Below, piece after piece: positions 1 to 64,000 of a stretch of 64,000 nt of DNA. Position 1 is the first letter of the stretch; each line of letters starts with the position of its first letter. The stretch covers positions 1 to 64,000 of the forward strand of contig JARGOF010000026.1 of assembly GCA_029212415.1 (NCBI GenBank), given 5' to 3'. Origin of the DNA: Rhizobiaceae bacterium (GTDB lineage Bacteria > Pseudomonadota > Alphaproteobacteria > Rhizobiales > Rhizobiaceae). Position numbers and translations under genes: made by a program. The notes under the pieces are model-generated. The model was not told the DNA's origin and did not search any database. It saw only the letters and a list, made by a program, of their open reading frames with translations.

Positions 1-1251
1 GGCTTCATCGGCCGCTGCGTCATCGCGTGCATGCACCCGCGCAATCATGTCTCCGGCGGCGATATAGGAGCCACGTGAGGCAAGATCGCTCAGGCCAACG
101 GCCGGGTCCACAGCGTCCTGCGGTCGTGTCCGCCCGCCACCCAGGGCAACAACGGCAAGGCCGACGCCCCGTGTATCGATCACATCAACATAGCCGGAAT
201 CGCCTGCGACGATATCGCGGATAATTGGTGCTTTGGGCAAGTGGGCATCATAGCGCTCGATAAAATCCACAGGTCCTCCCAAAGAAGCAACCATTTGTCC
301 GAAACGCTCTGCCGCCTGACCCGATTCCAATGCACCACGCGCCATTTCCAGCGCGGTCTGCATGTCTTTTGCCAGGCCGGACGATAAAAGCATCTGGCCT
401 GCAAGCGCCATTGTCACCTCTTCCAGACGCCTGTCGCGATGGACGCCGGTGAGGAATTCCACGGCATTTTTGACCTCAACCGCATTGCCCGCAGCGCTGG
501 CAAGGGGCTCGTTCATATCGGTGATGATGGCCGAGGTGGACAGTCCAGCGCCATTGGCCACGGCCACAAGGCTCTCAGCCAGCTCGATGGCCGCATCAGT
601 CTCGGCCATGAAAGCGCCGTTGCCTGTCTTGACGTCCAGAACCAGCGCCTGCAAGCCGGCTGCCAGTTTTTTCGAGAGAATGGAGGCGGTGATCAGGGGA
701 ACGGATTCAACCGTCGCCGTGACATCACGAATGGCATAGAATCGTTTGTCAGCCGGTGCGAGCGAGCCGGTCTGACCAATGATGGCGCAGCCGACCTGGC
801 TGACTGTTTTTCGAAACAACGCATTTGACGGGACAACCTGATAGCCCGGTATGGCCTCCATCTTGTCTAGGGTGCCACCGGTATGGCCAAGTCCGCGCCC
901 CGAAATCATCGGAACTGCGGCGCCGCACGCAGCAACAATCGGTGCCAGCATCAGGGACACATTGTCACCGACACCGCCCGTTGAATGTTTGTCGACCACC
1001 GGCTTGTCGTCTTGCGTCGGTCCGAGTTCGGGCCAGGAGAGCACTTCGCCGGAATCGCGCATGGCCCGTGTCAGCGCCACCGCTTCAGCCCGTGACATGC
1101 CATTGAAATAAACCGCCATGGCCAGAGCCGCGACCTGCCCCTCGCTGACGCTGTCATCCGTCATGCCTCGAATGAAATCTGAAATCTCGCCGTCAGACAG
1201 CGGATTGCCATCTCTTTTCTTGCGAATGATTTCCTGGGGTAACAGACCCAT
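1..1251 (-). CDS. deoA: Thymidine phosphorylase, 3' end outside the window
   Basis: This cytosolic enzyme splits thymidine or deoxyuridine with phosphate into the base and deoxyribose-1-phosphate. The visible 417 codons show the phosphate-binding KHSTGGVGD segment at residues 88-96 and the pyrimidine nucleoside phosphorylase signature [14 protein letters not shown] at 117-130. The family is about 440 residues long, so only the last two dozen or so residues lie beyond the left edge; the frame is open to base 1. The ATG at 1251 follows an AGGAGG about 6 bases upstream. It is the last visible gene of a nucleoside uptake and salvage operon and starts 11 bases after the punA stop. The family assignment is firm; substrate preference (thymidine versus uridine) is inferred from the DeoA-like sequence. 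Confidence 0.95.
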
Positions 1252-1262
1252 TGAGCGCCTCC

Positions 1263-2054
1263 TCAGCCCGCAAGCATTTGCCGCAGGACGGCGGCCAGAC
1301 GCTGGCCACCAATGGGCGCCATATCCTTGGTTTCCTGATGCGAGAGTTCGCCGCCACTCATGCCGGCTGCCAGATTGGTCACCACCGAGGCTGCAGCAAC
1401 CCTGAGGCCCAGAAAGCGCGCCAGAATCACTTCGGGTACGGTCGACATGCCCACCGCATCGGCGCCGAATACGCGGGCCATTTTGATTTCTGCCGGTGTT
1501 TCAAAACTCGGGCCGGAAAACCACATGTAAACACCGCTGTGCAGCGTCACACCGGCCTTTTGCGCTGCTGCGCGCATCTGATCGGCCATTTCTTCATCAT
1601 AGGCGTTGGTCAAACCAACAAACCGCCTGTCGCTGGGTTCGCCAAAGAGCGGGTTTGAGCCTGAAAAATTGATATGGTCACTGATCTGCATGACCGATCC
1701 AGGAGGCATATCCTCGCGCAGCGATCCGGCTGCATTGGTCAGGATCAACCGTTTGACACCCAGACCATGCAGGGCTTCAAGCGGTGCACGCATGACAGAG
1801 GCATCGCCGTTTTCATAATAATGCGCACGCCCCGACAGCATCAGGATCGGTGTCTTGTCCCAGGTGCCGGCAACAACCTTGGCTGCATGTCCCGAAACAC
1901 CGCTGTGCGGAAAGCCTTCAAGCTCCTCATAGGGAATATGCACCGCATCGTGCAATTCATCGACCAGCGAGCCGAGGCCGGATCCGAGGACAATGGCTGT
2001 TTGCGGCAACAGCCCATTGAGCCGTTCAACCAGGACTGATGTGGCAGGATTCAT
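1263..2054 (-). CDS. punA: Purine nucleoside phosphorylase (trimeric class)
   Basis: The enzyme phosphorolyses inosine and guanosine or their deoxy forms to base plus (deoxy)ribose-1-phosphate. The 263-residue length and sequence fit the trimeric PNP/MTAP superfamily rather than the hexameric DeoD type. Visible features are the phosphate loop GSGLG at residues 24-28, GRAHYYE at 75-81, LTNAAGS at 105-111 and the later VGMSTVPE segment that in this family precedes the base-binding region. The ATG overlaps the cytidine deaminase stop by an ATGA, so the two are translationally coupled. Placement between cdd and deoA supports a role in using imported nucleosides as carbon or nitrogen source. Guanosine/inosine rather than methylthioadenosine as substrate is inferred from this context. 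Confidence 0.94.
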
Positions 2055-2443
2055 CTCAGGGCCGCCGATTCAAATGCATAGGGAAGAAGTTCACCGATTG
2101 TCACGGTTTTGACCACGCCCTGCATGTCGCACAGATGAACCTTTACATCAGCATCGGCGAATTCCGCCAGCCGCTGGCGACATCCACCACAGGGTGTGCA
2201 GGCAACCATTTTCTCGGCAATGACGGCCACCTCCAGAATGCGCAAACCGCCCGCCATGATCATGTGACCGATCGCCGTGGTTTCGGCACACCAGCCTTCG
2301 GGAAAGGAGATTATTTCGATATTGGCGCCGGCATGGATGCGCCCATCGTCGCTGCGCAGAGCCGCGCCAACGGGAAACTTTGAATAGGGCGCATGGCAGC
2401 GGGCCATGGCATCGCGCGCCGCTTCGAAAAGTTCATGAGACAT
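2051..2443 (-). CDS. cdd: Cytidine deaminase (small homotetrameric type)
   Basis: It hydrolyses cytidine and deoxycytidine to uridine and deoxyuridine, feeding the downstream phosphorylases. The 130-residue length is that of the tetrameric family. The zinc site is complete: CAE at residues 52-54, with Glu54 as the proton shuttle, and PCGGCRQ at 84-90 supplying the other two cysteines. The ATG at 2443 lies just after the stop of the upstream permease, and its own stop overlaps the punA start. Position inside a nucleoside importer operon makes a salvage function secure. Nothing unusual is seen in the catalytic residues. Confidence 0.95.
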   Translation of the reverse strand: MSHELFEAARDAMARCHAPYSKFPVGAALRSDDGRIHAGANIEIISFPEGWCAETTAIGHMIMAGGLRILEVAVIAEKMVACTPCGGCRQRLAEFADADVKVHLCDMQGVVKTVTIGELLPYAFESAALR

Positions 2444-2452
2444 TGCTTCGTC

Positions 2453-3424
2453 CTATCGTTCTTTCACATAAGGCACGCCACCGGCCTTTGGCGGTATTGC
2501 CTTGCCGATAAATCCGGCAAGCAGGATAACGGTCAATATATAGGGAAGCGCCTGCATGAACTGCACCGGAACTTCGCCAATCAGCGGCAGGGGTCTTCCC
2601 TGCATCAGGATGGCGAGGGCATCAAGAAAACCGAACAGCAAACAGGCCAGCATGACATTGACCGGCTTCCATTTGGCAAAGATCAGCGCGGCCAGAGCGA
2701 TGAAGCCCTTGCCGGCGGTCATGCCTTTGACAAATCCGGCTGCAACCGCCATCGACAGATAGGCACCGGCAAAACCACACAGGATACCGCAGCAGATAAC
2801 AGCCAGATAGCGCATTCTAGTCACTGATATGCCCGCCGTATCGACAGCACCGGGATTTTCCCCCACCGCCCGCAGACGCAGACCAAAGCGGGTCCGGTAC
2901 AGCACCCACCAGCTGAAGGGCACCATGGCAAATGCAAAATAGGTCAGCAGAAAATGCCCGGAAATCAAGCTGGCGTAGATGTCGCCGATATAGGGAATAT
3001 CCGCCAATGTATCGACAAAGGGCAAGGTCACTGCTTCAAACCTGCTGTCCCCACCCAATTGTGGTGTCCGCCCACCCTGGCGGAACCAGGCCTGACCGAG
3101 AATGACCGTCGCGCCGATCGCAATGAAATTGATCGCCACACCGGAAACAATCTGGTTTCCGCGCTGGGTAATGGACGCATAGCCATGCACAAGCGCCAGG
3201 CATACGGACACTGCAATGGCGGCAAGCAGACCCAGAAATGCCGAATCATAGACGGCAGCTGCCGCACCACCGGCAAAGGCGGCTGCCAGCATCTTGCCTT
3301 CCAGACCGATGTCGAAAATGCCGGCCCGCTCTGAAAAGAGACCCGCCAGGGCCGCCAGTATCAGCGGTACGGACAGGCGGATCGTGGCTTCAAGCGTGAC
3401 CAGTGCAATCTGAAAATAATCCAT
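2453..3424 (-). CDS. Nucleoside ABC transporter, inner-membrane permease 2
   Basis: This is one of two dissimilar permease subunits of a NupOPQ-type (BmpA-dependent) nucleoside importer. The 323-residue protein has the BPD_transp_2 fold with about eight to nine hydrophobic helices, and the segment GIFDIGLEGKMLAAAF near residues 35-50 is the typical start of the family (YufQ/NupQ side). It begins 4 bases after the stop of the first permease and is followed within 10 bases by cdd, so it is in the same operon. The pairing with nucleoside-cleaving enzymes, together with the family, supports nucleosides as substrate rather than simple sugars. No gene symbol is assigned because the species naming varies. 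Confidence 0.9.
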   Translation of the reverse strand: MDYFQIALVTLEATIRLSVPLILAALAGLFSERAGIFDIGLEGKMLAAAFAGGAAAAVYDSAFLGLLAAIAVSVCLALVHGYASITQRGNQIVSGVAINFIAIGATVILGQAWFRQGGRTPQLGGDSRFEAVTLPFVDTLADIPYIGDIYASLISGHFLLTYFAFAMVPFSWWVLYRTRFGLRLRAVGENPGAVDTAGISVTRMRYLAVICCGILCGFAGAYLSMAVAAGFVKGMTAGKGFIALAALIFAKWKPVNVMLACLLFGFLDALAILMQGRPLPLIGEVPVQFMQALPYILTVILLAGFIGKAIPPKAGGVPYVKER

Positions 3425-3427
3425 GAT

Positions 3428-4564
3428 CTACTCTCCCGACGTCGAAACTTCGGAGGGATTGCCCGCCCCGCGCATGGTTGCAAAAAATGCAACGAGGGCG
3501 GGTCGGAACATATTCTCCAGCGCACCGGCAAACAGAATGACCAGCCCCTGGATAATGGTGATCATGTCACGGGATATTTCCGGCATTTCGAAGGAAATCT
3601 CGGCGCCGCCCTGATAAAGAACGCCGAACAGAATGGCCGCGGGAATGATGCCCACCGGGTGCGAGCGCCCCATCAGCGCGACCGCAATGCCGACGAAGCC
3701 GGCACCGGCGACAAAATCCAGCTGCAGGCGATGCTGATCACCCATGATCGGGTTGAGCGCCATCATGCCCGCCAGGCCGCCGGAAATCAGCATGGTGATG
3801 ATGATGATCCGGGCATCCTTGATACCGGCATAGCGCGCGGCTGTCGGAGAGGCCCCCATGGTGCGGATTTCGTAGCCCAGGCGCGTACGCCATATGAGCA
3901 CCCAGACAAAAAAGGCTGCAACCAGAGCTACAATGAACGAAAGGTTGAAGGGCGCGCCACCAATATCAAATCCAAACATGGCCAGCAGCCAGTCCAACCG
4001 GGGGAGCTGCCCTCCCTCCAGGAAAGTCCGGGTCTGCGGCGCCATGGACCCCAAAGGTTTGATGACCTCCACCAGCATGTAGACCATCAGGCTGGAGGCA
4101 ATGAAATTGAACATGATCGTGGTGATCACCACGTGGCTGCCGCGTTTGGCCTGCAGGTATCCCGGAATAAAGGCCCAGGCCGCGCCAAACAGCGCGGAGG
4201 CCGTCACGGCGACAAGAAAGGTCAGGTACCAGGGAAAGATGCCGTCCAGCCACAGACAGACCAGGGCAACGCCCAGTCCGCCGATATAGGCCTGGCCCTC
4301 GCCTCCGATATTGAAGAGACCGCAATGGAAGGCAACGGAGACAGCCAATCCGGTAAAGATGAAATTGGTGGCATAATACAGCGTGAACCCCAGGCCCTCG
4401 CCATATCCGAATGCACCTTGAACCAACAGCGAAGCGGCCTTGATCGGACTCTGGCCAACGATAAGCACCACGAGGCCGGCAACAAGAAAGGCGACGGTCA
4501 GGTTGATCAGCGGGATCAGGACATATTCCACCCAGCCCGGCAGTTTTTCGTAGGGACTACTCAT
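3428..4564 (-). CDS. Nucleoside ABC transporter, inner-membrane permease 1
   Basis: The 378-residue protein is the longer permease subunit (NupP/YufP side) of the nucleoside importer. Hydrophobic segments run through most of its length, and the stretch FNIGGEGQAYIGGLG near residues 85-100 is typical of this subunit. Its ATG overlaps the stop codon of the ATPase gene as ATGA, implying translational coupling and fixed stoichiometry. With the second permease it should form the membrane channel driven by the duplicated ATPase encoded upstream. Confidence in the family is high; the exact transported nucleosides cannot be read from the sequence. Confidence 0.9.
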   Translation of the reverse strand: MSSPYEKLPGWVEYVLIPLINLTVAFLVAGLVVLIVGQSPIKAASLLVQGAFGYGEGLGFTLYYATNFIFTGLAVSVAFHCGLFNIGGEGQAYIGGLGVALVCLWLDGIFPWYLTFLVAVTASALFGAAWAFIPGYLQAKRGSHVVITTIMFNFIASSLMVYMLVEVIKPLGSMAPQTRTFLEGGQLPRLDWLLAMFGFDIGGAPFNLSFIVALVAAFFVWVLIWRTRLGYEIRTMGASPTAARYAGIKDARIIIITMLISGGLAGMMALNPIMGDQHRLQLDFVAGAGFVGIAVALMGRSHPVGIIPAAILFGVLYQGGAEISFEMPEISRDMITIIQGLVILFAGALENMFRPALVAFFATMRGAGNPSEVSTSGE

Positions 4565-6096
4565 TGCGCCGCCTCCTGGTCTTCTTCAACACCTGCCATC
4601 AGAAGACCCAATTCACCCTCGGTCGCTTCCGGTGTGCGCTCCCCGACAACACGTCCGGCAAACATCACCAATATGCGGTCCGACAAAGACCTGATCTCGT
4701 CGAGTTCCACCGACACCAGCAGGATGGCCTTTCCGGCATCGCGCATCTCGATGATGCGCTTGTGGATGAATTCAATGGCGCCGACATCAACACCGCGCGT
4801 TGGCTGACCGATGATCAGCACAATCGGATCGCGTTCCATTTCCCTTGCCAGTACAATTTTCTGCTGGTTGCCACCGGAAAAATTGGCGGTTTTCAGCCGG
4901 ACATCCGGCGGGCGGATATCGTATTTTTCGACGCTTCTTTGCGCGGCCTTGCGGATGTTTTCCAGATTGAGCATCGGTCCGTTGAGATATTCAGGATCAT
5001 CGTGATAACCCAGAATGGCATTTTCATTTTCTTCAAAGCTGAGAACCAGCCCCATATGGTGGCGATCTTCGGGAACATGGGCGAGACCGCGTTTGCGCAG
5101 CAGCGCCGGATCGGCCTCACCTGTTGCGCCGATGGCCTCACCATCCAGCAGGACGGTTCCCGATTCGGCGCGCCGAATACCGGTGATGGCCTCCAGCAGT
5201 TCCGACTGGCCATTGCCGGCCACACCGGCAATGCCGACGATCTCGCCGGCCCGTACGTCGAGCGAAACATTGTCCACCATGACCACGCCCCGTCCGTCGC
5301 GCACCGTCAGATTGGTCACGGCAAGCTTGACATCCGCCGGATTGGCATCGCCTTTTTCTACCTGCAGCAGCACCCGGCGCCCCACCATCAGTTCTGCCAG
5401 TTCTTCAACAGAGGTCTTGGCCGTTTCCCGTGTGGCGACGATTTCACCACGCCGCATCACCGAAACCTCGTCGGTGATGGCCATGATCTCGCGCAGCTTG
5501 TGGGTGATCAGAATGATTGTCTTTCCCTGGTCGCGCAATTGCCGAAGGATGCGAAACAGGTGATCGGCTTCCGCCGGGGTCAGCACTCCGGTCGGTTCGT
5601 CGAGAATCAGGATTTCGGCACTGCGATATAGCGCCTTGAGAATTTCAACACGCTGCTGCAGGCCGACAGGCAGTTCCTCGATCACCGCGTCGGCATCGAC
5701 GTCCAGCGCATATTCCTCTTCCAGCCGCTTCAGCTCTGCCCGGGCATTGGTGATGCCCCGGTTCAAAATGGCATTTTCCTCGGCGCCGAGCATGACATTT
5801 TCCAGAACGGTGAAATTGTCGACAAGCATGAAATGCTGGTGCACCATGCCGATGCCCGAGGCGATGGCGACATTGGGGTCACGGATGATCACCTTGCTGC
5901 CATTGACCATGATATCGCCACGGTCGGCCTGATAAAATCCATAGAGGATCGACATCATGGTGGATTTTCCGGCACCGTTTTCACCGATGATGCCGTGAAT
6001 CGTGCCCTTGCGGACAGCCAGGTTGATGTTCTTGTTGGCATGAACAGCACCGAAACTCTTGTCGATGCCCTTTAATTCGATAGCCAGGTCGTCCAT
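4561..6096 (-). CDS. Nucleoside ABC transporter, duplicated ATPase
   Basis: The 511-residue protein contains two fused ABC ATPase domains, as in NupO/YufO and the ribose-type importers. The first domain has a good Walker A, GENGAGKST at residues 38-46, and a Walker B ending ILDEPTG. The second starts with the degenerate GVAGNGQSE typical of these tandem ATPases and contains FSGGNQQKIVLARE. I chose the ATG at 6096 because the conserved N-terminus begins there; a TTG 21 bases upstream would add a poor extension. It heads the operon that continues through both permeases to cdd, punA and deoA. The BmpA-type binding protein usually found at the head of such operons is not next to it. Confidence 0.9.
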   Translation of the reverse strand: MDDLAIELKGIDKSFGAVHANKNINLAVRKGTIHGIIGENGAGKSTMMSILYGFYQADRGDIMVNGSKVIIRDPNVAIASGIGMVHQHFMLVDNFTVLENVMLGAEENAILNRGITNARAELKRLEEEYALDVDADAVIEELPVGLQQRVEILKALYRSAEILILDEPTGVLTPAEADHLFRILRQLRDQGKTIILITHKLREIMAITDEVSVMRRGEIVATRETAKTSVEELAELMVGRRVLLQVEKGDANPADVKLAVTNLTVRDGRGVVMVDNVSLDVRAGEIVGIAGVAGNGQSELLEAITGIRRAESGTVLLDGEAIGATGEADPALLRKRGLAHVPEDRHHMGLVLSFEENENAILGYHDDPEYLNGPMLNLENIRKAAQRSVEKYDIRPPDVRLKTANFSGGNQQKIVLAREMERDPIVLIIGQPTRGVDVGAIEFIHKRIIEMRDAGKAILLVSVELDEIRSLSDRILVMFAGRVVGERTPEATEGELGLLMAGVEEDQEAAQ

Positions 6097-6435
6097 GCGC
6101 CATCCATTTTTGATCAATTGGTACAGGCTTTGACCTTATTCATCTGATTGGCGCGACACCAGCCCAAACCGGCTGTTTTTTCACAGACCCATTGTTTCCG
6201 CGCCTGTTCCATGTTGATAAGAGTGAATTGTGCGTTGGCCGGAGCAAGACATGAGCGCCTTTTCCTTTCCTTCCAGACCTTGGATTTATGTCCCGTCAGG
6301 GGCGAGCGATGATCCTGCCGGCTACGTGCGATCCGGTGAGCATGACAATCGCGCGCGGGTCGCCCGCAAGGCCAACAATCATCGCTTGCCGAAAATGGCC
6401 TGCGCCGTCCTGAAACAAACCCGCATGGTGATACA
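6097..6435. other. Divergent intergenic region, no convincing gene
   Basis: This 339-base gap separates the leftward nucleoside operon from the rightward thioesterase gene, so it should carry both promoters. Short open frames exist on both strands (for example 6251-6439 on plus and a frame ending at 6114 on minus), but neither has a clear ribosome binding site, a recognisable domain or a signal peptide. No clear hairpin terminator or strong operator palindrome was found by eye. Confidence 0.5.
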
Positions 6436-6870
6436 ATGACCCGTCCCACACCCAATCTGCGTGACAGCTACAAGCTGTTTCGACCCCTGCAGACCCGCTG
6501 GGCCGACAATGACATCTATGGCCATATGAACAATGTGGTCCATTATGCGCTGTTCGACACGGCGATCAATGGCTGGCTGGTCGAAGCCGGCCTTCTGGAC
6601 CTGCATCATGGTTCGACGATCGGCCTGGTGGTGGAAACCGGATGCCACTATTTCGCGGAGCTGGCCTTCCCCGACACAATAGAGGCTGGTATCGGTGTTG
6701 AACGGATCGGCACGTCATCCGTGGTTTATCAGATTGCCCTGTTTCGCGGCGATGATGAACAGGCGGCGGCACAGGGTCGTTTCGTGCATGTCTATGTGGA
6801 TCGCCAGACACGGCGTCCGCAACCGCTGGGAGCAGACTGGCGCGCAGTTCTGGAAGGCCAATTGTCATGA
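6436..6870 (+). CDS. Acyl-CoA thioesterase, 4HBT hotdog fold
   Basis: The 144-residue protein is a single hotdog-fold 4-hydroxybenzoyl-CoA thioesterase/YbgC-FadM type enzyme that hydrolyses acyl-CoA thioesters in the cytosol. The diagnostic motif RWADNDIYGHMNN lies at residues 21-33, with Asp26 in the position of the catalytic aspartate. The stop overlaps the start of slyX, so the two are co-transcribed. The true acyl substrate is not indicated by the context. A small possible frame just upstream ends within the ATG, but I do not count it as a gene. Confidence 0.85.
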   Translation: MTRPTPNLRDSYKLFRPLQTRWADNDIYGHMNNVVHYALFDTAINGWLVEAGLLDLHHGSTIGLVVETGCHYFAELAFPDTIEAGIGVERIGTSSVVYQIALFRGDDEQAAAQGRFVHVYVDRQTRRPQPLGADWRAVLEGQLS

Positions 6871-7088
6871 CAAACACCGCAGAAGTATCCGAAGAACGGA
6901 TCGCCAGACTCGAAGAGCATGTGGCGCATCAGGCCCACACGATCGAGGAACTGTCGGATCAATTGAGCGATCAGTGGAAACAGGTCAGCAACCTGCAGAA
7001 CAAATACGAGCAATTGGTCCAGCGGCTTCTGGCATTTGAAGAACAGAGCCATGATGCACCGGCCGATACACGACCGCCCCATTATTGA
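6867..7088 (+). CDS. slyX: SlyX family small coiled-coil protein
   Basis: The 73-residue, strongly charged protein is predicted to be one long coiled coil: heptad-like ERIARLEEHVAHQAHTIEE at residues 10-28 continues through QVSNLQNKYEQL. It ends in the conserved PPHY tail of SlyX proteins. The family is widespread in Proteobacteria and its role is not established. The ATG overlaps the thioesterase stop (TCATGA), so it is translationally coupled to that gene. Assignment to the family is strong because both the coil and the C-terminal tetrapeptide are present. Confidence 0.9.
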   Translation: MTNTAEVSEERIARLEEHVAHQAHTIEELSDQLSDQWKQVSNLQNKYEQLVQRLLAFEEQSHDAPADTRPPHY

Positions 7089-7142
7089 GCTGCCGCATTA
7101 CTGAACACCCCACTGTCGAGCGATGCCATTCAGAGAACCAAA

Positions 7143-8267
7143 ATGACAGAATTTTCCGGATTTACCCCACTCGTTCAATCCCTTCCTGCCTCCATTCCCT
7201 TTGTCGGTCCGGAGACGCAGGAACGTGCCTCCGGCAAGGTCTTTCGGGCTCGCGTCGGGGCCAATGAAAGTGGCTTTGGCCCCGCACCCTCGGTCAAACA
7301 GGCGATGCGTGAAGGCGCGGAGGATGTGTGGAAATATTGCGATCCGGAAAATCACGATCTGCGCCAGGCGCTGGCAAACCATCTTGCACTGGCGCCGGAT
7401 CAGATTGTCGTGGGAGAGGGTATTGATGGGCTGCTGGGGCTCATTGTACGCCAGATCGTCACACAGGATACGCCCGTTGTGACATCGTTGGGCGCCTATC
7501 CGACCTTCAATTATCATGTCGCCGGCTTTGGTGGTCGCCTGGTAACGGTGCCCTATCGCGACGACAGGGAAGATCTCGATGCGCTGCTTGCAGCCGTAAA
7601 ACGCGAGGGTGCGCCGCTGGTCTATCTTGCCAATCCGGATAATCCGATGGGCACATGGAACACCAGCGCGGACATTGTCTCCTTTGCACAGGCGTTGCCG
7701 GAACAGACGCTTCTGGTGCTGGATGAAGCCTATGGCGAAATGGCGCCCGACGGGATCATTCCAGCCTCCAACGCATTGCTGGATAATTCCAATATCCTGC
7801 GCATGCGGACGTTTTCCAAGGCTTACGGGCTGGCGGGCCTGCGTTGCGGTTATGCCTTTGGACGTACCGGCACCATTGCCTCCTTTGACAAGGTGCGCAA
7901 TCATTTCGGCGTCAACAAGATGGCGCAGATCGCGGCGCTGGCTGCACTGCAAGACCAGGACTACCTGAGAGCGGTGTGCGACAGGATCAAAGCCTCACGC
8001 CAGCGCATTGAAGAGATTGCGTTGAACAACAATCTGCAGCCGCTGCAATCGGCCACCAATTTTGTGACATTGGATTGCGGCCGTGACGCCGGATTTGCAA
8101 AACATCTGCTGGAAGCACTGGGTCAGCGCGGCATCTTTGTTCGCATGCCCGGCGTTGCGCCGCTCAATCGCTGTATCAGAATCAGCACCGGCCCTGATGA
8201 GGCACTCGACATTCTGCAAGAGGAACTGCCCGAAGCGATCAAGACAGCGGATGCCGCGGGTACATAA
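7143..8267 (+). CDS. HisC-like PLP aminotransferase
   Basis: The 374-residue protein is a fold-type I, class I/II aminotransferase close to histidinol-phosphate aminotransferases. Visible are ANESGFGPAP near residues 40-49, NPDNPMGT at 164-171, DEAYGE at 194-199 (Asp194 pairs with the PLP ring nitrogen) and TFSKAYGLAGLRCGYA with the Schiff-base Lys226. In true HisC the same layout is used, but no other histidine gene is nearby, and rhizobial genomes carry several HisC paralogues acting on phenylalanine, tyrosine or phosphonate substrates. I therefore call it HisC-like rather than hisC. It ends 20 bases from the convergent GntR gene. Confidence 0.88.
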   Translation: MTEFSGFTPLVQSLPASIPFVGPETQERASGKVFRARVGANESGFGPAPSVKQAMREGAEDVWKYCDPENHDLRQALANHLALAPDQIVVGEGIDGLLGLIVRQIVTQDTPVVTSLGAYPTFNYHVAGFGGRLVTVPYRDDREDLDALLAAVKREGAPLVYLANPDNPMGTWNTSADIVSFAQALPEQTLLVLDEAYGEMAPDGIIPASNALLDNSNILRMRTFSKAYGLAGLRCGYAFGRTGTIASFDKVRNHFGVNKMAQIAALAALQDQDYLRAVCDRIKASRQRIEEIALNNNLQPLQSATNFVTLDCGRDAGFAKHLLEALGQRGIFVRMPGVAPLNRCIRISTGPDEALDILQEELPEAIKTADAAGT

Positions 8268-8287
8268 AGCCTCGATCCCCTTGGGAC

Positions 8288-9016
8288 TTATGACCCGGCA
8301 TCCGTATCATAGGCAAAAACACGTTCGCGCCCGCGCACGATGACATGGCTCATGGCCGCGGCGGCTGCAACTTCGTCCCGGGCGTCAATCATATCGACAA
8401 TATGTTTGTGCGATGAAACCACTTCGGTCATGCGATCCCCGGCCTTTGGCGGAGAACTCAGCCGGAAGACACCGACCAGCGCGGCCTCGATGAGACTGCC
8501 GACGGAATTCATGAACGGGTTTTTCGATGCCGACAGCAATTTGAGGTGGAATTCGAGGTCCATCACGGCAAGTTCGTGCGCCGTGGTTGCCTCATTCATA
8601 TCCTCCACGAGAGAATAGAGTTCCAGAATGTCTTTACGTGTCGCATTCTTTGCTGCCAAACGCGCTGCGGCCGGTTCAATGGCTTGCCTCATCTCGGTGA
8701 GATGATTCATGAATTCCTCGGTGATGCCACGCTGAAAGTACCAGGTCAGAACATCGGCATCGAATAGATTCCAACTGCTTTCCTCGGTCACGCGTGTTCC
8801 GATGCCGGCACGGGGCGCAATCAGGCCCTTCGCCGAAAGGGTTTTCATCGCCTCGCGCAGTACGGTTCGCGATACCTGGAATTTCTCGGCAAGCTCGCCG
8901 TCTCCCGGCAGCAATGTGCCGACCGAATAGGTGCCGGCGACGATCTTCTGCCCCAGTTCGTGGACCACAAGGGCATGGCTGTTGCGTTGAATATCGCGGC
9001 GGATGGGCTTCCTCAT
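8288..9016 (-). CDS. FadR-subfamily GntR transcriptional regulator
   Basis: The 242-residue repressor has an N-terminal winged helix of about 70 residues (helix-turn-helix AEKFQVSRTVLREAMKTL, residues near 40-57) and a C-terminal all-helical FCD ligand domain. The FCD metal-site pattern is visible as the Asp in DLEFHLKLL and histidines in FHLKL, SHKHIVDM and MSHVIV. The ATG at 9016 has a GGA-rich stretch close upstream; a GTG at 9025 is the alternative. It is the last gene of the sugar importer operon and probably senses a sugar or sugar acid and represses the promoter near 13.8 kb, where a matching palindrome is present. That link is inference. Confidence 0.9.
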   Translation of the reverse strand: MRKPIRRDIQRNSHALVVHELGQKIVAGTYSVGTLLPGDGELAEKFQVSRTVLREAMKTLSAKGLIAPRAGIGTRVTEESSWNLFDADVLTWYFQRGITEEFMNHLTEMRQAIEPAAARLAAKNATRKDILELYSLVEDMNEATTAHELAVMDLEFHLKLLSASKNPFMNSVGSLIEAALVGVFRLSSPPKAGDRMTEVVSSHKHIVDMIDARDEVAAAAAMSHVIVRGRERVFAYDTDAGS

Positions 9017-9043
9017 GGTTTCCACGTTGCTAAGCGCATGGTC

Positions 9044-10006
9044 TCAGATCCTGGCGCGCGAGGTGACCCATACGAGGCCACGTTGAAGAAGTATGAAGGT
9101 GAACAAGAGCCCACCGATTACGATTTTTGTCCACCAACTGGAAAGTGTCCCGTCAAAAATGATATAGGTCTGGATGAGACCCATGATCAATACACCGATC
9201 AGCGTACCAATCATGAAACCGCTTCCTCCGGTCAGCAGTGTACCGCCGATGACCACAGCGGCGATTGCATCCAGCTCCACGCCGACTGCGGCCAGAGAGT
9301 AGCCGGCCGAGGTATACATGGAGAAGACGATTCCTGAAAGACCTGCCATGAAACCCGACAGGGCGTAGACGCAGACCGTCGTCCTTGCGACGGGAACACC
9401 CATCAGTTTTGCCGCAGGCAGGCCACCGCCCAGGGCATAGACGTAACTGCCAAAACGCGTGCGGTGGGCCAGAACAACACCGACGATCACCGTGACAATC
9501 ATGATGATACCGACGAGTGTCAATCGACCCTTTCCCGGAACGCGAAAAAAGACATCCTGCAGGGTATCGTAAAAATCATGGGTGATGGGAATGGATTCCG
9601 TCGACAGCACGAAGGCCATGCCCCGCGCCAGAAACATGCCGGCGAGCGTCACAATGAAGGGTGGCATTTCCAGCGTATGGATAATACCTCCCATGAGGCC
9701 GCCGAAACAGGTCGCTATCAGCAGGGCGAGAGCGAAGACACTCAAGGGATGCATGGATGTGTTTGCCAGAAGAACCGCAATGAAAACACCGGTAAAGGCG
9801 ATGACCGACCCGATCGAAAGGTCGATGCCACCGGTCAGGATGACAAAGGTCATGCCGATGGCCGCAATTCCCAGATAGGCATTGTCCGTCAACAGGTTCC
9901 CGACCACCCGTGTCGACAGCATATTGGGATATTGCGAGTAGCATAGCGCATAGGCAAGTATGAAAATGGCGATGGTCGCCAGCAATGGCAGATAGCGGGG
10001 GTTCAT
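9044..10006 (-). CDS. yjfF: Sugar ABC transporter permease, YjfF-like
   Basis: The 320-residue protein is the second permease of a YtfQRT-YjfF-type (galactofuranose-class) importer. It has the ribose-type BPD_transp_2 fold with eight or more hydrophobic helices and the family segments ILTGGIDLSIGSVIAFTGV (residues near 58-76) and VVIGGTLLTGGSG. The ATG overlaps the stop of the preceding permease. The order binding protein, ATPase, permease, permease equals that of Escherichia coli ytfQRT-yjfF. Gene naming follows the strong identity of the binding protein to YtfQ; substrate in this organism is not proven. Confidence 0.88.
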   Translation of the reverse strand: MNPRYLPLLATIAIFILAYALCYSQYPNMLSTRVVGNLLTDNAYLGIAAIGMTFVILTGGIDLSIGSVIAFTGVFIAVLLANTSMHPLSVFALALLIATCFGGLMGGIIHTLEMPPFIVTLAGMFLARGMAFVLSTESIPITHDFYDTLQDVFFRVPGKGRLTLVGIIMIVTVIVGVVLAHRTRFGSYVYALGGGLPAAKLMGVPVARTTVCVYALSGFMAGLSGIVFSMYTSAGYSLAAVGVELDAIAAVVIGGTLLTGGSGFMIGTLIGVLIMGLIQTYIIFDGTLSSWWTKIVIGGLLFTFILLQRGLVWVTSRARI

Positions 10007-11079
10007 GGCGCCATGCCCTCTTTTTGCATGGAATGGTCCCTTTCGTCCGCGCGATCATCCCTGTTCGGTTCTGCGTCGTCGCCTGACCGGTCAGGCGGCA
10101 TGCGCAGGGCAAAGAGGACCGACTGGACGATCGGCGACTGAATAATGAGAATGACGAGGATGATGAAGGCCTTGATGATCAGGTTGAATTCCGGCGGAAA
10201 TCCGGACAGCAGGATACCGGTGTTGATGGATTGGATGATCATGGCGCCAATCAGCGAGCCGGCCAGCGTAAACCGGCCACCCAACAGGGATGTGCCGCCG
10301 ATGACCACCGCCAATATGGCGTCGAGTTCCAGCCAGAGCCCCGCATTGTTGGCATCGGCGCCCTTGATGTCGGCTGCGACAATGATACCGGCCGTGGCAG
10401 CACACAGGCCGGAAATGGCATAGACTGCAACAATCAATACATTGCCGCGCACGCCCGACAAAGTGCTGGCGCGCAGGTTGATTCCGACCGCCTCGATCAA
10501 CAGCCCCAGTGCGGTCTTACGCACGAGGATGGCCGTCAGCACACCGAAACCCAGCCAGATCAGGAAGGGCATGGGCAAGGCCATCAATGAGCCACTGCCG
10601 AGAAATATCAGCCCCTCATTGGTGAAGGTCAGGATCACGCCTTCAGTGATCAGCTGTGCCACACCGCGACCGGCCACCATCAGGATGAGCGTGGCGACGA
10701 TGGGCTGGATATTGAGCACGGCGACCAGAAAACCATTCCACAGGCCGCAGACTATACCAGCGCACAGGGCCAGCACGACCGCGGTGGCGACATCACTGCC
10801 GCCTGCAACAGCGGCTGCCGCAACGGCGCCGCAAATCGCCATGACCGCGCCAACGGACAGATCAATGCCCTTTGTCGCAATGACCAGTGTCATGCCGATG
10901 GCCAGAAGCGCCACCGGCGCACCGCGGTTGAGAATGTCGATGATCGAACCATAGAGGCGGCCATTGGCCATCTCGATTTTGAAGAAATCCGGAAAGACCA
11001 GCACATTGCAGCCGAGAACCACCACCAGGGTGATCAATTGGGGAAGTATTCGTCTTAAAGCGGGATGGAGCCTGTTCAT
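10003..11079 (-). CDS. ytfT: Sugar ABC transporter permease, YtfT-like
   Basis: This 358-residue inner-membrane protein is the first permease of the YtfQRT-YjfF-type importer. Family landmarks are AIGMTLVIATKGIDLSVGAV near residues 60-79 and VVIGGTSLLGGRFTLAG in the C-terminal half. A charged, Asp/Arg-rich tail of roughly 30 residues follows the last helix and looks like an extension beyond the usual end. Both ends overlap the neighbouring genes by ATGA, so all three downstream transporter genes are translationally coupled. It should pair with the YjfF-like protein as a heterodimeric channel. Confidence 0.88.
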   Translation of the reverse strand: MNRLHPALRRILPQLITLVVVLGCNVLVFPDFFKIEMANGRLYGSIIDILNRGAPVALLAIGMTLVIATKGIDLSVGAVMAICGAVAAAAVAGGSDVATAVVLALCAGIVCGLWNGFLVAVLNIQPIVATLILMVAGRGVAQLITEGVILTFTNEGLIFLGSGSLMALPMPFLIWLGFGVLTAILVRKTALGLLIEAVGINLRASTLSGVRGNVLIVAVYAISGLCAATAGIIVAADIKGADANNAGLWLELDAILAVVIGGTSLLGGRFTLAGSLIGAMIIQSINTGILLSGFPPEFNLIIKAFIILVILIIQSPIVQSVLFALRMPPDRSGDDAEPNRDDRADERDHSMQKEGMAP

Positions 11080-12602
11080 GATGCCAATACTTTGTCTTCG
11101 TGACCATCAGAGGCGATCGCCCGTATGATATTGCTGGTGGTAATGGCATCACCGGTCAGTTCGGCCACATGCGCCCGGTCGCGCAGGACGATCACCCGCT
11201 GACTGTAATCGACAAGTTCTTCCAGCTCGGAAGAAATGACCAGCAGGGACATGCCCTCGTCACACAGGGCTTCAATGAACCGAATGATTTCGGCATGGGC
11301 GCCCACGTCAATGCCGCGTGTCGGCTCATCAAGAATCAGAAAACGCGGATTGGTGGCGAGCCATCGGGCCAGAATAACCTTCTGCTGATTGCCGCCGGAG
11401 AGCTGCCCAACCGGCTTTTCACAGTCGGGCGTTCTGATGTCGAGCCGGGCGATATAGCCGTCGGCAATCGCTGTCTGCTCACTCTTTGACAATGCGCGTA
11501 GCCAGCCGCGCTGCCCCTGCAGGGCAAGGATGATGTTTTCACGTACCGACAGATCGGCGACGATCCCGTCACGTTTGCGGTCTTCGGGACAAAAGGCGAA
11601 GCCCTGTGCCACCGCTGCGCGGGGCGATGTCAACCGGAGCGGTTTTCCCTCCGCAAGCGCCTCGCCGCTGTCGTGGCCGACCGCGCCGAAAAGAAGTTCA
11701 GCCATTTCGGTTCGGCCCGATCCCAGCAATCCCGCGACCCCGACGATTTCACGTTTCCTGATATCAAGGTCAAAAGCCTTGATATGTCCGGAACGGCCAA
11801 AATTCTTGAATTGCAATTGCACCGGGTCAACCGAGGCAGTGCGGTCCTTTTCCTTGTGAATTTCCTCTTCCAGGGAACGGCCAAGCATCATGTTGACCAG
11901 TTTCAACCGGGAGGTATCCGCCGGTTTGGCGGTGCCGACCAGCCTGCCGTTTCGCAACACAGTCAGCGCGTCACAGATTTCAAAGACCTGATCGAGAAAA
12001 TGGGAGATGAAAATGATGCCCAGGCCATCATCGCGCAGGTGCCTGATGATGGAAAAAAGCATCTGCACTTCTGTGGCGTCAAGACTGGCCGTCGGCTCGT
12101 CAAGGATCAACACCTTGCCGGACAGGTCGACCGCGCGCGCGATTGCAATGATCTGCTGGATTGCGATGGAATAGGAAGAGAGTTCCCGGCTGACATCAAT
12201 CTGCAAGCCATAGCCGGACAATATCTCGCGTGCACCGGCATTCATCCGCCTTGTCGAAACCAGCCCCAGGCGCCTTGGCTGGCGGCCCAGGTACAGATTC
12301 TCCGCCACGGTCAGATTGGGCAGCAGGTTGACTTCCTGATAGACGGTCCCAATGCCGAGATCCTGCGCTTCCAGCGTGCTGCGTGGATTGATTGGCTGAT
12401 TGTCCAGTAAGATGGCACCCGCATCGCGTCGGTAAGCGCCGGTCAGGCACTTCACCAGCGTGGATTTGCCCGCGCCGTTTTCGCCCAGCAAGGCATGGAC
12501 TTCTCCCGGCAGCAGATTGAAATCAACTGCATCAAGCGCCAGAGCACCAGGAAAGCTCTTGGTGATACTCTTGCCCTGCAACAGCATATTGCCCTGTGAC
12601 AC
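11076..12602 (-). CDS. ytfR: Sugar ABC transporter tandem ATPase, YtfR-like
   Basis: The 508-residue protein has two ABC ATPase domains as in RbsA/YtfR. The first carries Walker A GENGAGKST at residues 40-48, and the second carries the degenerate GLLGSGRTE plus LSGGNQQKVILARW and a Walker B ILDEPTRGIDVG. The GTG start at 12602 is supported by an AGGAAGAGG sequence 6 bases upstream. A strong hairpin lies in the 143-base gap between the binding-protein gene and this one, probably reducing ATPase/permease expression relative to the binding protein. It energises uptake through the YtfT/YjfF pair. Confidence 0.9.
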   Translation of the reverse strand: MSQGNMLLQGKSITKSFPGALALDAVDFNLLPGEVHALLGENGAGKSTLVKCLTGAYRRDAGAILLDNQPINPRSTLEAQDLGIGTVYQEVNLLPNLTVAENLYLGRQPRRLGLVSTRRMNAGAREILSGYGLQIDVSRELSSYSIAIQQIIAIARAVDLSGKVLILDEPTASLDATEVQMLFSIIRHLRDDGLGIIFISHFLDQVFEICDALTVLRNGRLVGTAKPADTSRLKLVNMMLGRSLEEEIHKEKDRTASVDPVQLQFKNFGRSGHIKAFDLDIRKREIVGVAGLLGSGRTEMAELLFGAVGHDSGEALAEGKPLRLTSPRAAVAQGFAFCPEDRKRDGIVADLSVRENIILALQGQRGWLRALSKSEQTAIADGYIARLDIRTPDCEKPVGQLSGGNQQKVILARWLATNPRFLILDEPTRGIDVGAHAEIIRFIEALCDEGMSLLVISSELEELVDYSQRVIVLRDRAHVAELTGDAITTSNIIRAIASDGHEDKVLAS

Positions 12603-12703
12603 GTTGGCCTCTTCCTGTGAAGATCGTCAATCTCAATGACGCACACAACAAAGACCGCCGCAAGGCTTGGCCCGTGAGATTGCTGCTGTCACTGATGAAA
12701 CAA

Positions 12704-12730
12704 TGCGGGCCGGCACAGCGCCGGCCCGCA
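12704..12730 (-). terminator. Strong GC-rich stem-loop after the binding-protein gene
   Basis: An 11-bp perfect stem (GCGGGCCGGC paired with GCCGGCCCGC plus one A-T pair) closes a 5-base loop, 15 bases past the ytfQ-like stop on the minus strand. It is followed by ATTGTTTC rather than a clean U-run, so it is more likely a 3'-stabilising or partial attenuating hairpin than a full terminator. This arrangement is common between binding-protein genes and the rest of an ABC operon. Confidence 0.75.
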
Positions 12731-12745
12731 CGTCAGGACCTGTGC

Positions 12746-13708
12746 CTAATATCCGAGACTTTTCTTCAGCTCATAGACCGCCATTGGATCGTCAGCAGCG
12801 GTATAGAGACGCGATTCCGTCTGGATCCATTTGGGTGGCAATGTGCCGTCTTTTGCAAAGGCTTCCAATACGTCGAATGCCGGACCGGCCATGTTGGGCG
12901 TCAGTTCAACCGTCGCATTTGCTTCACCGGCCGCCATGGCCAGGAAAATATCCGGCACGGCATCAATCGAGACAACCAGAATGTCGGATCCCGGCTTCAG
13001 ACCAGCTTCCTTGATGGCCTGAATAGCGCCGACGGCCATATCGTCATTGTGCGCATAAAGGGCACAGATATCCTTGCCGCCATTTTCCGCCTTGAGGAAA
13101 CTCTCCATCACTTCCTTGCCCTTGGTCCGGGTGAAGTCACCGGTCTGGCTGCGGATGATGGAAAGGTTGGAATGGTCTGCAATACCCTGTTCAAAACCAT
13201 TTTTGCGATCGATGGCAGGAGACGAACCGGTGGTGCCCTGCAATTCGACGATCTTGCAGTCCTTGCCATCCACTTCGGCTGCCAGCCACTCACCGGCAAC
13301 ACGCCCCTCGTGAACGAGGTCCGACGTTACGGCCGTCATATAGAGGCTGTCCGGCGCATCAACGGTACGATCAAGGAGAATAACCGGAATTTCTGCTTCC
13401 TTGGCTTCCTCCAGAACCTGATCCCAACCGGTGGCGACCACCGGAGCCAGGAGAATGGCGTCAACGCCCTGGGCGATGAAAGACCGCAGCGCCTTGATCT
13501 GATTTTCCTGTTTCTGCTGTGCATCGGCAAATTTCAGGTCAATGCCGCGATCCTTGGCCTGCTGCCGCGTCAGTGTGGTTTCAGCCGCCCGCCAGCCGGA
13601 TTCCGATCCGATTTGCGAAAAACCGATTGTTTGAGCATTGACCGCCGTCGCCGGCAAGGCGACCGAAGCAAGAAGAGCGGCGCCTGCAAGGGTGAGTTTC
13701 AAGAACAT
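12746..13708 (-). CDS. ytfQ: Periplasmic sugar-binding protein, YtfQ-like
   Basis: The 320-residue protein binds a sugar in the periplasm and delivers it to the YtfR/T/YjfF complex. A Sec signal peptide occupies residues 1-25 (hydrophobic core LAGAALLASVAL, cleavage after AVNA). The mature part matches what I recall of E. coli YtfQ closely, with FSQIGSESGWRAAET, QQKQENQIKA, APVVATGW, SGDFTR-like TGDFTRTKGKEVMESF and ELTPNMAGPAFD. YtfQ binds galactofuranose/galactopyranose. I chose the ATG at 13708 because the signal peptide starts there and a GGAGG lies 5 bases upstream; an upstream in-frame ATG at 13765 lacks these. First gene of the operon, with promoter and operator candidates just upstream. 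Confidence 0.93.
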   Translation of the reverse strand: MFLKLTLAGAALLASVALPATAVNAQTIGFSQIGSESGWRAAETTLTRQQAKDRGIDLKFADAQQKQENQIKALRSFIAQGVDAILLAPVVATGWDQVLEEAKEAEIPVILLDRTVDAPDSLYMTAVTSDLVHEGRVAGEWLAAEVDGKDCKIVELQGTTGSSPAIDRKNGFEQGIADHSNLSIIRSQTGDFTRTKGKEVMESFLKAENGGKDICALYAHNDDMAVGAIQAIKEAGLKPGSDILVVSIDAVPDIFLAMAAGEANATVELTPNMAGPAFDVLEAFAKDGTLPPKWIQTESRLYTAADDPMAVYELKKSLGY

Positions 13709-13765
13709 GTTTTCCTCCAAAATTGAAATCATCCGATTGCCCTCCCGACAATCGACTGCCTTCAT

Positions 13766-13812
13766 AGTATGATTATCATATTTAATCTACACAAAAGTAT
13801 GATTAAGTGCAA
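13766..13812 (-). promoter_or_regulatory. Promoter and operator of the ytf-like operon
   Basis: Read on the minus strand, TTGCAC (13807-13812) and TAGATT (13784-13789) form a sigma70-like promoter with a 17-bp spacer. A perfect 13-bp palindrome, TATGATTATCATA, lies at 13768-13780 across the expected transcription start. The 10-mer AGTATGATTA occurs at 13766-13775 and again at 13796-13805 inside the spacer, 30 bp apart. The layout fits repression, most simply by the FadR-type regulator that ends the operon; the regulator assignment is inference. Confidence 0.65.
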
Positions 13813-13954
13813 AAGAGCGCAATAGCCAAGCCGCCTGGCGCCGACAGAGGGCCAGATCGCTACGAAAAGAACTCACTTTTTCAGAGCTTTACGGGAGAAT
13901 GAGAGGTGATCCGGCAGCACAGGTTTGCGCAGTCTGGCAACCCTGATTACGTTT

Positions 13955-14794
13955 TCAAGACTTTAGAAACGCCTGCAGGAGCTGCTGCTGGTCCGCACTG
14001 ACAAAGGTTGGCGCGTGGCCGATATCGGCAAATTCCACGCACGTGGGCCTTGGGCCACGCTGCATCATGTCGTCGGCAACGGCCCTTGGAAGAACGTCGG
14101 AATTGCCGCCCCTGATCAGAAGTGTCCGGGCTTCAATCGCATCATAATGGGTCCAGACGTCAAAATCCGCCTTGTGACGGGTAAATTGTGAAGCAATCGC
14201 CGCATCGTAGTGAACGGTCATGCGGCCATCGTCAGTGCGGCGCACCGAATTATCCACCATCCGCCGCCAGAAACTGTCCGGGTTGTTACCAAAGGGCGCA
14301 TAGCTGCTGCGCAACCATTCTTCCATTTCGACCATTGTGTCAAAGTCCGGCGGACTGCCGACATAGTCGGCTATGCGCTGGCGTGCATCCTGCGGAATTT
14401 CCGGCCCGATATCATTGATCACCAGATGGGTCATGCGGCCTTTGAGCGCTTCGGCAGCCAGCCGAACACCGATGAGCGCCCCCATGGATGTGCCCACCCA
14501 ACGCAACGACCCGGTGCCGTAATGGTCAAGAATGCCCACAGCGTTTTCGCCGTAGATGCGCATGCAGTAATCGTCGCCATCGGATCTGGACCAGCTTGAA
14601 AGTCCGCGGCCAATCGTATCCGGGCAGACAACAAAATAGTCTTTTGACAAAACCTGCGCGATTTCATCAAAATCGCGGCCGTTGCGGGCCAGCCCGTGCC
14701 ACATCATGACAAATGGATTTGACGGGTCTCCCCATTCGCTGACATGCAATTCGTGATCCTTGACCGGGATATAGACGGAACGCCGCTCGCTCAT
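13955..14794 (-). CDS. Alpha/beta hydrolase
   Basis: The 279-residue protein has a canonical alpha/beta-hydrolase fold: oxyanion strand MMWHGLARNG, nucleophile elbow GTSMGALIG (Ser in GxSxG), acid GGNSDVL and catalytic His in DIGHAPTF near the C-terminus. The ATG at 14794 overlaps the stop of the LivM-like permease (ATGA), so it belongs to the ABC operon even though most Liv operons lack such a gene. Reaction and substrate are unknown; an ester, lactone or amide delivered by the transporter is plausible. A longer frame upstream has no support because it would run deep into the permease gene. Confidence 0.85.
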   Translation of the reverse strand: MSERRSVYIPVKDHELHVSEWGDPSNPFVMMWHGLARNGRDFDEIAQVLSKDYFVVCPDTIGRGLSSWSRSDGDDYCMRIYGENAVGILDHYGTGSLRWVGTSMGALIGVRLAAEALKGRMTHLVINDIGPEIPQDARQRIADYVGSPPDFDTMVEMEEWLRSSYAPFGNNPDSFWRRMVDNSVRRTDDGRMTVHYDAAIASQFTRHKADFDVWTHYDAIEARTLLIRGGNSDVLPRAVADDMMQRGPRPTCVEFADIGHAPTFVSADQQQLLQAFLKS

Positions 14795-15894
14795 GGATGA
14801 TGACCCTTCCTGGCCAGAGTGCCAACAATGCCGGCGGGGAAAAAATACACCAGCAGGATGAACAACAGGCCAAGCCAAAGCAGCCAGCGGTCCGGATCCA
14901 GAAGATCAGGAACCAGCGGAATTCCGGCGGTCGCCTCGGAAGCGAGCTGCATCAGGTCCTTCAGATAGAATTGCGCCACACTCATCACCGTTGCGCCGAT
15001 GATGGCGCCGGTCATTGTCCCCATGCCGCCAATGACCACCATCAGCAGAATGTCGATCATGATGGCAAAGGAGAGCGTTGTTTCCGGTCCGGTATATTTC
15101 AGCCAGACAGCCCGCAGAATGCCGGCACAGGCAGCAATGGCCGCCGCTATGCAGAATATGGCGGTGCGGTAGAGCACCACCTTGTAGCCGAGGGCCTCGG
15201 CGCGCATTTCATTCTCGCGGATGGCTTCCAGAACCGTGCCAAGCGGCGAGGCAACGATGCGCAACATCAGAAAGTAAAGGATGAGAGAGCCAAAAAAGAC
15301 GAAGTAATAGGCGGCCATCTTGCCGTTGGCCTTGACCCCGAAAATGGTCAAAACCTTGCCGTTCTCGTCCGTCAAGAGCTTGGTTGCAGGCGAAAATATC
15401 TTTGGCACCTTGTAGATGATGCCGTCTTCGCCGCCGGTGAAATCTGAAAACTGGCTGGCCAGAACCGCCATGACGGATGCGGCGGCCAGGGTGACCATGG
15501 CAAAAAAGATTGCCTTGACCCGCAGCGACAACAGCCCCACCAGCGCCGCCAGCAGAACCGAGACGCCAACGCCCAGAGCACCGCCGATGATCACCGCATC
15601 CCAGCCCGGCCCCATCTGTTTGAGGGCAATGGCTGTCGCATAGGCCCCAAGGCCGAAGAACATCGTATGGGCAAAGGACACGATGCCCGTGTAACCGATC
15701 AGCAGATCATAGCTGGCGACCAGCACGATGAAGATGCATATGCGCGCCGCCACTTCCTGGCTGCGCACGTCGGGAAACAGCAGGGGTGCGAAAAACAGGC
15801 AGATGGCGATGATGCCGATCAGCCCATAGGCAATCAGCCGGCCGGTTCGTCCGCCCCTCGTCTGTGCATGCGGTTCGTTTGTTGTCTGGTTCAC
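14791..15894 (-). CDS. Branched-chain amino acid-type ABC permease LivM
   Basis: The 367-residue inner-membrane protein is the LivM-type permease. Landmarks are YDLLIGYTGIVSFAHTMFFG near residues 60-80 and the cytoplasmic loop TVLEAIRENEMRAEALGY that contacts the ATPase. Start choice is GTG at 15894, because a GGGAG lies 7 bases upstream; an ATG further up would overlap the LivH gene heavily. Its stop overlaps the hydrolase start. Liv-type systems also take up amides, urea and aromatic compounds, so the substrate is left open. Confidence 0.9.
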   Translation of the reverse strand: MNQTTNEPHAQTRGGRTGRLIAYGLIGIIAICLFFAPLLFPDVRSQEVAARICIFIVLVASYDLLIGYTGIVSFAHTMFFGLGAYATAIALKQMGPGWDAVIIGGALGVGVSVLLAALVGLLSLRVKAIFFAMVTLAAASVMAVLASQFSDFTGGEDGIIYKVPKIFSPATKLLTDENGKVLTIFGVKANGKMAAYYFVFFGSLILYFLMLRIVASPLGTVLEAIRENEMRAEALGYKVVLYRTAIFCIAAAIAACAGILRAVWLKYTGPETTLSFAIMIDILLMVVIGGMGTMTGAIIGATVMSVAQFYLKDLMQLASEATAGIPLVPDLLDPDRWLLWLGLLFILLVYFFPAGIVGTLARKGHHP

Positions 15895-15905
15895 GGTGCG
15901 GCTCC

Positions 15906-16898
15906 CTATTTCACGGCCGGTCGCAGCCCATAGGGCCGCCACAGCAATATGGCCATCATCAGGATCATGTTGGACGCCAGCGCCATTTTGGGGGCAAGGA
16001 AAGCAACATAATTGCCCATCAAACCAACCATCAGGGCGCCCAGCAGGGAGCCTTCAATGGATCCCAGACCGCCGATGATGATGACAATGAAGACAATGAT
16101 CATCATCTCGGAACCGATGGCGCCGGTGATCAGGGTTTCATAGCCCGCCCACATTGCTCCCCCCATCGCGGCCAGAGCCGAGCCAACCGCGAACACGCCG
16201 ATAAACAGCCGGTCAATGCGAAAGCCGAGCGCTTCAACCATTTCCCGGTTCTCCACCCCGGCGCGCACCAGCAGGCCGACGCGGGTGCGATTGAGGACCG
16301 CGTGGAGCGCCATATAGGTGACCAGACCCAGCCCAAAGGCGAACAGGCGATAGATCTCAATGGTGACATCGCCCATGATCAGTGAACCCGACAGGAAATT
16401 GGGACGGGGAACCGCCACCGGCGAGCCACCCCAGATCGCCAGAATGATCTGCTCTGCGACGATCAGCGCACCCATGGTGATCAATATCTGGCGCAGATGA
16501 TCGCGATAGACGGGTTTGATGATCACCCGCTCGAACATCCAGCCGGCAACCAGACCAAAGAGGGCAGCCGCGGAGATCGCCGCAAAAAGCGCCAGAAGAT
16601 TGAGCAGAACACTGTCTGCGGCAACCCAGACAGCCAAAGCCGCCAGCACGGAAGCCGCGATGAAGGCGCCAAAGGATATGAAGGCCGAATGGCCGAAATT
16701 GAGGACGTCCATGAGGCCGAAGACAAGGCTCAATCCGGAGGCCATCAGAAAGATCATCATGCCCATCGACAGCCCGGCGATGGTCAGTGTCAGCCATGTC
16801 GATGGCGAACCAATCAACACCAGCGCGATGATGGCCAGCAAGACGGGCAAAAGGTTGATCCCGCCAAGACGTTCCACAAGAGTGGTCAATGATTTCAT
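15906..16898 (-). CDS. Branched-chain amino acid-type ABC permease LivH
   Basis: The 330-residue protein is the LivH-type permease partner, with hydrophobic helices throughout and the typical GLSLVFGLMDVLNFGHSAF segment near residues 55-73. The loop GVENREMVEALGF is the coupling helix to the LivG/F ATPases. It sits 15 bases after the LivF gene and 11 bases before the LivM GTG, in a five-gene transporter operon. The assignment to the Liv family is firm; specificity is not visible. Confidence 0.9.
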   Translation of the reverse strand: MKSLTTLVERLGGINLLPVLLAIIALVLIGSPSTWLTLTIAGLSMGMMIFLMASGLSLVFGLMDVLNFGHSAFISFGAFIAASVLAALAVWVAADSVLLNLLALFAAISAAALFGLVAGWMFERVIIKPVYRDHLRQILITMGALIVAEQIILAIWGGSPVAVPRPNFLSGSLIMGDVTIEIYRLFAFGLGLVTYMALHAVLNRTRVGLLVRAGVENREMVEALGFRIDRLFIGVFAVGSALAAMGGAMWAGYETLITGAIGSEMMIIVFIVIIIGGLGSIEGSLLGALMVGLMGNYVAFLAPKMALASNMILMMAILLWRPYGLRPAVK

Positions 16899-16913
16899 GA
16901 TCCGGTCCGCTTT

Positions 16914-17636
16914 CTACTGATGCGCATCAAGTGACAGGCTGAGCAGACGCGTTTGCAGCGCCACGTCTTCAACCAGTTCGGCCATGGTGCCGGAATGGGC
17001 GATGCGTCCGTCATCGATCACCGCCACCGTCTGACCCAGCGATCTGGCAAACAGGAAATTCTGCTCGACCAGCAGGATGGTGGTCTCCCGGGCGATCTCT
17101 CGGAAGGCTTCAACCATGTTCAGGATGATGGCCGGCGCCAGACCCTTCGTCGGCTCATCAATCAGAATCAGGTCACGTTTTTCGATCATCGCCCTGGCAA
17201 TGGCCAGCATCTGTTTCTGGCCGCCGGAGAGCGACCAGGCGGAGCTGTTCCAGAATTTTTCCAGGGCTGGAAAGAGCGTATAGATGCGTTGCAGACGATC
17301 CTGGTCGAAGCTGCCGTCAAGGGTTGCCAGACGCATGTTTTCTTCCACCGTCAGCCCACCAAAGATACCCATATTTTCAGGCACATAGGCGATACCCTTG
17401 CGCGCGATATCACTGGTGTGCTGCTTGGTGATGTCTTCGCCACGGAAACGGATAGCGCCCTGTTTGGCCTGCCACAGGCCCATGATGGTGCGCAATGTTG
17501 TTGTCTTGCCGGCGCCATTGCGCCCCAGCAGGACATGCACGCCCCCCTCGGGGATATGCAACGAGACCCCATGCAGAATGTGATATTGCGCAATATCGGT
17601 AAAAATATTGTCCAGTTCGAGGATGGGAGCACTCAT
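16914..17636 (-). CDS. ABC transporter ATPase, LivF type
   Basis: The 240-residue cytosolic ATPase has Walker A GRNGAGKTT near residues 38-46, the signature LSGGQKQMLAIARA and Walker B LILIDEPTKGLAP. The short length and the text VEQNFLFARSLGQTVAVIDDG identify the LivF subtype. Its ATG overlaps the LivG stop by ATGA, giving coupled synthesis of the two different ATPases. It is needed for energising the LivH/LivM-type channel. Confidence 0.92.
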   Translation of the reverse strand: MSAPILELDNIFTDIAQYHILHGVSLHIPEGGVHVLLGRNGAGKTTTLRTIMGLWQAKQGAIRFRGEDITKQHTSDIARKGIAYVPENMGIFGGLTVEENMRLATLDGSFDQDRLQRIYTLFPALEKFWNSSAWSLSGGQKQMLAIARAMIEKRDLILIDEPTKGLAPAIILNMVEAFREIARETTILLVEQNFLFARSLGQTVAVIDDGRIAHSGTMAELVEDVALQTRLLSLSLDAHQ

Positions 17637-18400
17637 GCGGCACTCTCTTCCGGCATGCCGAGATAGATTTCCCGCACAAGCGGCAGGGCGATGACCTCGT
17701 TCGGCAGGCCATCGGCAACCAGTGCGCCATTGTGCAAGACAACAATACGATCCGCCAGTGAGCGGACAACGTCCATCTTATGTTCAACAAGCAGAATGGT
17801 TTTTGCCTTGTCTTTTCTGATTTCTTCTATCAATTCCAAAATGACCGGTGCTTCGTCGACAGACATGCCCGCAGTCGGCTCATCGAACATGAAGATGTCC
17901 GGTTTGAGCGCCAGCAAAAGGGCAATTTCCAGTTTGCGCTGATCACCATGCGACAGGGCGGAGACCGGCTGGGCAGCGACACCCGCCAGGCGCGTTGCCT
18001 CCAGAAAGGAATAGGCTTCATCGCGCAGTTTGCCAAAGGAACGGGCGCGGCGGAATATGACCGGTCCCAGACCGTGCTGCGCCTGAACGGCCAGACGCAC
18101 ATTTTCCAGCACCGACAATTGCGGAAACAGGTTGGTCAGTTGAAAGGCCCGACCGATCCCGGCCTTGGCGCGGGCCGAGGCGCTGAGACCGGTGATGTCC
18201 CTGTCACCCTTGAATATGCGCCCGGCGCTGGGGCGCAACTGGCCGGAGATCAGATTGAAACAGGTTGTCTTGCCGGCGCCATTGGGTCCAACGATCACCG
18301 TCAACTCCCCTGCCTGAAATGCGCAGGTCACGGCATCGACTGCCGTATGACCACCAAAACGTATGGTCAGATCCTCTATGCGCAAGGATGCGGGGGTCAT
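17633..18400 (-). CDS. ABC transporter ATPase, LivG type
   Basis: The 255-residue ATPase has Walker A GPNGAGKTT near residues 38-46 and Walker B IFMFDEPTAGMSVDE. The insert GRAFQLTNLFPQLSVLENV is typical of LivG. Its usual LSGGQ is replaced by LSHGDQRKLEIAL, the known LivG/UrtD variant. It lies 163 bases after the binding-protein gene, from which it is separated by a stem-loop, and is coupled to LivF. Confidence 0.92.
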   Translation of the reverse strand: MTPASLRIEDLTIRFGGHTAVDAVTCAFQAGELTVIVGPNGAGKTTCFNLISGQLRPSAGRIFKGDRDITGLSASARAKAGIGRAFQLTNLFPQLSVLENVRLAVQAQHGLGPVIFRRARSFGKLRDEAYSFLEATRLAGVAAQPVSALSHGDQRKLEIALLLALKPDIFMFDEPTAGMSVDEAPVILELIEEIRKDKAKTILLVEHKMDVVRSLADRIVVLHNGALVADGLPNEVIALPLVREIYLGMPEESAA

Positions 18401-18456
18401 GGGTTCTCCAGTTGCAAAAGCGTGGTGAGACAGGATGAAGGCGAACCTTCAGCAAC

Positions 18457-18483
18457 GCAAGCAGACCGATAGGTCCCGCTTGC
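18457..18483 (-). terminator. Imperfect stem-loop between binding protein and LivG genes
   Basis: Outer arms GCAAGC and GCTTGC and inner arms GACC and GGTC pair around the tetraloop, with a one- and two-base asymmetric bulge. It stands between the binding-protein gene and the ATPase genes with no U-run, so it is probably a processing or attenuating hairpin rather than a terminator. Confidence 0.45.
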
Positions 18484-18563
18484 AGATCATCGTGCGATCG
18501 GAAATCGGATGCACCGTCCCGCTGCCACACAGGTATGACAGCGGGGCGAAGAGACAGGACTTG

Positions 18564-19778
18564 CTATTCCTGATTGTTGCGGCCAATCGGAATATTCATC
18601 TCGCTTGGCTTGATCTCGCGAACAAGTTCGGGAATGGCCCAGTCAACATTGTCGTCAACCCTGATCTTGAAATGATACATGGACTGCAGGGCCTGATGGT
18701 CTTCCGCACGGAATTCCATTTCTCCCTTCGGCGTGTCCCATTTCATGCCTTCCATGACCTTGATGAGATTTTCCGTATCCCAGTCATCTGTACTTTCCAG
18801 CGCTTTGACAACAGCCAGAGCGGCGGCCATTCCACCGGCCGTAAAGAAGTCGGGCGGTGAGCCAAAACGCTTGGTGTGTTCGGCAACGAGCCAGTCATTG
18901 ACCGGATTTTTCGGGCTCTCGTGGTAGTAATAGACGGCGCCTTCCATGCCCGGCACCTTCTTGTAGGTGGGCAGAACCGGGAGGATATGGCCACCGGTCG
19001 ATATCTCGATGCCATAGCGCTCCGGTTCCATGCCCTTGATCTTGCCCATCGGGTCGCCGCCACCGGCGACATAGATAAGAATGACCTTGCGGCCTTCCTT
19101 GTCTTTCAGTGCTGCAAACATGCGTTCAGCCGCAGCGGTAAAGTCGGTGGTCTTCAATGGCACATATTCTTCGGTGACGATGGTCGCTCCGGAGCCTTCC
19201 ATGGCCTGCTTGAAGGCAGCAATACCATCCTTGCCGAAAGCATAGTCTTCGGCCAGCGTTGCCACAAAAAGATCAGGACCGGGTTTCAGAGCCAGCGCCT
19301 GGGCCTGCATATCCATTGAGGAATTGCGCGATGTCTTGAAGACGTAACGATTGGAATCAGGCCCGGTGAGTGAATCGGCAACCGCCGGCTCTACCAGCAG
19401 GATGCGCTCATATTCCTCGGCAATTGGCAACATTCCCTTGGTGACCCCTGAGGAGGTGCCGCCAACAGCGATCAGCACATCATCATCACCATAGGCTTCG
19501 GCAAGCACAGCACGGGCTACATCCGGCTTGAACTGCGTGTCCTTTTCAATGATTTCAATGTCGCGTCCCTTGATTTTCATCGTGCCATTGGTGGCATATT
19601 CAAGGCCGAGCTTGAAACCGGTGTGGCTCTGCTTTGAGAAGACCTCAAAGGTAGAACCCGAAAGGCCGTGGATCAATGCGATTTTGACAGGATCGTCTGC
19701 CGCCTTGGCTGCAAAGCCCGTCAGTGCCCCGGCCAGCGACAGTGCTGATGCCATGGCAAGAATTGTCAATTTTTTCAT
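18564..19778 (-). CDS. Periplasmic binding protein of the Liv-type importer
   Basis: The 404-residue protein begins with a Sec signal peptide (MKKLTILAMASALSLAGA, cleavage near AAKA, residue 26) followed by a Peripla_BP_6 domain: VKIALIHGLSGS, then AVGGTSSGVTKGM and SLTGPDSNRYVFKTSRNS. This is the LivK/AmiC-like fold with two lobes. It is the first gene of the importer operon and is divergent from a PAS-LuxR regulator. The sequence does not reveal whether the ligand is an amino acid, amide or aromatic acid. It is longer than the E. coli LivK (about 370), as is usual for the non-leucine members. Confidence 0.9.
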   Translation of the reverse strand: MKKLTILAMASALSLAGALTGFAAKAADDPVKIALIHGLSGSTFEVFSKQSHTGFKLGLEYATNGTMKIKGRDIEIIEKDTQFKPDVARAVLAEAYGDDDVLIAVGGTSSGVTKGMLPIAEEYERILLVEPAVADSLTGPDSNRYVFKTSRNSSMDMQAQALALKPGPDLFVATLAEDYAFGKDGIAAFKQAMEGSGATIVTEEYVPLKTTDFTAAAERMFAALKDKEGRKVILIYVAGGGDPMGKIKGMEPERYGIEISTGGHILPVLPTYKKVPGMEGAVYYYHESPKNPVNDWLVAEHTKRFGSPPDFFTAGGMAAALAVVKALESTDDWDTENLIKVMEGMKWDTPKGEMEFRAEDHQALQSMYHFKIRVDDNVDWAIPELVREIKPSEMNIPIGRNNQE

Positions 19779-19931
19779 GATGGTTCTTCTCCTCCTGATT
19801 GCCGTGCGCTCAAAGTGTCTGCACGCTGTTTCCTCTAAAATCAGCGTCTTTGTCGCACCGGATCTGTATGCATGCTATGGCTCATTATCCACCGCTTGGA
19901 TGCCGATGAGCAAGATGGTAGAAATACGCTA

Positions 19932-20504
19932 ATGACAGCACCGACAGCACCACTTGACCCGCAATACATGCTCGAAACGGCCTTTCAGGAGGCGCCGGTG
20001 GGCATTGTCATGACCCAGCACAGGGTCATCCGCTTTTGCAACCGGGCGTTCGCAGACATGTTCGGCTACACGGCTGACGAATTGCGCGATCAGTCCTTTG
20101 CCATCCTCTATCCGTCCATCGACGAATTCATCAAGATCGGCAATATCGGATTGACCCCGCTGCGCGAGACCGGTCGCTATTCGGACGAACGCATCATGGC
20201 GCGCAAGGACGGCTCGCTCTTCTGGTGTCGGGTTCGCGGCAATTCATTGACCCGTGACGAACCACTGGCGCACGCCGTGTGGAGCATGGCCGATCTTTCG
20301 CATGAACGCCCCTTTATCTCGCTGACCATGCGCGAACGGCAGATTGTCATGCATCTGGGCGAAGGCCGTACCAGCAAGAACATCGCCAGGATTCTCGGCA
20401 TATCACCGCGCACCGTGGAGGCCTGCCGGGCGCGGCTGTTGAAAAAATTCGGCGTCAGCAATGTGGCCGAACTGCTTTCCAATGTCGGCGGCATGCCCGG
20501 TTGA
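19932..20504 (+). CDS. PAS domain LuxR-family regulator
   Basis: The 190-residue protein combines a single PAS sensor domain (about residues 14-125; motifs NRAFADMFGYTADEL and RKDGSLFWCRVRGN) with a C-terminal LuxR/FixJ helix-turn-helix (LTMRERQIVMHLGEGRTSKN, then SPRTVEACRARLLKKFG). No receiver domain or transmembrane segment is present, so it is a one-component cytosolic sensor. The ATG at 19932 is preferred since homologous sequence begins there; in-frame codons from 19872 give an unlikely leader. Divergence from the Liv-type binding-protein gene suggests it controls that importer. Confidence 0.85.
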   Translation: MTAPTAPLDPQYMLETAFQEAPVGIVMTQHRVIRFCNRAFADMFGYTADELRDQSFAILYPSIDEFIKIGNIGLTPLRETGRYSDERIMARKDGSLFWCRVRGNSLTRDEPLAHAVWSMADLSHERPFISLTMRERQIVMHLGEGRTSKNIARILGISPRTVEACRARLLKKFGVSNVAELLSNVGGMPG

Positions 20505-20567
20505 CCAATTGGTGATCTGCAGCGAAAAGCCTGTCAGCAAACAAATCATTTCCCGAAGAGTGTTCAC

Positions 20568-21512
20568 ATGCCAAACAATTTCTGCCTCGACATCGGTGGC
20601 TCCTTCATAAAACTCGGCATTGGAACCGGGCCGTCCCTGAAGGAAGTGACGTCCACGCCAACGCCAATCAGGCATTATGATTCATTCCTTCAATCCATTG
20701 TCGACATCCTGCGCTCCAATGGCTTTGCAACCGATGATCGGCTTGGCATAGCCATCACCGGCGCCATCGACCGGACGGGCGGCCATATTCTGTCGTCGCA
20801 ACTGCCGTTTCTCGGCCAGGTTCAATTGGCCGCCGATCTCGCCAGGGCCCTGCAACAAGCCATTGGCTGGGGTCATGAAAATGCGGTCGTCATTGAAAAC
20901 GATGCGGACTGCTTTGCTCTGGCGGAAGCCCATTTTGGCGCTGGCCGTGCCTATGAAAATATCTTTGCCATCATTTTGGGGACAGGCGTCGGCGGCGCGC
21001 AGGTTTACCGGAAAAGACTGATACGCGGTTTTGGCGATACATCGGGTGAATGGGGTCATGGCCCCTATGTACAAAAGCAGGATCCGTCTGCACCCGGGTT
21101 CGTTCCGCAGCTAGCCTGCCCCTGCGGCCAGAAGGGGTGCATCAACACCATCGGCGGGGCGCGCGGACTGGAGATCATTCATGGTGCGTCCGGCGATGAA
21201 AGCATGGATAGCCGGAAAATCATTGACGGATGGGTGGCGGGAGACGCGGCCTGCGCAAAGACCGTGCAATCCTATGTCGCCGTCGTCAGCGATGCTCTGG
21301 CTATGACGCTCAATATCACCGGCGCGCAGATCGTGCCTGTCGGCGGCGGCCTGTCGAATGCACAGCCCCTGTTGTCTGCGCTCGACGAGGCGGTTCAGTC
21401 AAAGGTACTTCTGCCCCGTCCAGGGCCACTTTTGATCAAGGGCGCCACCGGCGAGAATGGCGGCCTTTGGGGCATGCACGCGCAATTGCTCAACCCGTCG
21501 CAATCACAGTAA
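20568..21512 (+). CDS. ROK family sugar kinase, NagK-like
   Basis: The 314-residue cytosolic kinase shows the ROK fold: phosphate loop DIGGSFIKLGIG at residues 8-19, catalytic ENDADCFALAE at 110-120, GTGVGGA at 138-144, EWGH at 161-164 and the zinc motif CPCGQKGC with Cys184, 186 and 191. The EWGH pattern plus zinc cluster fits N-acetylglucosamine or N-acetylmannosamine kinases, which have ExGH, but glucose and fructose kinases are similar. It is 63 bases after the LuxR gene on the same strand and converges on the multicopper oxidase gene, leaving 38 bases. The Glu-Trp-Gly-His in place of the more common Glu-x-Gly-His is normal. Confidence 0.87.
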   Translation: MPNNFCLDIGGSFIKLGIGTGPSLKEVTSTPTPIRHYDSFLQSIVDILRSNGFATDDRLGIAITGAIDRTGGHILSSQLPFLGQVQLAADLARALQQAIGWGHENAVVIENDADCFALAEAHFGAGRAYENIFAIILGTGVGGAQVYRKRLIRGFGDTSGEWGHGPYVQKQDPSAPGFVPQLACPCGQKGCINTIGGARGLEIIHGASGDESMDSRKIIDGWVAGDAACAKTVQSYVAVVSDALAMTLNITGAQIVPVGGGLSNAQPLLSALDEAVQSKVLLPRPGPLLIKGATGENGGLWGMHAQLLNPSQSQ

Positions 21513-21550
21513 CATCGACGTTCTTGCGGCAGGTTTTGCTTTCGCTCCGG

Positions 21551-22954
21551 TTACAGGACTTCAAACCATGTGTTCATGCCCGCCGCTGCGTGTTCCAGCA
21601 TGTGGCAATGAAGCAGCCATTTTCCGGGGTTGTCGCACACAAGGGCTATTTTCGCGGTTTCACCTGACGCGATCAGGAATGTGTCGTGCCAGGAGCTTAT
21701 GCCATCAATTTTCACCCCCTGCCGCTCGATAATCCTGAAATGGTGACCATGGGTGTGCATGGCATGGGCAAAGGCCGTGTCATTGTGCACATTCAGGACA
21801 ATCGTCTCGCCGCGCCTGGCGGCAAACAGCGGTGCTTCGGCCAGATTGGCAACATTGTTCATGGCCCATAGCTGACCGGTGTCACGAAAATCCTGACCGC
21901 TCAACACTTTGCCTTTGTAGGTTATCTGGCCCATGCGCCCCATAGCGCCGCCTGTCATGTCGAGCCTGACCAGACGCGCCGCAGCCAGATCCGGTTCCGG
22001 CAGATCATTGGTGATGAAATGCAGGTTTTGCGGGGCCTGATCGCTGCCTTCTGTCACCTCGAATGCAGCCATGACAAAGGGGTCTCCTGATCTTTCCTCA
22101 AGTGCGAAATCGACCATTGTCTGCGGCACAACGAGAAGATCCACCCTTTGGGCCGGAGCAATCAACAATTGTCCTTCAGGGGGCACTTCTGGCGCTGCCA
22201 GCATCTGCCCGTCATAGGCAATGATCCGGGCGTCGAACCGGGCCGGATCAATGGCCAGAATTCTGGCATTGCAGGCATTGATCAGCCTGATCCTGGTGGG
22301 TTCTCCAGCGGTCAGTTTGAATTTTGGCACGTCCTGCCCGTTGACGGTCAGCCAGTTTCCCAAACGCCCGGCATGGCTCCAGTCCATCAGAGAGCCCAGA
22401 CTTTCCAGATCCAGCGCGCCGCTGTTGTCCAGGCGCCAGTCATCAAGCACCAGAACAAGATCATGTCCGGGTTCGAAAACGGGGGCCTCCTCCTCGACGA
22501 TGAGCGGCCCGTAAAGCCCGCGCGCCACCTGGTCCCAGCTTTTGTTGTGGGCGTGATACCAGTAGGTGCCGGCATCGGGCACGACAAAATCGTAGTCAAA
22601 AACATCGCCGGGTGCGACAGCCGCCTGGGTCAGTCCGGAAACACCATCCATGGCATTGTCGATGCGTATCCCATGCCAATGGATCGACGTCGGTTCAGGC
22701 AGATTGTTGATCAGCCGCACCTGAACCCGCTCGCCCCGCCTGACCCGTATCTGCGGTCCCGGCGAGGATGCATTATAGGTCCACAGATCAGATGCTGCGG
22801 CCGCCTCGCCTGCGAGTTTTATCCGGGCCGGCCCGGCAATCAGCTCTATTTTCCTGTCAGCGGCAAAGGTCTGGCGCATGGTCAGGGCCGAGGCCGTCGC
22901 GACCATCGCCGCAGAGGATGCAATAAAGTGTCTTCTGGTCAGTCCCATGGTCAT
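21551..22954 (-). CDS. Tat-exported multicopper oxidase (CueO/CopA-like)
   Basis: The 467-residue protein starts with a twin-arginine leader (TRRHFI then a hydrophobic stretch, cleavage near residue 31). Three cupredoxin domains follow. All copper ligand motifs are present: SIHWHGIR, YWYHAHNKS, HAMHTHGHHF and the C-terminal HCHMLEHAAAGM, so type 1, 2 and 3 sites should be occupied. Such periplasmic enzymes oxidise Cu(I) with oxygen and protect from copper. The ATG overlaps the stop of the diheme cytochrome gene. It has no CueO-type Met-rich insert; Met-rich sequence is instead found in the neighbouring cytochrome. Last gene of the copper operon. Confidence 0.9.
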   Translation of the reverse strand: MTMGLTRRHFIASSAAMVATASALTMRQTFAADRKIELIAGPARIKLAGEAAAASDLWTYNASSPGPQIRVRRGERVQVRLINNLPEPTSIHWHGIRIDNAMDGVSGLTQAAVAPGDVFDYDFVVPDAGTYWYHAHNKSWDQVARGLYGPLIVEEEAPVFEPGHDLVLVLDDWRLDNSGALDLESLGSLMDWSHAGRLGNWLTVNGQDVPKFKLTAGEPTRIRLINACNARILAIDPARFDARIIAYDGQMLAAPEVPPEGQLLIAPAQRVDLLVVPQTMVDFALEERSGDPFVMAAFEVTEGSDQAPQNLHFITNDLPEPDLAAARLVRLDMTGGAMGRMGQITYKGKVLSGQDFRDTGQLWAMNNVANLAEAPLFAARRGETIVLNVHNDTAFAHAMHTHGHHFRIIERQGVKIDGISSWHDTFLIASGETAKIALVCDNPGKWLLHCHMLEHAAAGMNTWFEVL

Positions 22955-23844
22955 TGTTCCTTGTCGAGCAGATAGGCTGCGATGGCGGTCAGATCCTCAT
23001 CGCTCACGAAGGACAATCCATCGCGAACCACCTCACCCATGGTGCCGCCAAAGGTGTCCCCGTCCGGCAATATTCCGGTTTTCAGGGCATATTTGAGGCT
23101 TTCCATGGTCCATCCCGCCTTGTTGAGCCGCGCAGACGTGATTGACGGCGACCGTCCGCCGCCGGGCAACCCTTCCGCGCCGTGAAATCGCAGCGCGACC
23201 TGTCTGGCCCCGGCAAAATTTCGCGGCGTGTGGCAGGCGCCGCAATGACCGGGACCCGTCACGATGAATTTGCCGCGATTCCAACTGGCGCTCTTGTCAG
23301 CATTGATTTCAAATGGCTTTGAATCGAGGAAAAGACCGCGCCAAAGCTTCAGGCCGGGACGGAAATTATAGGGAAAGGACACATCCGGCTGTCTGGACGG
23401 CAGACTGACCGGCGGCACCGTGCGGAATGCCGCCCACAGGTCGGCGATGTCCTGGTCCGAGAATTTTGCATAGAATGGATAGGGGAAAGCCGGATAATAG
23501 GGCTTGCCGCCGGGGCTGATCCCGGCCCGCACGGCAGCTGCAAATTGCTCCACTGTCCAATCGCCGATCCCGAATTCCCCATCGGTTGTCAGATTGGCGG
23601 AATAGAAGGTGCCGAAATCTGTTTTCAGGGCCAAGCCACCGGCAAGCGGTGCTCCGCCGGCGGACGCATTGGTGTGGCAGGCTATGCAGCCTGCCATGTG
23701 TGCCAGATAGGCGCCGCGAGCAACGTCACCGTTCGGTGGTATGGTGCTGGTTGGCGGCTGGAGCGGCCAAAGGAAGACGGCAAGGGCCAATACCCCCGCC
23801 ACCGTAATGAGGGCGCTGATAAGCAACAGAAATATCCGCGTCAT
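22951..23844 (-). CDS. Diheme cytochrome c, membrane-anchored
   Basis: The 297-residue protein has an N-terminal hydrophobic helix (residues 4-26, likely an uncleaved anchor) and two CXXCH heme-binding motifs, CIACH near residue 53 and CGACH near 201. The arrangement matches the cytochrome subunits of membrane alcohol/gluconate dehydrogenases and similar electron-transfer proteins. It lies between the cytochrome c'-like gene (3-base gap) and the multicopper oxidase (4-base overlap). In this context it may accept electrons from copper oxidation; direct evidence for a partner is lacking. Confidence 0.85.
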   Translation of the reverse strand: MTRIFLLLISALITVAGVLALAVFLWPLQPPTSTIPPNGDVARGAYLAHMAGCIACHTNASAGGAPLAGGLALKTDFGTFYSANLTTDGEFGIGDWTVEQFAAAVRAGISPGGKPYYPAFPYPFYAKFSDQDIADLWAAFRTVPPVSLPSRQPDVSFPYNFRPGLKLWRGLFLDSKPFEINADKSASWNRGKFIVTGPGHCGACHTPRNFAGARQVALRFHGAEGLPGGGRSPSITSARLNKAGWTMESLKYALKTGILPDGDTFGGTMGEVVRDGLSFVSDEDLTAIAAYLLDKEQ

Positions 23845-23847
23845 CGG

Positions 23848-24513
23848 CTATTTCTTTTCCAGTCGAAACCGGGTGTGGCAGGCCGAACAGGTTCGGGTCA
23901 GCATGTTGAACACGCCGTCAACAGGCATATTTGCCCATTGCTCCGGATTCATCTCCATGACCTGTGACCCCATACCCGAGCCCATGCCGGAACCCATGCC
24001 TGAACCCATGCCTGAACCCATGCCTGAACCTTCACCCATCATGCCGGAATCACCCATCATCATGGAACCTTCGGTTCCCATCATCTTTGAGCCGCTGCCA
24101 CCCATCATGGCCGCCGGACCGGAATCTGCATCATGCATTGGCCCGTTGTCGGCAGCCAATTTCAGACCCTGTGCCAATGTCTCAAGACGCAGGGACAGGG
24201 TTTGGAAATCCTGCCAGTCGGACCAGATTTCCGGCCTTGCTTCAGATGCCATCTGCTGGCTGCCCTCCGGGAAAAGTCCGGTGAGGGCATCGCCCGCATG
24301 CGACTGGATGACAGCGGCGCCCGATTTGACAATCTGCGCATCATAGGGCGTGGCGCCCGTTATCATCATGGATATGGATTTTACGGCAGCACCCATCGCC
24401 GACATGGCATCCATGCGCTCTTTGACTATTCCTGTGGCTCCACCATGGGCCAGTGCAGCGGCTGACAAAGCGGTCAATGCCGCCGCGCAAACAAATATAA
24501 ATCTCTTTTTCAT
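23848..24513 (-). CDS. Cytochrome c'/c556-like protein with Met-rich insert
   Basis: The 221-residue protein has a signal peptide (MKKRFIFVCAAALTALSAA, cleavage near residue 22). Four-helix-bundle cytochrome c' sequence follows (VKERMDAMSAMGAAVKSI), and a C-terminal CSACH binds heme in the last helix as in the family. Between the third helix and the heme helix, residues about 130-180 are an unusual Met/Gly/Ser insert with MMGGSGSKMMG and then GSGM repeated five times. Ordinary cytochromes c' are about 150 residues. Methionine clusters bind Cu(I), so a copper-binding function is suggested. A Shine-Dalgarno CCAGGAG precedes the ATG at 24513. Confidence 0.85.
   Translation of the reverse strand: MKKRFIFVCAAALTALSAAALAHGGATGIVKERMDAMSAMGAAVKSISMMITGATPYDAQIVKSGAAVIQSHAGDALTGLFPEGSQQMASEARPEIWSDWQDFQTLSLRLETLAQGLKLAADNGPMHDADSGPAAMMGGSGSKMMGTEGSMMMGDSGMMGEGSGMGSGMGSGMGSGMGSGMGSQVMEMNPEQWANMPVDGVFNMLTRTCSACHTRFRLEKK
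23969..24028 (-). repeat. 12-bp tandem repeat coding the GSGM array
   Basis: Five 12-bp units stand in tandem: the three at 23993-24028 (CCCATGCCTGAA on plus) are identical, and the two preceding ones (23969-23992) differ by one or a few bases. Being a multiple of three it changes the number of GSGM units in frame. The near identity suggests recent slippage or expansion. Confidence 0.9.
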
Positions 24514-24575
24514 CTGGTTTTCTCCTGGAAACGGAAGACGCTCGGCTGCACACGGTGCAACCGGTGATCCTGATT

Positions 24576-24959
24576 TCAGGAGAACCTTCGCGGAGGCGGC
24601 GGATCGTGCCCCAGATCTGCAGGACGCCAGATGTCAGCGTGGTGACGCAAGAACGAACCTGATTTCGGAACCTGATGTCTTGACGGCCATTCAGAGAGTG
24701 CGAGGATATCAGCGCCGCAATGAACAATCAGGTCAGCGGCCGGCCATTGGTCTGTGCTGCCCTGTCCGATATGGCGATGGCCGTCTGCGGCATCAGACAT
24801 CGCGGCTCCATCTTCAGCTACGCCATGTTCATGGGCGGCGGCACGCTCGCCAGCATGGGTGTTCAGTCCGCCTGCCAGAAGCAGAGCGGCAACGCCGACC
24901 CAGACGATCTTTCGGGCTAAGCGCACCAGGGACGATTTTTTCTGTGTGAACAAAGCCAT
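24576..24959 (-). CDS. Small hypothetical His-rich secreted/membrane protein
   Basis: The 127-residue protein has an N-terminal hydrophobic stretch (residues 15-33, VWVGVAALLLAGG) consistent with a signal anchor, then a His/Asp-rich region (HEHGVAEDG, GHRHIG). The C-terminus ends in DPPPPRR. It resembles the short DUF2946-type proteins of copper loci in layout, although I cannot confirm the family. The start overlaps the stop of the cytochrome gene (TGATG), so it is in the copper operon. The His-rich stretch may bind metal. No catalytic motif is recognised. Confidence 0.6.
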   Translation of the reverse strand: MALFTQKKSSLVRLARKIVWVGVAALLLAGGLNTHAGERAAAHEHGVAEDGAAMSDAADGHRHIGQGSTDQWPAADLIVHCGADILALSEWPSRHQVPKSGSFLRHHADIWRPADLGHDPPPPRRFS

Positions 24960-25369
24960 CAGTGAATGCCATTGGACCGTTGCAGGACCCTTATGTAGGC
25001 CGTGACCTGTGCAACCTCATCCGGTGTGATATTCTCAACCGGCGGCATGTTGCCGAATTGCCAGTGGTGGGCGCGCACGCCATTTTGCACGGCAAGCTGG
25101 AATGCCGCATCACCATGGTGATTTGGCTCATAGAATTTGTGCACAAGAGGCGGCGCAAGACCATCGCGCCCGACGGCATGTGCGCCGTGACAGGAGGCGC
25201 AATTGGCATTGAAAAGAGCTTCTCCCTGACGGATCGGTTCAGGCAGCGCGGGCACAACAATGTCAACCAGAGCCGCGCCGGTCGTTTCCGGTACTGCGCG
25301 CAGGGCAAACCACCAGACTGCCAGTGCCGCCAATGCAATCAGAACCACAAGCCGCACAGAAGTACTCAT
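24959..25369 (-). CDS. Monoheme class I cytochrome c, membrane-anchored
   Basis: The 136-residue protein has a hydrophobic N-terminal anchor (residues 5-25) and one heme motif, CASCH, near residue 60, with a distal methionine probably in NMPPV in the C-terminal part. This is the fold of small cytochromes c such as those with cbb3 oxidases or alcohol dehydrogenases. It overlaps the cueR-like stop by 4 bases and the next gene's start, so it is translated as part of the operon. Presumed role is electron transfer in the periplasm between the multicopper oxidase branch and the respiratory chain. Confidence 0.85.
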   Translation of the reverse strand: MSTSVRLVVLIALAALAVWWFALRAVPETTGAALVDIVVPALPEPIRQGEALFNANCASCHGAHAVGRDGLAPPLVHKFYEPNHHGDAAFQLAVQNGVRAHHWQFGNMPPVENITPDEVAQVTAYIRVLQRSNGIH

Positions 25370-25791
25370 TTTGCGGACTTCTGTGCAAAAGACACAGGCA
25401 CATCAGCCATGCCTGCAAGATCGTCAATGATCGGGCAATCGGGCTTGTCGTCGCCATGGCAATTTTGCGCCAGCGCAGCCAAGGTCTTTTTCAGGGAATT
25501 CAATTCCTTGATCTTCCGGTCGATCTCCTGAATCTTGTCGGTGGCCAGGGCTTTGACATCGGAGCTTGCACGGTGCTGATCCTCGTATAGCGAAAGCAGC
25601 AATCGGCATTCCTCAATGGTAAAACCCAGACCACGGGCGCGTTGCAGAAAACGCAGACGATGCACATCCTTGTCGGAATAGCGTCGATAACCGTTGGGTC
25701 CGCGCTCCGGCGCGACAAGCGCAATTTCCTCGTAGTAGCGGATTGTCTTTGGCGGCAGTTTGGTGCGTTCCGAGGCTTGCCCGATATTCAT
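25366..25791 (-). CDS. cueR: CueR-type copper-sensing MerR regulator
   Basis: The 141-residue regulator has an N-terminal winged helix (MNIGQASERTKLPPKTIRYYE) and a dimerisation coiled coil. The metal-binding loop carries Cys111 and Cys119 (CHGDDKPDC), the CX7C spacing of CueR that binds Cu(I), Ag(I) or Au(I). ZntR or MerR proteins differ in this region. It sits between copA (upstream on the minus strand) and the cytochrome/oxidase genes, downstream of its own 19-bp-spacer promoter at 25843-25873, and should also act at the copA promoter at 28336-28366. The next gene's start overlaps its stop. Confidence 0.92.
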   Translation of the reverse strand: MNIGQASERTKLPPKTIRYYEEIALVAPERGPNGYRRYSDKDVHRLRFLQRARGLGFTIEECRLLLSLYEDQHRASSDVKALATDKIQEIDRKIKELNSLKKTLAALAQNCHGDDKPDCPIIDDLAGMADVPVSFAQKSAK

Positions 25792-25842
25792 TGCATTGTC
25801 CCGATGGCCACTTTCCTGCGCGCAAAATGCGCACAGGCCTCA

Positions 25843-25873
25843 ATTATAGAGGTTCCAGCGGGTGGAAGGTCAA
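25843..25873 (-). promoter_or_regulatory. CueR-type promoter of the cueR-cytochrome-oxidase operon
   Basis: Read on the minus strand, TTGACC (25868-25873) and TATAAT (25843-25848) are separated by 19 bp, the elongated spacer of MerR-activated promoters. The spacer contains the dyad CTTCCA...TGGAAC, similar to known CueR boxes. It begins about 52 bp upstream of the cueR start and drives the regulator and all following copper genes. Confidence 0.85.
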
Positions 25874-25903
25874 TCCCGTACACGCCTTCGTGACTGTCCC
25901 TCA

Positions 25904-28303
25904 TCAGCCCAACCTGACGCGGCGCAATCTGAGCGCATTGCCGATCACCGATACCGAGGAAAGGCTCATCGCAGCCGCGGCGATCATTGGCGACAGCAAC
26001 CATCCTGTCAAAGGATAGAGTATGCCGGCCGCCAGCGGTATTCCGACGACATTATAGGCAAAGGCGAAAAACAGGTTCTGTCTGATGTTCAAGATGGTTT
26101 TTTGCGCCAGCGTTCTGGCCCGAACGATGCCATTCAGGTCACCCTTTATCAGGGTGATACCGGCACTTTCCACAGCGACATCCGCGCCTGTTCCCATGGC
26201 AATCCCCACATCAGCGGCGGCAAGGGCCGGCGCATCATTGACACCGTCACCGGCCATGGCCACCCGTTTGCCCTGGCTGTGCAATTCATCAATCAGTGCT
26301 TTCTTGCCTTCCGGAAGCACCTCGGCACGCACCTCATCAATGCCCAGCCGACTGGCGACCGCCTTGGCGGTGCGATGATTGTCACCGGTTGCCATGATGA
26401 TGGTCAGTCCTGCCTTGTGGAGTGCAGCGATGGCCTCTGTCGTTGTCTCCTTGATCGGATCTGCGACGGTGATGAGACCGGCCAGCTTGCCGTCAATGGC
26501 CACAAACATGGCGGTTTTTCCCTCGTCACTGAACCCGTCGGCGCGTTCGCCCAGCGTTTCAGTGGCAAGACCCAGGCTTTCCATCATGGCACGATTGCCC
26601 AGCGCGACCTTTCTGCCATCGACGACCCCGGATACGCCCTTTCCCGTGACGGCCTCGAAATCCACGGCCGATTTCAGGACCAGCCCGAGATCCTGTGCAC
26701 CGGCGACGATGGCCTCGGCCAGAGGATGTTCGGAGCCTTTTTCAAGTGTCGCGGCAAGACCCAGGACGTCGTTGCTGTCGAAACCTTCAACCGCGTATGT
26801 TTCGGCAAGACGCGGTTTTCCCTGTGTCAACGTGCCTGTCTTGTCGATGACCAGCGTATCGACCCCGGCCAGCCGTTCCAGGGCTTCCGCATCGCGGATC
26901 AGCACGCCGGCCTGGGCACCGCGTCCGGTTGCCGTCATGATTGACATGGGCGTTGCCAGGCCCAGAGCGCAGGGACAGGCAATGATGAGAACAGATACGG
27001 AGGCGACGATCGCGTAGATCAAGGCCGGATTTGGTCCGAACAACAGCCATGCCGCGAAAGCCAGGATCGCGACAGCAACCACGCTGGGGACAAACCAGGA
27101 AGCAACGCGATCCGCCAGCGCCTGGATCGGCGCCCGCGACCTTTGCGCGGAGGAGACCATGGCAACGATCTTGGCCAGCATCGAATCATCACCGACATGC
27201 GTTGCAGCAATCACCAGGGTGCCATTTTTGTTCAATGTGCCGCCGGTGACGATCTCACCTTCGCCTTTTTCAACGGCCAGCGGTTCGCCGGAAATCATGC
27301 TCTCGTCGACAAAACTGGCGCCTTCCAAAACAACGCCGTCCACCGGGACGCTTTCGCCGGGGCGAATGCGCAGCCGATCCTCGGTCAGAATGTTTTCAAC
27401 AGGCACATCATGCTCGGAGCCGTCCGGGTTGATGCGTCGCGCCTTCTTGGGCGCCAGATCCAGAAGCGCCTTGATGGCATCGCCGGTTCTTTCCCGCGCG
27501 CGCAGTTCGAGCACCTGACCGACGAAGACCAGGGCAATGATCACCACCGAGGCTTCGAAATAGACCGGCATATGGCCGTTCATCTTCAAATCGTCGGGAA
27601 ACAGCCCTGGTGCAAACAGGGCGACGGTACTGTAAATATAGGCCGCCCCGACACCCAGCATGATCAATGTCCACATGTTGAAATTGCGTGTTTTCAACGA
27701 TGTCCAGCCACGGTGGAAAAATGGTCGGGCCGCCCAAAGGACAACCGGCGTTGCCAGCAGAAATTCAAGGTAAAGTGCAGTCGTTTCCCCCATCAATCCA
27801 CGCACCGAAAGACCAACCATCGGCCCCATGGTCAAAATAATCAGCGGGACCGCCGCGCCGACACTCACCCACAAACGCCGCGTGAAGTCGATCAGTTCAT
27901 GATTGGGCTCATTGGAGACACCGCTCATCGGTTCAAGCGCCATGCCGCAGATCGGGCAGGTACCTGGTCCCTCCTGAATGATTTCCGGATCCATCGGACA
28001 GGTATAGAGCGTATCCTTTGCCGCCGCCTTCGGCCTCTCCTTTGCCCTGCCGGAAAGATAAAAGAATGAATCAGCTTCAAAGCGATCGTGACACTTGGTG
28101 CTGCAAAAATGGTAGGTCTGACCATCATGGGTCAGTTGCGGCTTGCCGGCCCCGAGCTTCACGCTCATGCCGCAAACCGGATCAATGGCTGTCGCATTGC
28201 CTTCCTGATCTTTTGAACCTTCAGGCAAGGCGTCGGAATGATCCCCGGCGCAATGGGTATGATCATGGCCGCACGTGCCATGATTGTGATCGGTCTTTTC
28301 CAT
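25904..28303 (-). CDS. copA: Copper-exporting P1B-type ATPase
   Basis: The 799-residue ATPase exports Cu(I) to the periplasm. The N-terminus is His/Cys-rich, then a YHS domain (DPVCGM at about 41-46, with CSTKCHD) and a heavy-metal-binding domain YTCPMDPE...CPICGMALEPM (about 100-126). Instead of CXXC ferredoxin-like repeats these two domains are present. The core shows SGEP, CPC at 443-445 (transport site), DKTGT with Asp487 phosphorylated, SEHPLAEA and GDGVNDAPAL. Eight transmembrane helices are expected. ATG at 28303 is preferred since AGGTGG lies 5 bases upstream; the longer GTG frame at 28312 lacks it. Own CueR promoter upstream. Confidence 0.95.
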   Translation of the reverse strand: MEKTDHNHGTCGHDHTHCAGDHSDALPEGSKDQEGNATAIDPVCGMSVKLGAGKPQLTHDGQTYHFCSTKCHDRFEADSFFYLSGRAKERPKAAAKDTLYTCPMDPEIIQEGPGTCPICGMALEPMSGVSNEPNHELIDFTRRLWVSVGAAVPLIILTMGPMVGLSVRGLMGETTALYLEFLLATPVVLWAARPFFHRGWTSLKTRNFNMWTLIMLGVGAAYIYSTVALFAPGLFPDDLKMNGHMPVYFEASVVIIALVFVGQVLELRARERTGDAIKALLDLAPKKARRINPDGSEHDVPVENILTEDRLRIRPGESVPVDGVVLEGASFVDESMISGEPLAVEKGEGEIVTGGTLNKNGTLVIAATHVGDDSMLAKIVAMVSSAQRSRAPIQALADRVASWFVPSVVAVAILAFAAWLLFGPNPALIYAIVASVSVLIIACPCALGLATPMSIMTATGRGAQAGVLIRDAEALERLAGVDTLVIDKTGTLTQGKPRLAETYAVEGFDSNDVLGLAATLEKGSEHPLAEAIVAGAQDLGLVLKSAVDFEAVTGKGVSGVVDGRKVALGNRAMMESLGLATETLGERADGFSDEGKTAMFVAIDGKLAGLITVADPIKETTTEAIAALHKAGLTIIMATGDNHRTAKAVASRLGIDEVRAEVLPEGKKALIDELHSQGKRVAMAGDGVNDAPALAAADVGIAMGTGADVAVESAGITLIKGDLNGIVRARTLAQKTILNIRQNLFFAFAYNVVGIPLAAGILYPLTGWLLSPMIAAAAMSLSSVSVIGNALRLRRVRLG

Positions 28304-28335
28304 GAATTCCACCTGTCAGAGCATTCTCTATACAC

Positions 28336-28366
28336 GTTATAGGGCTTCCAGCGACTGGAAGGTCAA
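28336..28366 (-). promoter_or_regulatory. CueR-type promoter of copA
   Basis: On the minus strand, TTGACC (28361-28366) and TATAAC (28336-28341) have a 19-bp spacer containing the dyad CTTCCAGTCGCTGGAAG, the standard CueR box. The -35 box overlaps the last codons of the Crp-type gene, so copA has its own inducible promoter within a compact region. Confidence 0.88.
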
Positions 28367-28935
28367 GTGGTTTTCACGCGGTATTTTCCACGACCCGTTT
28401 TGACCAGACGGCCGCGCCTTACCAGATGCGACAGGGCACGGTAGGTCGCTTCGTGGGAAAGGCCTATTTCGGTTGCGAAGGTCTTTATGTCACCGGTGAG
28501 AAAGCCTTCTGAAAGCGCCGCGAATACCCGCTCTTGAGCGCTTCGAACGGCCAGCAGTTCAAGGCGGCGGCGGTAGGTCTGAACCTGCGTGGCAAACCGG
28601 CTGGTCAATGCCATCGCGAAAAGCGGATCGGAATAAAACTGCCGCAGTAACGGTTCCCGCCTGAGTTCGACCAGTTGCGCGGCCTGCTCGAGGATTGCAT
28701 CACAATGATAGACATCAACGAAAAGAGACGCCTCGGCAAAGGTCTCCAACGGCCCGGCACGATGAATGACAACGGTTTCGCCGCTACGGGCAAAACGAAC
28801 AAGCCTGACCCTCCCCGTGATCAGGTAAAAGATACCACGCGTGGGATCGCCCTGCCTGAACAGAGTCTCTCCGGCGTCCAGATTCAGAACGCGATAGGCC
28901 GTCTCCGGCAGAATATCAAAGGGCGCTGGCAGCAT
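28363..28935 (-). CDS. Crp/Fnr-family regulator without Fe-S cysteines
   Basis: The 190-residue protein has an N-terminal cyclic-nucleotide-binding-type beta barrel (LFRQGDPTRGIFYLITGRVRL, residues 25-45) and a C-terminal winged helix (FATEIGLSHEATYRALSHL). It is shorter than typical family members and has a single cysteine, so it cannot hold the Fnr cluster. The barrel lacks the RxA motif of cAMP binders, suggesting another ligand such as heme, NO or redox. It is upstream of copA, 55 bp from its start, and reads the same direction. A symmetric TGAT-N4-ATCA site lies 9 bp before its start. Confidence 0.85.
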   Translation of the reverse strand: MLPAPFDILPETAYRVLNLDAGETLFRQGDPTRGIFYLITGRVRLVRFARSGETVVIHRAGPLETFAEASLFVDVYHCDAILEQAAQLVELRREPLLRQFYSDPLFAMALTSRFATQVQTYRRRLELLAVRSAQERVFAALSEGFLTGDIKTFATEIGLSHEATYRALSHLVRRGRLVKTGRGKYRVKTT

Positions 28936-28944
28936 GGTTCACCT

Positions 28945-28960
28945 TATGATCGAAATCATA
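28945..28960. promoter_or_regulatory. Fnr/Crp-type palindrome
   Basis: TATGAT-CGAA-ATCATA forms 6-bp arms around a 4-bp spacer. This is close to the Fnr/Dnr consensus TTGAT-N4-ATCAA. It lies between the divergent Crp-family gene (28935) and the exported-protein gene (29016), and may be autoregulatory for the former and regulate the latter. Confidence 0.55.
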
Positions 28961-29015
28961 TCTGATGTTGAACATATGCACTATAGGTAAAGCCCCTTTG
29001 CTGCTGGAGTTCAAA

Positions 29016-29591
29016 ATGCGCCCTATGCTCTTTCTTGCCACATCTGCTGGCCTTGCCTTTGCCACCATCGTTCCGCTGCAGGCGGGACAGACCACCGAAC
29101 CAGACAAACACGCCACACATATGCATTCCGCAGAAGGAATGAGCGCTGAAACACCGGTGGAAGCCGGGCAGTCGGCTTTTGCATCCATCGCCGAAATTGT
29201 TGCCATCCTGGCGCGCGACCCTGATACGGATTGGTCAAAGGTGAATATTTCGGCGTTGCGCGAGCATCTTGTGGACATGAATGCGCTCACCCTTGATGCG
29301 CGTGTCGTACAGACATCCAGCGAAGACGAGATCGTCTTTACCATCACGGGTACGGGACAAACGTTGCGGGCCATTCACGCGATGGTTCCGGCCCATAGTG
29401 CACAACTCGATCAAATCACCGACTGGCAGGTGACGGCAAAAACCACACCATCAGGTGCGATCATGACACTTTCTGCAGCAGATGCTGTGGAGAGGACAAA
29501 AATCGAATCACTAGGATTTTTTGGCGTGATGGCAATCGGAGCCCATCATCAGGCACATCATCTTGCTATGGCCCGTGGGAATATGCACTGA
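29016..29591 (+). CDS. Exported hypothetical protein, His/Met-rich
   Basis: The 191-residue protein begins with a signal peptide (MRPMLFLATSAGLAFATIV, cleavage near AGQ) and a short His/Met segment (KHATHMHSAEGM) right after it. The rest has an alternating beta/alpha pattern, and near the C-terminus there is a His cluster, AHHQAHHLAMARGNMH. The family is not one I recognise with certainty. The ATG at 29016 follows CTGGAG 8 bases upstream. It is divergent from the Crp gene with a palindrome between. The metal-like residues and the neighbouring copper genes suggest, but do not show, a copper or metal role. Confidence 0.7.
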   Translation: MRPMLFLATSAGLAFATIVPLQAGQTTEPDKHATHMHSAEGMSAETPVEAGQSAFASIAEIVAILARDPDTDWSKVNISALREHLVDMNALTLDARVVQTSSEDEIVFTITGTGQTLRAIHAMVPAHSAQLDQITDWQVTAKTTPSGAIMTLSAADAVERTKIESLGFFGVMAIGAHHQAHHLAMARGNMH

Positions 29592-29673
29592 GGATCAAGC
29601 CGCTCCGGAAAAATCCGGATTTGCACAGCGATGCAGTGTCAAGGGTCTTTTCATCTGTAAATAACAATATAAA

Positions 29674-29703
29674 GTATGGATGCCATAGAAATGGCATCCA
29701 TAC
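29674..29703. repeat. Perfect 13-bp inverted repeat in intergenic region
   Basis: GTATGGATGCCAT is followed by a 4-base loop (AGAA) and its exact complement. It lies in a 345-base gene-free stretch (29592-29936) between the exported-protein gene and the LysR gene. There is no U-run on either side. The arms share GTATGG/CCATAC with a second inverted repeat 20 bp further on. Confidence 0.8.
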
Positions 29704-29722
29704 AGTTTGACTATAGTCTCAT

Positions 29723-29740
29723 GTATGGCTAGGACCATAC
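29723..29740. repeat. Second inverted repeat with same GTATGG half-sites
   Basis: GTATGG-CTAGGA-CCATAC, 6-bp arms around a 6-base spacer. It starts 49 bp after the larger inverted repeat and repeats its outer half-sites, making protein-binding sites in tandem, or the remnant of a small mobile unit, the main options. The remainder of 29592-29936 shows no gene I can support. Confidence 0.6.
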
Positions 29741-29936
29741 CATTGATTGGCACCAACGAATTGGTTTGCCGCAGTCTGGCCATAACCATCCACCGGGGGG
29801 AGGATTGGATTGTGGCCATGCGATCAGGTCGGATGAGGCGCAAACAACGACCGACCTGATCGCACTCCACCTTCTCATTCTAACGGCCTGCCATTTGGTG
29901 TTGAAATAAATTGATTGTATTGTATTAATTCGCCAC

Positions 29937-30872
29937 ATGAATTTACTAACCTTCGATCTCAACCTATTGCGCGTTCTGGATGCATTGCTGCAGGAGCAAT
30001 CCACAGTGAAGGCGGGCGCGCGCATCGGCCTTTCACAGCCGGCCGTATCGTCAGCGCTTGGCAGATTACGGCTCTCGCTGGGAGACCCGTTGTTCCTGCG
30101 GCAGGGACAACGCATCGTTCCCACTGACTTTGCCAGGAGTCTTGAATTGCCCTTGCGGCGCATGTTCGATGATCTGGAATCCATGCTCTCGGGTGCGGCT
30201 GATTTTGACCCTGCAGCGGCAACAAACCGTTTCAAGATTGCCGGCTCTGATTTTTTTGCCGAAATGCTCATGCCGCCGCTTGCGCGCGCGCTCTTTGACC
30301 GAGCACCGGGAATGAAGGTTCATCTGGTCAACGCAAAACCCGACGACTATATCGGCACCTTGGAAAATGATGAAGCCGACATGGCCCTGGTCACCGGCCT
30401 TGATCTGCCTGACTGGATCGACCATGTCCCCGTCTTCAAGTCCTATTTTGTGATGATTGCCAGAAACGGCCATCCAAAACTGGAGCAGGCCGGCGTAACG
30501 ACGGGTGACACGGTGCCTCTGGATGTCCTTTGTGACCTCTCCCATGCATTCATGTCGCCACAGGGCAGAACAAGGGGTTTTGGTGACGCAGCGCTGGCCC
30601 GCGTTGGCCGCGAACGACGGGTTGTCATGTCCCTTCCTGTCTTCAGTGGCGTCTACAATCTGGTTGCCCAAAGCGATGTCGTGGCCCTGATACCCTCGCC
30701 GCTTGCTTCCAAGGTTGCAGACCGGCTGAACCTTTCCATCTACAAATTACCCATGCTCGTGCACCCCTCCCATATCTCTCTTGCCTGGCACAAGCGCAGC
30801 ACCAGCAATCCGGCGCACCGCTGGTTGCGTGATGTGGTATTGGAGATCCTCACCCCGCTGGACGAAGACTGA
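29937..30872 (+). CDS. LysR-family transcriptional regulator
   Basis: The 311-residue protein has the LysR winged helix at the N-terminus (NLLRVLDALLQEQS, then RIGLSQPAVSSALGRLR, residues 9-50) and a two-lobe effector-binding domain. NodD/aromatic-acid type regulators begin similarly (TFDLNLLRVLDALL). The ATG lies after a TTGATT/TATTAA-like AT-rich stretch that could be its promoter. It is 160 bases upstream of a flavin monooxygenase on the same strand; LysR genes are usually divergent from their target, so the link to that gene is uncertain. Confidence 0.88.
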   Translation: MNLLTFDLNLLRVLDALLQEQSTVKAGARIGLSQPAVSSALGRLRLSLGDPLFLRQGQRIVPTDFARSLELPLRRMFDDLESMLSGAADFDPAAATNRFKIAGSDFFAEMLMPPLARALFDRAPGMKVHLVNAKPDDYIGTLENDEADMALVTGLDLPDWIDHVPVFKSYFVMIARNGHPKLEQAGVTTGDTVPLDVLCDLSHAFMSPQGRTRGFGDAALARVGRERRVVMSLPVFSGVYNLVAQSDVVALIPSPLASKVADRLNLSIYKLPMLVHPSHISLAWHKRSTSNPAHRWLRDVVLEILTPLDED

Positions 30873-31031
30873 TTTTGATCAAGCAGAATTCCGCGTAAAG
30901 CGAATTGCTTGTGTCGGTTGCGTCCTGCCGGGCAAGCGGCATGCACTGACACCGGAGCGCATCCGTGCTATATTCCGGGGGACTGGTGTGCCAATCGAGA
31001 TCAAACCTGACGCCAGTGCGGGACCTGAAAA

Positions 31032-32246
31032 TTGAAAATTGCAATCAATGGCTGTGGAATTGGCGGGCCGACGCTGGCCTGGTGGCTGCGCCGCTATGGC
31101 CATGAACCGGTGCTGCTGGAAAAATCCCCGGGTCTTCGCAAGGGCGGGCATGTCATCGACTTCTGGGGCACAGGCTATGAAATTGCACAGAAGATGGGGC
31201 TGTTTCCACACCTGCTGGATGATGCCTATATCATGGAGCGCATGCGATCCGTTACTGCCAGTGGTCGCACGACATCCTCTCTGGATGTGCGCAGGTTTCA
31301 GGAATTGACGCAGGGTCGCTATCTGAGCATTGCCCGCAGTGATCTTTCAAGACACATCTATCAGGCGTGCGAAGGCATAGAGGTACGGTTTGACACCGCG
31401 ATTACCGGCATCCGGGATGAGGGTGACAGGGTATCCGTTGATCTTTCAGACAATAGTCAGGAAAGCTTCGACCTTGTTGTCGGCGCTGACGGTCTGCATT
31501 CAAAGGTCAGGGCACTGACCTTCGGGCCTCAATCAGACTTTGAACATCACACGGGTTTCTATGTCGCCGCTTTCGATTTGCCGGGCTACCGGCCGCGCGA
31601 CGAATTGACCTATGTGTCCCACACGGTGCCCGGCCGCCAGATTTCACGGGTGGCGCTGCGCGATGACCACACGCTCATTCTGCTGGTCTTTTCCAAACGG
31701 TTTGTTTCCCGGGAACCAGAAGACGAGGCGGCGCAAAAATCTCTGTTGCGACAGGTCAATGGCGATATGGGATGGGAAACGGGGGCCATGCTTGCGCGCA
31801 TGGACGATGCGGAAAATTTCTATTTTGACCGGGTCAGCCAGATCAGGATGCCCACATGGACAACGGGGCGGGTGGCCCTGCTGGGCGATGCTGCGGCCTG
31901 CGCCTCATTGCTGGCTGGTGAGGGAACCGGACTGGCCATGACGGAAGCCTATATACTTGCCGGTGAATTGCACCGGGCAGCAGGCGATCACAAAATCGCC
32001 TTTCCAGCCTATCAGACGCGGCTGCAGGATTATCTCGTCAGGAGACAGGATCAGGCATTGAAGTTTGCCGGGTTCTTTGCCCCGAAAAACTGGTTCTCGC
32101 TGTTTGCCAGAGATGTCATGACCAATGCCGCTGCCATTCCGTTTCTGTCAAAACTGCTGTTGGGCAGCAGCTTTTCGACAGATTTAGAACTGCCTGCCTA
32201 TGATGACGGGTCATCTGAGCTGCACCCCGAAATGAAATCGACATGA
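31032..32246 (+). CDS. FAD-dependent monooxygenase, TetX/PHBH-like
   Basis: The 404-residue protein is a class A flavoprotein monooxygenase that uses NAD(P)H and oxygen to hydroxylate an aromatic or similar substrate. The dinucleotide motif GCGIGGPTLAWWLRR is at residues 7-21, DLVVGADGLHSKVR is the DG motif, and GDAAACASLLAGEGTGLA is the GD motif. I accept the TTG at 31032 because the Rossmann strand begins immediately after it and no ATG in frame is suitable. It overlaps the next small gene by 4 bases. The substrate is unknown; TetX, kynurenine monooxygenase-like and PHBH-like members share these motifs. Confidence 0.85.
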   Translation: MKIAINGCGIGGPTLAWWLRRYGHEPVLLEKSPGLRKGGHVIDFWGTGYEIAQKMGLFPHLLDDAYIMERMRSVTASGRTTSSLDVRRFQELTQGRYLSIARSDLSRHIYQACEGIEVRFDTAITGIRDEGDRVSVDLSDNSQESFDLVVGADGLHSKVRALTFGPQSDFEHHTGFYVAAFDLPGYRPRDELTYVSHTVPGRQISRVALRDDHTLILLVFSKRFVSREPEDEAAQKSLLRQVNGDMGWETGAMLARMDDAENFYFDRVSQIRMPTWTTGRVALLGDAAACASLLAGEGTGLAMTEAYILAGELHRAAGDHKIAFPAYQTRLQDYLVRRQDQALKFAGFFAPKNWFSLFARDVMTNAAAIPFLSKLLLGSSFSTDLELPAYDDGSSELHPEMKST

Positions 32247-32737
32247 CGTCTCAGCGCAGCGCTACAAACCGCGGCGGGGCAAAACGCGCTGTGGCTGGCA
32301 TGGTGCTTGTCCTGTGCGCTGCAATTGTTGCCTTCATGTGCGGGGCGTGGTTTACGGCCGCATTCATTGCCGAGCCGCAGGGATTTGCGGGTGCCGCCGA
32401 TGTTCTCCTTGTCGGTATTGTTGCCGCATTGTTGGCTGGGCTCCTGTCGGTCTTTCTCGCCTTGCGACTCAGTCTTCGGGCGCTTGTACTATATACATTT
32501 GGCGCATTGGCCCTGGCCATTTTGAGCGTAGCCATTCTGGTCGTCCGGCTGCAGTCACTGGACAAGCGCAGGGATATCTCCAATCACAATCCGCAGTGTT
32601 ATCATTGCCCGGTTGACGTGCCCGAGCGCATGTCGGGCACATTTCGAGCTCCAGCAACACCAAAACGCGCGGAGGCGCAGCAGCGCGCCAAATCATCCCT
32701 CCAATCCGCCAGACCACCGACACTGCTTTCAACGTGA
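32243..32737 (+). CDS. Small membrane protein, hypothetical
   Basis: The 164-residue protein has three hydrophobic helices (about residues 16-41, 48-74 and 80-103), followed by a polar C-terminal half with CYHCPVDVPERMSG. The CYHC pair may bind a metal or form a disulfide, which is inference. No known domain is recognised. Its ATG overlaps the monooxygenase stop by ATGA, so they are co-translated. The C-terminal portion has lower-complexity Ala/Arg/Gln-rich sequence and is probably cytosolic or disordered. Confidence 0.6.
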   Translation: MTSQRSATNRGGAKRAVAGMVLVLCAAIVAFMCGAWFTAAFIAEPQGFAGAADVLLVGIVAALLAGLLSVFLALRLSLRALVLYTFGALALAILSVAILVVRLQSLDKRRDISNHNPQCYHCPVDVPERMSGTFRAPATPKRAEAQQRAKSSLQSARPPTLLST

Positions 32738-32859
32738 TGGAAGCCTGACCGTTTGCGCTTTGCCACCCTTTCCTGCAACAGTTTGCCTCCAACCGGTTGG
32801 CGATTTCAATCAAGGTGCGGTAGTCTCGCGCTCGCCGCCATTTGTGAACGGAGACACTT

Positions 32860-33684
32860 TTGAAGATATATTTATGCAGTGAGGTCGTGCGCGATCTCGA
32901 TTTCGCCGACCAGTGCCGGTTCGCCCGGGACGTCGGCTATGACGGACTTGAAATTGCTCCGTTCACACTGAGCAGCGAGCCGCAAAACCTGTCCGTCAAA
33001 GATCTGCGGGCTTTTCGGGCGATTGCGGATGGCGAAGGTGTCGCCGTAGCAGGACTGCACTGGCTTCTGGCCGCACCGCAAGGCCTTTCGATCACATCGA
33101 CCGATCCTGCAGTGGCAGAAAAGACCCGTGATGTCGGCAGATTTCTGGTGGATATGTGCCGCGAGCTCGGCGGGCACTATCTGGTTCATGGCTCACCTTT
33201 GCAACGCCCATTGGAACCGGGCCTTGAGGCCGAGGGAAGACGCCAGGGGATCGCCTATTTTGCTGCGATGGCCGAGGCGTCGTCGCAAGCCGGCGTGCGT
33301 TATATCCTTGAGCCGCTGTCGCGTGATGACACGGCTTTCATCAACACGGTTGAAGATGCACTGGCCATTATCGATGAAATCGGATCGGAAGCGCTTGGCA
33401 CGATGATTGATTCCTACGCTGCCATCAGCAATGACGAGGATTTGCCGGATCTGCTGCAGCGCTGGATCCCCAAGGGCGCTATCAGCCATGTCCATTTCAA
33501 TGATGACAACAAGCGCGGGCCGGGTGAAGGCACAACGGACTTTGGCGCCGTCGTCGAACTTTTGCGCCAACTTGACTATAACGGCACGACTGCAGTAGAG
33601 CCATTCATCTACAGTCCGGATGGCCCATCCTGCGCAGCGCGCTCCATCGGCTACCTTCGCGGCCTCATGGAAAGAAGCCGCTGA
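32860..33684 (+). CDS. Sugar phosphate isomerase/epimerase family (TIM barrel), copy 1
   Basis: The 274-residue protein has the AP-endonuclease-2-like TIM-barrel fold of xylose isomerase-like epimerases: CRFARDVGYDGLEIAPF near residues 19-35, ILEPLSRDDTAFIN with a metal-ligand Glu, MIDSYAA with Asp, SHVHFNDDNKRGPGEGTTDF with His/Asp and AVEPFIY near the C-terminus with the last Glu. All four metal ligands expected for the family are present. I accept the TTG at 32860, with GGAGA 6 bases upstream. The preceding 122-base gap holds CCAACCGGTTGG at 32789-32800. Exact substrate (hydroxypyruvate, tagatose, inosose or a sugar acid) is not visible. Confidence 0.83.
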   Translation: MKIYLCSEVVRDLDFADQCRFARDVGYDGLEIAPFTLSSEPQNLSVKDLRAFRAIADGEGVAVAGLHWLLAAPQGLSITSTDPAVAEKTRDVGRFLVDMCRELGGHYLVHGSPLQRPLEPGLEAEGRRQGIAYFAAMAEASSQAGVRYILEPLSRDDTAFINTVEDALAIIDEIGSEALGTMIDSYAAISNDEDLPDLLQRWIPKGAISHVHFNDDNKRGPGEGTTDFGAVVELLRQLDYNGTTAVEPFIYSPDGPSCAARSIGYLRGLMERSR

Positions 33685-33713
33685 CCGGTATCGCTCAACC
33701 TGTTGGGAGCCCA

Positions 33714-34370
33714 ATGTCACTTTCTTCAGAAATCCTGGTTGAAGCCCAGGGCCGCAACCGCCGCAATCCCGAGGCTACAAAGGCTTCCATTCTGGCGGCT
33801 GCCCGAATGGAATTTGCAGCAAAGGGACTTGAAGGCGCCCGCGTCGACCAGATTGCCAAGCGTGCCAAGGCAAACAAGCAGCTGGTCTATTACTACTTCG
33901 GAAGCAAGGACAGCCTCTACAAGGCGGCACTGGACGCCACCTATGCGGAAATCCGTGCGCGCGAACGCGAGCTTGACCTCAGCGCTCTGCCGCCACGCGA
34001 CGCGATGGTCAAACTGATCGATTTTTCACTCAACTACCTCAATGAACATCGCGAATTCATTCGAATGCTCGCCGATGAGAACACCCATGGCGCGCGCCAT
34101 GTGCGCAATTCCGACATGGCGCTGGAAACCAACTCGCCACTTCTCGAATTGATCGCGGAGACTCTGCAACGTGGTGAAGCGGAAGGCACGTTCCGCGCCG
34201 GTGTCGATCCGCTTGAGCTTTATGTTTCGATTGCCGGCATGACATTTTTCTACTTCGCCAACGGTTTGACCATGTCGGCGATTTTCGGTCGCGACCTGAC
34301 CAGAGATGAAGCGGTCAGCTCCTATCGCGATCATATCGTGACTTTGACGCTCAACGGACTGCGGCCCTGA
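33714..34370 (+). CDS. TetR-family repressor of the adjacent catabolic cluster
   Basis: The 218-residue regulator has an N-terminal TetR DNA-binding domain (TKASILAAARMEFAAKGLEGARVDQIAKRA with recognition helix KQLVYYYFGSKDSLY, about residues 22-68) and an all-helical ligand domain. It lies between the first TIM-barrel gene and the second. Two near-identical palindromes overlap promoters just downstream at 34376 and 35342, so these are its likely operators. GGGAG precedes its ATG at 33714. Inducer unknown; by position a sugar acid or cluster intermediate. Confidence 0.9.
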   Translation: MSLSSEILVEAQGRNRRNPEATKASILAAARMEFAAKGLEGARVDQIAKRAKANKQLVYYYFGSKDSLYKAALDATYAEIRARERELDLSALPPRDAMVKLIDFSLNYLNEHREFIRMLADENTHGARHVRNSDMALETNSPLLELIAETLQRGEAEGTFRAGVDPLELYVSIAGMTFFYFANGLTMSAIFGRDLTRDEAVSSYRDHIVTLTLNGLRP

Positions 34371-34375
34371 GCGCA

Positions 34376-34419
34376 TTTCAACCAAACGGTTGAAAACTGG
34401 CAAACTCTTCCGGTAAGCT
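34376..34419 (+). promoter_or_regulatory. TetR-type operator overlapping promoter of the second TIM-barrel gene
   Basis: The palindrome at 34376-34395 has arms TTTCAACC and GGTTGAAA with a 4-bp spacer. TTGAAA at 34390-34395 is the -35 box, followed after 18 bp by TAAGCT at 34414-34419 as -10. The operator thus occludes the -35. Its near-copy at 35342 has the same promoter geometry. Confidence 0.78.
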
Positions 34420-34453
34420 TGTCATTCATGACACGCTGACGGGACTGCCGCCT

Positions 34454-35320
34454 ATGAAAATCAGTATAGTAACCGACGAATTATCAGCCGATCCGGAGAC
34501 CGCTTTCGAGCTTGGTCTGGAATGGGGCGTCTCGCATTTTGAACTGCGTGGTGTTTATGATCAGCGTGTGCCGCGGTTGGCAGCGCATGTCAGGCAGCGG
34601 CTTATACGGGCAATCCGCTCCCTCGATGTTACCATCACCGCAATTTCGCCTGGCCTTTTCAAAATCCCCTTTCCGGCCGCCGCGCCGCAACACTCCAATC
34701 TGGGCTGGATGGGTGCCGGATTTCACCGGTCCTGGGCAGACTTGCGGGGCCTGCTTGACGATCATAGACAAAACCTTCTGCCAGAGGCGCTGGACTTCGC
34801 GCAGGAGGTGGGCGCATCCCATCTGATTGCTTTCAGCTTCCACCGCGACGGAGCGTCGGCGGGACCTGCCCCGCAGGCGCTTGTCGACGTGATTGCAAGC
34901 GCAACGGAGCGTGCTGCAGACAGAGGCATGACCCTGCTGATCGAAACCGAGGAAGGCCATTGGGCCAATACGGGCGAAACCTCGTCCGCACTTGCCCGGC
35001 GTATCAACCATCCGGCGCTGGGGATCAACTGGGACCCGGCGAATGCCTGCATCGACGGTGATACGCCTTATCCGGACGGCTATGCATCTGTCAGACCATT
35101 TGTTCAGAATGTTCACTTCAAGGACGTCCACGTTCCGGTCGATGGCGCCTGGACGATTGTTGAGGAGGGGGACGTCGATTGGAGGGGGCAAATCGCTGCT
35201 CTGGTGGCAGATCATTACACGGGTTCGATCGCCATTGAGCCGCATCTTTCTCCCTCGGTTGCATCCACACGCAATGCACTGGAGCGCCTGAAAGGGCTTA
35301 TAAACGACGCTCAACCCTAG
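34454..35320 (+). CDS. Sugar phosphate isomerase/epimerase family (TIM barrel), copy 2
   Basis: The 288-residue protein belongs to the same TIM-barrel superfamily as copy 1 but is divergent from it. Landmarks are ELGLEWGVSHFELRGVYDQR near residues 19-38, LLIETEEGHWANTGE with a ligand Glu, GINWDPANACIDGD with Asp, VQNVHFKDVHVP with His/Asp and IAIEPHL with the last Glu. The metal site is complete. A Shine-Dalgarno GGGA precedes the ATG at 34454, and a TetR-type operator/promoter lies directly upstream. As the only gene between two operators it may be a separate transcription unit. Substrate not known. Confidence 0.83.
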   Translation: MKISIVTDELSADPETAFELGLEWGVSHFELRGVYDQRVPRLAAHVRQRLIRAIRSLDVTITAISPGLFKIPFPAAAPQHSNLGWMGAGFHRSWADLRGLLDDHRQNLLPEALDFAQEVGASHLIAFSFHRDGASAGPAPQALVDVIASATERAADRGMTLLIETEEGHWANTGETSSALARRINHPALGINWDPANACIDGDTPYPDGYASVRPFVQNVHFKDVHVPVDGAWTIVEEGDVDWRGQIAALVADHYTGSIAIEPHLSPSVASTRNALERLKGLINDAQP

Positions 35321-35341
35321 CAAAAGGTGGCTTCAGGAATC

Positions 35342-35384
35342 TTTCAACTAAATAGTTGAAACTTTTTCAAAGACGCGCTAGCGT
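35342..35384 (+). promoter_or_regulatory. TetR-type operator overlapping promoter of the epimerase operon
   Basis: The palindrome at 35342-35361 has arms TTTCAACT and AGTTGAAA with a 4-bp spacer and matches the one at 34376 in 17 of 20 positions. TTGAAA at 35356-35361 is the -35, with TAGCGT 17 bp further at 35379-35384 as -10. It should control the operon from 35418 through at least the amidase gene. Confidence 0.8.
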
Positions 35385-35417
35385 GAGGGTGGTTGAGGTG
35401 AAGCACAGGAATTCAGA

Positions 35418-36509
35418 ATGCCGGTGACAAAACAAAATCGAACTGCTCCAGACGCCATTTCAGCCGCGCCAACCGGTTCTGCCGGTGTGTTGCCAGACAA
35501 GTTTGACAGCGTCGAACAGCTTGACGATTTTCTCGCACAGCCCAGCCAATCACTGATCGACGATCTGGCCGAAGTGGATGGTGACATCCTGATCCTCGGC
35601 GTTGCAGGAAAAATGGGGCCAACTCTGGCGCGCCTGGCCCGCAATGCCGCACCCGACAAGAAAATCACCGGCGTTGCGCGTTTCAGCGAGCCGGGTCTGC
35701 GGGAAGATCTTGAAAAGGCCGGGATCGAGACCATCAAGGCCGATCTGCTGGATGCCGATCAGGTCAACGCCTTGCCGCGCACCAGAAACGTCATCTTCAT
35801 GGCCGGCATGAAATTCGGCGCCAGCGGCAACCAGCCACAGACCTGGGCGATGAATGTCCATTGTCCGAGTATTGTCGCCTCCACATTTCATGAATCACGC
35901 ATCGTGGCTTTTTCGACCGGCAACATCTATCCGCTGGTCAATGTCATGCACCAGGGTTCCACGGAGACCTCACCCACAGGACCACGTGGCGAATATGCGC
36001 AATCGTGCCTTGGACGCGAGCGGATGTTTGAATATTTCTCCAAACGCCATGAAACACCCGGGCGGCTGATACGCCTGAACTATGCGATCGACCTTCGTTA
36101 TGGCGTGCTTTACGATCTGGCCAGCCGCATCAAGGCGGGAACGCCCATTGACCTTTCCCTGATGGGCCACGTCAATGTTATCTGGCAGGGCGATGCCAAT
36201 GCCCAGACATTGCGATCCCTTCGCCATTGCACCACCCCCGCATCACCGCTCAATGTCAGTGGTCCGGAAACGCTTTCGGTGCGCTGGCTTGCAGAAGAAC
36301 TCGCCGCCCGTCTCGATACCAGGGCAAAGCTTGAGGGAACAGAATCAGAAACCGCATGGCTGACCAACAGTGCAGAGGCGACCCGCCTGTTCGGTTATCC
36401 GAGCGTACCGCTGAGTGTCATGCTGGACTGGGTTGCCAACTGGGTTGCGCATGAACGGCCAAGCTTCAACAAGCCGACGAAATTCGAGGTGCGCGACGGT
36501 GACTTCTGA
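35418..36509 (+). CDS. NAD-dependent epimerase/dehydratase family protein, atypical active site
   Basis: The 363-residue protein has an N-terminal extension of about 55 residues, then an extended SDR fold: dinucleotide-binding GVAGKMG at residues 61-67 and an active-site-like segment GEYAQSCLGRERMFEYF at 191-207. In normal family members the second motif is YxxxK; here Tyr193 is followed by Cys197 in the lysine position. The protein may therefore be a different type of dehydrogenase or a non-redox member. It heads the second TetR-controlled operon; the ATG follows AGGA 11 bases upstream. Its stop overlaps the next gene's GTG start. Confidence 0.83.
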   Translation: MPVTKQNRTAPDAISAAPTGSAGVLPDKFDSVEQLDDFLAQPSQSLIDDLAEVDGDILILGVAGKMGPTLARLARNAAPDKKITGVARFSEPGLREDLEKAGIETIKADLLDADQVNALPRTRNVIFMAGMKFGASGNQPQTWAMNVHCPSIVASTFHESRIVAFSTGNIYPLVNVMHQGSTETSPTGPRGEYAQSCLGRERMFEYFSKRHETPGRLIRLNYAIDLRYGVLYDLASRIKAGTPIDLSLMGHVNVIWQGDANAQTLRSLRHCTTPASPLNVSGPETLSVRWLAEELAARLDTRAKLEGTESETAWLTNSAEATRLFGYPSVPLSVMLDWVANWVAHERPSFNKPTKFEVRDGDF

Positions 36510-37341
36510 GCGCTTGCCCATCATTGATCTCGATTTGAGCGATGTCGAATCCGGCATGGCCCTGTCCAGCGAGGCCGGCTGGAATCAGACCGCGGATGAT
36601 TGGCGCCATTTCATTACCAACGGTCAGGCCATCGGTGTTCGTGCGCCGGGCGGCCGCCTTGTCGGCAGTGCGGCTGCACTGCCCTATGACGGCCCTTTCG
36701 GTTTCATCGGCATGGTGCTGGTGACCCCGCAGTGGCGGCGGCGCGGCATCGCAACACAATTGGTGGACCAATGCATCAAAGTGCTTTGCGAAAAAGGGCT
36801 GACGCCCGTGCTTGATGCCACGGCGGATGGAGAAGCCGTTTACCGCAAGCAGGGTTTTGTTCCGCAATTCCGTTTTGATCGCTGGGAGCGCCCGGCCCTC
36901 ACATCGCCCGACAAGACCGCGCCCGCAGATGCCTCATCCGTATGCGCCATGGCCACTCTGGTGGATCTGGATCACCAGGCTTTTGGCGCAGATCGAAGCC
37001 GCCTCATGACCGACTTTCTGGACCGCAAGGCGACAAAGGCTCTTTGTGCGCAAGACAACAGCGGTTTTGCCCTGGTACGAGACGGACGGCGCGCCGCCCA
37101 GGCTGGCCCAGTGGTTGCGTCATCGCAACACCAGGCGCTGCAGCTTCTGGAAAGGCTTGTTGCTGGCGTGCACGGTGCATTGTTCATCGATGTACCCTCC
37201 ACCTGGCAGGATATCGGGCAATGGCTTGGCAAAGGCGGCTTTGCCATTCAGCGCAGCTTCGCACGCATGGCGCTGGACCGCGCCAGGCCCTTTGGAAATC
37301 CCCAGCATCTGTTTGCTGTTGCAGGTCCGGAGTTCGGTTGA
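36499..37341 (+). CDS. GNAT-family N-acetyltransferase
   Basis: The 280-residue protein begins at GTG 36499 and overlaps the upstream stop by 11 bases; a GAGG lies about 10 bases before. The N-terminal half has the acetyl-CoA-binding motif of GNAT enzymes (VTPQWRRRGIATQLVDQ, about residues 76-92). The C-terminal half resembles the second domain of YitH-like GNATs. Such proteins acetylate an amine; none is obvious in the cluster. A frame extending upstream in the same phase lies inside the previous gene and is ignored. Confidence 0.8.
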   Translation: MTSERLPIIDLDLSDVESGMALSSEAGWNQTADDWRHFITNGQAIGVRAPGGRLVGSAAALPYDGPFGFIGMVLVTPQWRRRGIATQLVDQCIKVLCEKGLTPVLDATADGEAVYRKQGFVPQFRFDRWERPALTSPDKTAPADASSVCAMATLVDLDHQAFGADRSRLMTDFLDRKATKALCAQDNSGFALVRDGRRAAQAGPVVASSQHQALQLLERLVAGVHGALFIDVPSTWQDIGQWLGKGGFAIQRSFARMALDRARPFGNPQHLFAVAGPEFG

Positions 37342-38423
37342 TGACGATCCATGAAAATACCCCTGTTTCCGATCAGACTGCCCAGGCGGATGATCCGTTG
37401 AACATTATCCGACAGGGAACCGTGATTCCGGCGCATCCGCTGGCACTGGACGCAAATCGCAAACTTGATCCGCGGCGCCAGCGCGCCTTGACCCGTTACT
37501 ATCTTGATGCCGGTGTTGGCGGTCTTGCTGTCGGTGTGCATACGACCCAGTTCGCCATTCGTGAAAATGGTCTTTACAGCGAAGTCCTGGGCCTTGCCTC
37601 TGAAACGGCGGCCAAGTGGACTGACCGGCCTCTGGCCATGGTCGCCGGTCTTGCCGGTCCGACCCGACAGGCCGTGGGCGAAGCACAAACAGCCAAATTG
37701 CTCGGCTATCACGCCGGCCTTCTCAGTCTGGCGGCCATGAAGGGTCAGGATACGGATGCGCTGATCGCCCATTGTGCAGCCGTCGCACAGGAAATCCCGC
37801 TGATCGGCTTTTATCTTCAGCCAGCCGTCGGCGGCCTGCATCTGGATACGCAATTCTGGACGCGCTTTGCTGCAATCCCCAATGTCATAGCGATCAAGGT
37901 GGCGCCCTTCCATCGCTACCGCACACTTGATGTGGTGCGCGGCGTGGTCGCGGCGGGCGCCGAGAACCGGGTTTCCCTCTACACCGGCAATGACGACCAC
38001 ATCGTTCTTGATCTGGTCACCCCCTATACGGTCATGCGCCAGGACAAGCCTGTCACCGTGCGCTTTGTCGGCGGTCTTCTGGGACATTGGTCCGTATGGA
38101 CCAAGGGTGCCGTCGAACTATTCCGACGCTGCCGGCAAGCAGCTTCCGAGCCATCTGTCGACGCAGATCTGCTGGCGCTCGACAGCCGGGTAACCGATTG
38201 CAATGCGGCGTTTTTTGATGTGGCCAATGACTTTCACGGTTGCATTGCCGGTTGCCATGAGGTGTTGCGCAGACAGGGACTGCTGGAAGGCACATGGTGT
38301 CTGGATCCCCATGAGGGTCTCAGCCCCGGCCAGTCCGCTGAGATCGACCGGGTACTGGAGCAGCATGCCGATCTGTCCGATGACGCCTTTGTTGCCGCCA
38401 ACCTCGAACGATGGTTGGATTAG
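37341..38423 (+). CDS. Dihydrodipicolinate synthase family aldolase
   Basis: The 360-residue protein is a DHDPS/NAL-type class I aldolase or dehydratase. The TIM barrel starts near residue 25; the tyrosine GFYLQP (Tyr158) and Schiff-base lysine VIAIKVAPF (Lys186) are present. It is about 60 residues longer than usual because of a C-terminal extension. The ATG overlaps the preceding stop (TGATG-type). Expected reaction: cleavage or dehydration of a 2-keto-3-deoxy sugar acid, which fits with the enolase-type dehydratase encoded next. Substrate unproven. Confidence 0.85.
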   Translation: MTIHENTPVSDQTAQADDPLNIIRQGTVIPAHPLALDANRKLDPRRQRALTRYYLDAGVGGLAVGVHTTQFAIRENGLYSEVLGLASETAAKWTDRPLAMVAGLAGPTRQAVGEAQTAKLLGYHAGLLSLAAMKGQDTDALIAHCAAVAQEIPLIGFYLQPAVGGLHLDTQFWTRFAAIPNVIAIKVAPFHRYRTLDVVRGVVAAGAENRVSLYTGNDDHIVLDLVTPYTVMRQDKPVTVRFVGGLLGHWSVWTKGAVELFRRCRQAASEPSVDADLLALDSRVTDCNAAFFDVANDFHGCIAGCHEVLRRQGLLEGTWCLDPHEGLSPGQSAEIDRVLEQHADLSDDAFVAANLERWLD

Positions 38424-39563
38424 ATGAAGATACGGTCGATCGAAACATTCGTTCTGGAATTTCCGTTCAGGTCGCCTTTCCTGATCGCCGGCGGTGTCGC
38501 AGGTGCACCAGGCACACCATCGCCGCGCATATTCGTTCGCCTTGAAAGCGAAAGCGGCGCCATCGGCTGGGGCGAGGCCACACCGACACCGCGCTGGACC
38601 TATGAAACCACGGAAACCATCGTTTCCACCATCTCCAAATACCTTGCACCGGCTGTCAAAGGCATCGAAATCTGGAATTTTGACGCTCTGCACCACGCCA
38701 TGGATCGCGCCATCAGCCCGGGCGTCACGACCGGTTCTCCGCTGGCAAAATCGGCCATCGACATTGCCATGCATGATGCGCTCGGCCATGCATTGAATGT
38801 TCCGGTCTATCAGCTGATGGGGGGCTGTCGCAGAAAAACATTTGATCTTTCCTGGATGATTTCAGTCTCCGATCCCTCGCAGGCCGGGCAATTGGCAGAA
38901 GAGGGCCTGGCAGCAGGCTATGATGTCTTTGACGTCAAGGTCGGCATGCATGGCGAGGCAGGCGACCTTGAACTGGTGCGTGCAACCCGCAAGGTCGTCG
39001 GGGACCGCACAATTCTGGTGGACGCCAATCGCGGCTATCGGCTTGCCGCGGCAAAACGTCAGGCCCGGCATTTTGCCGACCTGAATGTCTCGCTTTTCGA
39101 ACAGCCGCTCGACGGCTTCAATCTTTCCGGTTACCGCACGCTTGCGGCGTCCAGCTGCGTTGAAATCGGCATTGATGAATCGCTCAGAAGCGTCGCCGAT
39201 CTTGTGGAATATGCCCGCGCGGATGCCATCCATGTGGCGGTTGCCAAATTGCAGCGCAATGGCGGCTTTCATCGCTCGCGGCAATTGTGCCAGACCGCCG
39301 AAGCCGCCGGGCTTGGCCTGTCAATGTCCGGTTTGACCGAAACTGATCTCGGCCTTGCTGCAAGCCTGCACCTGGCCGCCGCTTTCGGCATCTCACCGCT
39401 GCAGCTCAATGGTCCGCAATATATCGAGAGCCCGTTCCTTTCCACACGCGTGTGGAAAGGTGGAGGCCAGGTCAATTTACCTGAAGGACCCGGCCTCGGC
39501 GTCGACGTGGACGAAAGCTGGGTTCGAAATCATGCCGTAGGAGTCAGTCTTGAACATGATTAA
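38424..39563 (+). CDS. Enolase superfamily MLE/mandelate-racemase-like enzyme, copy 1
   Basis: The 379-residue protein has the MR/MLE capping domain and TIM barrel. Metal ligands are visible as Asp200 (LVDANRG), Glu226 (LFEQPL) and Asp251 (GIDES); the base Lys275 (VAKLQRNGG) is present. The first KxK motif reads FDVKVG at residues 169-174, with Lys172 but Asp170 where a lysine is usual. That suggests a one-base mechanism with one proton acceptor changed. Reaction likely dehydration or epimerisation of a sugar acid or dipeptide-like substrate. It starts directly after the aldolase stop and ends overlapping the permease gene. Confidence 0.85.
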   Translation: MKIRSIETFVLEFPFRSPFLIAGGVAGAPGTPSPRIFVRLESESGAIGWGEATPTPRWTYETTETIVSTISKYLAPAVKGIEIWNFDALHHAMDRAISPGVTTGSPLAKSAIDIAMHDALGHALNVPVYQLMGGCRRKTFDLSWMISVSDPSQAGQLAEEGLAAGYDVFDVKVGMHGEAGDLELVRATRKVVGDRTILVDANRGYRLAAAKRQARHFADLNVSLFEQPLDGFNLSGYRTLAASSCVEIGIDESLRSVADLVEYARADAIHVAVAKLQRNGGFHRSRQLCQTAEAAGLGLSMSGLTETDLGLAASLHLAAAFGISPLQLNGPQYIESPFLSTRVWKGGGQVNLPEGPGLGVDVDESWVRNHAVGVSLEHD

Positions 39564-40320
39564 GCGAAAATTTTTTGAGTGGCTGCCTGCATCCCTGATG
39601 TTTCTGGGTTTGCTTGTCCTGTGGCAACTGGCCGTATCAGGGCTCGGACTGCGCGAATATATCCTCCCAAGCCCCGCCGCAGTCGCCCATGCCCTGTTTT
39701 CCAGCGAGATCAACTGGACAGGCCATATCATCGTCACCGGAACAGCCATTCTCGGCGCTTTCCTGATCGCTGCCATCGGCGGCATTGCGCTGGGCACGCT
39801 CACCGCATGGTCAACCGTCATGGGCCGGGCGCTGATGCCATTTCTGGTTTTCGTCAATACTTTGCCGAAAGTGGCCGTCGCGCCGCTCTTTCTGCTGTGG
39901 TTCGGCTATGGCATCTTTCCCAACATGCTGATCGGTGCGCTGATCGGGTTTTTCCCCGTGGTCATCAACACCGCAGTGGGTCTGACGCAGATCGATGAAG
40001 ACATGCTGGATCTTGGGCGTGTCTTCAATGCGCCGAAGTGGAAAGTCTTTGCAAAGATCCGCATACCCAATGCCTATCCCTATATTCTCAGCGCTTTGAA
40101 AGTCACGGCGACTGCCGCAGTGGTTGGTGCCATTGTCGGCGAATTCGTCGCATCCCAAAGCGGGCTCGGCTACGTGATCATTACCAGCCAGAGCAGTCTG
40201 AACACGCCGCTGGCCTTCGGTGCCCTGGTCTGGATCTCGATCCTCGGCCTCGCACTTTATGGTGCCGTTGCGGTTTTGTCGCGTGTACTGGCCCCGTGGG
40301 CCGAAGGTCAAGAAAACTAA
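39550..40320 (+). CDS. ABC transporter permease, SsuC/TauC-type
   Basis: The 256-residue inner-membrane permease has five to six helices with the family loop QIDEDMLDLGRVFNAPKWKVFAKI, containing the EAA coupling motif. Start could be TTG at 39550 (AGGAG 6 bases upstream) or ATG at 39556. It overlaps the upstream gene by 14 bases. With the binding protein and ATPase encoded next it forms a nitrate/taurine/thiamine-precursor-type (NMT1/Ssu) importer. Which compound is carried is unknown, but proximity to the sugar-acid-type enzymes suggests it brings in the substrate of this pathway. Confidence 0.87.
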   Translation: MNMIKRKFFEWLPASLMFLGLLVLWQLAVSGLGLREYILPSPAAVAHALFSSEINWTGHIIVTGTAILGAFLIAAIGGIALGTLTAWSTVMGRALMPFLVFVNTLPKVAVAPLFLLWFGYGIFPNMLIGALIGFFPVVINTAVGLTQIDEDMLDLGRVFNAPKWKVFAKIRIPNAYPYILSALKVTATAAVVGAIVGEFVASQSGLGYVIITSQSSLNTPLAFGALVWISILGLALYGAVAVLSRVLAPWAEGQEN

Positions 40321-40338
40321 ACACAGAGGAGCACTGTC

Positions 40339-41328
40339 ATGTTGAAGAAAATACTTGCGATTACAGCGGTTTTGGGCGTCATCGCCTCACCAGCCGCAGC
40401 ACTGGAGAAATTCAAATTTGCACTCAACTGGTTCCCCGTTGGTGACCATGCAGCCTATTGGGTTGCTCTGGAAAAAGGCTATTTTGCTGACCGCGGTCTG
40501 GATGTGACCCTGGAAAATTCCAAGGGCTCGGGCGATTCCATCGCCAAGGTCGATACGGGTGCTGCCGATGCCGGCCTTGCCGATAGCGGTGTGGTCATTG
40601 CCTCACTGGCACGCGGCACGACCATCAAGGTGGTCGGCATGGTGTTTGACAAAACCCCACTCAATGTATTTTCCAGCATCGACAATCCCGTTGTCAATCC
40701 GAAGGATCTGGAAGGCAAGACGATTGGTGCGCCTCCCGGAGACGGACAGCGTCAGATCTGGCCTGCCTTTGCCAAAGCCAACAATATCGATGAGAGCAAG
40801 GTGACATGGGTCAATATCGAGCCTGCCGCCAAGATTGCAGCGCTGGCTGAAAAACGTGTCGACGCCGTGGCCGACTACACGACCGGCCTGCCGCTTTATG
40901 AAAAACCGATGGGCGAAGGCAAAGTGGCAATGATGCCCTGGGCTGACCATGGTCTCAACATGTACTCCATGTCGATCATTGCCAGTGCAGAAACCATGAC
41001 AGAACGCCCGGAAGACCTGAAGAACTTTCTTGAGGCCGCCTATATGGGATGGCGCGATGTCATGATGGACCCCGATGCAGCCATGGCCATTTTCAAGAAA
41101 CGCGTCCCCGAAATCGACGAGAAGCTGATTGGCGCGAACATGAAGATGGGCCTCAAGCTGATGCAGACGGACCGTTACAAGGACAATGGCATCGGTTGGG
41201 TTGAAGAAGCCAAAATGTGTGCTTCGGTCGATCTTGTGAACACCTACATGGGCCTGCCCCGCGAAGTTGATTGCAAGAACGTCTTCACCACGGAATTTCT
41301 GACCAAAGTGGAAATGCCTGCCCAGTAA
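40339..41328 (+). CDS. ABC transporter binding protein, NMT1/THI5-like
   Basis: The 329-residue periplasmic protein starts with a signal peptide (MLKKILAITAVLGVIASPAAA, cleavage near residue 21). The NMT1/SsuA-like body begins with KFALNWFPVGDHAAYWVALEKGYF. THI5-like members bind pyrimidines, and SsuA-like members bind sulfonates; LNWFPVGDH resembles the pyrimidine-binding group (e.g. ThiY). A GGAGCAC precedes the ATG at 40339. It is immediately downstream of its permease and 68 bases upstream of the ATPase gene. Confidence 0.87.
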   Translation: MLKKILAITAVLGVIASPAAALEKFKFALNWFPVGDHAAYWVALEKGYFADRGLDVTLENSKGSGDSIAKVDTGAADAGLADSGVVIASLARGTTIKVVGMVFDKTPLNVFSSIDNPVVNPKDLEGKTIGAPPGDGQRQIWPAFAKANNIDESKVTWVNIEPAAKIAALAEKRVDAVADYTTGLPLYEKPMGEGKVAMMPWADHGLNMYSMSIIASAETMTERPEDLKNFLEAAYMGWRDVMMDPDAAMAIFKKRVPEIDEKLIGANMKMGLKLMQTDRYKDNGIGWVEEAKMCASVDLVNTYMGLPREVDCKNVFTTEFLTKVEMPAQ

Positions 41329-41396
41329 GGGTCAGGTCCACAATCAACAGGCCCGCAACCATAGGGCCCGCAGTCTAAAGGCAGGAGCAACAGGTG

Positions 41397-42209
41397 ATGA
41401 AGAATATCATCGAACTCGATCAGGTAGGTATGGTCTATGAGACCGGAAGTGGCCCGGTCGAGGCTCTCAGGGACATCAATCTCGCGGTTGGCGAAGGTGA
41501 ATTCATTTCACTTGTCGGCCCGAGTGGCTGTGGAAAATCCACCCTGTTGCGGGTGGTCGCGGGCTTGCGCCCGATGACCTCCGGGAGCGTCATTGTTGGC
41601 GGCGTTCCAGTGACAAAACCCATCCCCAAAGTGGGGATGGTCTTCCAGGCGGCGGTGCTGCTCAAGTGGCGCTCGATCCTGGACAATGTGTTGTTGCCGG
41701 CCGAACTGGCAGGGCTCAACGCGCGTGACTATCGAACCCGCGCGCATGAATTGCTCGAACTGGTGGGGCTGAGCGATTTTTCCGGCAAACGTCCCAATGA
41801 ACTTTCCGGCGGCATGCAGCAGCGTGTTGCCCTTTGTCGGGCACTCTTGCTCGATCCACCGCTGCTTCTCATGGATGAGCCCTTCGGGGCGCTTGATGCC
41901 ATGACCCGCGATGACATGAATCTTGAACTGCTGCGCGTCTGGGGTGAGACCGGTGGTTCGGAAGGTCGCAAGACCATCCTGTTTGTCACCCACTCAATTC
42001 CCGAAGCGGTATTTCTTTCCGACCGCGTCGTCGTCATGTCGCCACGGCCAGGACGCGTTGCCGAGGTTCTGGATATCAATCTTCCACGCCCCCGGTCTGT
42101 GGAAACGCGGGCCAGCGCCGAGTTCGGAAAATATTCGCTGGATATCTATGACCTTTTGACAGGCCGTCAATCCGGTGAAAGTGGTTCTGCACTTCAGGGT
42201 CTGGGATGA
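41397..42209 (+). CDS. ABC transporter ATPase, SsuB/TauB-type
   Basis: The 270-residue ATPase has Walker A GPSGCGKST at residues 41-49, signature LSGGMQQRVALCRALLLDP, Walker B LLMDEPFGALD and a switch His in FVTHSIPEA. AGGAG lies 9 bases before the ATG at 41397; a GTG 3 bases earlier also is possible. It energises uptake with the permease at 39550 and the binding protein at 40339. Its stop overlaps the next gene's start (ATGA), so transporter and enzyme genes are one operon. Confidence 0.9.
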   Translation: MKNIIELDQVGMVYETGSGPVEALRDINLAVGEGEFISLVGPSGCGKSTLLRVVAGLRPMTSGSVIVGGVPVTKPIPKVGMVFQAAVLLKWRSILDNVLLPAELAGLNARDYRTRAHELLELVGLSDFSGKRPNELSGGMQQRVALCRALLLDPPLLLMDEPFGALDAMTRDDMNLELLRVWGETGGSEGRKTILFVTHSIPEAVFLSDRVVVMSPRPGRVAEVLDINLPRPRSVETRASAEFGKYSLDIYDLLTGRQSGESGSALQGLG

Positions 42210-43669
42210 ACATCATGCAAATCAAGTTGATTGAGGCAGAAGGACGCGAGCGCGCCTATCGGTTGCGCATGCCGTTCCGCTTTGGCGTCAAAACCGCCAC
42301 CCATGGCCGCCAGGCGATCATGCGGGTGCGCATCAGACTGCAGGATGGACGCGAGGCTGAAGGCTATTCAGCTGAAGCGCTCGGCGCCAAATGGTTCGAC
42401 AAGGATCTGGCGCTGAGCGATGATGAAAACCATCACCAGTTGCGCAAATCTCTTGAACTGGCATCTGAAGCCTATCTGTCCAGTCCGGCGGCTGCGCCCT
42501 TTGCTCTGTTTGCGGACAATTACGACAACCATGTCGCTGCCTGCGGCAGACTGGCGCTCAACCCGCTGATTGCCAGTTACGGCCAATCGCTGGTCGACAG
42601 GGCCATTCTGGATGCGCTGTGCCGGGCACTGGATATCAGCTTCTATCAGGCGATGCGCAGCAATCTGGTCGGCCTGACGCCGCACCCGGTTGCACCGGAA
42701 CTCGATGGTTTCGATATGGCCTCGCTTTTTCACAATGCACAGCCTGCCCGTTCCATCGATGTGCGCCACACGGTGGGGCTTACCGACCCCATTCTTGTTT
42801 CTGATATTCCGGCAGATTTGCGGGTCACCGACGGCCTGCCTCAAGCGCTGGAGGAAGTGGTCACGACCTACGCGAATCGCTATTTCAAGATCAAGGTCGG
42901 CGGCAATGAGGCCGAGGACCTGGATCGGCTGACGCGCATTGCGTCGGTGCTTGACCGCAGCAAGGGCGCCTATCGCGCCACGCTGGACGGCAATGAACAA
43001 TATCCCGATGCAGCGGCCTTTGCCGACTTCTACGCGAAACTTGCAGAGGTGCCAGAACTTCAAAGGCTGTTGGCTTCGATCCTCTATGTGGAACAGCCGA
43101 TCAACCGCAAGGAAGCCCTGGCAAGACCGGTCAATGCAATCGCCCAAACGGTGCCGGTTATCATTGACGAGTCCGATGGCGCACTTTCGGCTTTTTCCCA
43201 GGCACGGGAATTGGGCTATACGGGCGTCTCGTCCAAGGCCTGCAAGGGCATTTACAAATCGATGATCAATTATGCCCGCTGTCAGGTCTGGAATGATGGT
43301 GGCGAAGGCACCTATTTCATGTCGGCGGAAGACCTGACCTGCGAACCGGGACTGGCCATCCAGCAGGACCTGGCGTTGATCAACCTGCTCGGGCTTACCC
43401 ATGTGGAGCGCAATGCCCATCATTTCATTGATGGATTTGGCGGGCGCCCTGACAGCGAGGCCCAGGCATTCCTCAGCGCCCATCCCGATCTTTATCACCG
43501 CCAGGACGGCGGCGTTCGGCTGCGACTGGAAGACGGGAAATTTGCAATAGGCTCACTTGATTGCAGCGGCTTTGGTACCGGGGTCTCACCGGATTTTGAC
43601 GCATTGGAACCCAAGCCGCCTGCTGCCTGGCCAAAGGCGATTGCAGGGGAGACTGCCGGCAATGATTGA
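42206..43669 (+). CDS. Enolase superfamily MLE-like enzyme, copy 2
   Basis: The 487-residue protein is longer than typical MR/MLE proteins (about 370-400). The catalytic set is intact: KIK at residues 228-230, metal ligands Asp261 (TLDGNE), Glu296 (YVEQPI) and Asp321/Glu322 (IIDESDG), and Lys344 (GVSSKACKG). An N-terminal capping domain precedes these and a long C-terminal region follows with EDLTCEPGLAIQQDLAL. The length plus DGNEQ suggest a distinct, little-known subfamily. Overlap of 4 bases with the ATPase and of 8 bases with the amidase place it in the same operon. Confidence 0.82.
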   Translation: MNIMQIKLIEAEGRERAYRLRMPFRFGVKTATHGRQAIMRVRIRLQDGREAEGYSAEALGAKWFDKDLALSDDENHHQLRKSLELASEAYLSSPAAAPFALFADNYDNHVAACGRLALNPLIASYGQSLVDRAILDALCRALDISFYQAMRSNLVGLTPHPVAPELDGFDMASLFHNAQPARSIDVRHTVGLTDPILVSDIPADLRVTDGLPQALEEVVTTYANRYFKIKVGGNEAEDLDRLTRIASVLDRSKGAYRATLDGNEQYPDAAAFADFYAKLAEVPELQRLLASILYVEQPINRKEALARPVNAIAQTVPVIIDESDGALSAFSQARELGYTGVSSKACKGIYKSMINYARCQVWNDGGEGTYFMSAEDLTCEPGLAIQQDLALINLLGLTHVERNAHHFIDGFGGRPDSEAQAFLSAHPDLYHRQDGGVRLRLEDGKFAIGSLDCSGFGTGVSPDFDALEPKPPAAWPKAIAGETAGND

Positions 43670-45077
43670 AGACTATGAAAGCCTCGACGCACTGGCGATT
43701 GCCGAACGCGTGCAGCGTGGCGCGGTTTCGCCCCTGGAGGTGCTCGAAACTTTCATTGCGCTTGCCGAGGCACGCAACCCCGCACTCAACGCCGTCGTGG
43801 CAACGCTTTATGACGAGGCACGGCAGGCGATTGACAAGGGCTTGGCAGACGGGCCGTTCAAAGGTGTGCCCTATCTGTTCAAGGAACTGGTGGTTTCGGT
43901 TCTGGGGACACCCAGCACCTCCGCCTCGCGTCTCTTTGCGCAGAACCAGCCGAGCGTCGAGAGTGCATTGGTCACCCGTTGCCGCAATGCCGGCATGATG
44001 ATCGTCGGCAAGACCAATTCGTCGGAACTGGGCCTGCAACCGGTGACGGAACCGCATCTGTTCGGCGCCACCCGCAATCCATGGAACCGCGACCATACGC
44101 CCGGCGGATCGAGCGGTGGTTCGGCGGCGGCGGTGGCTGCCGGCCTGTTGCCGATGAGCCACGCCACCGATGGCGGTGGATCCATCCGCATCCCTGCATC
44201 CTGCTGCGGGCTGTTCGGCATGAAACCGACCCGGGCGCGCATCACCGCCGGTCCGGAGGGCGGTGAAGGGCTTGCCGGACTTGCAAGCCAGCACGCCGTG
44301 ACACGGTCGGTGCGCGACAGCGCAGCCTTGCTCGATGCAACCGCCGGCCCCATGCCAGGTGATCCCTATTTTCCACCGCCTCCCGAACGCAGCTATCTTG
44401 AAGAAACCACACGCGATCCGGCCCGATTGCGCATTGCATTCTCCACGGCTGCACCCAATGGCGCCTTCGTCGATGCCGATTGCATCAAGGCCACTGAGGA
44501 CGCCGCAGCCCTGTGTGCCGATCTCGGACACTTTGTGGAAGAGGCCGAACCGGAATTTGATTTCGACGTGGCGCAGGCGGGTTTTCTGAACGTCTTTCAG
44601 GCCAATACAATGGCCAATATCGGTCGGGCTACCCAGGGCAGGCTACCAGCCGAAGGCCAGGTCGAACCCTTGACACGCGCCATTGCGGTGCGCGGTCTGG
44701 GCTTGTCTTCCGCCGATTATATCCACAGCCTCCAGGCGCTGCAGCGCGAGACGCGGCGCATTGCGGGTTTTTTCACCGGCTATGATGTCTGGCTGACACC
44801 GACACTTGCAACAACACCGCCGCGCCTCGGCCAGTTCGACACCAATGCAACCGATGTTGATCGGTGGCTTGCCAAACTGATGGCCTTCATCCCCTTCACA
44901 TTTCTGAGCAATATCACCGGTCAGCCGGCGATGTCCGTGCCGCTCGGCGTTTCACAAGAGGGGCTTCCCGTCGGCTGCCATTTTGCCGGTCGTTATGGTG
45001 AGGAAGGCCTGCTTTTCGCCCTGGCAGGACAGATCGAGCGGGCAAGACCGTGGATCGGTCGGCGCCCGCCCAATTAA
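43662..45077 (+). CDS. Amidase signature family hydrolase
   Basis: The 471-residue enzyme has the amidase signature: catalytic Lys74 (FKEL), the cis-serine in GGSSGGS (Ser150/151) and nucleophile Ser174 (DGGGSIRIP). It hydrolyses an amide (or related C-N bond) in the cytosol. The ATG at 43662 lies within the tail of the previous gene, overlapping by 8 bases. It ends the rightward cluster and converges on the ribose-type permease, 21 bases away, without a recognised hairpin. Combination with an aldolase and two enolase-type enzymes suggests an N-acylated or amide-containing substrate. Confidence 0.88.
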   Translation: MIEDYESLDALAIAERVQRGAVSPLEVLETFIALAEARNPALNAVVATLYDEARQAIDKGLADGPFKGVPYLFKELVVSVLGTPSTSASRLFAQNQPSVESALVTRCRNAGMMIVGKTNSSELGLQPVTEPHLFGATRNPWNRDHTPGGSSGGSAAAVAAGLLPMSHATDGGGSIRIPASCCGLFGMKPTRARITAGPEGGEGLAGLASQHAVTRSVRDSAALLDATAGPMPGDPYFPPPPERSYLEETTRDPARLRIAFSTAAPNGAFVDADCIKATEDAAALCADLGHFVEEAEPEFDFDVAQAGFLNVFQANTMANIGRATQGRLPAEGQVEPLTRAIAVRGLGLSSADYIHSLQALQRETRRIAGFFTGYDVWLTPTLATTPPRLGQFDTNATDVDRWLAKLMAFIPFTFLSNITGQPAMSVPLGVSQEGLPVGCHFAGRYGEEGLLFALAGQIERARPWIGRRPPN

Positions 45078-45098
45078 CCTGACAGCGGTTTTTCTTAC

Positions 45099-46100
45099 CT
45101 AGCCGATATCGGTGACTTCGCGGCCTCTGGTCAATTGCGAGATCGTCACGGCAAGGATCAAGGCGCCGCCGTTGAAGACATTGGTGACCCAGAGCGGGAT
45201 GCCCAGCATGGTCAGGCCGGTGATGCCTGTACCGAGGAAATAGACCGCGACGACTGCGCCCAGCGGATTGAAGCGGCCGGGCAGAATGGTGGTGGATCCG
45301 AGGAAGGCCGCAGCAAAGGCCGGCAGCAGATAATTCAGACCGGAGTAGGGATCGGCTGAACCCAAAATGCCTGCGTACATGACACCGCCGATCGAGGCGA
45401 CAACGGCAGAGGTGATCAGCGCGCCGACACGCATCTTGTCGACTGAAATACCATTGAGCCGCGCGACTTCGCGTCCACGCCCGACAAACAGCAGCCGGCG
45501 TCCCAGCGGGGTGAAATCGAAAATGTACCACATGATGATCATCGCAATCAGCGCATAATAGAAGACGTAGGGCACATTGAGAAAACGTCCGCCGACAACG
45601 GCCATGATCAGGGCGTTGTCGATGCCGCCAATGGTCGAGGAATTGGTCATCCACTGCACGATACCGGTCATCAGCGATGTGGAGCCGAGCGTGACCACCA
45701 GGGAGGGAATGCGGAAATAGACGATAAAAAGGGAATGGAACAGGCCGATGAAGACACCGGCTCCAATCGCAATGATGATGCAGGCAACGATGGGAACATC
45801 GTACCAGGCATTCAGGACGCCGATCAGGCAGGAGGACACGGTCAGCGTCGCACCGACCGAAAGGTCATAATCGCCGGCCGTCAAGGGCACGATGATCGCC
45901 AGCGCCAGCAAGGCAGCCGGCGCGTAAGAGGCAAACAGGATCGAGAAATTGCCCCAGTTGAAGAAGGAGACAGGCATGGCAATGCTGAAACCGGCAATCA
46001 ACAGCAGCCAAACCAGGATCAGCGCGAAACGCTCAAAGATCCTGAGATAATTGGTTTTGGGGCCCGTGGCGGTGGATGCCGCCTTGTCAGTTTCAGTCAT
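45099..46100 (-). CDS. Ribose-type ABC transporter permease
   Basis: The 333-residue inner-membrane permease has the RbsC-type fold with FSILFASYAPAALLALAIIVPLTAGDYDLSVGATL near the N-terminus (described by position residues 50-85) and FLGSTTILPGRFNPLG. Only one permease gene is present, so it should act as a homodimer. It begins 3 bases after the ATPase stop. Function: import of a small sugar-like or nucleoside-like compound for the HyuAB/LeuCD module, based on the shared regulatory site. Confidence 0.88.
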   Translation of the reverse strand: MTETDKAASTATGPKTNYLRIFERFALILVWLLLIAGFSIAMPVSFFNWGNFSILFASYAPAALLALAIIVPLTAGDYDLSVGATLTVSSCLIGVLNAWYDVPIVACIIIAIGAGVFIGLFHSLFIVYFRIPSLVVTLGSTSLMTGIVQWMTNSSTIGGIDNALIMAVVGGRFLNVPYVFYYALIAMIIMWYIFDFTPLGRRLLFVGRGREVARLNGISVDKMRVGALITSAVVASIGGVMYAGILGSADPYSGLNYLLPAFAAAFLGSTTILPGRFNPLGAVVAVYFLGTGITGLTMLGIPLWVTNVFNGGALILAVTISQLTRGREVTDIG

Positions 46101-46103
46101 GGA

Positions 46104-47741
46104 TCAACTCTGTGTTTTCTGTGAAGCCTGCGGATGAATGATATTCTCAACAGCTTCTACCGAGCCATAGCAGGCCTCTGTGATATTGTCCTTGCTGACG
46201 TCACCGCCAGTAATTTCCTCGACGATACGCCCGCGCGCAAAAACCAGGACCCGGTCACAGATCTCGGCCAATTGCTCGGCATCGGTGCTGGCGCAGACGA
46301 TGGACATGCCCTTGCTTGCAGCCAGTTTGAGCGCCTTGAAGATATTGTCGCGCGTTCCCACGTCAACGCCCTGCGTCGGCTCATCCAGCAAGAGCAGCAT
46401 GGGTTGGCGCTTCATCCACCGGGCGATCAGCACCTTTTGGGCATTGCCGCCTGACAGCGCACCCAGCGACAGCCCCGGATCGTTCGGACGGACTTCATAT
46501 TCCTGGCCCAGCCGGAAGGCTTCCTTCTTCATGGATCGATTGCTGAGGAACCCGTGAGAGAAGTATTTTTCAATGTCCGGCAGCAGCATGTTTTCAAAAA
46601 TGGAAATGCTGCCGACGCCGCTTTGCTCGGCGCGATCGCCGGGCAGCAGCGCAAAATTATTCTTGATGGCTTTTTTCGGCGTCATGGCGCTGATGTCCAT
46701 CGGCTCTGCTCCGGGCAGCGCAATGGAGCCGCCATCGGCACTTGTCGCACCAAAGACCAGATAGGGAATCTTGTCATATCCCGAACCAATCAGCCCGGTC
46801 ATACCCAGAATTTCGCCCTTGCCGATATCGATGTCGCACGGGGGAATGCCGTGACCTTGCAGACCCCGTATGGATGCAAATGTCGGCATTTTTTCCGTGA
46901 GCAGCGTTTGGCGATCCGCTGATCGCTCAAGCTTGCGCCCGATTATCATTTCCACCATCTTTTCATGGGTGGCGTCGCGCGTATCGATCTGGCCCGAAAC
47001 GCGACCATCGCGCAGCACCGTGACCCTGTCGGTGATCTGCATGACCTCTTCGATGTCATGAGAAATGAAGATCACGCTGGATCCGTGCGCCTTGATCCGG
47101 CGCACCAGATCAAACAGTTTCTCGACGCCTTCCTTGGGCAGAAAGGGTGTTGGTTCATCAAGCAGGACAAGGCCAGGTTTGCCGGTTATTTCGCTGCCTT
47201 CGCGGATTTCCTCAAAGGCCCGCACGATGGCAAGCAGCGCGCGATTGACGGCGCTCAGTTCATCAACGCGCCGCCAAGACTCGATATGCACGCCATAACG
47301 CTCAAGCGTTTCCTGCGCAGCCGCCTTTTCACGGCGCCAGTTGATCATGCCTTTGGCGGCCAGGGCAATCTGCGCCAGACGCAGGTTTTCCAGAACGGTA
47401 AGTGAGGGTACAAGACCAAGATTCTGATGCACGAAGCTCATACCCAAACGCCGGAAATCACTGGGTTTGAGCGGCAGGCTGACATCCTGCCCGTTGAATT
47501 GCATGCGGCCACCGGCATCGGGTGCATGAAAACCGGCCAGCACTTTGATCAGTGTGGATTTTCCCGAGCCATTGGTGCCCAGAAGGCCATGAACCTCGCC
47601 AGGCATCACATCGATTGAAACGCTGTCGAGTGCCCGGGTTGCCTGAAAGGATTTCGAGATATTCTCAAGTCGAAGCGTAGGCGGCGTCAAAGACGCCGCC
47701 TTGTTCTGTGTGTCCAAAACTTCCGTTTCAGAATTTTTCAC
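46104..47741 (-). CDS. Ribose-type ABC transporter tandem ATPase
   Basis: The 545-residue protein has two ABC domains; about 20 extra residues precede the first. Walker A is GTNGSGKST near residues 53-61, with a Walker B VLLDEPTPFL; the second domain has GLIGSGYDK in place of Walker A and LSGGNAQKVLIARW. This is typical for RbsA-like ATPases in which the second site is degenerate. The gene follows the binding-protein gene by 5 bases and precedes the permease by 3, so the transporter is one operon. Confidence 0.88.
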   Translation of the reverse strand: MKNSETEVLDTQNKAASLTPPTLRLENISKSFQATRALDSVSIDVMPGEVHGLLGTNGSGKSTLIKVLAGFHAPDAGGRMQFNGQDVSLPLKPSDFRRLGMSFVHQNLGLVPSLTVLENLRLAQIALAAKGMINWRREKAAAQETLERYGVHIESWRRVDELSAVNRALLAIVRAFEEIREGSEITGKPGLVLLDEPTPFLPKEGVEKLFDLVRRIKAHGSSVIFISHDIEEVMQITDRVTVLRDGRVSGQIDTRDATHEKMVEMIIGRKLERSADRQTLLTEKMPTFASIRGLQGHGIPPCDIDIGKGEILGMTGLIGSGYDKIPYLVFGATSADGGSIALPGAEPMDISAMTPKKAIKNNFALLPGDRAEQSGVGSISIFENMLLPDIEKYFSHGFLSNRSMKKEAFRLGQEYEVRPNDPGLSLGALSGGNAQKVLIARWMKRQPMLLLLDEPTQGVDVGTRDNIFKALKLAASKGMSIVCASTDAEQLAEICDRVLVFARGRIVEEITGGDVSKDNITEACYGSVEAVENIIHPQASQKTQS

Positions 47742-47746
47742 TGCGC

Positions 47747-48865
47747 TTATTCCATGCCCCAGAGTTTACGGAAGCCGGCGACATAGGCATCACCATAGCC
47801 CGTATCAAACTGAGCTGGCTTGCCGGCATCTGCTACATTGTCCTTGTCGAAAATGTAGAAAGGAACGTTGAGCTTGTCCGGTACAGGAAGACCACACAGG
47901 TCACGCATATGTCCGTCAACGGTGGCATAGGCGATCCAGTCGAGACTCTCACCGATGTTCATGTCGACAGATCCGTCATGAATGAAATCGAGCACAAAGG
48001 GCGTTCCGTTGAAGGTTGCAACCTTGACCTTGCCCAATGTGCCGGTCAGCCGAAGAGCCGGAACGACAAATTGTGACATGGAGTCATAGATCGGAATGAT
48101 CACATCGATTTCAGGGTTTGACTGCAGAACGGCCTGCACGGACTGCTGAATCTTTGTTCCCCATTCGGCAACGCCAACATTGATTTCGCGGACGATTTTG
48201 CAATCGGGGCAATTTTCAGCCAGTTCACTTTCAAAGCCGGCAACCAACGGGATGGTCGGTGGCACTTCGCGTGAAACGACGATGGCAATATTGCCTTTGC
48301 CATTGGTGTTGACGGTGACCCAATTGGCCAGAATCTTGCCGATTTCGTTGAAACCGATCGGCAGGCTGCTGGAAATCAAAGGATGTGGTTCGAAGGAGGG
48401 ATCATAGAAATGAGACGTCATGACCTTGACGCCGGCATCCGATGCCGCCTTGACCTGAGGGGCAACCGTATCGGGAGAAATGCCTGAGATCAGATCGATG
48501 ACATCGAACTTGCTGCGAATGGCAAAGTCAAAACCCTGCACCCACTGGCTCGGCTGACCCTGATTTTCCCATTCGACAACTTCGAGACCAATTTCATCGC
48601 CGACAACTTTCATGCGGTCAATGATGCCCTTGAGAAAGGGGTTGGCGCTGCTGTTGGGAATGGACAGCATTTTCTTGCCGGCGGCACAGGCCTTGATGTC
48701 AAAAGGCTCGCCCGGGGCAGTGAATACGGGCGATTCTGTATAGGTAGAGAGACGCTCCTTGGCGCGCGTCATTCCATCGTCGGCGCTCTGGGCACTGAGC
48801 GTTGGCGCGACCAGCGCCACCGCAAGTGCCGACGCCATGGTCGAAATTTTCCAGAAATTATTCAT
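47747..48865 (-). CDS. Periplasmic binding protein, ribose-type
   Basis: The 372-residue protein has a signal peptide (residues 1-26, ending LSAQSA) and a Peripla_BP_4-like body, beginning after an unusually long linker with KKMLSIPNSSANPFLKGIID near residues 65-84. Two pairs of cysteines (NCPDCK, and elsewhere) are visible, possibly forming disulfides. It is longer than RbsB (about 290). First gene of the importer operon, with a GAGGAG before the ATG at 48865. A TGAATACGCATTCA operator lies 62 bp upstream. Confidence 0.86.
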   Translation of the reverse strand: MNNFWKISTMASALAVALVAPTLSAQSADDGMTRAKERLSTYTESPVFTAPGEPFDIKACAAGKKMLSIPNSSANPFLKGIIDRMKVVGDEIGLEVVEWENQGQPSQWVQGFDFAIRSKFDVIDLISGISPDTVAPQVKAASDAGVKVMTSHFYDPSFEPHPLISSSLPIGFNEIGKILANWVTVNTNGKGNIAIVVSREVPPTIPLVAGFESELAENCPDCKIVREINVGVAEWGTKIQQSVQAVLQSNPEIDVIIPIYDSMSQFVVPALRLTGTLGKVKVATFNGTPFVLDFIHDGSVDMNIGESLDWIAYATVDGHMRDLCGLPVPDKLNVPFYIFDKDNVADAGKPAQFDTGYGDAYVAGFRKLWGME

Positions 48866-48926
48866 TTGCTTCTCCTCATTATGTCACGCGGCGACTTTAG
48901 ATTGACAAACCTTGATGCCGCTTGTT

Positions 48927-48940
48927 TGAATACGCATTCA
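48927..48940. promoter_or_regulatory. LacI-type operator, copy 1
   Basis: TGAATACGCATTCA, a 14-bp near-palindrome with a central CG as in LacI-family operators. It sits between the binding-protein gene (48865, minus) and the LacI gene (49021, plus). The identical 14 bases occur at 54036-54049. Confidence 0.75.
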
Positions 48941-49020
48941 TATAGTTCCGCATTTGAGTGTCTTGAGTCAATCGTTTAGTACAGATCAGCATCCATTTAT
49001 ATTCAGGCAGGCATTGGCAA

Positions 49021-50106
49021 ATGAAGCGAAAAACGACCCGCGTAACGTCCTACGATGTGGCAAAACTCGCCGGAGTTTCGCAGCCTACGGTCTCACGTGC
49101 CTTTACGCCCAATGCCAGCATAGCCAAGGATAAACGCGACCGCGTGCTTGCTGCGGCCAAGCAATTGCACTACCTGCCCAACTCGATCGCCGCCAGCCTG
49201 TCGAGCGCCCGCAGCAACATCGTGGCAGTGATAGTCGGGGACATGCACAATCCGTTTTATTCCGAAAGCCTGCAGGCTTTCATCAATCGCCTGCAGGCGA
49301 CAAACCGGCAGGTTCTGGCCTTTACGGTGGAGGATGGCCGTGACTGCGACGCCGTGCTGATGCAGGCCTTGCGCTACCATGTTGACGGTATTGTGGTGAC
49401 ATCGGCAAACCTGTCTTCCGACCTGATCAGCCTCAGCCGGGAGGTCGGCATTCCCATCGCCCTGTTCAATCGCAGCACCTCAGACCCGACCCTGACCTCG
49501 GTACGCTGTGACAGCGTGCAGGGAGGCGGCCTTCTGGCCGACGCAATGTTTGCAGCCGGTGCGCAGAGCTACCTGATCGTGCGTGGGGATCCGCAGGGCT
49601 CGACCAGCCGTTTGCGTGTCAAAGGCTTCCGCGATGCATTGGCTTCGTTCGGCATCGGTGACAGCGCAATCACCGAAATTGACGGGGGATCAAGCTATGC
49701 GGGCAGCTACAGGGCGATCAGCAATCATTTTGACAGCCCGGCACCACAGTTCCCCGATGCCATTTTTGCAGTCAATGACATCATGGCCATTGGCTGCATT
49801 GATGCGCTTCGTGCCAAATTCAATATTGCCATTCCCGGCGATATCATGCTTGCCGGCTTTGATGGAATCCGAGAAGGGCGCCTCGGCCCCTACCACCTGA
49901 CAACGGTTCGCCAACCGATTGAAGACATGGTCACCAAAACGCTGGATCTTCTGGGCCGTGACAATCAGGGTGAAAAATCCGCGACCCAGGTCAATTGCGT
50001 GCTGCCCGGCATATTCATACCGGGCAGAACCGTGCCGGGGTTGGTGGAAATAGCGCCGGACAAGGCGCTGGAAGCCGATATTGAAAGCATCTCCGGAAAA
50101 AACTAG
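49021..50106 (+). CDS. LacI-family transcriptional regulator
   Basis: The 361-residue repressor has the N-terminal LacI helix-turn-helix (TSYDVAKLAGVSQPTVSRAF, residues 9-28) and hinge, then a periplasmic-binding-protein-like effector domain beginning NIVAVIVGDMHNPFYSE. Such regulators sense sugars or similar small molecules. It is divergent from the ribose-type importer and 33 bases from the convergent hyuB-like gene. A perfect copy of the operator-like 14-mer lies upstream of it and again 5 kb away, marking the regulon. Effector unknown. Confidence 0.9.
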   Translation: MKRKTTRVTSYDVAKLAGVSQPTVSRAFTPNASIAKDKRDRVLAAAKQLHYLPNSIAASLSSARSNIVAVIVGDMHNPFYSESLQAFINRLQATNRQVLAFTVEDGRDCDAVLMQALRYHVDGIVVTSANLSSDLISLSREVGIPIALFNRSTSDPTLTSVRCDSVQGGGLLADAMFAAGAQSYLIVRGDPQGSTSRLRVKGFRDALASFGIGDSAITEIDGGSSYAGSYRAISNHFDSPAPQFPDAIFAVNDIMAIGCIDALRAKFNIAIPGDIMLAGFDGIREGRLGPYHLTTVRQPIEDMVTKTLDLLGRDNQGEKSATQVNCVLPGIFIPGRTVPGLVEIAPDKALEADIESISGKN

Positions 50107-50138
50107 GGGCTTTTCCGGAGATGCTGCTTCAGCTAGGC

Positions 50139-51917
50139 CTATTCCGCTGCCTCATGAACGCCGGGAATGAATCCGAAGTCAAAGGGCTCGGGCTCGCCGC
50201 GTGTTTTTCGCATCTCGTCGCGAAGCGCCTCTGTCGCCGCCTCATCAACGACATTGTCTCGTCCGATGACAACGCCATAATCGCTTTTGGCCCGTTCATG
50301 CGACACCAGATCAATGCAGACATCCTTTCTGACGGCGGCAATCGGCCGATCCAGCGGATCGCCCCAGCCTCCGGATCCCGCCGTGATGAAAATCACCCGG
50401 TCACCGGGTTCCACAGTAAGATTGTCGAGCTTTGACTTGATGCGTTCGGGCTTGTCCGCACCGGCGCGATGCAGCCATTTGCTCGATGTACCGCCGTGCA
50501 GGCCACCATTGATGCCCCAGGGTGGAACCGTTTCGCGGTCATCATGGATGGAGATCGTGCCGGGCTCCAGAAGACGATAAATCTTCTCGATTCCCGCACC
50601 ACCGCGATGCAGGCCTGCGCCGCCGGCATCCTTGACCGGACGATAGCTTTCGACCAGCACCGGATAGTAATTTTCGATGTATTCAACCGGTGTTGCACTG
50701 AACAGAGGCCACCAGGCGTGGCCGTCAAAGCCATCCCCCAGCGGTCTGCCGGGCACACCGCCGAACAGCAGTTCCATCAACTGGAAATATTTGCCGTTCT
50801 TGTCGTGACCGGTAAAGATGAAATGCGGGCTGGTGCCATAGCCGGCAGCCATCGACAGATGCGGAGCCTTCTGGCCAAGCGCGCCGGCCTGACAATCGAA
50901 GAACCGTGTATGGGTGTTCAAGCGGTTTGACAGGGCCGCAGGGAACTTGGGATTCAACAGGCTGCCTTCCGGCAGAATGATCTCGAACAGATCATAAAAA
51001 CCCTCGTTGAACATGATCTTCGGATCGAAAGCCATGATCATGTAAACGCCAAAGAACAGTTTGCAGAGCCCTTCGTGAATGTGGAAGTTGATCGGCCCTT
51101 CCGCCTGCGGGTCCGTGCCGGTCCAGTCAATCACCGCAACATCACCGCGTCGGTAGATGGAAAGATGCATCTTGAACGGGCCGTTGCCCAGGCCGTCATC
51201 ATCGACATAATCGGTGAATGTGACGGGTTCAGACGAAATATATTTGTTGATCAGAATGCGCATGGCCTCACGGGTGCGATCCATCAGCATGTCGCAGGCC
51301 TCGACATAGACATCACGGCCGAAACGATCACAGATTTCATTGACACGCTTGACCGCCGTGCGGCAGCCGGCAATCAATGCCATCAGATCGGCACGGTTCA
51401 TGTCGGGCGTGCGCGAATTGTTGAGCATGATGTCGAGCACACCCTGATTGAGCTTGCCCTTTTCATAGATCTTGACCGGAGGAACGCGCAGCCCCTCCTC
51501 CCAGATCGTGCGTGCGTCTGCCGGCATGGAGCCCGGCACCTTGCCGCCAACATCGACCATATGGCCGAAAATCGAGCTGAAGCCGACATGCACATCTTCG
51601 TGAAAGATCGGCAGCATCACGCACCAGTCATTGTTGTGCGAGATGGACCCCTTACAGGCGTAGGGATCGTTCCAGACGAACACATCCCCTTCATTGATAT
51701 CGTCGCCATATTGATCGACGATGGCCGGAATATAGGAGCCGAACTGGCCAACAATCATCTGCCCCTGGGCATTACAGATCATCGGAAATTCGTCATGCTG
51801 CTCGCGGATCACCGGCGAGAGCGCGATGCGCACCACGACGCTGTCCATTTCAAAGCGGGCATTGAGAAGTGCATTCTCGATCAGGTCGAGTGTGATGGGA
51901 TCAACTGTCTTGGTCAT
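50139..51917 (-). CDS. Hydantoinase B/oxoprolinase-like subunit
   Basis: The 592-residue protein belongs to the HyuB/oxoprolinase-beta family (PF02538-like), which with HyuA opens five-membered cyclic imides or lactams using ATP. Typical segments are DPITLDLIENALLNARFEM at the start, FVWNDPYACKGSISHNNDW and HMVDVGGKVPG, and near the end the glycine-rich GGAGLHRGGAGIEK. The ATG at 51917 is used since GGGAGAATG lies upstream; a longer frame into the HyuA gene is ignored. It starts 4 bases after the HyuA stop. Substrate may be hydantoin, N-methylhydantoin, 5-oxoproline or another cyclic imide; the LeuCD neighbours argue against simple oxoproline. Confidence 0.87.
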   Translation of the reverse strand: MTKTVDPITLDLIENALLNARFEMDSVVVRIALSPVIREQHDEFPMICNAQGQMIVGQFGSYIPAIVDQYGDDINEGDVFVWNDPYACKGSISHNNDWCVMLPIFHEDVHVGFSSIFGHMVDVGGKVPGSMPADARTIWEEGLRVPPVKIYEKGKLNQGVLDIMLNNSRTPDMNRADLMALIAGCRTAVKRVNEICDRFGRDVYVEACDMLMDRTREAMRILINKYISSEPVTFTDYVDDDGLGNGPFKMHLSIYRRGDVAVIDWTGTDPQAEGPINFHIHEGLCKLFFGVYMIMAFDPKIMFNEGFYDLFEIILPEGSLLNPKFPAALSNRLNTHTRFFDCQAGALGQKAPHLSMAAGYGTSPHFIFTGHDKNGKYFQLMELLFGGVPGRPLGDGFDGHAWWPLFSATPVEYIENYYPVLVESYRPVKDAGGAGLHRGGAGIEKIYRLLEPGTISIHDDRETVPPWGINGGLHGGTSSKWLHRAGADKPERIKSKLDNLTVEPGDRVIFITAGSGGWGDPLDRPIAAVRKDVCIDLVSHERAKSDYGVVIGRDNVVDEAATEALRDEMRKTRGEPEPFDFGFIPGVHEAAE

Positions 51918-51921
51918 GATA

Positions 51922-53979
51922 TCATTCTCCCTTCGATGTCGGCCAGATGAGCAGATTGCCGAGATCATCGACATCGGCGTAATGGTCGGGCAGCAAGACG
52001 GTGGTGGTGTCATACTGCCTGATGATTGCCGGACCCTGGACGCGAGCACCGGGCGCAAGGCGGTCGCGATCCACATGCGGCGTGTCCTGCCAGGCCCCGT
52101 TGAAATAGGCCTTCTGGGTTTCCATCACGGCTTGTGCAACATCGGTTGTACCCGCTTCCGGCGGCGCTGTGATCACCGGTGGCGTGGCCCCGGTGGCCGT
52201 AACGCGCAAGGCCACAAGCTCGATTGGCAGATCGAAACGCACGCCGTACAGGCGCTCATGGGTGTCGTGGAAATCATCCAGCACACCGGCAAGTCCGGCG
52301 GCGCTTTCCACCAGAGTCTTCGGCACATTGATATTGACCTCGAACCCCTGCTGTTCATAACGCAGATCAAGACCGTAGGTGATGCCCCGATCGCTCTCGG
52401 CGACCTCCTGTTCATCAAGCCAGGCCCGCGCCTTTGCATTCAGCTCGGCAAAAACTTCCCAGACCTGTGTCTCGTCAATGCCGGATGTGCTGCGGATCAT
52501 GGTGCGCACGAATTCATTCTTGAATTCGGCTTCCAGGAAACCAAGAGCAGAGAGCACACCGGGATTGGGCGGCACGACGACGGGGTAACTGCCGAGCAGC
52601 GTTGCAATGGCATTGGCGTGCAATGGACCGGCGCCACCAAAGGCAACCATGCCGAACTCGCGCGGGTCGAGACCGCGCTGAACGGTAATCAGCCGCAAGG
52701 CACCCAGCATCACCTCATTGGCGATGTGCAATATGCCCTCGGCTGCACTTTCCGCCGACAATCCCATTTTTTCGCCAATGGCAGAAACAGCGGCACGGGC
52801 GCCCTCGACATCCAGCGACATGTCGCCGCCAAGAAGCTTGGAAGGAAGATAGCCCAGCACCACATTGGCATCACTGACCGTGGGTTCTGTTCCGCCCTTG
52901 CCATAGGCAACGGGTCCCGGCATCGCGCCGGCACTGCGTGGCCCAACGCGCAGGGAGGTTGTCAGTTCGGCAAGCTCGGCGATCGAACCACCGCCGGCCC
53001 CCACACTGCGCACATCCAGCGTCGGCACCTTGGCGGGAAAGGATCCCACTTCCGTCGAGCGCGAGATCATCGGTTCGCCGTCAAGGATCACCGAAACGTC
53101 TGTCGATGTTCCGCCCATATCAAAGGCCAGCAATTTGTGCAGGCCTGTGCGGCGGGCAATCATGGCCGTGGCGGTGACGCCGCCAGCCGGTCCCGACAGC
53201 ACCGTATGCACCGGTCGGTCAGCGGCAGCGGCGGCACTCATCAGCCCGCCGTCGGAGCGCACGATATGCAATTTGCTGGTGACGTTTTCTTCCTTCAACC
53301 GATCTTCGATCCGCGACAGATAACGCGTCATGATCGGGCGCACATAATCATTCATCACGGTTGTGATGGCGCGGTCATATTCGCGAAACTCGGGCAGGAT
53401 TTCCGAAGACAGGGAAACCTGAAGTTCGGGATGGCGGGCAAGCACGATATCGCGCAATTGCCGTTCATGGGCATCATTGGCATAGGAATGCATCAGCGAA
53501 ATGGTCAGCGCCTCAATGCCGGAGCCACACAGATCGTCAATCAATGCCGTGGCTTTTTCCACGTCCAGTTCGCGCACGACATTGCCGCGTGCATCCATGC
53601 GTTCGGGAATTCCGCGTGTGTCGGCCAGCGAGGCCAGCGGCTCGGGTTTCTCCATCACGATCCAGCCGAACAATGGGCCGGGTGTCCAGGATTTCGCCAG
53701 GTGCAATGTATACTCGAAACCCTGGGTGACCAGCAGGCCGACCCGCGAGCCCTTGCCTTCAAGCACTGCATTGGTTGCAACAGTCGTTCCATGCAACACA
53801 AGCGTAATGTCGGATGGGGCAATGCCCGCCTTCTCACAGATCAACCGGACGCCCGCTGCAACCCCTATGGATTGATCCTGGGGCGTTGAGGGCGTCTTGG
53901 CCCGATAGGTCTTCCCGGTCTCATCATCCTGCAAGAGCAAGTCGGTAAACGTACCACCTACATCAACACCTAGCCTCAT
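51922..53979 (-). CDS. Hydantoinase A/oxoprolinase-like subunit
   Basis: The 685-residue protein is the ATP-binding partner of HyuB. The actin-like nucleotide motif GVDVGGTFTD lies at residues 4-13, and a second phosphate motif LAFDMGGTSTD is near residue 300. Family length is usual (about 680). The ATG at 53979 follows GGAGACGATCAA, and upstream in-frame sequence lacks any conserved motif, so longer versions are rejected. Together with HyuB it should use ATP to hydrolyse a cyclic amide. It is divergent from the leuC-like gene, sharing a 177-base region with a LacI-type operator. Confidence 0.9.
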   Translation of the reverse strand: MRLGVDVGGTFTDLLLQDDETGKTYRAKTPSTPQDQSIGVAAGVRLICEKAGIAPSDITLVLHGTTVATNAVLEGKGSRVGLLVTQGFEYTLHLAKSWTPGPLFGWIVMEKPEPLASLADTRGIPERMDARGNVVRELDVEKATALIDDLCGSGIEALTISLMHSYANDAHERQLRDIVLARHPELQVSLSSEILPEFREYDRAITTVMNDYVRPIMTRYLSRIEDRLKEENVTSKLHIVRSDGGLMSAAAAADRPVHTVLSGPAGGVTATAMIARRTGLHKLLAFDMGGTSTDVSVILDGEPMISRSTEVGSFPAKVPTLDVRSVGAGGGSIAELAELTTSLRVGPRSAGAMPGPVAYGKGGTEPTVSDANVVLGYLPSKLLGGDMSLDVEGARAAVSAIGEKMGLSAESAAEGILHIANEVMLGALRLITVQRGLDPREFGMVAFGGAGPLHANAIATLLGSYPVVVPPNPGVLSALGFLEAEFKNEFVRTMIRSTSGIDETQVWEVFAELNAKARAWLDEQEVAESDRGITYGLDLRYEQQGFEVNINVPKTLVESAAGLAGVLDDFHDTHERLYGVRFDLPIELVALRVTATGATPPVITAPPEAGTTDVAQAVMETQKAYFNGAWQDTPHVDRDRLAPGARVQGPAIIRQYDTTTVLLPDHYADVDDLGNLLIWPTSKGE

Positions 53980-54034
53980 TTGATCGTCTCCATGCTGCCC
54001 TATTGCGCCCGAAGATCCTCCGGTGCGATATCTG

Positions 54035-54063
54035 TTGAATACGCATTCAGTAAATAGTAGCAT
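54035..54063 (+). promoter_or_regulatory. LacI-type operator, copy 2, overlapping a leuC-side promoter
   Basis: TGAATACGCATTCA at 54036-54049 repeats the operator near the LacI gene exactly. On the plus strand TTGAAT (54035-54040) and TAGCAT (54058-54063) form a 17-bp-spaced promoter whose -35 is inside the operator. The site should control both the leuC operon and the divergent hyuA-hyuB operon. Confidence 0.75.
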
Positions 54064-54156
54064 TGCTTCGACATCAAGAAAAAAAACTGGTTGATCGATG
54101 GCCGCAGGGCACTTTTGATCGTTCAAACCAGAGAAAGCAGCATCGGATACGCAAAC

Positions 54157-55569
54157 ATGGCAGGACGCACCCTCTATGGAAAAATCTGGGACGCGCACAT
54201 CGTACGCAGCTACGATGGTGGCGACGATCTCATTTATATTGACCGACATCTGGTTCAGGAAGTTTCAAGCCCGCAGGCCTTTGCCGCGCTTGATGAATAC
54301 GGCCGAATCGTGCGTCGCCCCGAGGCTCATCTTTCCGTCGCCGATCACGCGGTGCCGACAAAAGACCGCTCACAAGCCCTGAAAACCGGGCTTGCCGCAC
54401 GCCAGGTCGAACGATTGGTGGACAATTGTCGCCGATACGAAATTCCCTATATCCCCACCGATGACCCCCGTCACGGCATTGTCCATGTCATCGGCCCGGA
54501 GCTTGGATTTACCCAGCCGGGCACGACGCTGGTTTGCGGTGACAGCCACACCTGCACCCATGGGGCATTCGGATGTATCGCCTTTGGTATCGGGGCCAGT
54601 GAATGCGCCTGTGTCCTGGCCACCCAGACATTGCGCCAGCGCAAGCAGAAGACCATGCGCGTCAGCCTTGACGGAGCCCTGCCCGAGGGTGTCACGGTCA
54701 AGGACGTCATCATTGCACTGATCGCAAAGATTGGCACCGGCGGTGGTGTCGGCTACGCCATCGAATATGTCGGCTCTGCCGTCGAAGCCCTGTCGATGCA
54801 GGCCCGCATGACGCTGTGCAACATGACGATCGAGGCAGGCAGCCGCGTCGGACTGGTTGGCGTGGATGAAAAGACGATTGCCTTTCTCAAGGGCCGGCCA
54901 CTTTCACCAAAGGGCGCCGATTGGGACGCTGCTGTGGCGGCTTGGGCAAACCTTGCAAGCGACGAGGATGCGCAGTTCGACCATTGCGTCAGCCTGGATG
55001 TATCACAACTGGCGCCGCAGGTTTCCTGGGGCACGACCCCGGAGCAGTCTGTTGCAGTGACGGGTCATATTCCCGATCCGATGCAGGAAAGCGATCCTGA
55101 TCGTCGCTTCGGGCTGCAGAAAAGTCTTGACTATATGGCCCTGACCGCAGGGACCGCCATTCGCGACATAACAATAGACAAGGTCTTTATCGGCTCCTGC
55201 ACCAATGGCAGGATCGAGGATCTGCGCTCGGCGGCCTCGATCCTTGAGGGCCGCACGGTTGCTCCCGGAGTCTCGGCCATAGTGGTGCCCGGATCGGCGG
55301 CAACGCGTATCGCTGCCGAAGCCGAGGGGCTCGACACGATATTTCGCTCTGCCGGGTTTGAATGGCGCGAGGCCGGCTGCTCCATGTGTGTGGGGATGAA
55401 TGATGACCGGCTTGCAGAAGGCGAACGCTGCGCATCGACGTCCAATCGCAATTTTGAAGGCCGCCAGGGCATCGGCGGGCGGACCCATCTGATGAGTCCG
55501 CAGATGGCGGCGGCGGCGGCCATCACCGGCCGGCTGACCGATGTAAGGGAATTGCTATCATGCCAATGA
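54157..55569 (+). CDS. LeuC-like hydro-lyase large subunit
   Basis: The 470-residue protein is an aconitase-superfamily large subunit. The 4Fe-4S ligands are Cys348 (GSCTNGR), Cys408 and Cys411 (GCSMCVG); CGDSHTCTHG at residues 127-136 is another conserved segment. True leucine biosynthesis is unlikely because the gene is inside a hydantoinase/amidase/transporter module, with no leuB or leuA nearby. Paralogues act on citramalate, maleate, 2,3-dimethylmalate and homoaconitate. ATG at 54157 begins the conserved start MAGRTLYGKIWDAH. It overlaps the small subunit gene by 10 bases. Confidence 0.88.
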   Translation: MAGRTLYGKIWDAHIVRSYDGGDDLIYIDRHLVQEVSSPQAFAALDEYGRIVRRPEAHLSVADHAVPTKDRSQALKTGLAARQVERLVDNCRRYEIPYIPTDDPRHGIVHVIGPELGFTQPGTTLVCGDSHTCTHGAFGCIAFGIGASECACVLATQTLRQRKQKTMRVSLDGALPEGVTVKDVIIALIAKIGTGGGVGYAIEYVGSAVEALSMQARMTLCNMTIEAGSRVGLVGVDEKTIAFLKGRPLSPKGADWDAAVAAWANLASDEDAQFDHCVSLDVSQLAPQVSWGTTPEQSVAVTGHIPDPMQESDPDRRFGLQKSLDYMALTAGTAIRDITIDKVFIGSCTNGRIEDLRSAASILEGRTVAPGVSAIVVPGSAATRIAAEAEGLDTIFRSAGFEWREAGCSMCVGMNDDRLAEGERCASTSNRNFEGRQGIGGRTHLMSPQMAAAAAITGRLTDVRELLSCQ

Positions 55570-56198
55570 GAAAAATGTCCGAATTCACCAGTCTTGCAGC
55601 GCCATTGCCGGAAAACAACATCGATACGGATGTGATATTTCCCGCACGTTTCCTGCTGATCCTTGCAAAGGAAGGCGTTGGACAATATGCCTTCCACGAA
55701 CGCCGCAAGGGCGCCGGATCGGATTTTGTGCTCGACAGACTGCCCTATGACAAGGCCGAGATCCTGGTGACAGGTTCGAATTTCGGCACCGGGTCGAGCC
55801 GCGAGCAGGCGGTCTGGACCCTGGCAGATCTGGGCATCCGTTGCGTGATTGCGCGTAGTTTCGGTGAAATATTCTTTTCCAATTGCTACAAGAATGGTGT
55901 CCTGCCGATCGTCCTTGGCGAAGACGCAATGCTTGCGGTGGAAGCAGCGGCCAATGCGGCGGAACAGATCACCGTGGATCTGCCGAATGAATGTTTGCGG
56001 CTGGCCAACGGGACGCAAATCGCATTTACAATAGAGCCCTATCGCAAACAGGCCCTGATGGCCGGTCTGGACGAGGTCGGGATGATCCTGACGCAAGATC
56101 TGGCGGCCATCGAGGCATACGAATCCCGACGCAAGCTGAATACGCCCTGGGTGACAGCCGGATCGGAACAATTGGAATTACACAGCGGAAATGATTGA
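55560..56198 (+). CDS. LeuD-like hydro-lyase small subunit
   Basis: The 212-residue protein is the small-subunit partner, with NNIDTDVIFPARFLL at residues 19-33 and the swivelling-domain signature GSNFGTGSSREQAVW at 72-86. The usual GSSREHA of LeuD has Gln83 here in place of His, and the FGC has Thr; both changes are near the substrate pocket and hint at another substrate. It overlaps the large subunit gene and the hydrolase gene after it, so the three are translationally coupled. Confidence 0.88.
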   Translation: MPMRKMSEFTSLAAPLPENNIDTDVIFPARFLLILAKEGVGQYAFHERRKGAGSDFVLDRLPYDKAEILVTGSNFGTGSSREQAVWTLADLGIRCVIARSFGEIFFSNCYKNGVLPIVLGEDAMLAVEAAANAAEQITVDLPNECLRLANGTQIAFTIEPYRKQALMAGLDEVGMILTQDLAAIEAYESRRKLNTPWVTAGSEQLELHSGND

Positions 56199-56841
56199 GA
56201 TGACAGACAAGACAGACCTTATGGAAAATTATCGCAAGGCCTACGGCAACGGTATCGGCTTTGGTCAGCGCCCGGCACTGATCATGATCGACTTTGTTCG
56301 CGCCTATTTTGACCCCGAATGCGAACTTTACGCCGATGTTGACGATGCACTGGCCTCGGCGCTGCGCATTCGCGAGGCCGCACGGGCAAACGGCGTTCCG
56401 GTTATCTATACCAATGTCACCTATCATCCCGATGGTTCGGATGGCGGTCGGTTTTTTCAAAAGGCCAAACCGCTGCACAATTTCATCAGAGGCAATCCAA
56501 TGGGCAATTGGCCTGAGGGACTTGAGGTTGGCGATGATGAACTGGTGATCTCCAAACAATATCCCAGCGCCTTTTTCGGCACCTCCCTTGCCTCCACACT
56601 GACCACCTGGGGCATCGACACCCTGATCCATACGGGGTTGAGCACCAGCGGATGTGTGCGGGCCACCTGTGTTGACTGCTGCTCGCACGGCTTTATCCCG
56701 ATCATCGCCCGCGAGGGCGTCGGCGACCGTCACGAGGCACCTCACGAATCCAACCTTTTCGACATGAATGCCAAATATGGCGATGTGGTCGGCGAGCAGG
56801 AAATTCTGGATTATCTCCAGACAATGAAGCAGAAATCCTGA
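56191..56841 (+). CDS. Isochorismatase-fold amidohydrolase (N-carbamoylsarcosine amidase / maleamate amidase type)
   Basis: The 216-residue cytosolic hydrolase has the cysteine-hydrolase triad Asp34 (MIDFV), Lys122 (SKQYPS) and nucleophile Cys155 (STSGCVRAT). The subgroup includes N-carbamoylsarcosine amidohydrolase, which follows N-methylhydantoin opening, and maleamate amidohydrolase (NicF), which gives maleate. Both fit the module: HyuAB could create a carbamoyl or amide, and a LeuCD-like enzyme could hydrate maleate. It overlaps the LeuD-like stop by 8 bases. Confidence 0.87.
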   Translation: MIEMTDKTDLMENYRKAYGNGIGFGQRPALIMIDFVRAYFDPECELYADVDDALASALRIREAARANGVPVIYTNVTYHPDGSDGGRFFQKAKPLHNFIRGNPMGNWPEGLEVGDDELVISKQYPSAFFGTSLASTLTTWGIDTLIHTGLSTSGCVRATCVDCCSHGFIPIIAREGVGDRHEAPHESNLFDMNAKYGDVVGEQEILDYLQTMKQKS

Positions 56842-56864
56842 CAGATACGGAGAACGGGCAGACC

Positions 56865-57836
56865 ATGGCCAGAATTACATGTATCGGAACCGGCAATGTC
56901 GGACGTGCCTGGGCCGTGGTCTTTGCCCGCGCAGGCCATGCGGTTGCACTCTATGACGCGCAACCGGACCTGGCGCTCAATGTCGCCATGCCGCGTATCC
57001 GCCAGACCCTGAAAGAGCTTGCCGAGGCGATGCCGACGGGCGAAACTGCCGAGGAAGTCGCAAGCCGGATCCAGGTGCATACGACGATCGCTGACGCGGT
57101 TCGCAATGCCGATTATGTTCAGGAAAGCGTGCGTGAAGATGTTGCGGTCAAGCGCAGCGTCTTTGCCGAGATTGCCGATGCGGCCCCGTATCAATGTCTG
57201 CTCGCCTCATCAACCTCCGCATTGCCCGGCTCGGCTTTCCTGAACGCGATCGTCCATCCGGAACGGGCCTTTGTCGCCCATCCGGTCAACCCGCCCTCGC
57301 ATATCCCCTTGGTCGAATTGTGTGGCACCGGCGCAACGAGTGCACAGGCACTGGGCGCGGCGCAGAACCTTCTGAGCGCTGCCGGCATGGAGCCGATCAT
57401 CGTGCGCAAGGAAATTGACGGCTTCATCCTCAATCGCCTGCAATATACGATGGTTGCCGAGGCGATGCATCTGATTGGTGAAGGCTATTGCACGGCGGAA
57501 GATATCGACCGGGTGGTCACCAGCGGGCTTGCCCTGCGCTGGGCATCCATCGGCCCGTTCATGACGGCCCATCTCAACGCGACAGGGGGGTTTGCCGGTT
57601 TTGTCGAGCAATTGGGCCCGATGATGAAACGCATGGGCCAGGATGCAAAAACCGACTACGACTGGGGACCACAGCAGGTTGCGGAGATCCACGAATGGCT
57701 TGCCAGTCAATTGCCTGTAGACAATATAGCCGAGGCCCAGGCTTGGCGTGACCGGCGGATTCTCGCCACGCGCGCCATGCAAAATGCAGATGACGGTGTG
57801 GGCAGCGCCAAAAAAGCCGAGCCTGATGTATCCTGA
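56865..57836 (+). CDS. 3-Hydroxyacyl-CoA dehydrogenase family (lambda-crystallin-like) dehydrogenase
   Basis: The 323-residue protein has an N-terminal Rossmann fold (ITCIGTGNVGRAWAVVFARAGH, residues 4-25) and a C-terminal helical dimerisation domain (FILNRLQYTMVAEAM). The active-site HP in FVAHPVNPP and the Ser/Asn of the SSTSALP segment fit the family, of which L-gulonate dehydrogenase and hydroxyacyl-CoA dehydrogenases are members. Because no CoA ligase is nearby, oxidation of a free hydroxy acid is more likely. Last gene of the LacI-linked rightward operon, 23 bases after the hydrolase. Confidence 0.87.
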   Translation: MARITCIGTGNVGRAWAVVFARAGHAVALYDAQPDLALNVAMPRIRQTLKELAEAMPTGETAEEVASRIQVHTTIADAVRNADYVQESVREDVAVKRSVFAEIADAAPYQCLLASSTSALPGSAFLNAIVHPERAFVAHPVNPPSHIPLVELCGTGATSAQALGAAQNLLSAAGMEPIIVRKEIDGFILNRLQYTMVAEAMHLIGEGYCTAEDIDRVVTSGLALRWASIGPFMTAHLNATGGFAGFVEQLGPMMKRMGQDAKTDYDWGPQQVAEIHEWLASQLPVDNIAEAQAWRDRRILATRAMQNADDGVGSAKKAEPDVS

Positions 57837-57881
57837 CAGAGCCGCTGCTGCGGATATTGAAAGTCGGCCTCCTCAAAAATG

Positions 57882-59618
57882 TTACCTTGAACCCGTTGCA
57901 GGTTTTACCACCGTCGAGTCAATTGCAAGGTCGAGCAAGCCGCCATCAATCCGTTCGCGCAGGTGCATATCCATCTCCCGGCGATCTGCACATTGAGAAA
58001 AGAGGCCCTTGCAGCCTTGTTTCAGACGAGCCAGATCTCGGTACAGGTCTGAGCCTGGAATTCCTGCAGCCCGCAGAAGGTCAACCCCAAGAAAACCAAT
58101 ATCGGTCATACTGCTTTCGGCGGGGATGTTCATGTTCTCGCCCGCCCCGTCATAGCGCGAAAGCGTAAAAAAGGTTTTGTAGGCCAACGATTCTGGATCA
58201 GCCAGTGCATTGCCGCCCTCCAACTCGGTGACCAGCGGCAACGTGGCAAACGGCTGATGATCGCCAAACGACATGATCACCACACCGCGCGGTGTCGCAT
58301 TGGCGCGCGCCCAACGGGAAAAATCACTGAAATCAGACCTGGAGATGACCAGCCGCCGCATATATTCTGCCAGGTCCTTGTTTGAGGAGAATGGCTCTCC
58401 CGGCACCATGATTTCAGGCGCAAGTCGCGCATTGTACAAAGAATGGGTAAACATCGTTTGCAGATAGACAAAAAGCGGCCGGTTGTCCTTTGGCCTGAGA
58501 ACTTCAACCAACTCTTCGACCTTTCTGAAATAGAATGCATCACGCAGCGTTTCAGCTTCGGCGCCTATGGCTCTGTTATCGAGGATTGTCTCAAAACCTA
58601 TGGATTTCAAAAACGGCCCCTCATTGACAAATGTATAATTGAGCGCGAGTTGGGCTATTGTGTGATACCCGCAATCCGCCAAAATCTGGGGAATGGTGCC
58701 GCGCAAAGCACCTTCCAATGTAACCGTCAGATAGGGACTGCGCCAGCCAAAATCCCTGGCTGAAAGCCCCGTCAGCAAAGACAACCCGGTGATCCAGGTT
58801 CCACCACTGAACATCTCGACATTCAAGGGCCTCAAAGCCTCGCCCGGCAACATCATTGAAGCAGCAACCTGGGGGCCTTTTTCAATCTGTTTGAAATAGG
58901 CCGGATTGGTCTGGCTCTCCTCCAGCACGACAAATATATCGGGCCTGTCATCCTGGCCGCATTCCGAAATGCCGGAAAAGCCCACCCCGCTCGGCAATTT
59001 GGCCAACCGCGCTTCCAGTTCATTGTCACCGAAGATGTATTGCAGATCGAGAATGGAGACAAAAAACGCCGTGACATGACGCCCCAGCAGATAGTAGAAA
59101 TGGCGCGGCTGGGCGGTTGCTTCGGGGGGATAGGTGACCGGTAAAAGTGCCAGGAGCAGGATCATCGGTGCCAATCGCATGACTGCGGAGGGGCTGCGCA
59201 CCCTGTCCATCCTAAACATGACAATCGCAAGGCCAATAAACAGCACCAGCAGAGCGAAAATGGGCACAACAACAAAAGGATAGTTAAACAACAGGAAACC
59301 AAGGGCTTCGGTGTCCATGGCCGTGAAGAAAAAATCATAGATGTGAAAGGAAAACCCCTTCAGCCGGAACTTGAGAAGCGAGGTCAGCGTCAGAATGCAG
59401 ACGATCATCCAGGCCGTGCAAACGGAAAAAGAAAGCCGCCTTGAGATTGCAAACAGGATGGCCGCAAAGGCAGCAACCACTGTGACGGCAAACGGCAAGG
59501 ACAGCGCCCTGTTTTCAAGTGCCGGGAGACTGGCAATGCCGACAAGAGAAACAAGAGCCGGCGTTATCGGATGAATCCACCACCCTTTCAGCCATTGGCG
59601 CGCGGCCTGTATGTCCAT
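57882..59618 (-). CDS. Sulfatase-fold membrane protein (phosphoethanolamine/phosphoglycerol transferase-like)
   Basis: The 578-residue protein has about five transmembrane helices in its first 170 residues and a periplasmic alkaline-phosphatase/sulfatase-fold domain. Landmarks are IFVVLEESQTNP (metal-ligand Glu), EMFSGGTWITG with a candidate catalytic Thr, FVYLQTMFTHS, and GDHQPF with Asp/His ligands. Proteins such as OpgB, LtaS and EptA have this plan and move phosphoethanolamine or phosphoglycerol to glycans or lipids. The C-terminal tail ends with an Arg-rich stretch. Convergent with the dehydrogenase gene over 45 bases; no terminator seen. Confidence 0.82.
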   Translation of the reverse strand: MDIQAARQWLKGWWIHPITPALVSLVGIASLPALENRALSLPFAVTVVAAFAAILFAISRRLSFSVCTAWMIVCILTLTSLLKFRLKGFSFHIYDFFFTAMDTEALGFLLFNYPFVVVPIFALLVLFIGLAIVMFRMDRVRSPSAVMRLAPMILLLALLPVTYPPEATAQPRHFYYLLGRHVTAFFVSILDLQYIFGDNELEARLAKLPSGVGFSGISECGQDDRPDIFVVLEESQTNPAYFKQIEKGPQVAASMMLPGEALRPLNVEMFSGGTWITGLSLLTGLSARDFGWRSPYLTVTLEGALRGTIPQILADCGYHTIAQLALNYTFVNEGPFLKSIGFETILDNRAIGAEAETLRDAFYFRKVEELVEVLRPKDNRPLFVYLQTMFTHSLYNARLAPEIMVPGEPFSSNKDLAEYMRRLVISRSDFSDFSRWARANATPRGVVIMSFGDHQPFATLPLVTELEGGNALADPESLAYKTFFTLSRYDGAGENMNIPAESSMTDIGFLGVDLLRAAGIPGSDLYRDLARLKQGCKGLFSQCADRREMDMHLRERIDGGLLDLAIDSTVVKPATGSR

Positions 59619-59676
59619 TGGGGCTCGGTCCTCTTGGGCTGTCTGTTGTGGTCAAAGCTATGTTTTTCAGTCGACA

Positions 59677-60099
59677 TCAGATCGAAAAAATCAACCGGAT
59701 GTTCACGGCGCTGCCACGGGCCGATGATTCCATATGGTCTGGATAGATGCCAATGAGGAAATCGACAAGGCCGAAATTGAAGGTTACCTCTTCAAGTAAC
59801 ACGTGACTGCGTAGACCGCTATTTGGCTGGATCAGCAAGGCACCACGATAATTAATGGTGACGATCAAATCTACGTTATCATAGCTCAAAGCCACCTGCA
59901 TCGTGCCCTCAACCAGTTTGGAATCGTCCGGATAGCCCTGCACATGGCCTGTTGTCGCCACCGCCCGTTCGAGCAGGTCAGGCCGCGGCCCACAGGATTT
60001 CTCCCGTGACTGCAACAATTCAATCAGCCCGTCGCGCATTCGTGGACAATCAGCAAACCTATTGAGCCTGCCTTCCGGCGCCGGCAAGCGTGCGCTCAT
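59677..60099 (-). CDS. Small orphan protein resembling NCS2 permease C-terminal domain
   Basis: The 140-residue frame begins inside the end of the cyclic-nucleotide-binding gene (41-base overlap from ATG 60099) and has codon use like its neighbours. It contains SKLVEGTMQVALSYDNVDLI and VTINYRGALLIQPN, then LVDFLIGIYPDHMESSARG. This resembles, from memory, the tail domain of some alphaproteobacterial xanthine/uracil permeases, where it is fused to the transporter. Here no transporter is attached. An independent regulatory domain or a frameshifted end of the upstream protein are both possible. Start is uncertain (alternative ATG at 60039). Confidence 0.5.
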   Translation of the reverse strand: MSARLPAPEGRLNRFADCPRMRDGLIELLQSREKSCGPRPDLLERAVATTGHVQGYPDDSKLVEGTMQVALSYDNVDLIVTINYRGALLIQPNSGLRSHVLLEEVTFNFGLVDFLIGIYPDHMESSARGSAVNIRLIFSI

Positions 60100-60790
60100 T
60101 GGCCATCGCCAGCTTCTGGCGCAGATTGTTCTTGAAACCGGCCTGCAGGGCAATTGTCAGATCAGGCTTGCGGCGCAGATGCCGCAGCAGGTCGTCACGG
60201 TTAAAGACAAGGGCACGCAGATCGCTGGTCGCCGTGGTTGTGGCCGTGGCCGGTCGACCGGAAATAATGCCCAGTTCGCCGATGAAATCGCCAGTCGTGC
60301 AGTTTGCCACCAGGTGACCATTGACCACCACATCCACGCTGCCCTCGGCAATATAGGTCAATTGTTCGACGCTCTGATCCTGCTGCGTCAGCTGGCTGCC
60401 CGCCGGAATGTCCTGCCAGGAACCGATATTGATGAATTGGCGCGACAGGTTTGGCGGGACCAGCACCAGGGCATTCTGGCAGAATAAAAACTCCTCATCG
60501 CTGAACCGCACCCGGCGGCTCTGCCACATCAAAATGGACAATTGCGTAAAATTCGCCAATACGAAGAGTGCTTCCCAGCCGGTACCGATCGGGTCACGCA
60601 GGATTGTGCCGCTATAGACAACACCGGCGACACCGGAAATCAGCGCAATGATCCTTAGCCATACGATGGAGTTCATCAGCATCGACAGGACCAGCAGCCC
60701 ATAGGACAGATGGCCGGCAATCGATGACGGCGCCAAGGCGGTTTCAAGCAGGCTATGCAATACGAACCCCCATTGCGGATTATTGATCAC
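60059..60790 (-). CDS. Membrane protein with cyclic-nucleotide-binding domain (Popeye-like layout)
   Basis: The 243-residue protein starts with about three hydrophobic helices (residues 25-90), then a cyclic-nucleotide-binding barrel: QDIPAGSQLTQQDQSVEQLTYIAEGSVDVVV and FIGELGIISGRPATATT, the latter matching the phosphate-binding FGE...RxA cassette with Glu and Arg present. No kinase or DNA-binding domain follows. Transmembrane helices plus a cNMP barrel resemble the Popeye proteins. It overlaps the small frame at 59677. Function unknown, possibly signalling at the membrane. Confidence 0.75.
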   Translation of the reverse strand: MINNPQWGFVLHSLLETALAPSSIAGHLSYGLLVLSMLMNSIVWLRIIALISGVAGVVYSGTILRDPIGTGWEALFVLANFTQLSILMWQSRRVRFSDEEFLFCQNALVLVPPNLSRQFINIGSWQDIPAGSQLTQQDQSVEQLTYIAEGSVDVVVNGHLVANCTTGDFIGELGIISGRPATATTTATSDLRALVFNRDDLLRHLRRKPDLTIALQAGFKNNLRQKLAMANERTLAGAGRQAQ

Positions 60791-61029
60791 AAACGACTAT
60801 TGAATTTGTTCAATATACCGCAAGTGCCGTTCAAATGAACACGGAATAATTTCGGCCGTAGCAGACTCGTCAAACCGGCTGGAGAAAACAACGCCGGCAG
60901 CCTGATCCCCGGCGAGACCGTGAGGCTTTCCATGACCACCCGTGCTGTGGCACAAGCGGGAACAGGTTTGCCCCGAAAGGCGTCGCATGATCTGGGAAAC
61001 TTCAAAAATGTGGATATGATACCTATTTC

Positions 61030-62157
61030 ATGAGACCTTTTCAAAAGACCCGGAATATCCGTACCGACGCCTTCTTGTTCATTTGCAAAATTCTGTCCAG
61101 CGACGACATCACCCAATCGGATTTGCAAATTCCCGGTGGCAAGGATGATGGGAACCCGTTGTGGACCGAGGTGGTCAATATCTCGATGGACCAGCTCATG
61201 GCGCCGGCAGTCGCACATCGCCTGCACCAACGCACTTTGTCTGACCAGGCCCCACCTCTGATCCAGCGCTATCTGGATGCAATGCTCAGGCTCAACCGCA
61301 GCCGCAACGAGCGCTTGCAGCATGAGGCAATGGAAATCGCGGCCATCCTCAACGAGATTGACGTTGTGCCGGTTTTTCTCAAAGGCGCTGCGGGTTTGCT
61401 GACGGGGCTGCATGATGACCCGGCTGTGCGTGTCATGAGCGATCTGGACATCGTCGTGCCGACCGAATGCAGCAACCAATGCAGGAAGCATCTTGTGGCG
61501 CGCGGATATGAGCGCGCTCCAACCCTTCCGCACCCCCGGCAGAAAGGCATTGACACCTATGTGCGGGCATCATCGACCGCGCCCATCGACCTGCACCATG
61601 AAGTTATGGAGTATCAATATCAAAACCTGCTTTCAGGTGCGCAAATCTGCGCCGAAAGCGTGGCCCATATCCGCGATGGCATACGCTTTGCCGTACCCAG
61701 TCCGACACTTCAGATCATCATCAATATCGGCCAGTCACAGTTGAATGATCACGCCTGTTGGTACGGCAACCTGGCGCTTCGAACCATAAATGACTTTGCA
61801 TGCCTGACCCGGGTGATGCACGATCAGATTGATTGGCAGATGATTGAATCGAAATTTGCACAAACAGGCCACACATTGGCTCTGGATTTTTATTGCCATG
61901 CAGTCCACCAGATGTTGGGCGTCGCAGTTCGTGACAATTTCAAACCGGGTCCTTTGGTGCGTTTTTTGTATTGGCGCGCGCTCTATTTCATTGATTATCC
62001 AGCTTTGCAAAGGGCCAATTATCGCATTGTCCGCGTTTTCATGCTACTGCGTCAGGAGCTTTCAAGCCGTGAAACCCTTGTCCGGCTGTTGCGCAACATG
62101 GGCGATGCGCACTGGTGGCATCGCCATCTTGAGATTTTCCGCAAAGGCATCCGTTGA
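61030..62157 (+). CDS. Nucleotidyltransferase family 5 protein
   Basis: The 375-residue protein has the NTP_transf_5 (PF14907-like) layout: VFLKGAAGLLTGLHDDPAVR and MSDLDIVVP (near residues 117-147) supply the nucleotidyltransferase pattern with the DxD metal ligands, then a helical extension. Family members often neighbour peptide-modification genes with PqqD domains, as here, and their substrates are largely unknown. ATG 61030 lacks a clear ribosome-binding site. It is divergent from the cyclic-nucleotide gene, separated by 239 bases without another gene, and converges on the PqqD-fused glycosyltransferase. Confidence 0.75.
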   Translation: MRPFQKTRNIRTDAFLFICKILSSDDITQSDLQIPGGKDDGNPLWTEVVNISMDQLMAPAVAHRLHQRTLSDQAPPLIQRYLDAMLRLNRSRNERLQHEAMEIAAILNEIDVVPVFLKGAAGLLTGLHDDPAVRVMSDLDIVVPTECSNQCRKHLVARGYERAPTLPHPRQKGIDTYVRASSTAPIDLHHEVMEYQYQNLLSGAQICAESVAHIRDGIRFAVPSPTLQIIINIGQSQLNDHACWYGNLALRTINDFACLTRVMHDQIDWQMIESKFAQTGHTLALDFYCHAVHQMLGVAVRDNFKPGPLVRFLYWRALYFIDYPALQRANYRIVRVFMLLRQELSSRETLVRLLRNMGDAHWWHRHLEIFRKGIR

Positions 62158-62192
62158 GAGCCTGAGCGCAAAGCCATGAAGCGAGACGACTG

Positions 62193-63338
62193 TTAGCGCA
62201 TATCCAGAAAGCCAGCGACATGAAGCTGGCCGGCGGTTGTTTGCACCTGCGCTGTCAGACTGTCGCGATCCACGGAGAATTGCGCGCTCAGTTCCGAACC
62301 GATTTGTCCTATGGTTCTGGAACCGTCGCACAGGGCCCAGATGGCCTTGCCCGAATGGTTCAGCCACAGGCTCTTGTCCTCACGCGGATACTCCAGCAAC
62401 AAATCATCATGGACCCGCCCCTCCATCACCCCGTCGCGCCAGACCGGATGATTGTGGAGGGCGGCGGGGCTGACCACCCCAAGCAGATTGTCAATATGGG
62501 CGTTAAGCAGTGCGATCAGTTCGCGACCCGAGGCATGCCGAGATTCGGTCGCGGTATCGGCACGGGTCCAAGGTGTGTATTGATGTTTGTTGAAAAGCGC
62601 TTTTCCGTCTTTGTCCAGGACAGCATTGCAATAGTGAATGATCGGCGCGTCCGGTGCATCTTCAGCTTCCCAATTGGTGCAGATGCCAAGGGATATCGGC
62701 TCGTGTTGCAAACCGTATTCCGCGTTCGCCGCCAAATAGGCAAACATGTCCGATTCCCACGCCCTGTTGCCTTCGCCATCACGATAATTCTCACGGACAA
62801 TGCCTGTCAGCTCGAGCCAGCGTGCGCCGATCTTGCGCAGATCGCGCGTATGGATCAGTGTCGGAATCATCACCGGATCAATGCGCAGATCAACGCGGGC
62901 GCAATGGTCTTGCAAAAAAGCAAACCGTTCACCCAGACCAAATGGATTGTTTGCGACCGGATTGTCCATGGAAAAATGCGCCCAGGCCTGGGAGGCAGGA
63001 AACCCGGGGGCAACGCGTCTCTCGATGGCCCTGCGGAAAACGCAATCGGGATCGAGCAGCAGCACGGTCCCCTCGGGTTTGTCCCTGAATACCCACTCCA
63101 GGAGCGACGCGGGTTTGTTGTAGACAGGATAGGCGTCTGCGGTCTCGGGATGGGTATCCCACAACCGCGTGGCAACGCATTGGGCGTATTTCTGAGTAGG
63201 CAGGTTTTGCGGATCATCGGTCGCAACCAACCGGATGAGCGCGCCCTCCTGTCCGGCGCGTTTCCAGCTGTATTCGAGCAAATCGGACTGCCATTGCATG
63301 AATGGAGAATCATTTGTGCTGAAAACCGTATAAAACAT
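62193..63338 (-). CDS. Glycosyltransferase-like protein fused to C-terminal PqqD domain
   Basis: The 381-residue protein begins at ATG 63338 (GGAAGA just upstream); FYTVFSTNDSPFMQW and RLVATDDPQ, then LLEWV...VLLLDPDCVF, resemble hydroxyproline O-arabinosyltransferase-type glycosyltransferases, with DPDCV as the DxD-like metal site. After residue 310 the chain changes to KSLWLNHSGKAIWALCDGSRT, a PqqD domain that in RiPP pathways recognises a leader peptide. Such a fusion implies glycosylation of a peptide or protein substrate delivered by the PqqD part. I see no precursor peptide gene in the gap next to it. A longer start at 63398 is possible but overlaps the upstream gene. Confidence 0.72.
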   Translation of the reverse strand: MFYTVFSTNDSPFMQWQSDLLEYSWKRAGQEGALIRLVATDDPQNLPTQKYAQCVATRLWDTHPETADAYPVYNKPASLLEWVFRDKPEGTVLLLDPDCVFRRAIERRVAPGFPASQAWAHFSMDNPVANNPFGLGERFAFLQDHCARVDLRIDPVMIPTLIHTRDLRKIGARWLELTGIVRENYRDGEGNRAWESDMFAYLAANAEYGLQHEPISLGICTNWEAEDAPDAPIIHYCNAVLDKDGKALFNKHQYTPWTRADTATESRHASGRELIALLNAHIDNLLGVVSPAALHNHPVWRDGVMEGRVHDDLLLEYPREDKSLWLNHSGKAIWALCDGSRTIGQIGSELSAQFSVDRDSLTAQVQTTAGQLHVAGFLDMR

Positions 63339-63355
63339 TTCTTCCACTGTCTCCG

Positions 63356-64000
63356 TTATGCGGGCTGTTGTGAATTCTGGTCCTCGAAACTGATGCAATG
63401 TGCCCAGTCTTCTTTCGTTCTTATCGTCTCCGGGTCCGGGCTGTGGCCGGAAAAGACATCCGGGTGTGCGCGCTTGTTTACCAGGTCGATCCCGGCGAAG
63501 CGCTCATAATCGGCGCGGCTTCGCCTGTTGCCCAGACCAAAACGGCCCAATGCGCGCGAGTCGGCCGGATCGTCGCTATAGGCCAGCTTTCGAAGCCGCT
63601 CGAACGCCATGCTGTTCTTGTTCGCGATCACCTGTGTTCCATGCTCCCAATGGCGCCGCGGCGCAGCATTCCTGTGCTCCATATGCCAGGCAACAATGTC
63701 GTCGGGCACAAAAAAATCATAACCATGTGTGTAGGACCGCAGGCTCAACGCGAATTCCTCGCCCCAGTAATAATGGTCCGGATCCTGGCAGACCTGCTCG
63801 GTCCAGGCCCCCAGCGTAAAGACGAATTGGCCTGAGACAAACCGGTTTCGACACGCAGCAGACTTTGCGGTCAGTCCCCAATCAAACCAGGGCGCCCAGC
63901 CAGTTTCCTGCTTCCAGTCGACCATTTTCGTCGTCCGCACACCCAAGTCCCGTTGCCTGTGAAGCCCGCCCCTGTCATCGATACGAAACAGGGGCGCAAT
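63356..64000 (-). CDS. GlcNAc-transferase-like glycosyltransferase, 5' end outside the window
   Basis: 215 codons are visible and the frame is open to the right edge. The segment CQDPDHYYWGEEFALSLRSY, then THGYDFFVPDDIV and WHMEHRN, matches the conserved core of the Skp1-type GlcNAc transferase family (PF11397-like), in which the acidic GEE and DD residues bind metal and sugar nucleotide. Its stop is 17 bases before the ATG of the PqqD-fused enzyme, so the two are co-transcribed. Target unknown; a cell-surface glycan or a glycosylated peptide would both fit. Confidence 0.75.
   Translation of the reverse strand: MAPLFRIDDRGGLHRQRDLGVRTTKMVDWKQETGWAPWFDWGLTAKSAACRNRFVSGQFVFTLGAWTEQVCQDPDHYYWGEEFALSLRSYTHGYDFFVPDDIVAWHMEHRNAAPRRHWEHGTQVIANKNSMAFERLRKLAYSDDPADSRALGRFGLGNRRSRADYERFAGIDLVNKRAHPDVFSGHSPDPETIRTKEDWAHCISFEDQNSQQPA

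Follow-up and report, generated by a model that had tools for sequence, protein, structure and literature searches.

A candidate LacI-controlled pathway for substituted maleimide-type imides in a Rhizobiaceae bacterium

Several described systems share parts of the gene cluster considered here. The creatinine/N-methylhydantoin pathway combines HyuAB with an amidase of the isochorismatase fold; it is not known to involve LeuCD, a lyase or a hydroxyacid dehydrogenase. Cyclic imides are transformed by an imidase, which is a metal amidohydrolase, and a half-amidase, passing from the imide through the half-amide to the dicarboxylate. Aerobic degradation of nicotinate, encoded by the nic genes, has a maleamate branch. 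Among the LeuCD-type enzymes, HbzIJ is a maleate hydratase, and dimethylmaleate hydratase acts in nicotinate fermentation. PMC8307300 mentions maleate hydratase activity of an archaeal enzyme that is encoded by leuC, and names the reaction pair of (R)-citramalate CoA-transferase and citramalyl-CoA lyase.

The locus analyzed here lies in a 64,000-nucleotide stretch of a Rhizobiaceae genome, the whole of which we call the window. A sequence-only reading had described six genes in two divergent operons sharing an operator with an ABC importer, and all of these elements were found as described: hyuB and hyuA are on the minus strand, and the genes for the LeuC-like, LeuD-like, isochorismatase-fold and 3HCDH-family proteins are on the plus strand (Table 1). 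According to the coordinates, the plus-strand genes overlap by 10 bp and 8 bp, with a 23-bp gap before the 3HCDH gene, and hyuA and hyuB are spaced by 4 bp, which is consistent with two operons. The 14-base sequence TGAATACGCATTCA has exactly two exact matches in the entire 5.84-Mb genome, at the importer and the HyuAB/LeuCD promoters. Sites of the operator type occur in both gaps of the window and also in 7 of the 15 related loci shown; no such site was seen in 3 of the 16 loci and window scanned, and the further LacI loci L044, L050 and L079 gave no gap to scan. The genes of the cluster thus look like a single regulon. Regulators of the LacI family often sense sugars.

Table 1. Features of the predicted imide-type cluster and its surroundings in the window
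Feature	Position	Strand	Basis
Amidase, probably non-core	43659..45077	+	99% identical copy in nearest relative
ABC importer permease (BPD_transp_2)	45099..46100	-	Pfam
ABC importer ATPase	46104..47741	-	Pfam
Substrate-binding protein (Peripla_BP_4)	47747..48865	-	Pfam
LacI-type operator TGAATACGCATTCA, importer/LacI promoters	48927..48940		exact genome match
LacI-family regulator	49021..50106	+	Pfam/NCBIfam
HyuB (Hydantoinase_B)	50139..51917	-	Pfam, 487.6 bits
HyuA, predicted ATP-dependent ring-opening subunit	51922..53979	-	Pfam
LacI-type operator TGAATACGCATTCA, between hyuA and leuC	54036..54049		exact genome match
LeuC-like large subunit, 4Fe-4S hydro-lyase	54157..55569	+	Aconitase domain, 556 bits
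LeuD-like small subunit, non-leucine subfamily	55560..56198	+	motifs PARFLL and GSSREQ; separate branch
Isochorismatase-fold amidase, maleamate-amidase-like	56191..56841	+	Pfam; ~50% identical homologs in nicotinate-type clusters
3HCDH-family hydroxyacid dehydrogenase, lambda-crystallin-like	56865..57836	+	solved-chain matches; 15-row alignment

The neighborhood was also sought in other genomes, and the same gene order was found in many loci. In a survey of 80 loci, kept from 508 relatives of the amidase, LeuC/LeuD were present in 40 and a methylisocitrate/dimethylmalate-lyase-type gene in 44, the latter in 33 of the 40 LeuC/LeuD loci, and HyuA/B at 40% identity or more were present in 32. Six LeuCD loci encode a PuuE-like protein and lack HyuAB, and 14 of the 80 amidase loci contained no other gene of the cluster, although more than 20 kb of DNA was available for 7 of these. 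Among 27 genomes without LeuCD at the amidase locus, LeuD was matched only once in 12, by a protein of the His type, so that LeuCD is not needed in every case. This, like the 14 loci without other cluster genes, counts against the pathway proposed below. The neighboring Amidase gene of the window was rejected as a member of the pathway, because 6 of the 11 genomes searched at E 1e-60 had no match and the others mostly matched at no more than 45%: the nearest relative has a copy at 99% identity, and four further genomes have matches of 37-45%.

With moderate confidence, we interpret the cluster as a catabolic regulon under LacI control that serves to degrade a substituted cyclic imide, of the maleimide type. 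In the reaction sequence that we infer, the ABC importer would take up the imide, HyuAB would open the ring at the expense of ATP to yield a substituted maleamate, and the isochorismatase-fold enzyme would remove ammonia, leaving an alkylmaleate, a substituted cis-dicarboxylate. Hydration of this compound by the LeuCD-like 4Fe-4S enzyme would then give a substituted malate (alkylmalate), and an enzyme of the methylisocitrate/dimethylmalate-lyase type would cleave that malate, releasing a 2-oxoacid, either pyruvate or glyoxylate, together with a carboxylic acid; the latter would be oxidized by the 3HCDH-family enzyme, which implies a hydroxyl group on the ring substituent. Import, opening, deamidation, hydration and oxidation had been proposed before; protein family, phylogeny, regulation and gene order favor the first four of these steps, whereas the cleavage of a C-C bond was missing from that scheme and the target of the oxidation changes. 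Compared with the creatinine/N-methylhydantoin pathway, HyuAB and the isochorismatase-fold amidase are shared, and LeuCD, the lyase and the dehydrogenase would be added. The imidase/half-amidase route follows the same order of imide, half-amide and dicarboxylate but employs a metal amidohydrolase where we propose the ATP-dependent HyuAB. By their description, HbzIJ and dimethylmaleate hydratase resemble the LeuCD-like pair as two-subunit hydro-lyases of the aconitase superfamily for cis-dicarboxylates; the gene context, with HyuAB and the amidase, is different.

The case for a cleavage step comes from the related loci. A gene of the methylisocitrate/dimethylmalate-lyase type lies between those of the amidase and the dehydrogenase in 14 of the 16 dehydrogenase-bearing loci, and in the genomes of the other two, L034 and L043, and of the window, a copy with 67-76% identity is located elsewhere. 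The lyase could not be noticed from the window, as this genome encodes it at another place: the ortholog, on contig C81, clusters phylogenetically with the copies that L035-L038 carry within the operon (support 100/99). Both this protein and the L035 lyase retain KKCGH, which contains the catalytic cysteine of lyases of the ICL/PEP-mutase superfamily. The superfamily domain was found in the L035 lyase, which scored 262.5 bits against the prpB model, below the cut-off of 354.4, and 157-180 bits against solved chains of 2-methylisocitrate lyase, 2,3-dimethylmalate lyase and petal death protein; it resembles these enzymes in KKCGH but lies with imide-type genes. As evidence against the proposed pathway, there was no operator match with at most one mismatch near the lyase gene at C81:45064, and the sole operator-like site on that contig, with two mismatches, is at 141853. 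Judging by these sequence relationships, a C-C lyase most likely belongs to the pathway, as a step that the sequence-only reading missed. In sphingomonads, CaiB- and HMG-CoA-lyase-type genes near HyuAB and the amidase may represent another way of splitting alkylmalates, akin to the citramalate CoA-transferase/citramalyl-CoA lyase module; no such genes were seen beside the cluster of the window. The dehydrogenase, considered as an L-gulonate 3-dehydrogenase/3-hydroxyacid dehydrogenase and aligned over 15 rows, has lambda-crystallins as its best solved matches (193.2 and 178.4 bits). Among 289 genomes of the class, its subtype was matched (E 1e-90) only in its own genome; two genomes of the order (L005 and L006) do carry it next to the other cluster genes. 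The dehydrogenase more likely acts on the product of the lyase than on the hydrated acid.

The LeuC- and LeuD-like proteins have the features of a hydro-lyase of the aconitase superfamily, namely, three Fe-S cysteines in the former (Cys348, Cys408 and Cys411, in SCTN and GCSMC motifs) and GSSRE in the latter. They could be a redundant leucine-pathway enzyme in an accidental neighborhood, given that both pass the NCBIfam cut-offs (leuC, 672.2 bits against 560.25; leuD, 164.3 against 116.25). However, this pair is not the only isopropylmalate isomerase candidate of the genome, which has a further LeuC-type gene on contig C44 and a further LeuD-type gene on contig C3. Moreover, the window LeuD belongs to a branch (support 99/94) apart from the housekeeping LeuD and carries an FLLI loop and GSSREQ, as opposed to YLKT and GSSREH, and the recurrent gene order and shared operator also argue against chance. 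We give the leucine explanation hardly any credence; by its sequence, the window LeuCD is not the leucine enzyme, and the NCBIfam leuC and leuD models fail to separate this subfamily. The glutamine of GSSREQ is present in 32 of the 41 LeuD rows from amidase loci, the window included, and is replaced by histidine in the other LeuD of the genome; 7 of the 41 rows sit outside the main branch. A threonine and a glutamine in place of the usual cysteine and histidine had been taken to indicate a substrate other than isopropylmalate. Both residues are as described, and the argument from glutamine holds, but that from threonine was rejected because the solved LeuD chain 3h5h, which reads GTGSSREH, also has threonine. 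The glutamine and the PARFLL loop are better markers.

Both HyuAB subunits are present, and the bit scores of HyuA against solved chains (475.5 for N-methylhydantoinase, the best match, 359.7 for 5-oxoprolinase and at most 291.3 for carboxylases) place it nearer to the hydrolases than to the carboxylases. That HyuAB is a carboxylase of the acetone/acetophenone type in a cluster degrading a ketone is therefore very improbable, despite the common superfamily and carboxylase-model matches to HyuA of up to 296 bits; the operon, furthermore, contains an amidase. The 5-oxoprolinase match, along with matches to caprolactamase models (492 bits for HyuA and 246 for HyuB, both under the curated cut-off of 1000), would agree with a lactamase of the oxoprolinase/caprolactamase type opening a lactam or hydroxylated pyrrolinone, the remaining enzymes acting on a related dicarboxylate. 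We regard this as unlikely: opening of a lactam yields an amino acid, so that no amide remains for the isochorismatase-fold enzyme; in 37 of the 80 loci, the gene of that enzyme is at most 1.5 kb from LeuD. The top HyuA match and, for the amidase, the highest-scoring solved chain, 26st, named N-carbamoylsarcosine amidohydrolase (150.9 bits), would suit a pathway of the creatinine/N-methylhydantoin type, with a hydantoin opened by HyuAB, an N-carbamoyl-amino-acid amidase, and LeuCD and the dehydrogenase in a side branch. Yet the products of such a pathway would not supply a LeuCD-type hydratase, and the lyase accompanies LeuCD in most loci. In addition, a PH-xxx-L(F/Y)D stretch, present in 81 of the 82 amidase rows (loci and window), is missing from 1nba, the older solved N-carbamoylsarcosine amidohydrolase; the stretch is shared with the maleamate amidases 3ot4 and 4l07 but also with 26st, so that it cannot decide between the two activities. 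A PHE-type motif was likewise dropped as proof of maleamate specificity, because 26st nearly has it and the residue following PH is variable. Overall, the hydantoin pathway appears quite unlikely.

For the amidase, homologs with about 50% identity occur in clusters of the nicotinate/maleamate type (3 of the 5 annotated regions opened), beside a molybdopterin protein, an FAD monooxygenase, an alpha/beta hydrolase and an Asp/Glu racemase; one record also has an annotated 2,5-dihydroxypyridine dioxygenase. The ring genes of the nicotinate branch are missing from the window cluster, where HyuAB would instead produce the half-amide, and LeuCD with the lyase would take the place of the isomerase. 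An imide, hydantoin or lactam had been considered as the substrate; given the amidase context and the hydro-lyase chemistry, a maleimide-type imide fits better than a hydantoin.

The substrate-binding protein shares many invariant residues with homologs of 44-50% identity from other amidase loci; reading a ligand from it was rejected, as alignments and fold search (model mean pLDDT 78.9) show a generic sugar-binding fold. This fold, like the sugar sensing common among LacI regulators, counts against the imide interpretation. A permease 53% identical to that of the window occurs in Palleronia, at a locus that also has amidases, a gene annotated as rutA and an amidase homolog. In L087, a Transp_cyt_pur permease follows HyuA, HyuB and the amidase, with LeuCD and the lyase divergent. 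As a tentative proposal of rather low probability, the substrates could be tetrapyrrole-derived maleimides, single-ring remnants of chlorophyll and heme (methylethylmaleimide, hematinic acid and methyl-(1-hydroxyethyl)maleimide), for which this would be a dedicated bacterial mineralization pathway. Besides pyruvate, the lyase would then release butyrate, glutarate or 3-hydroxybutyrate, and the dehydrogenase would act on 3-hydroxybutyrate. A maleimide with a C-glycosyl group would be just as compatible with an importer of the sugar type and with the side-chain dehydrogenases that relatives have.

Each enzyme type is known, and the combination was not found described in the open-licence literature searched; among the listed titles and abstract openings, there was no description of the pathway. 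If the tetrapyrrole proposal is correct, these would be genes for the last step of chlorophyll and heme breakdown, which were not found described in that literature either. The PARFLL and GSSREQ signature sets most of the LeuD subfamily apart from the leucine enzyme. More broadly, the pathway proposed here offers a testable function for gene sets that, in many Alphaproteobacteria, score as hydantoinase, leucine-pathway and N-carbamoylsarcosine-amidase-type proteins.

The divergent arrangement of six genes described by the sequence-only reading was recovered in full, and a LacI gene and a three-gene ABC importer adjoin it. Five of the six families (the two hydantoinase families in the table, Aconitase, Aconitase_C and Isochorismatase) score well above the Pfam cut-offs; the sixth gene belongs to the 3HCDH family by NCBIfam and solved-chain matches, with a top NCBIfam model of 345.8 bits, just below the cut-off of 347.

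Coordinates of the cluster, of adjacent reading frames and of related features in the same genome (C81, another contig)
Feature	Position	Strand	Remarks
hyuBA	leftward from 53979	-	Pfam Hydantoinase_A, Hydantoinase_B
leuC, leuD, isochorismatase-fold gene, 3HCDH gene	rightward from 54157	+	overlaps of 10 and 8 bp, then a 23-bp gap (coordinates)
ORF downstream of cluster	57882-59618		by eye, sulfatase-type membrane protein
ORF downstream of cluster	61030-62157		by eye, nucleotidyltransferase-type protein
lyase gene	C81:45064-45921		76% identity to the L035 copy
second, related catabolic cluster (L118)	C81:15000-34999

The shared operator proposed earlier also held up: TGAATACGCATTCA occurs exactly in the importer/LacI gap and in the hyuA/leuC gap, the only 2 exact matches genome-wide. 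Allowing up to 2 mismatches raises the genome total to 40 (19 and 21 by strand, both palindromic exact sites being counted on each strand), versus 3 for the reversed control; therefore, weaker sites exist in the genome. We scanned for palindromes the divergent gaps of the window and of relatives' loci with a LacI gene of at least 44% identity, of which 18 qualified and 15 had a scannable gap (none from L044, L050 and L079). Counted by eye, operator-type sites are present in both gaps of the window and of 7 of these 15 loci (L034, L035, L036, L038, L051, L060, L101), in one gap only of 5 (L042, L052, L061, L066, L088) and in neither of the remaining 3 (L053, L054, L090). The cluster and the importer are probably under common regulation.

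Among the best 80 loci of 508 amidase relatives on genome contigs, with gene content determined by tblastn, LeuC or LeuD is found in 40, a lyase of the ICL/PEP-mutase superfamily in 44, HyuA/B at no less than 40% identity in 32, CaiB- or HMG-CoA-lyase-type genes in 21, the 3HCDH-family dehydrogenase in 16 and a PuuE-like protein in 10; the distance to the amidase is no more than 1.5 kb for LeuD in 37 loci and for the lyase in 35. In 14 of the 80, 7 of them with more than 20 kb of DNA, none of these genes was present, nor the importer or LacI. A second sample of ten amidase matches (L005-L014; 59-84% identity) from 397 genomes of the order, composed of short loci and partly overlapping the first (L006 and L035 are one locus), agrees on the association with LeuC/LeuD (7/10) and the lyase (6/10). 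Six LeuCD loci lack HyuAB and contain a PuuE-like protein, and in sphingomonads CaiB- and HMG-CoA-lyase-type genes are close to HyuAB; this variation fits the pathway proposed below. In L087, HyuA, HyuB and the amidase are followed by a Transp_cyt_pur permease, with lyase, LeuD and LeuC divergent from them. Ten sphingomonad loci (L063, L065, L071, L081, L086, L089, L092, L094, L096, L103) have the amidase near HyuAB and HMG-CoA-lyase-type genes, with a CaiB-type gene in 8 and, in several, a GntR gene and a TonB receptor; LeuCD is absent at all ten loci.

The window LeuCD lies outside leucine biosynthesis. The sequence-only reading had taken its LeuD motif to point to a non-isopropylmalate substrate. 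There are two other Aconitase-domain genes (contigs C44 and C67) and two other Aconitase_C genes (C67 and C3), which we read as leuC on C44, aconitase on C67 and a separate leuD on C3. The C3 protein has PKDYLKTIK...GCGSSREH versus PARFLLILA...GTGSSREQ in the window. For Arabidopsis, a loop of this kind in the small subunit is reported to help set which substrate is preferred, and GSSRE is described as conserved (PMC7308503). The Cys-to-Thr change, previously taken as a sign of the substrate, is uninformative. The residue after GSSRE is Gln in 32 of the 41 amidase-locus LeuD rows, window included (otherwise Ser or Ala in 5, His in 3 and Asn in 1). Thirty further LeuD loci from 28 genomes comprise 25 of the His type and 5 of the Gln type, one being L034's own gene; 17 further matches without a locus were left out of this typing. 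In the 72-row tree, 34 amidase-locus rows and the 5 Gln-type rows form one branch (support 99/94) and 23 His-type rows a separate one (98/88), with 7 amidase-locus rows and 3 others outside both.

For the amidase, the solved chains rank as 26st (named N-carbamoylsarcosine amidohydrolase, 150.9 bits), 4l07, 1nba (N-carbamoylsarcosine amidohydrolase), 4l08 and 3ot4; we take 3ot4, 4l07 and 4l08 to be maleamate amidases. Because a PH-xxx-L(F/Y)D stretch is common to the window protein and all of these except 1nba, maleamate and N-carbamoylsarcosine activity cannot be told apart by sequence alone. Gene context was examined in five annotated plasmid regions with amidase homologs. Three (L121, L163, L164) are nicotinate-type clusters whose roughly 50% identical homologs look like maleamate amidases despite being labelled N-carbamoylsarcosine amidohydrolase, making this public label doubtful for the subfamily. 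The fourth is a Novosphingobium LeuD locus. The fifth combines amidases with a rutA-annotated gene, and its importer is 44-53% identical to that of the window; importers of this family may thus be associated with imide-like substrates.

The methylisocitrate/dimethylmalate-lyase-type gene stands between amidase and dehydrogenase in 14 of the 16 dehydrogenase loci, and is missing there from L034, L043 and the window. These three genomes carry it elsewhere (L034 76% and L043 67% identical to the L035 copy), the in-operon lyases of the other 13 loci being 66-79% identical. The C81 lyase clusters with the in-operon copies of L035-L038 (support 100/99), and so appears to be that gene after relocation. 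The L035 protein matches methylisocitrate lyase, dimethylmalate lyase and petal death protein. C81 also carries L118, with a TctC-like receptor, two FAD monooxygenase-type and two EutA/arylmalonate-decarboxylase-type proteins, a 53% lyase paralog, PuuE-like and lactonase-like proteins and, identified by eye, SDRs, GntRs and an aldehyde dehydrogenase. Much of this content accompanies LeuCD, amidase, CaiB, ABC and HyuA genes in L039-L041.

LeuCD-type enzymes act on substrates with neighbouring cis carboxylates. HyuAB would generate one of these from a ring and the amidase the other from an amide, and the lyase would then act on an alkylmalate. We could think of only one class of substrate, the maleimide-type imides, that satisfies the ring, amide and cis-dicarboxylate requirements in that order. 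The nearest solved chains of the dehydrogenase are lambda-crystallins, presumably free hydroxyacid dehydrogenases. Its place after the lyase, together with the HisD/SDR or iron-ADH genes (the latter by eye) that 8 of the 16 dehydrogenase loci carry inside the cluster (L036, L037, L038, L052, L054, L060, L066, L088), suggests a ring bearing a hydroxylated side chain.

Several observations count against this pathway: the C81 lyase gene is outside the regulon visible in the operator search; the binding protein resembles a sugar binder in a fold search of its predicted model; and, of 27 queried genomes with an amidase locus lacking LeuCD, 12 carry a single LeuD match, of the His type, in assemblies that may be incomplete. 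Tetrapyrrole-derived maleimides are a candidate substrate by chemical inference only. Three studies report hematinic acid and alkylmaleimides as products of heme and chlorophyll, in leaves, in sediments or on oxidation (PMC7318184, PMC12860425, PMC10343206); the leaf study itself found hematinic acid but could not detect maleimides in its leaves (PMC7318184). Among the minority of neighbour proteins put through family searches, the only tetrapyrrole-type match above cut-off is of the hemN type. This gene, which was scored in one case, lies directly against the amidase gene in five loci of Blastomonas/Sphingomonas (L089, L092, L094, L096, L103) and may be unrelated to the cluster.

Among the listed matches of a search of open-licence papers, a description of such a cluster was not found. 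The cluster is real and conserved; it combines known enzyme families in a new arrangement and yields a well-defined, testable prediction.
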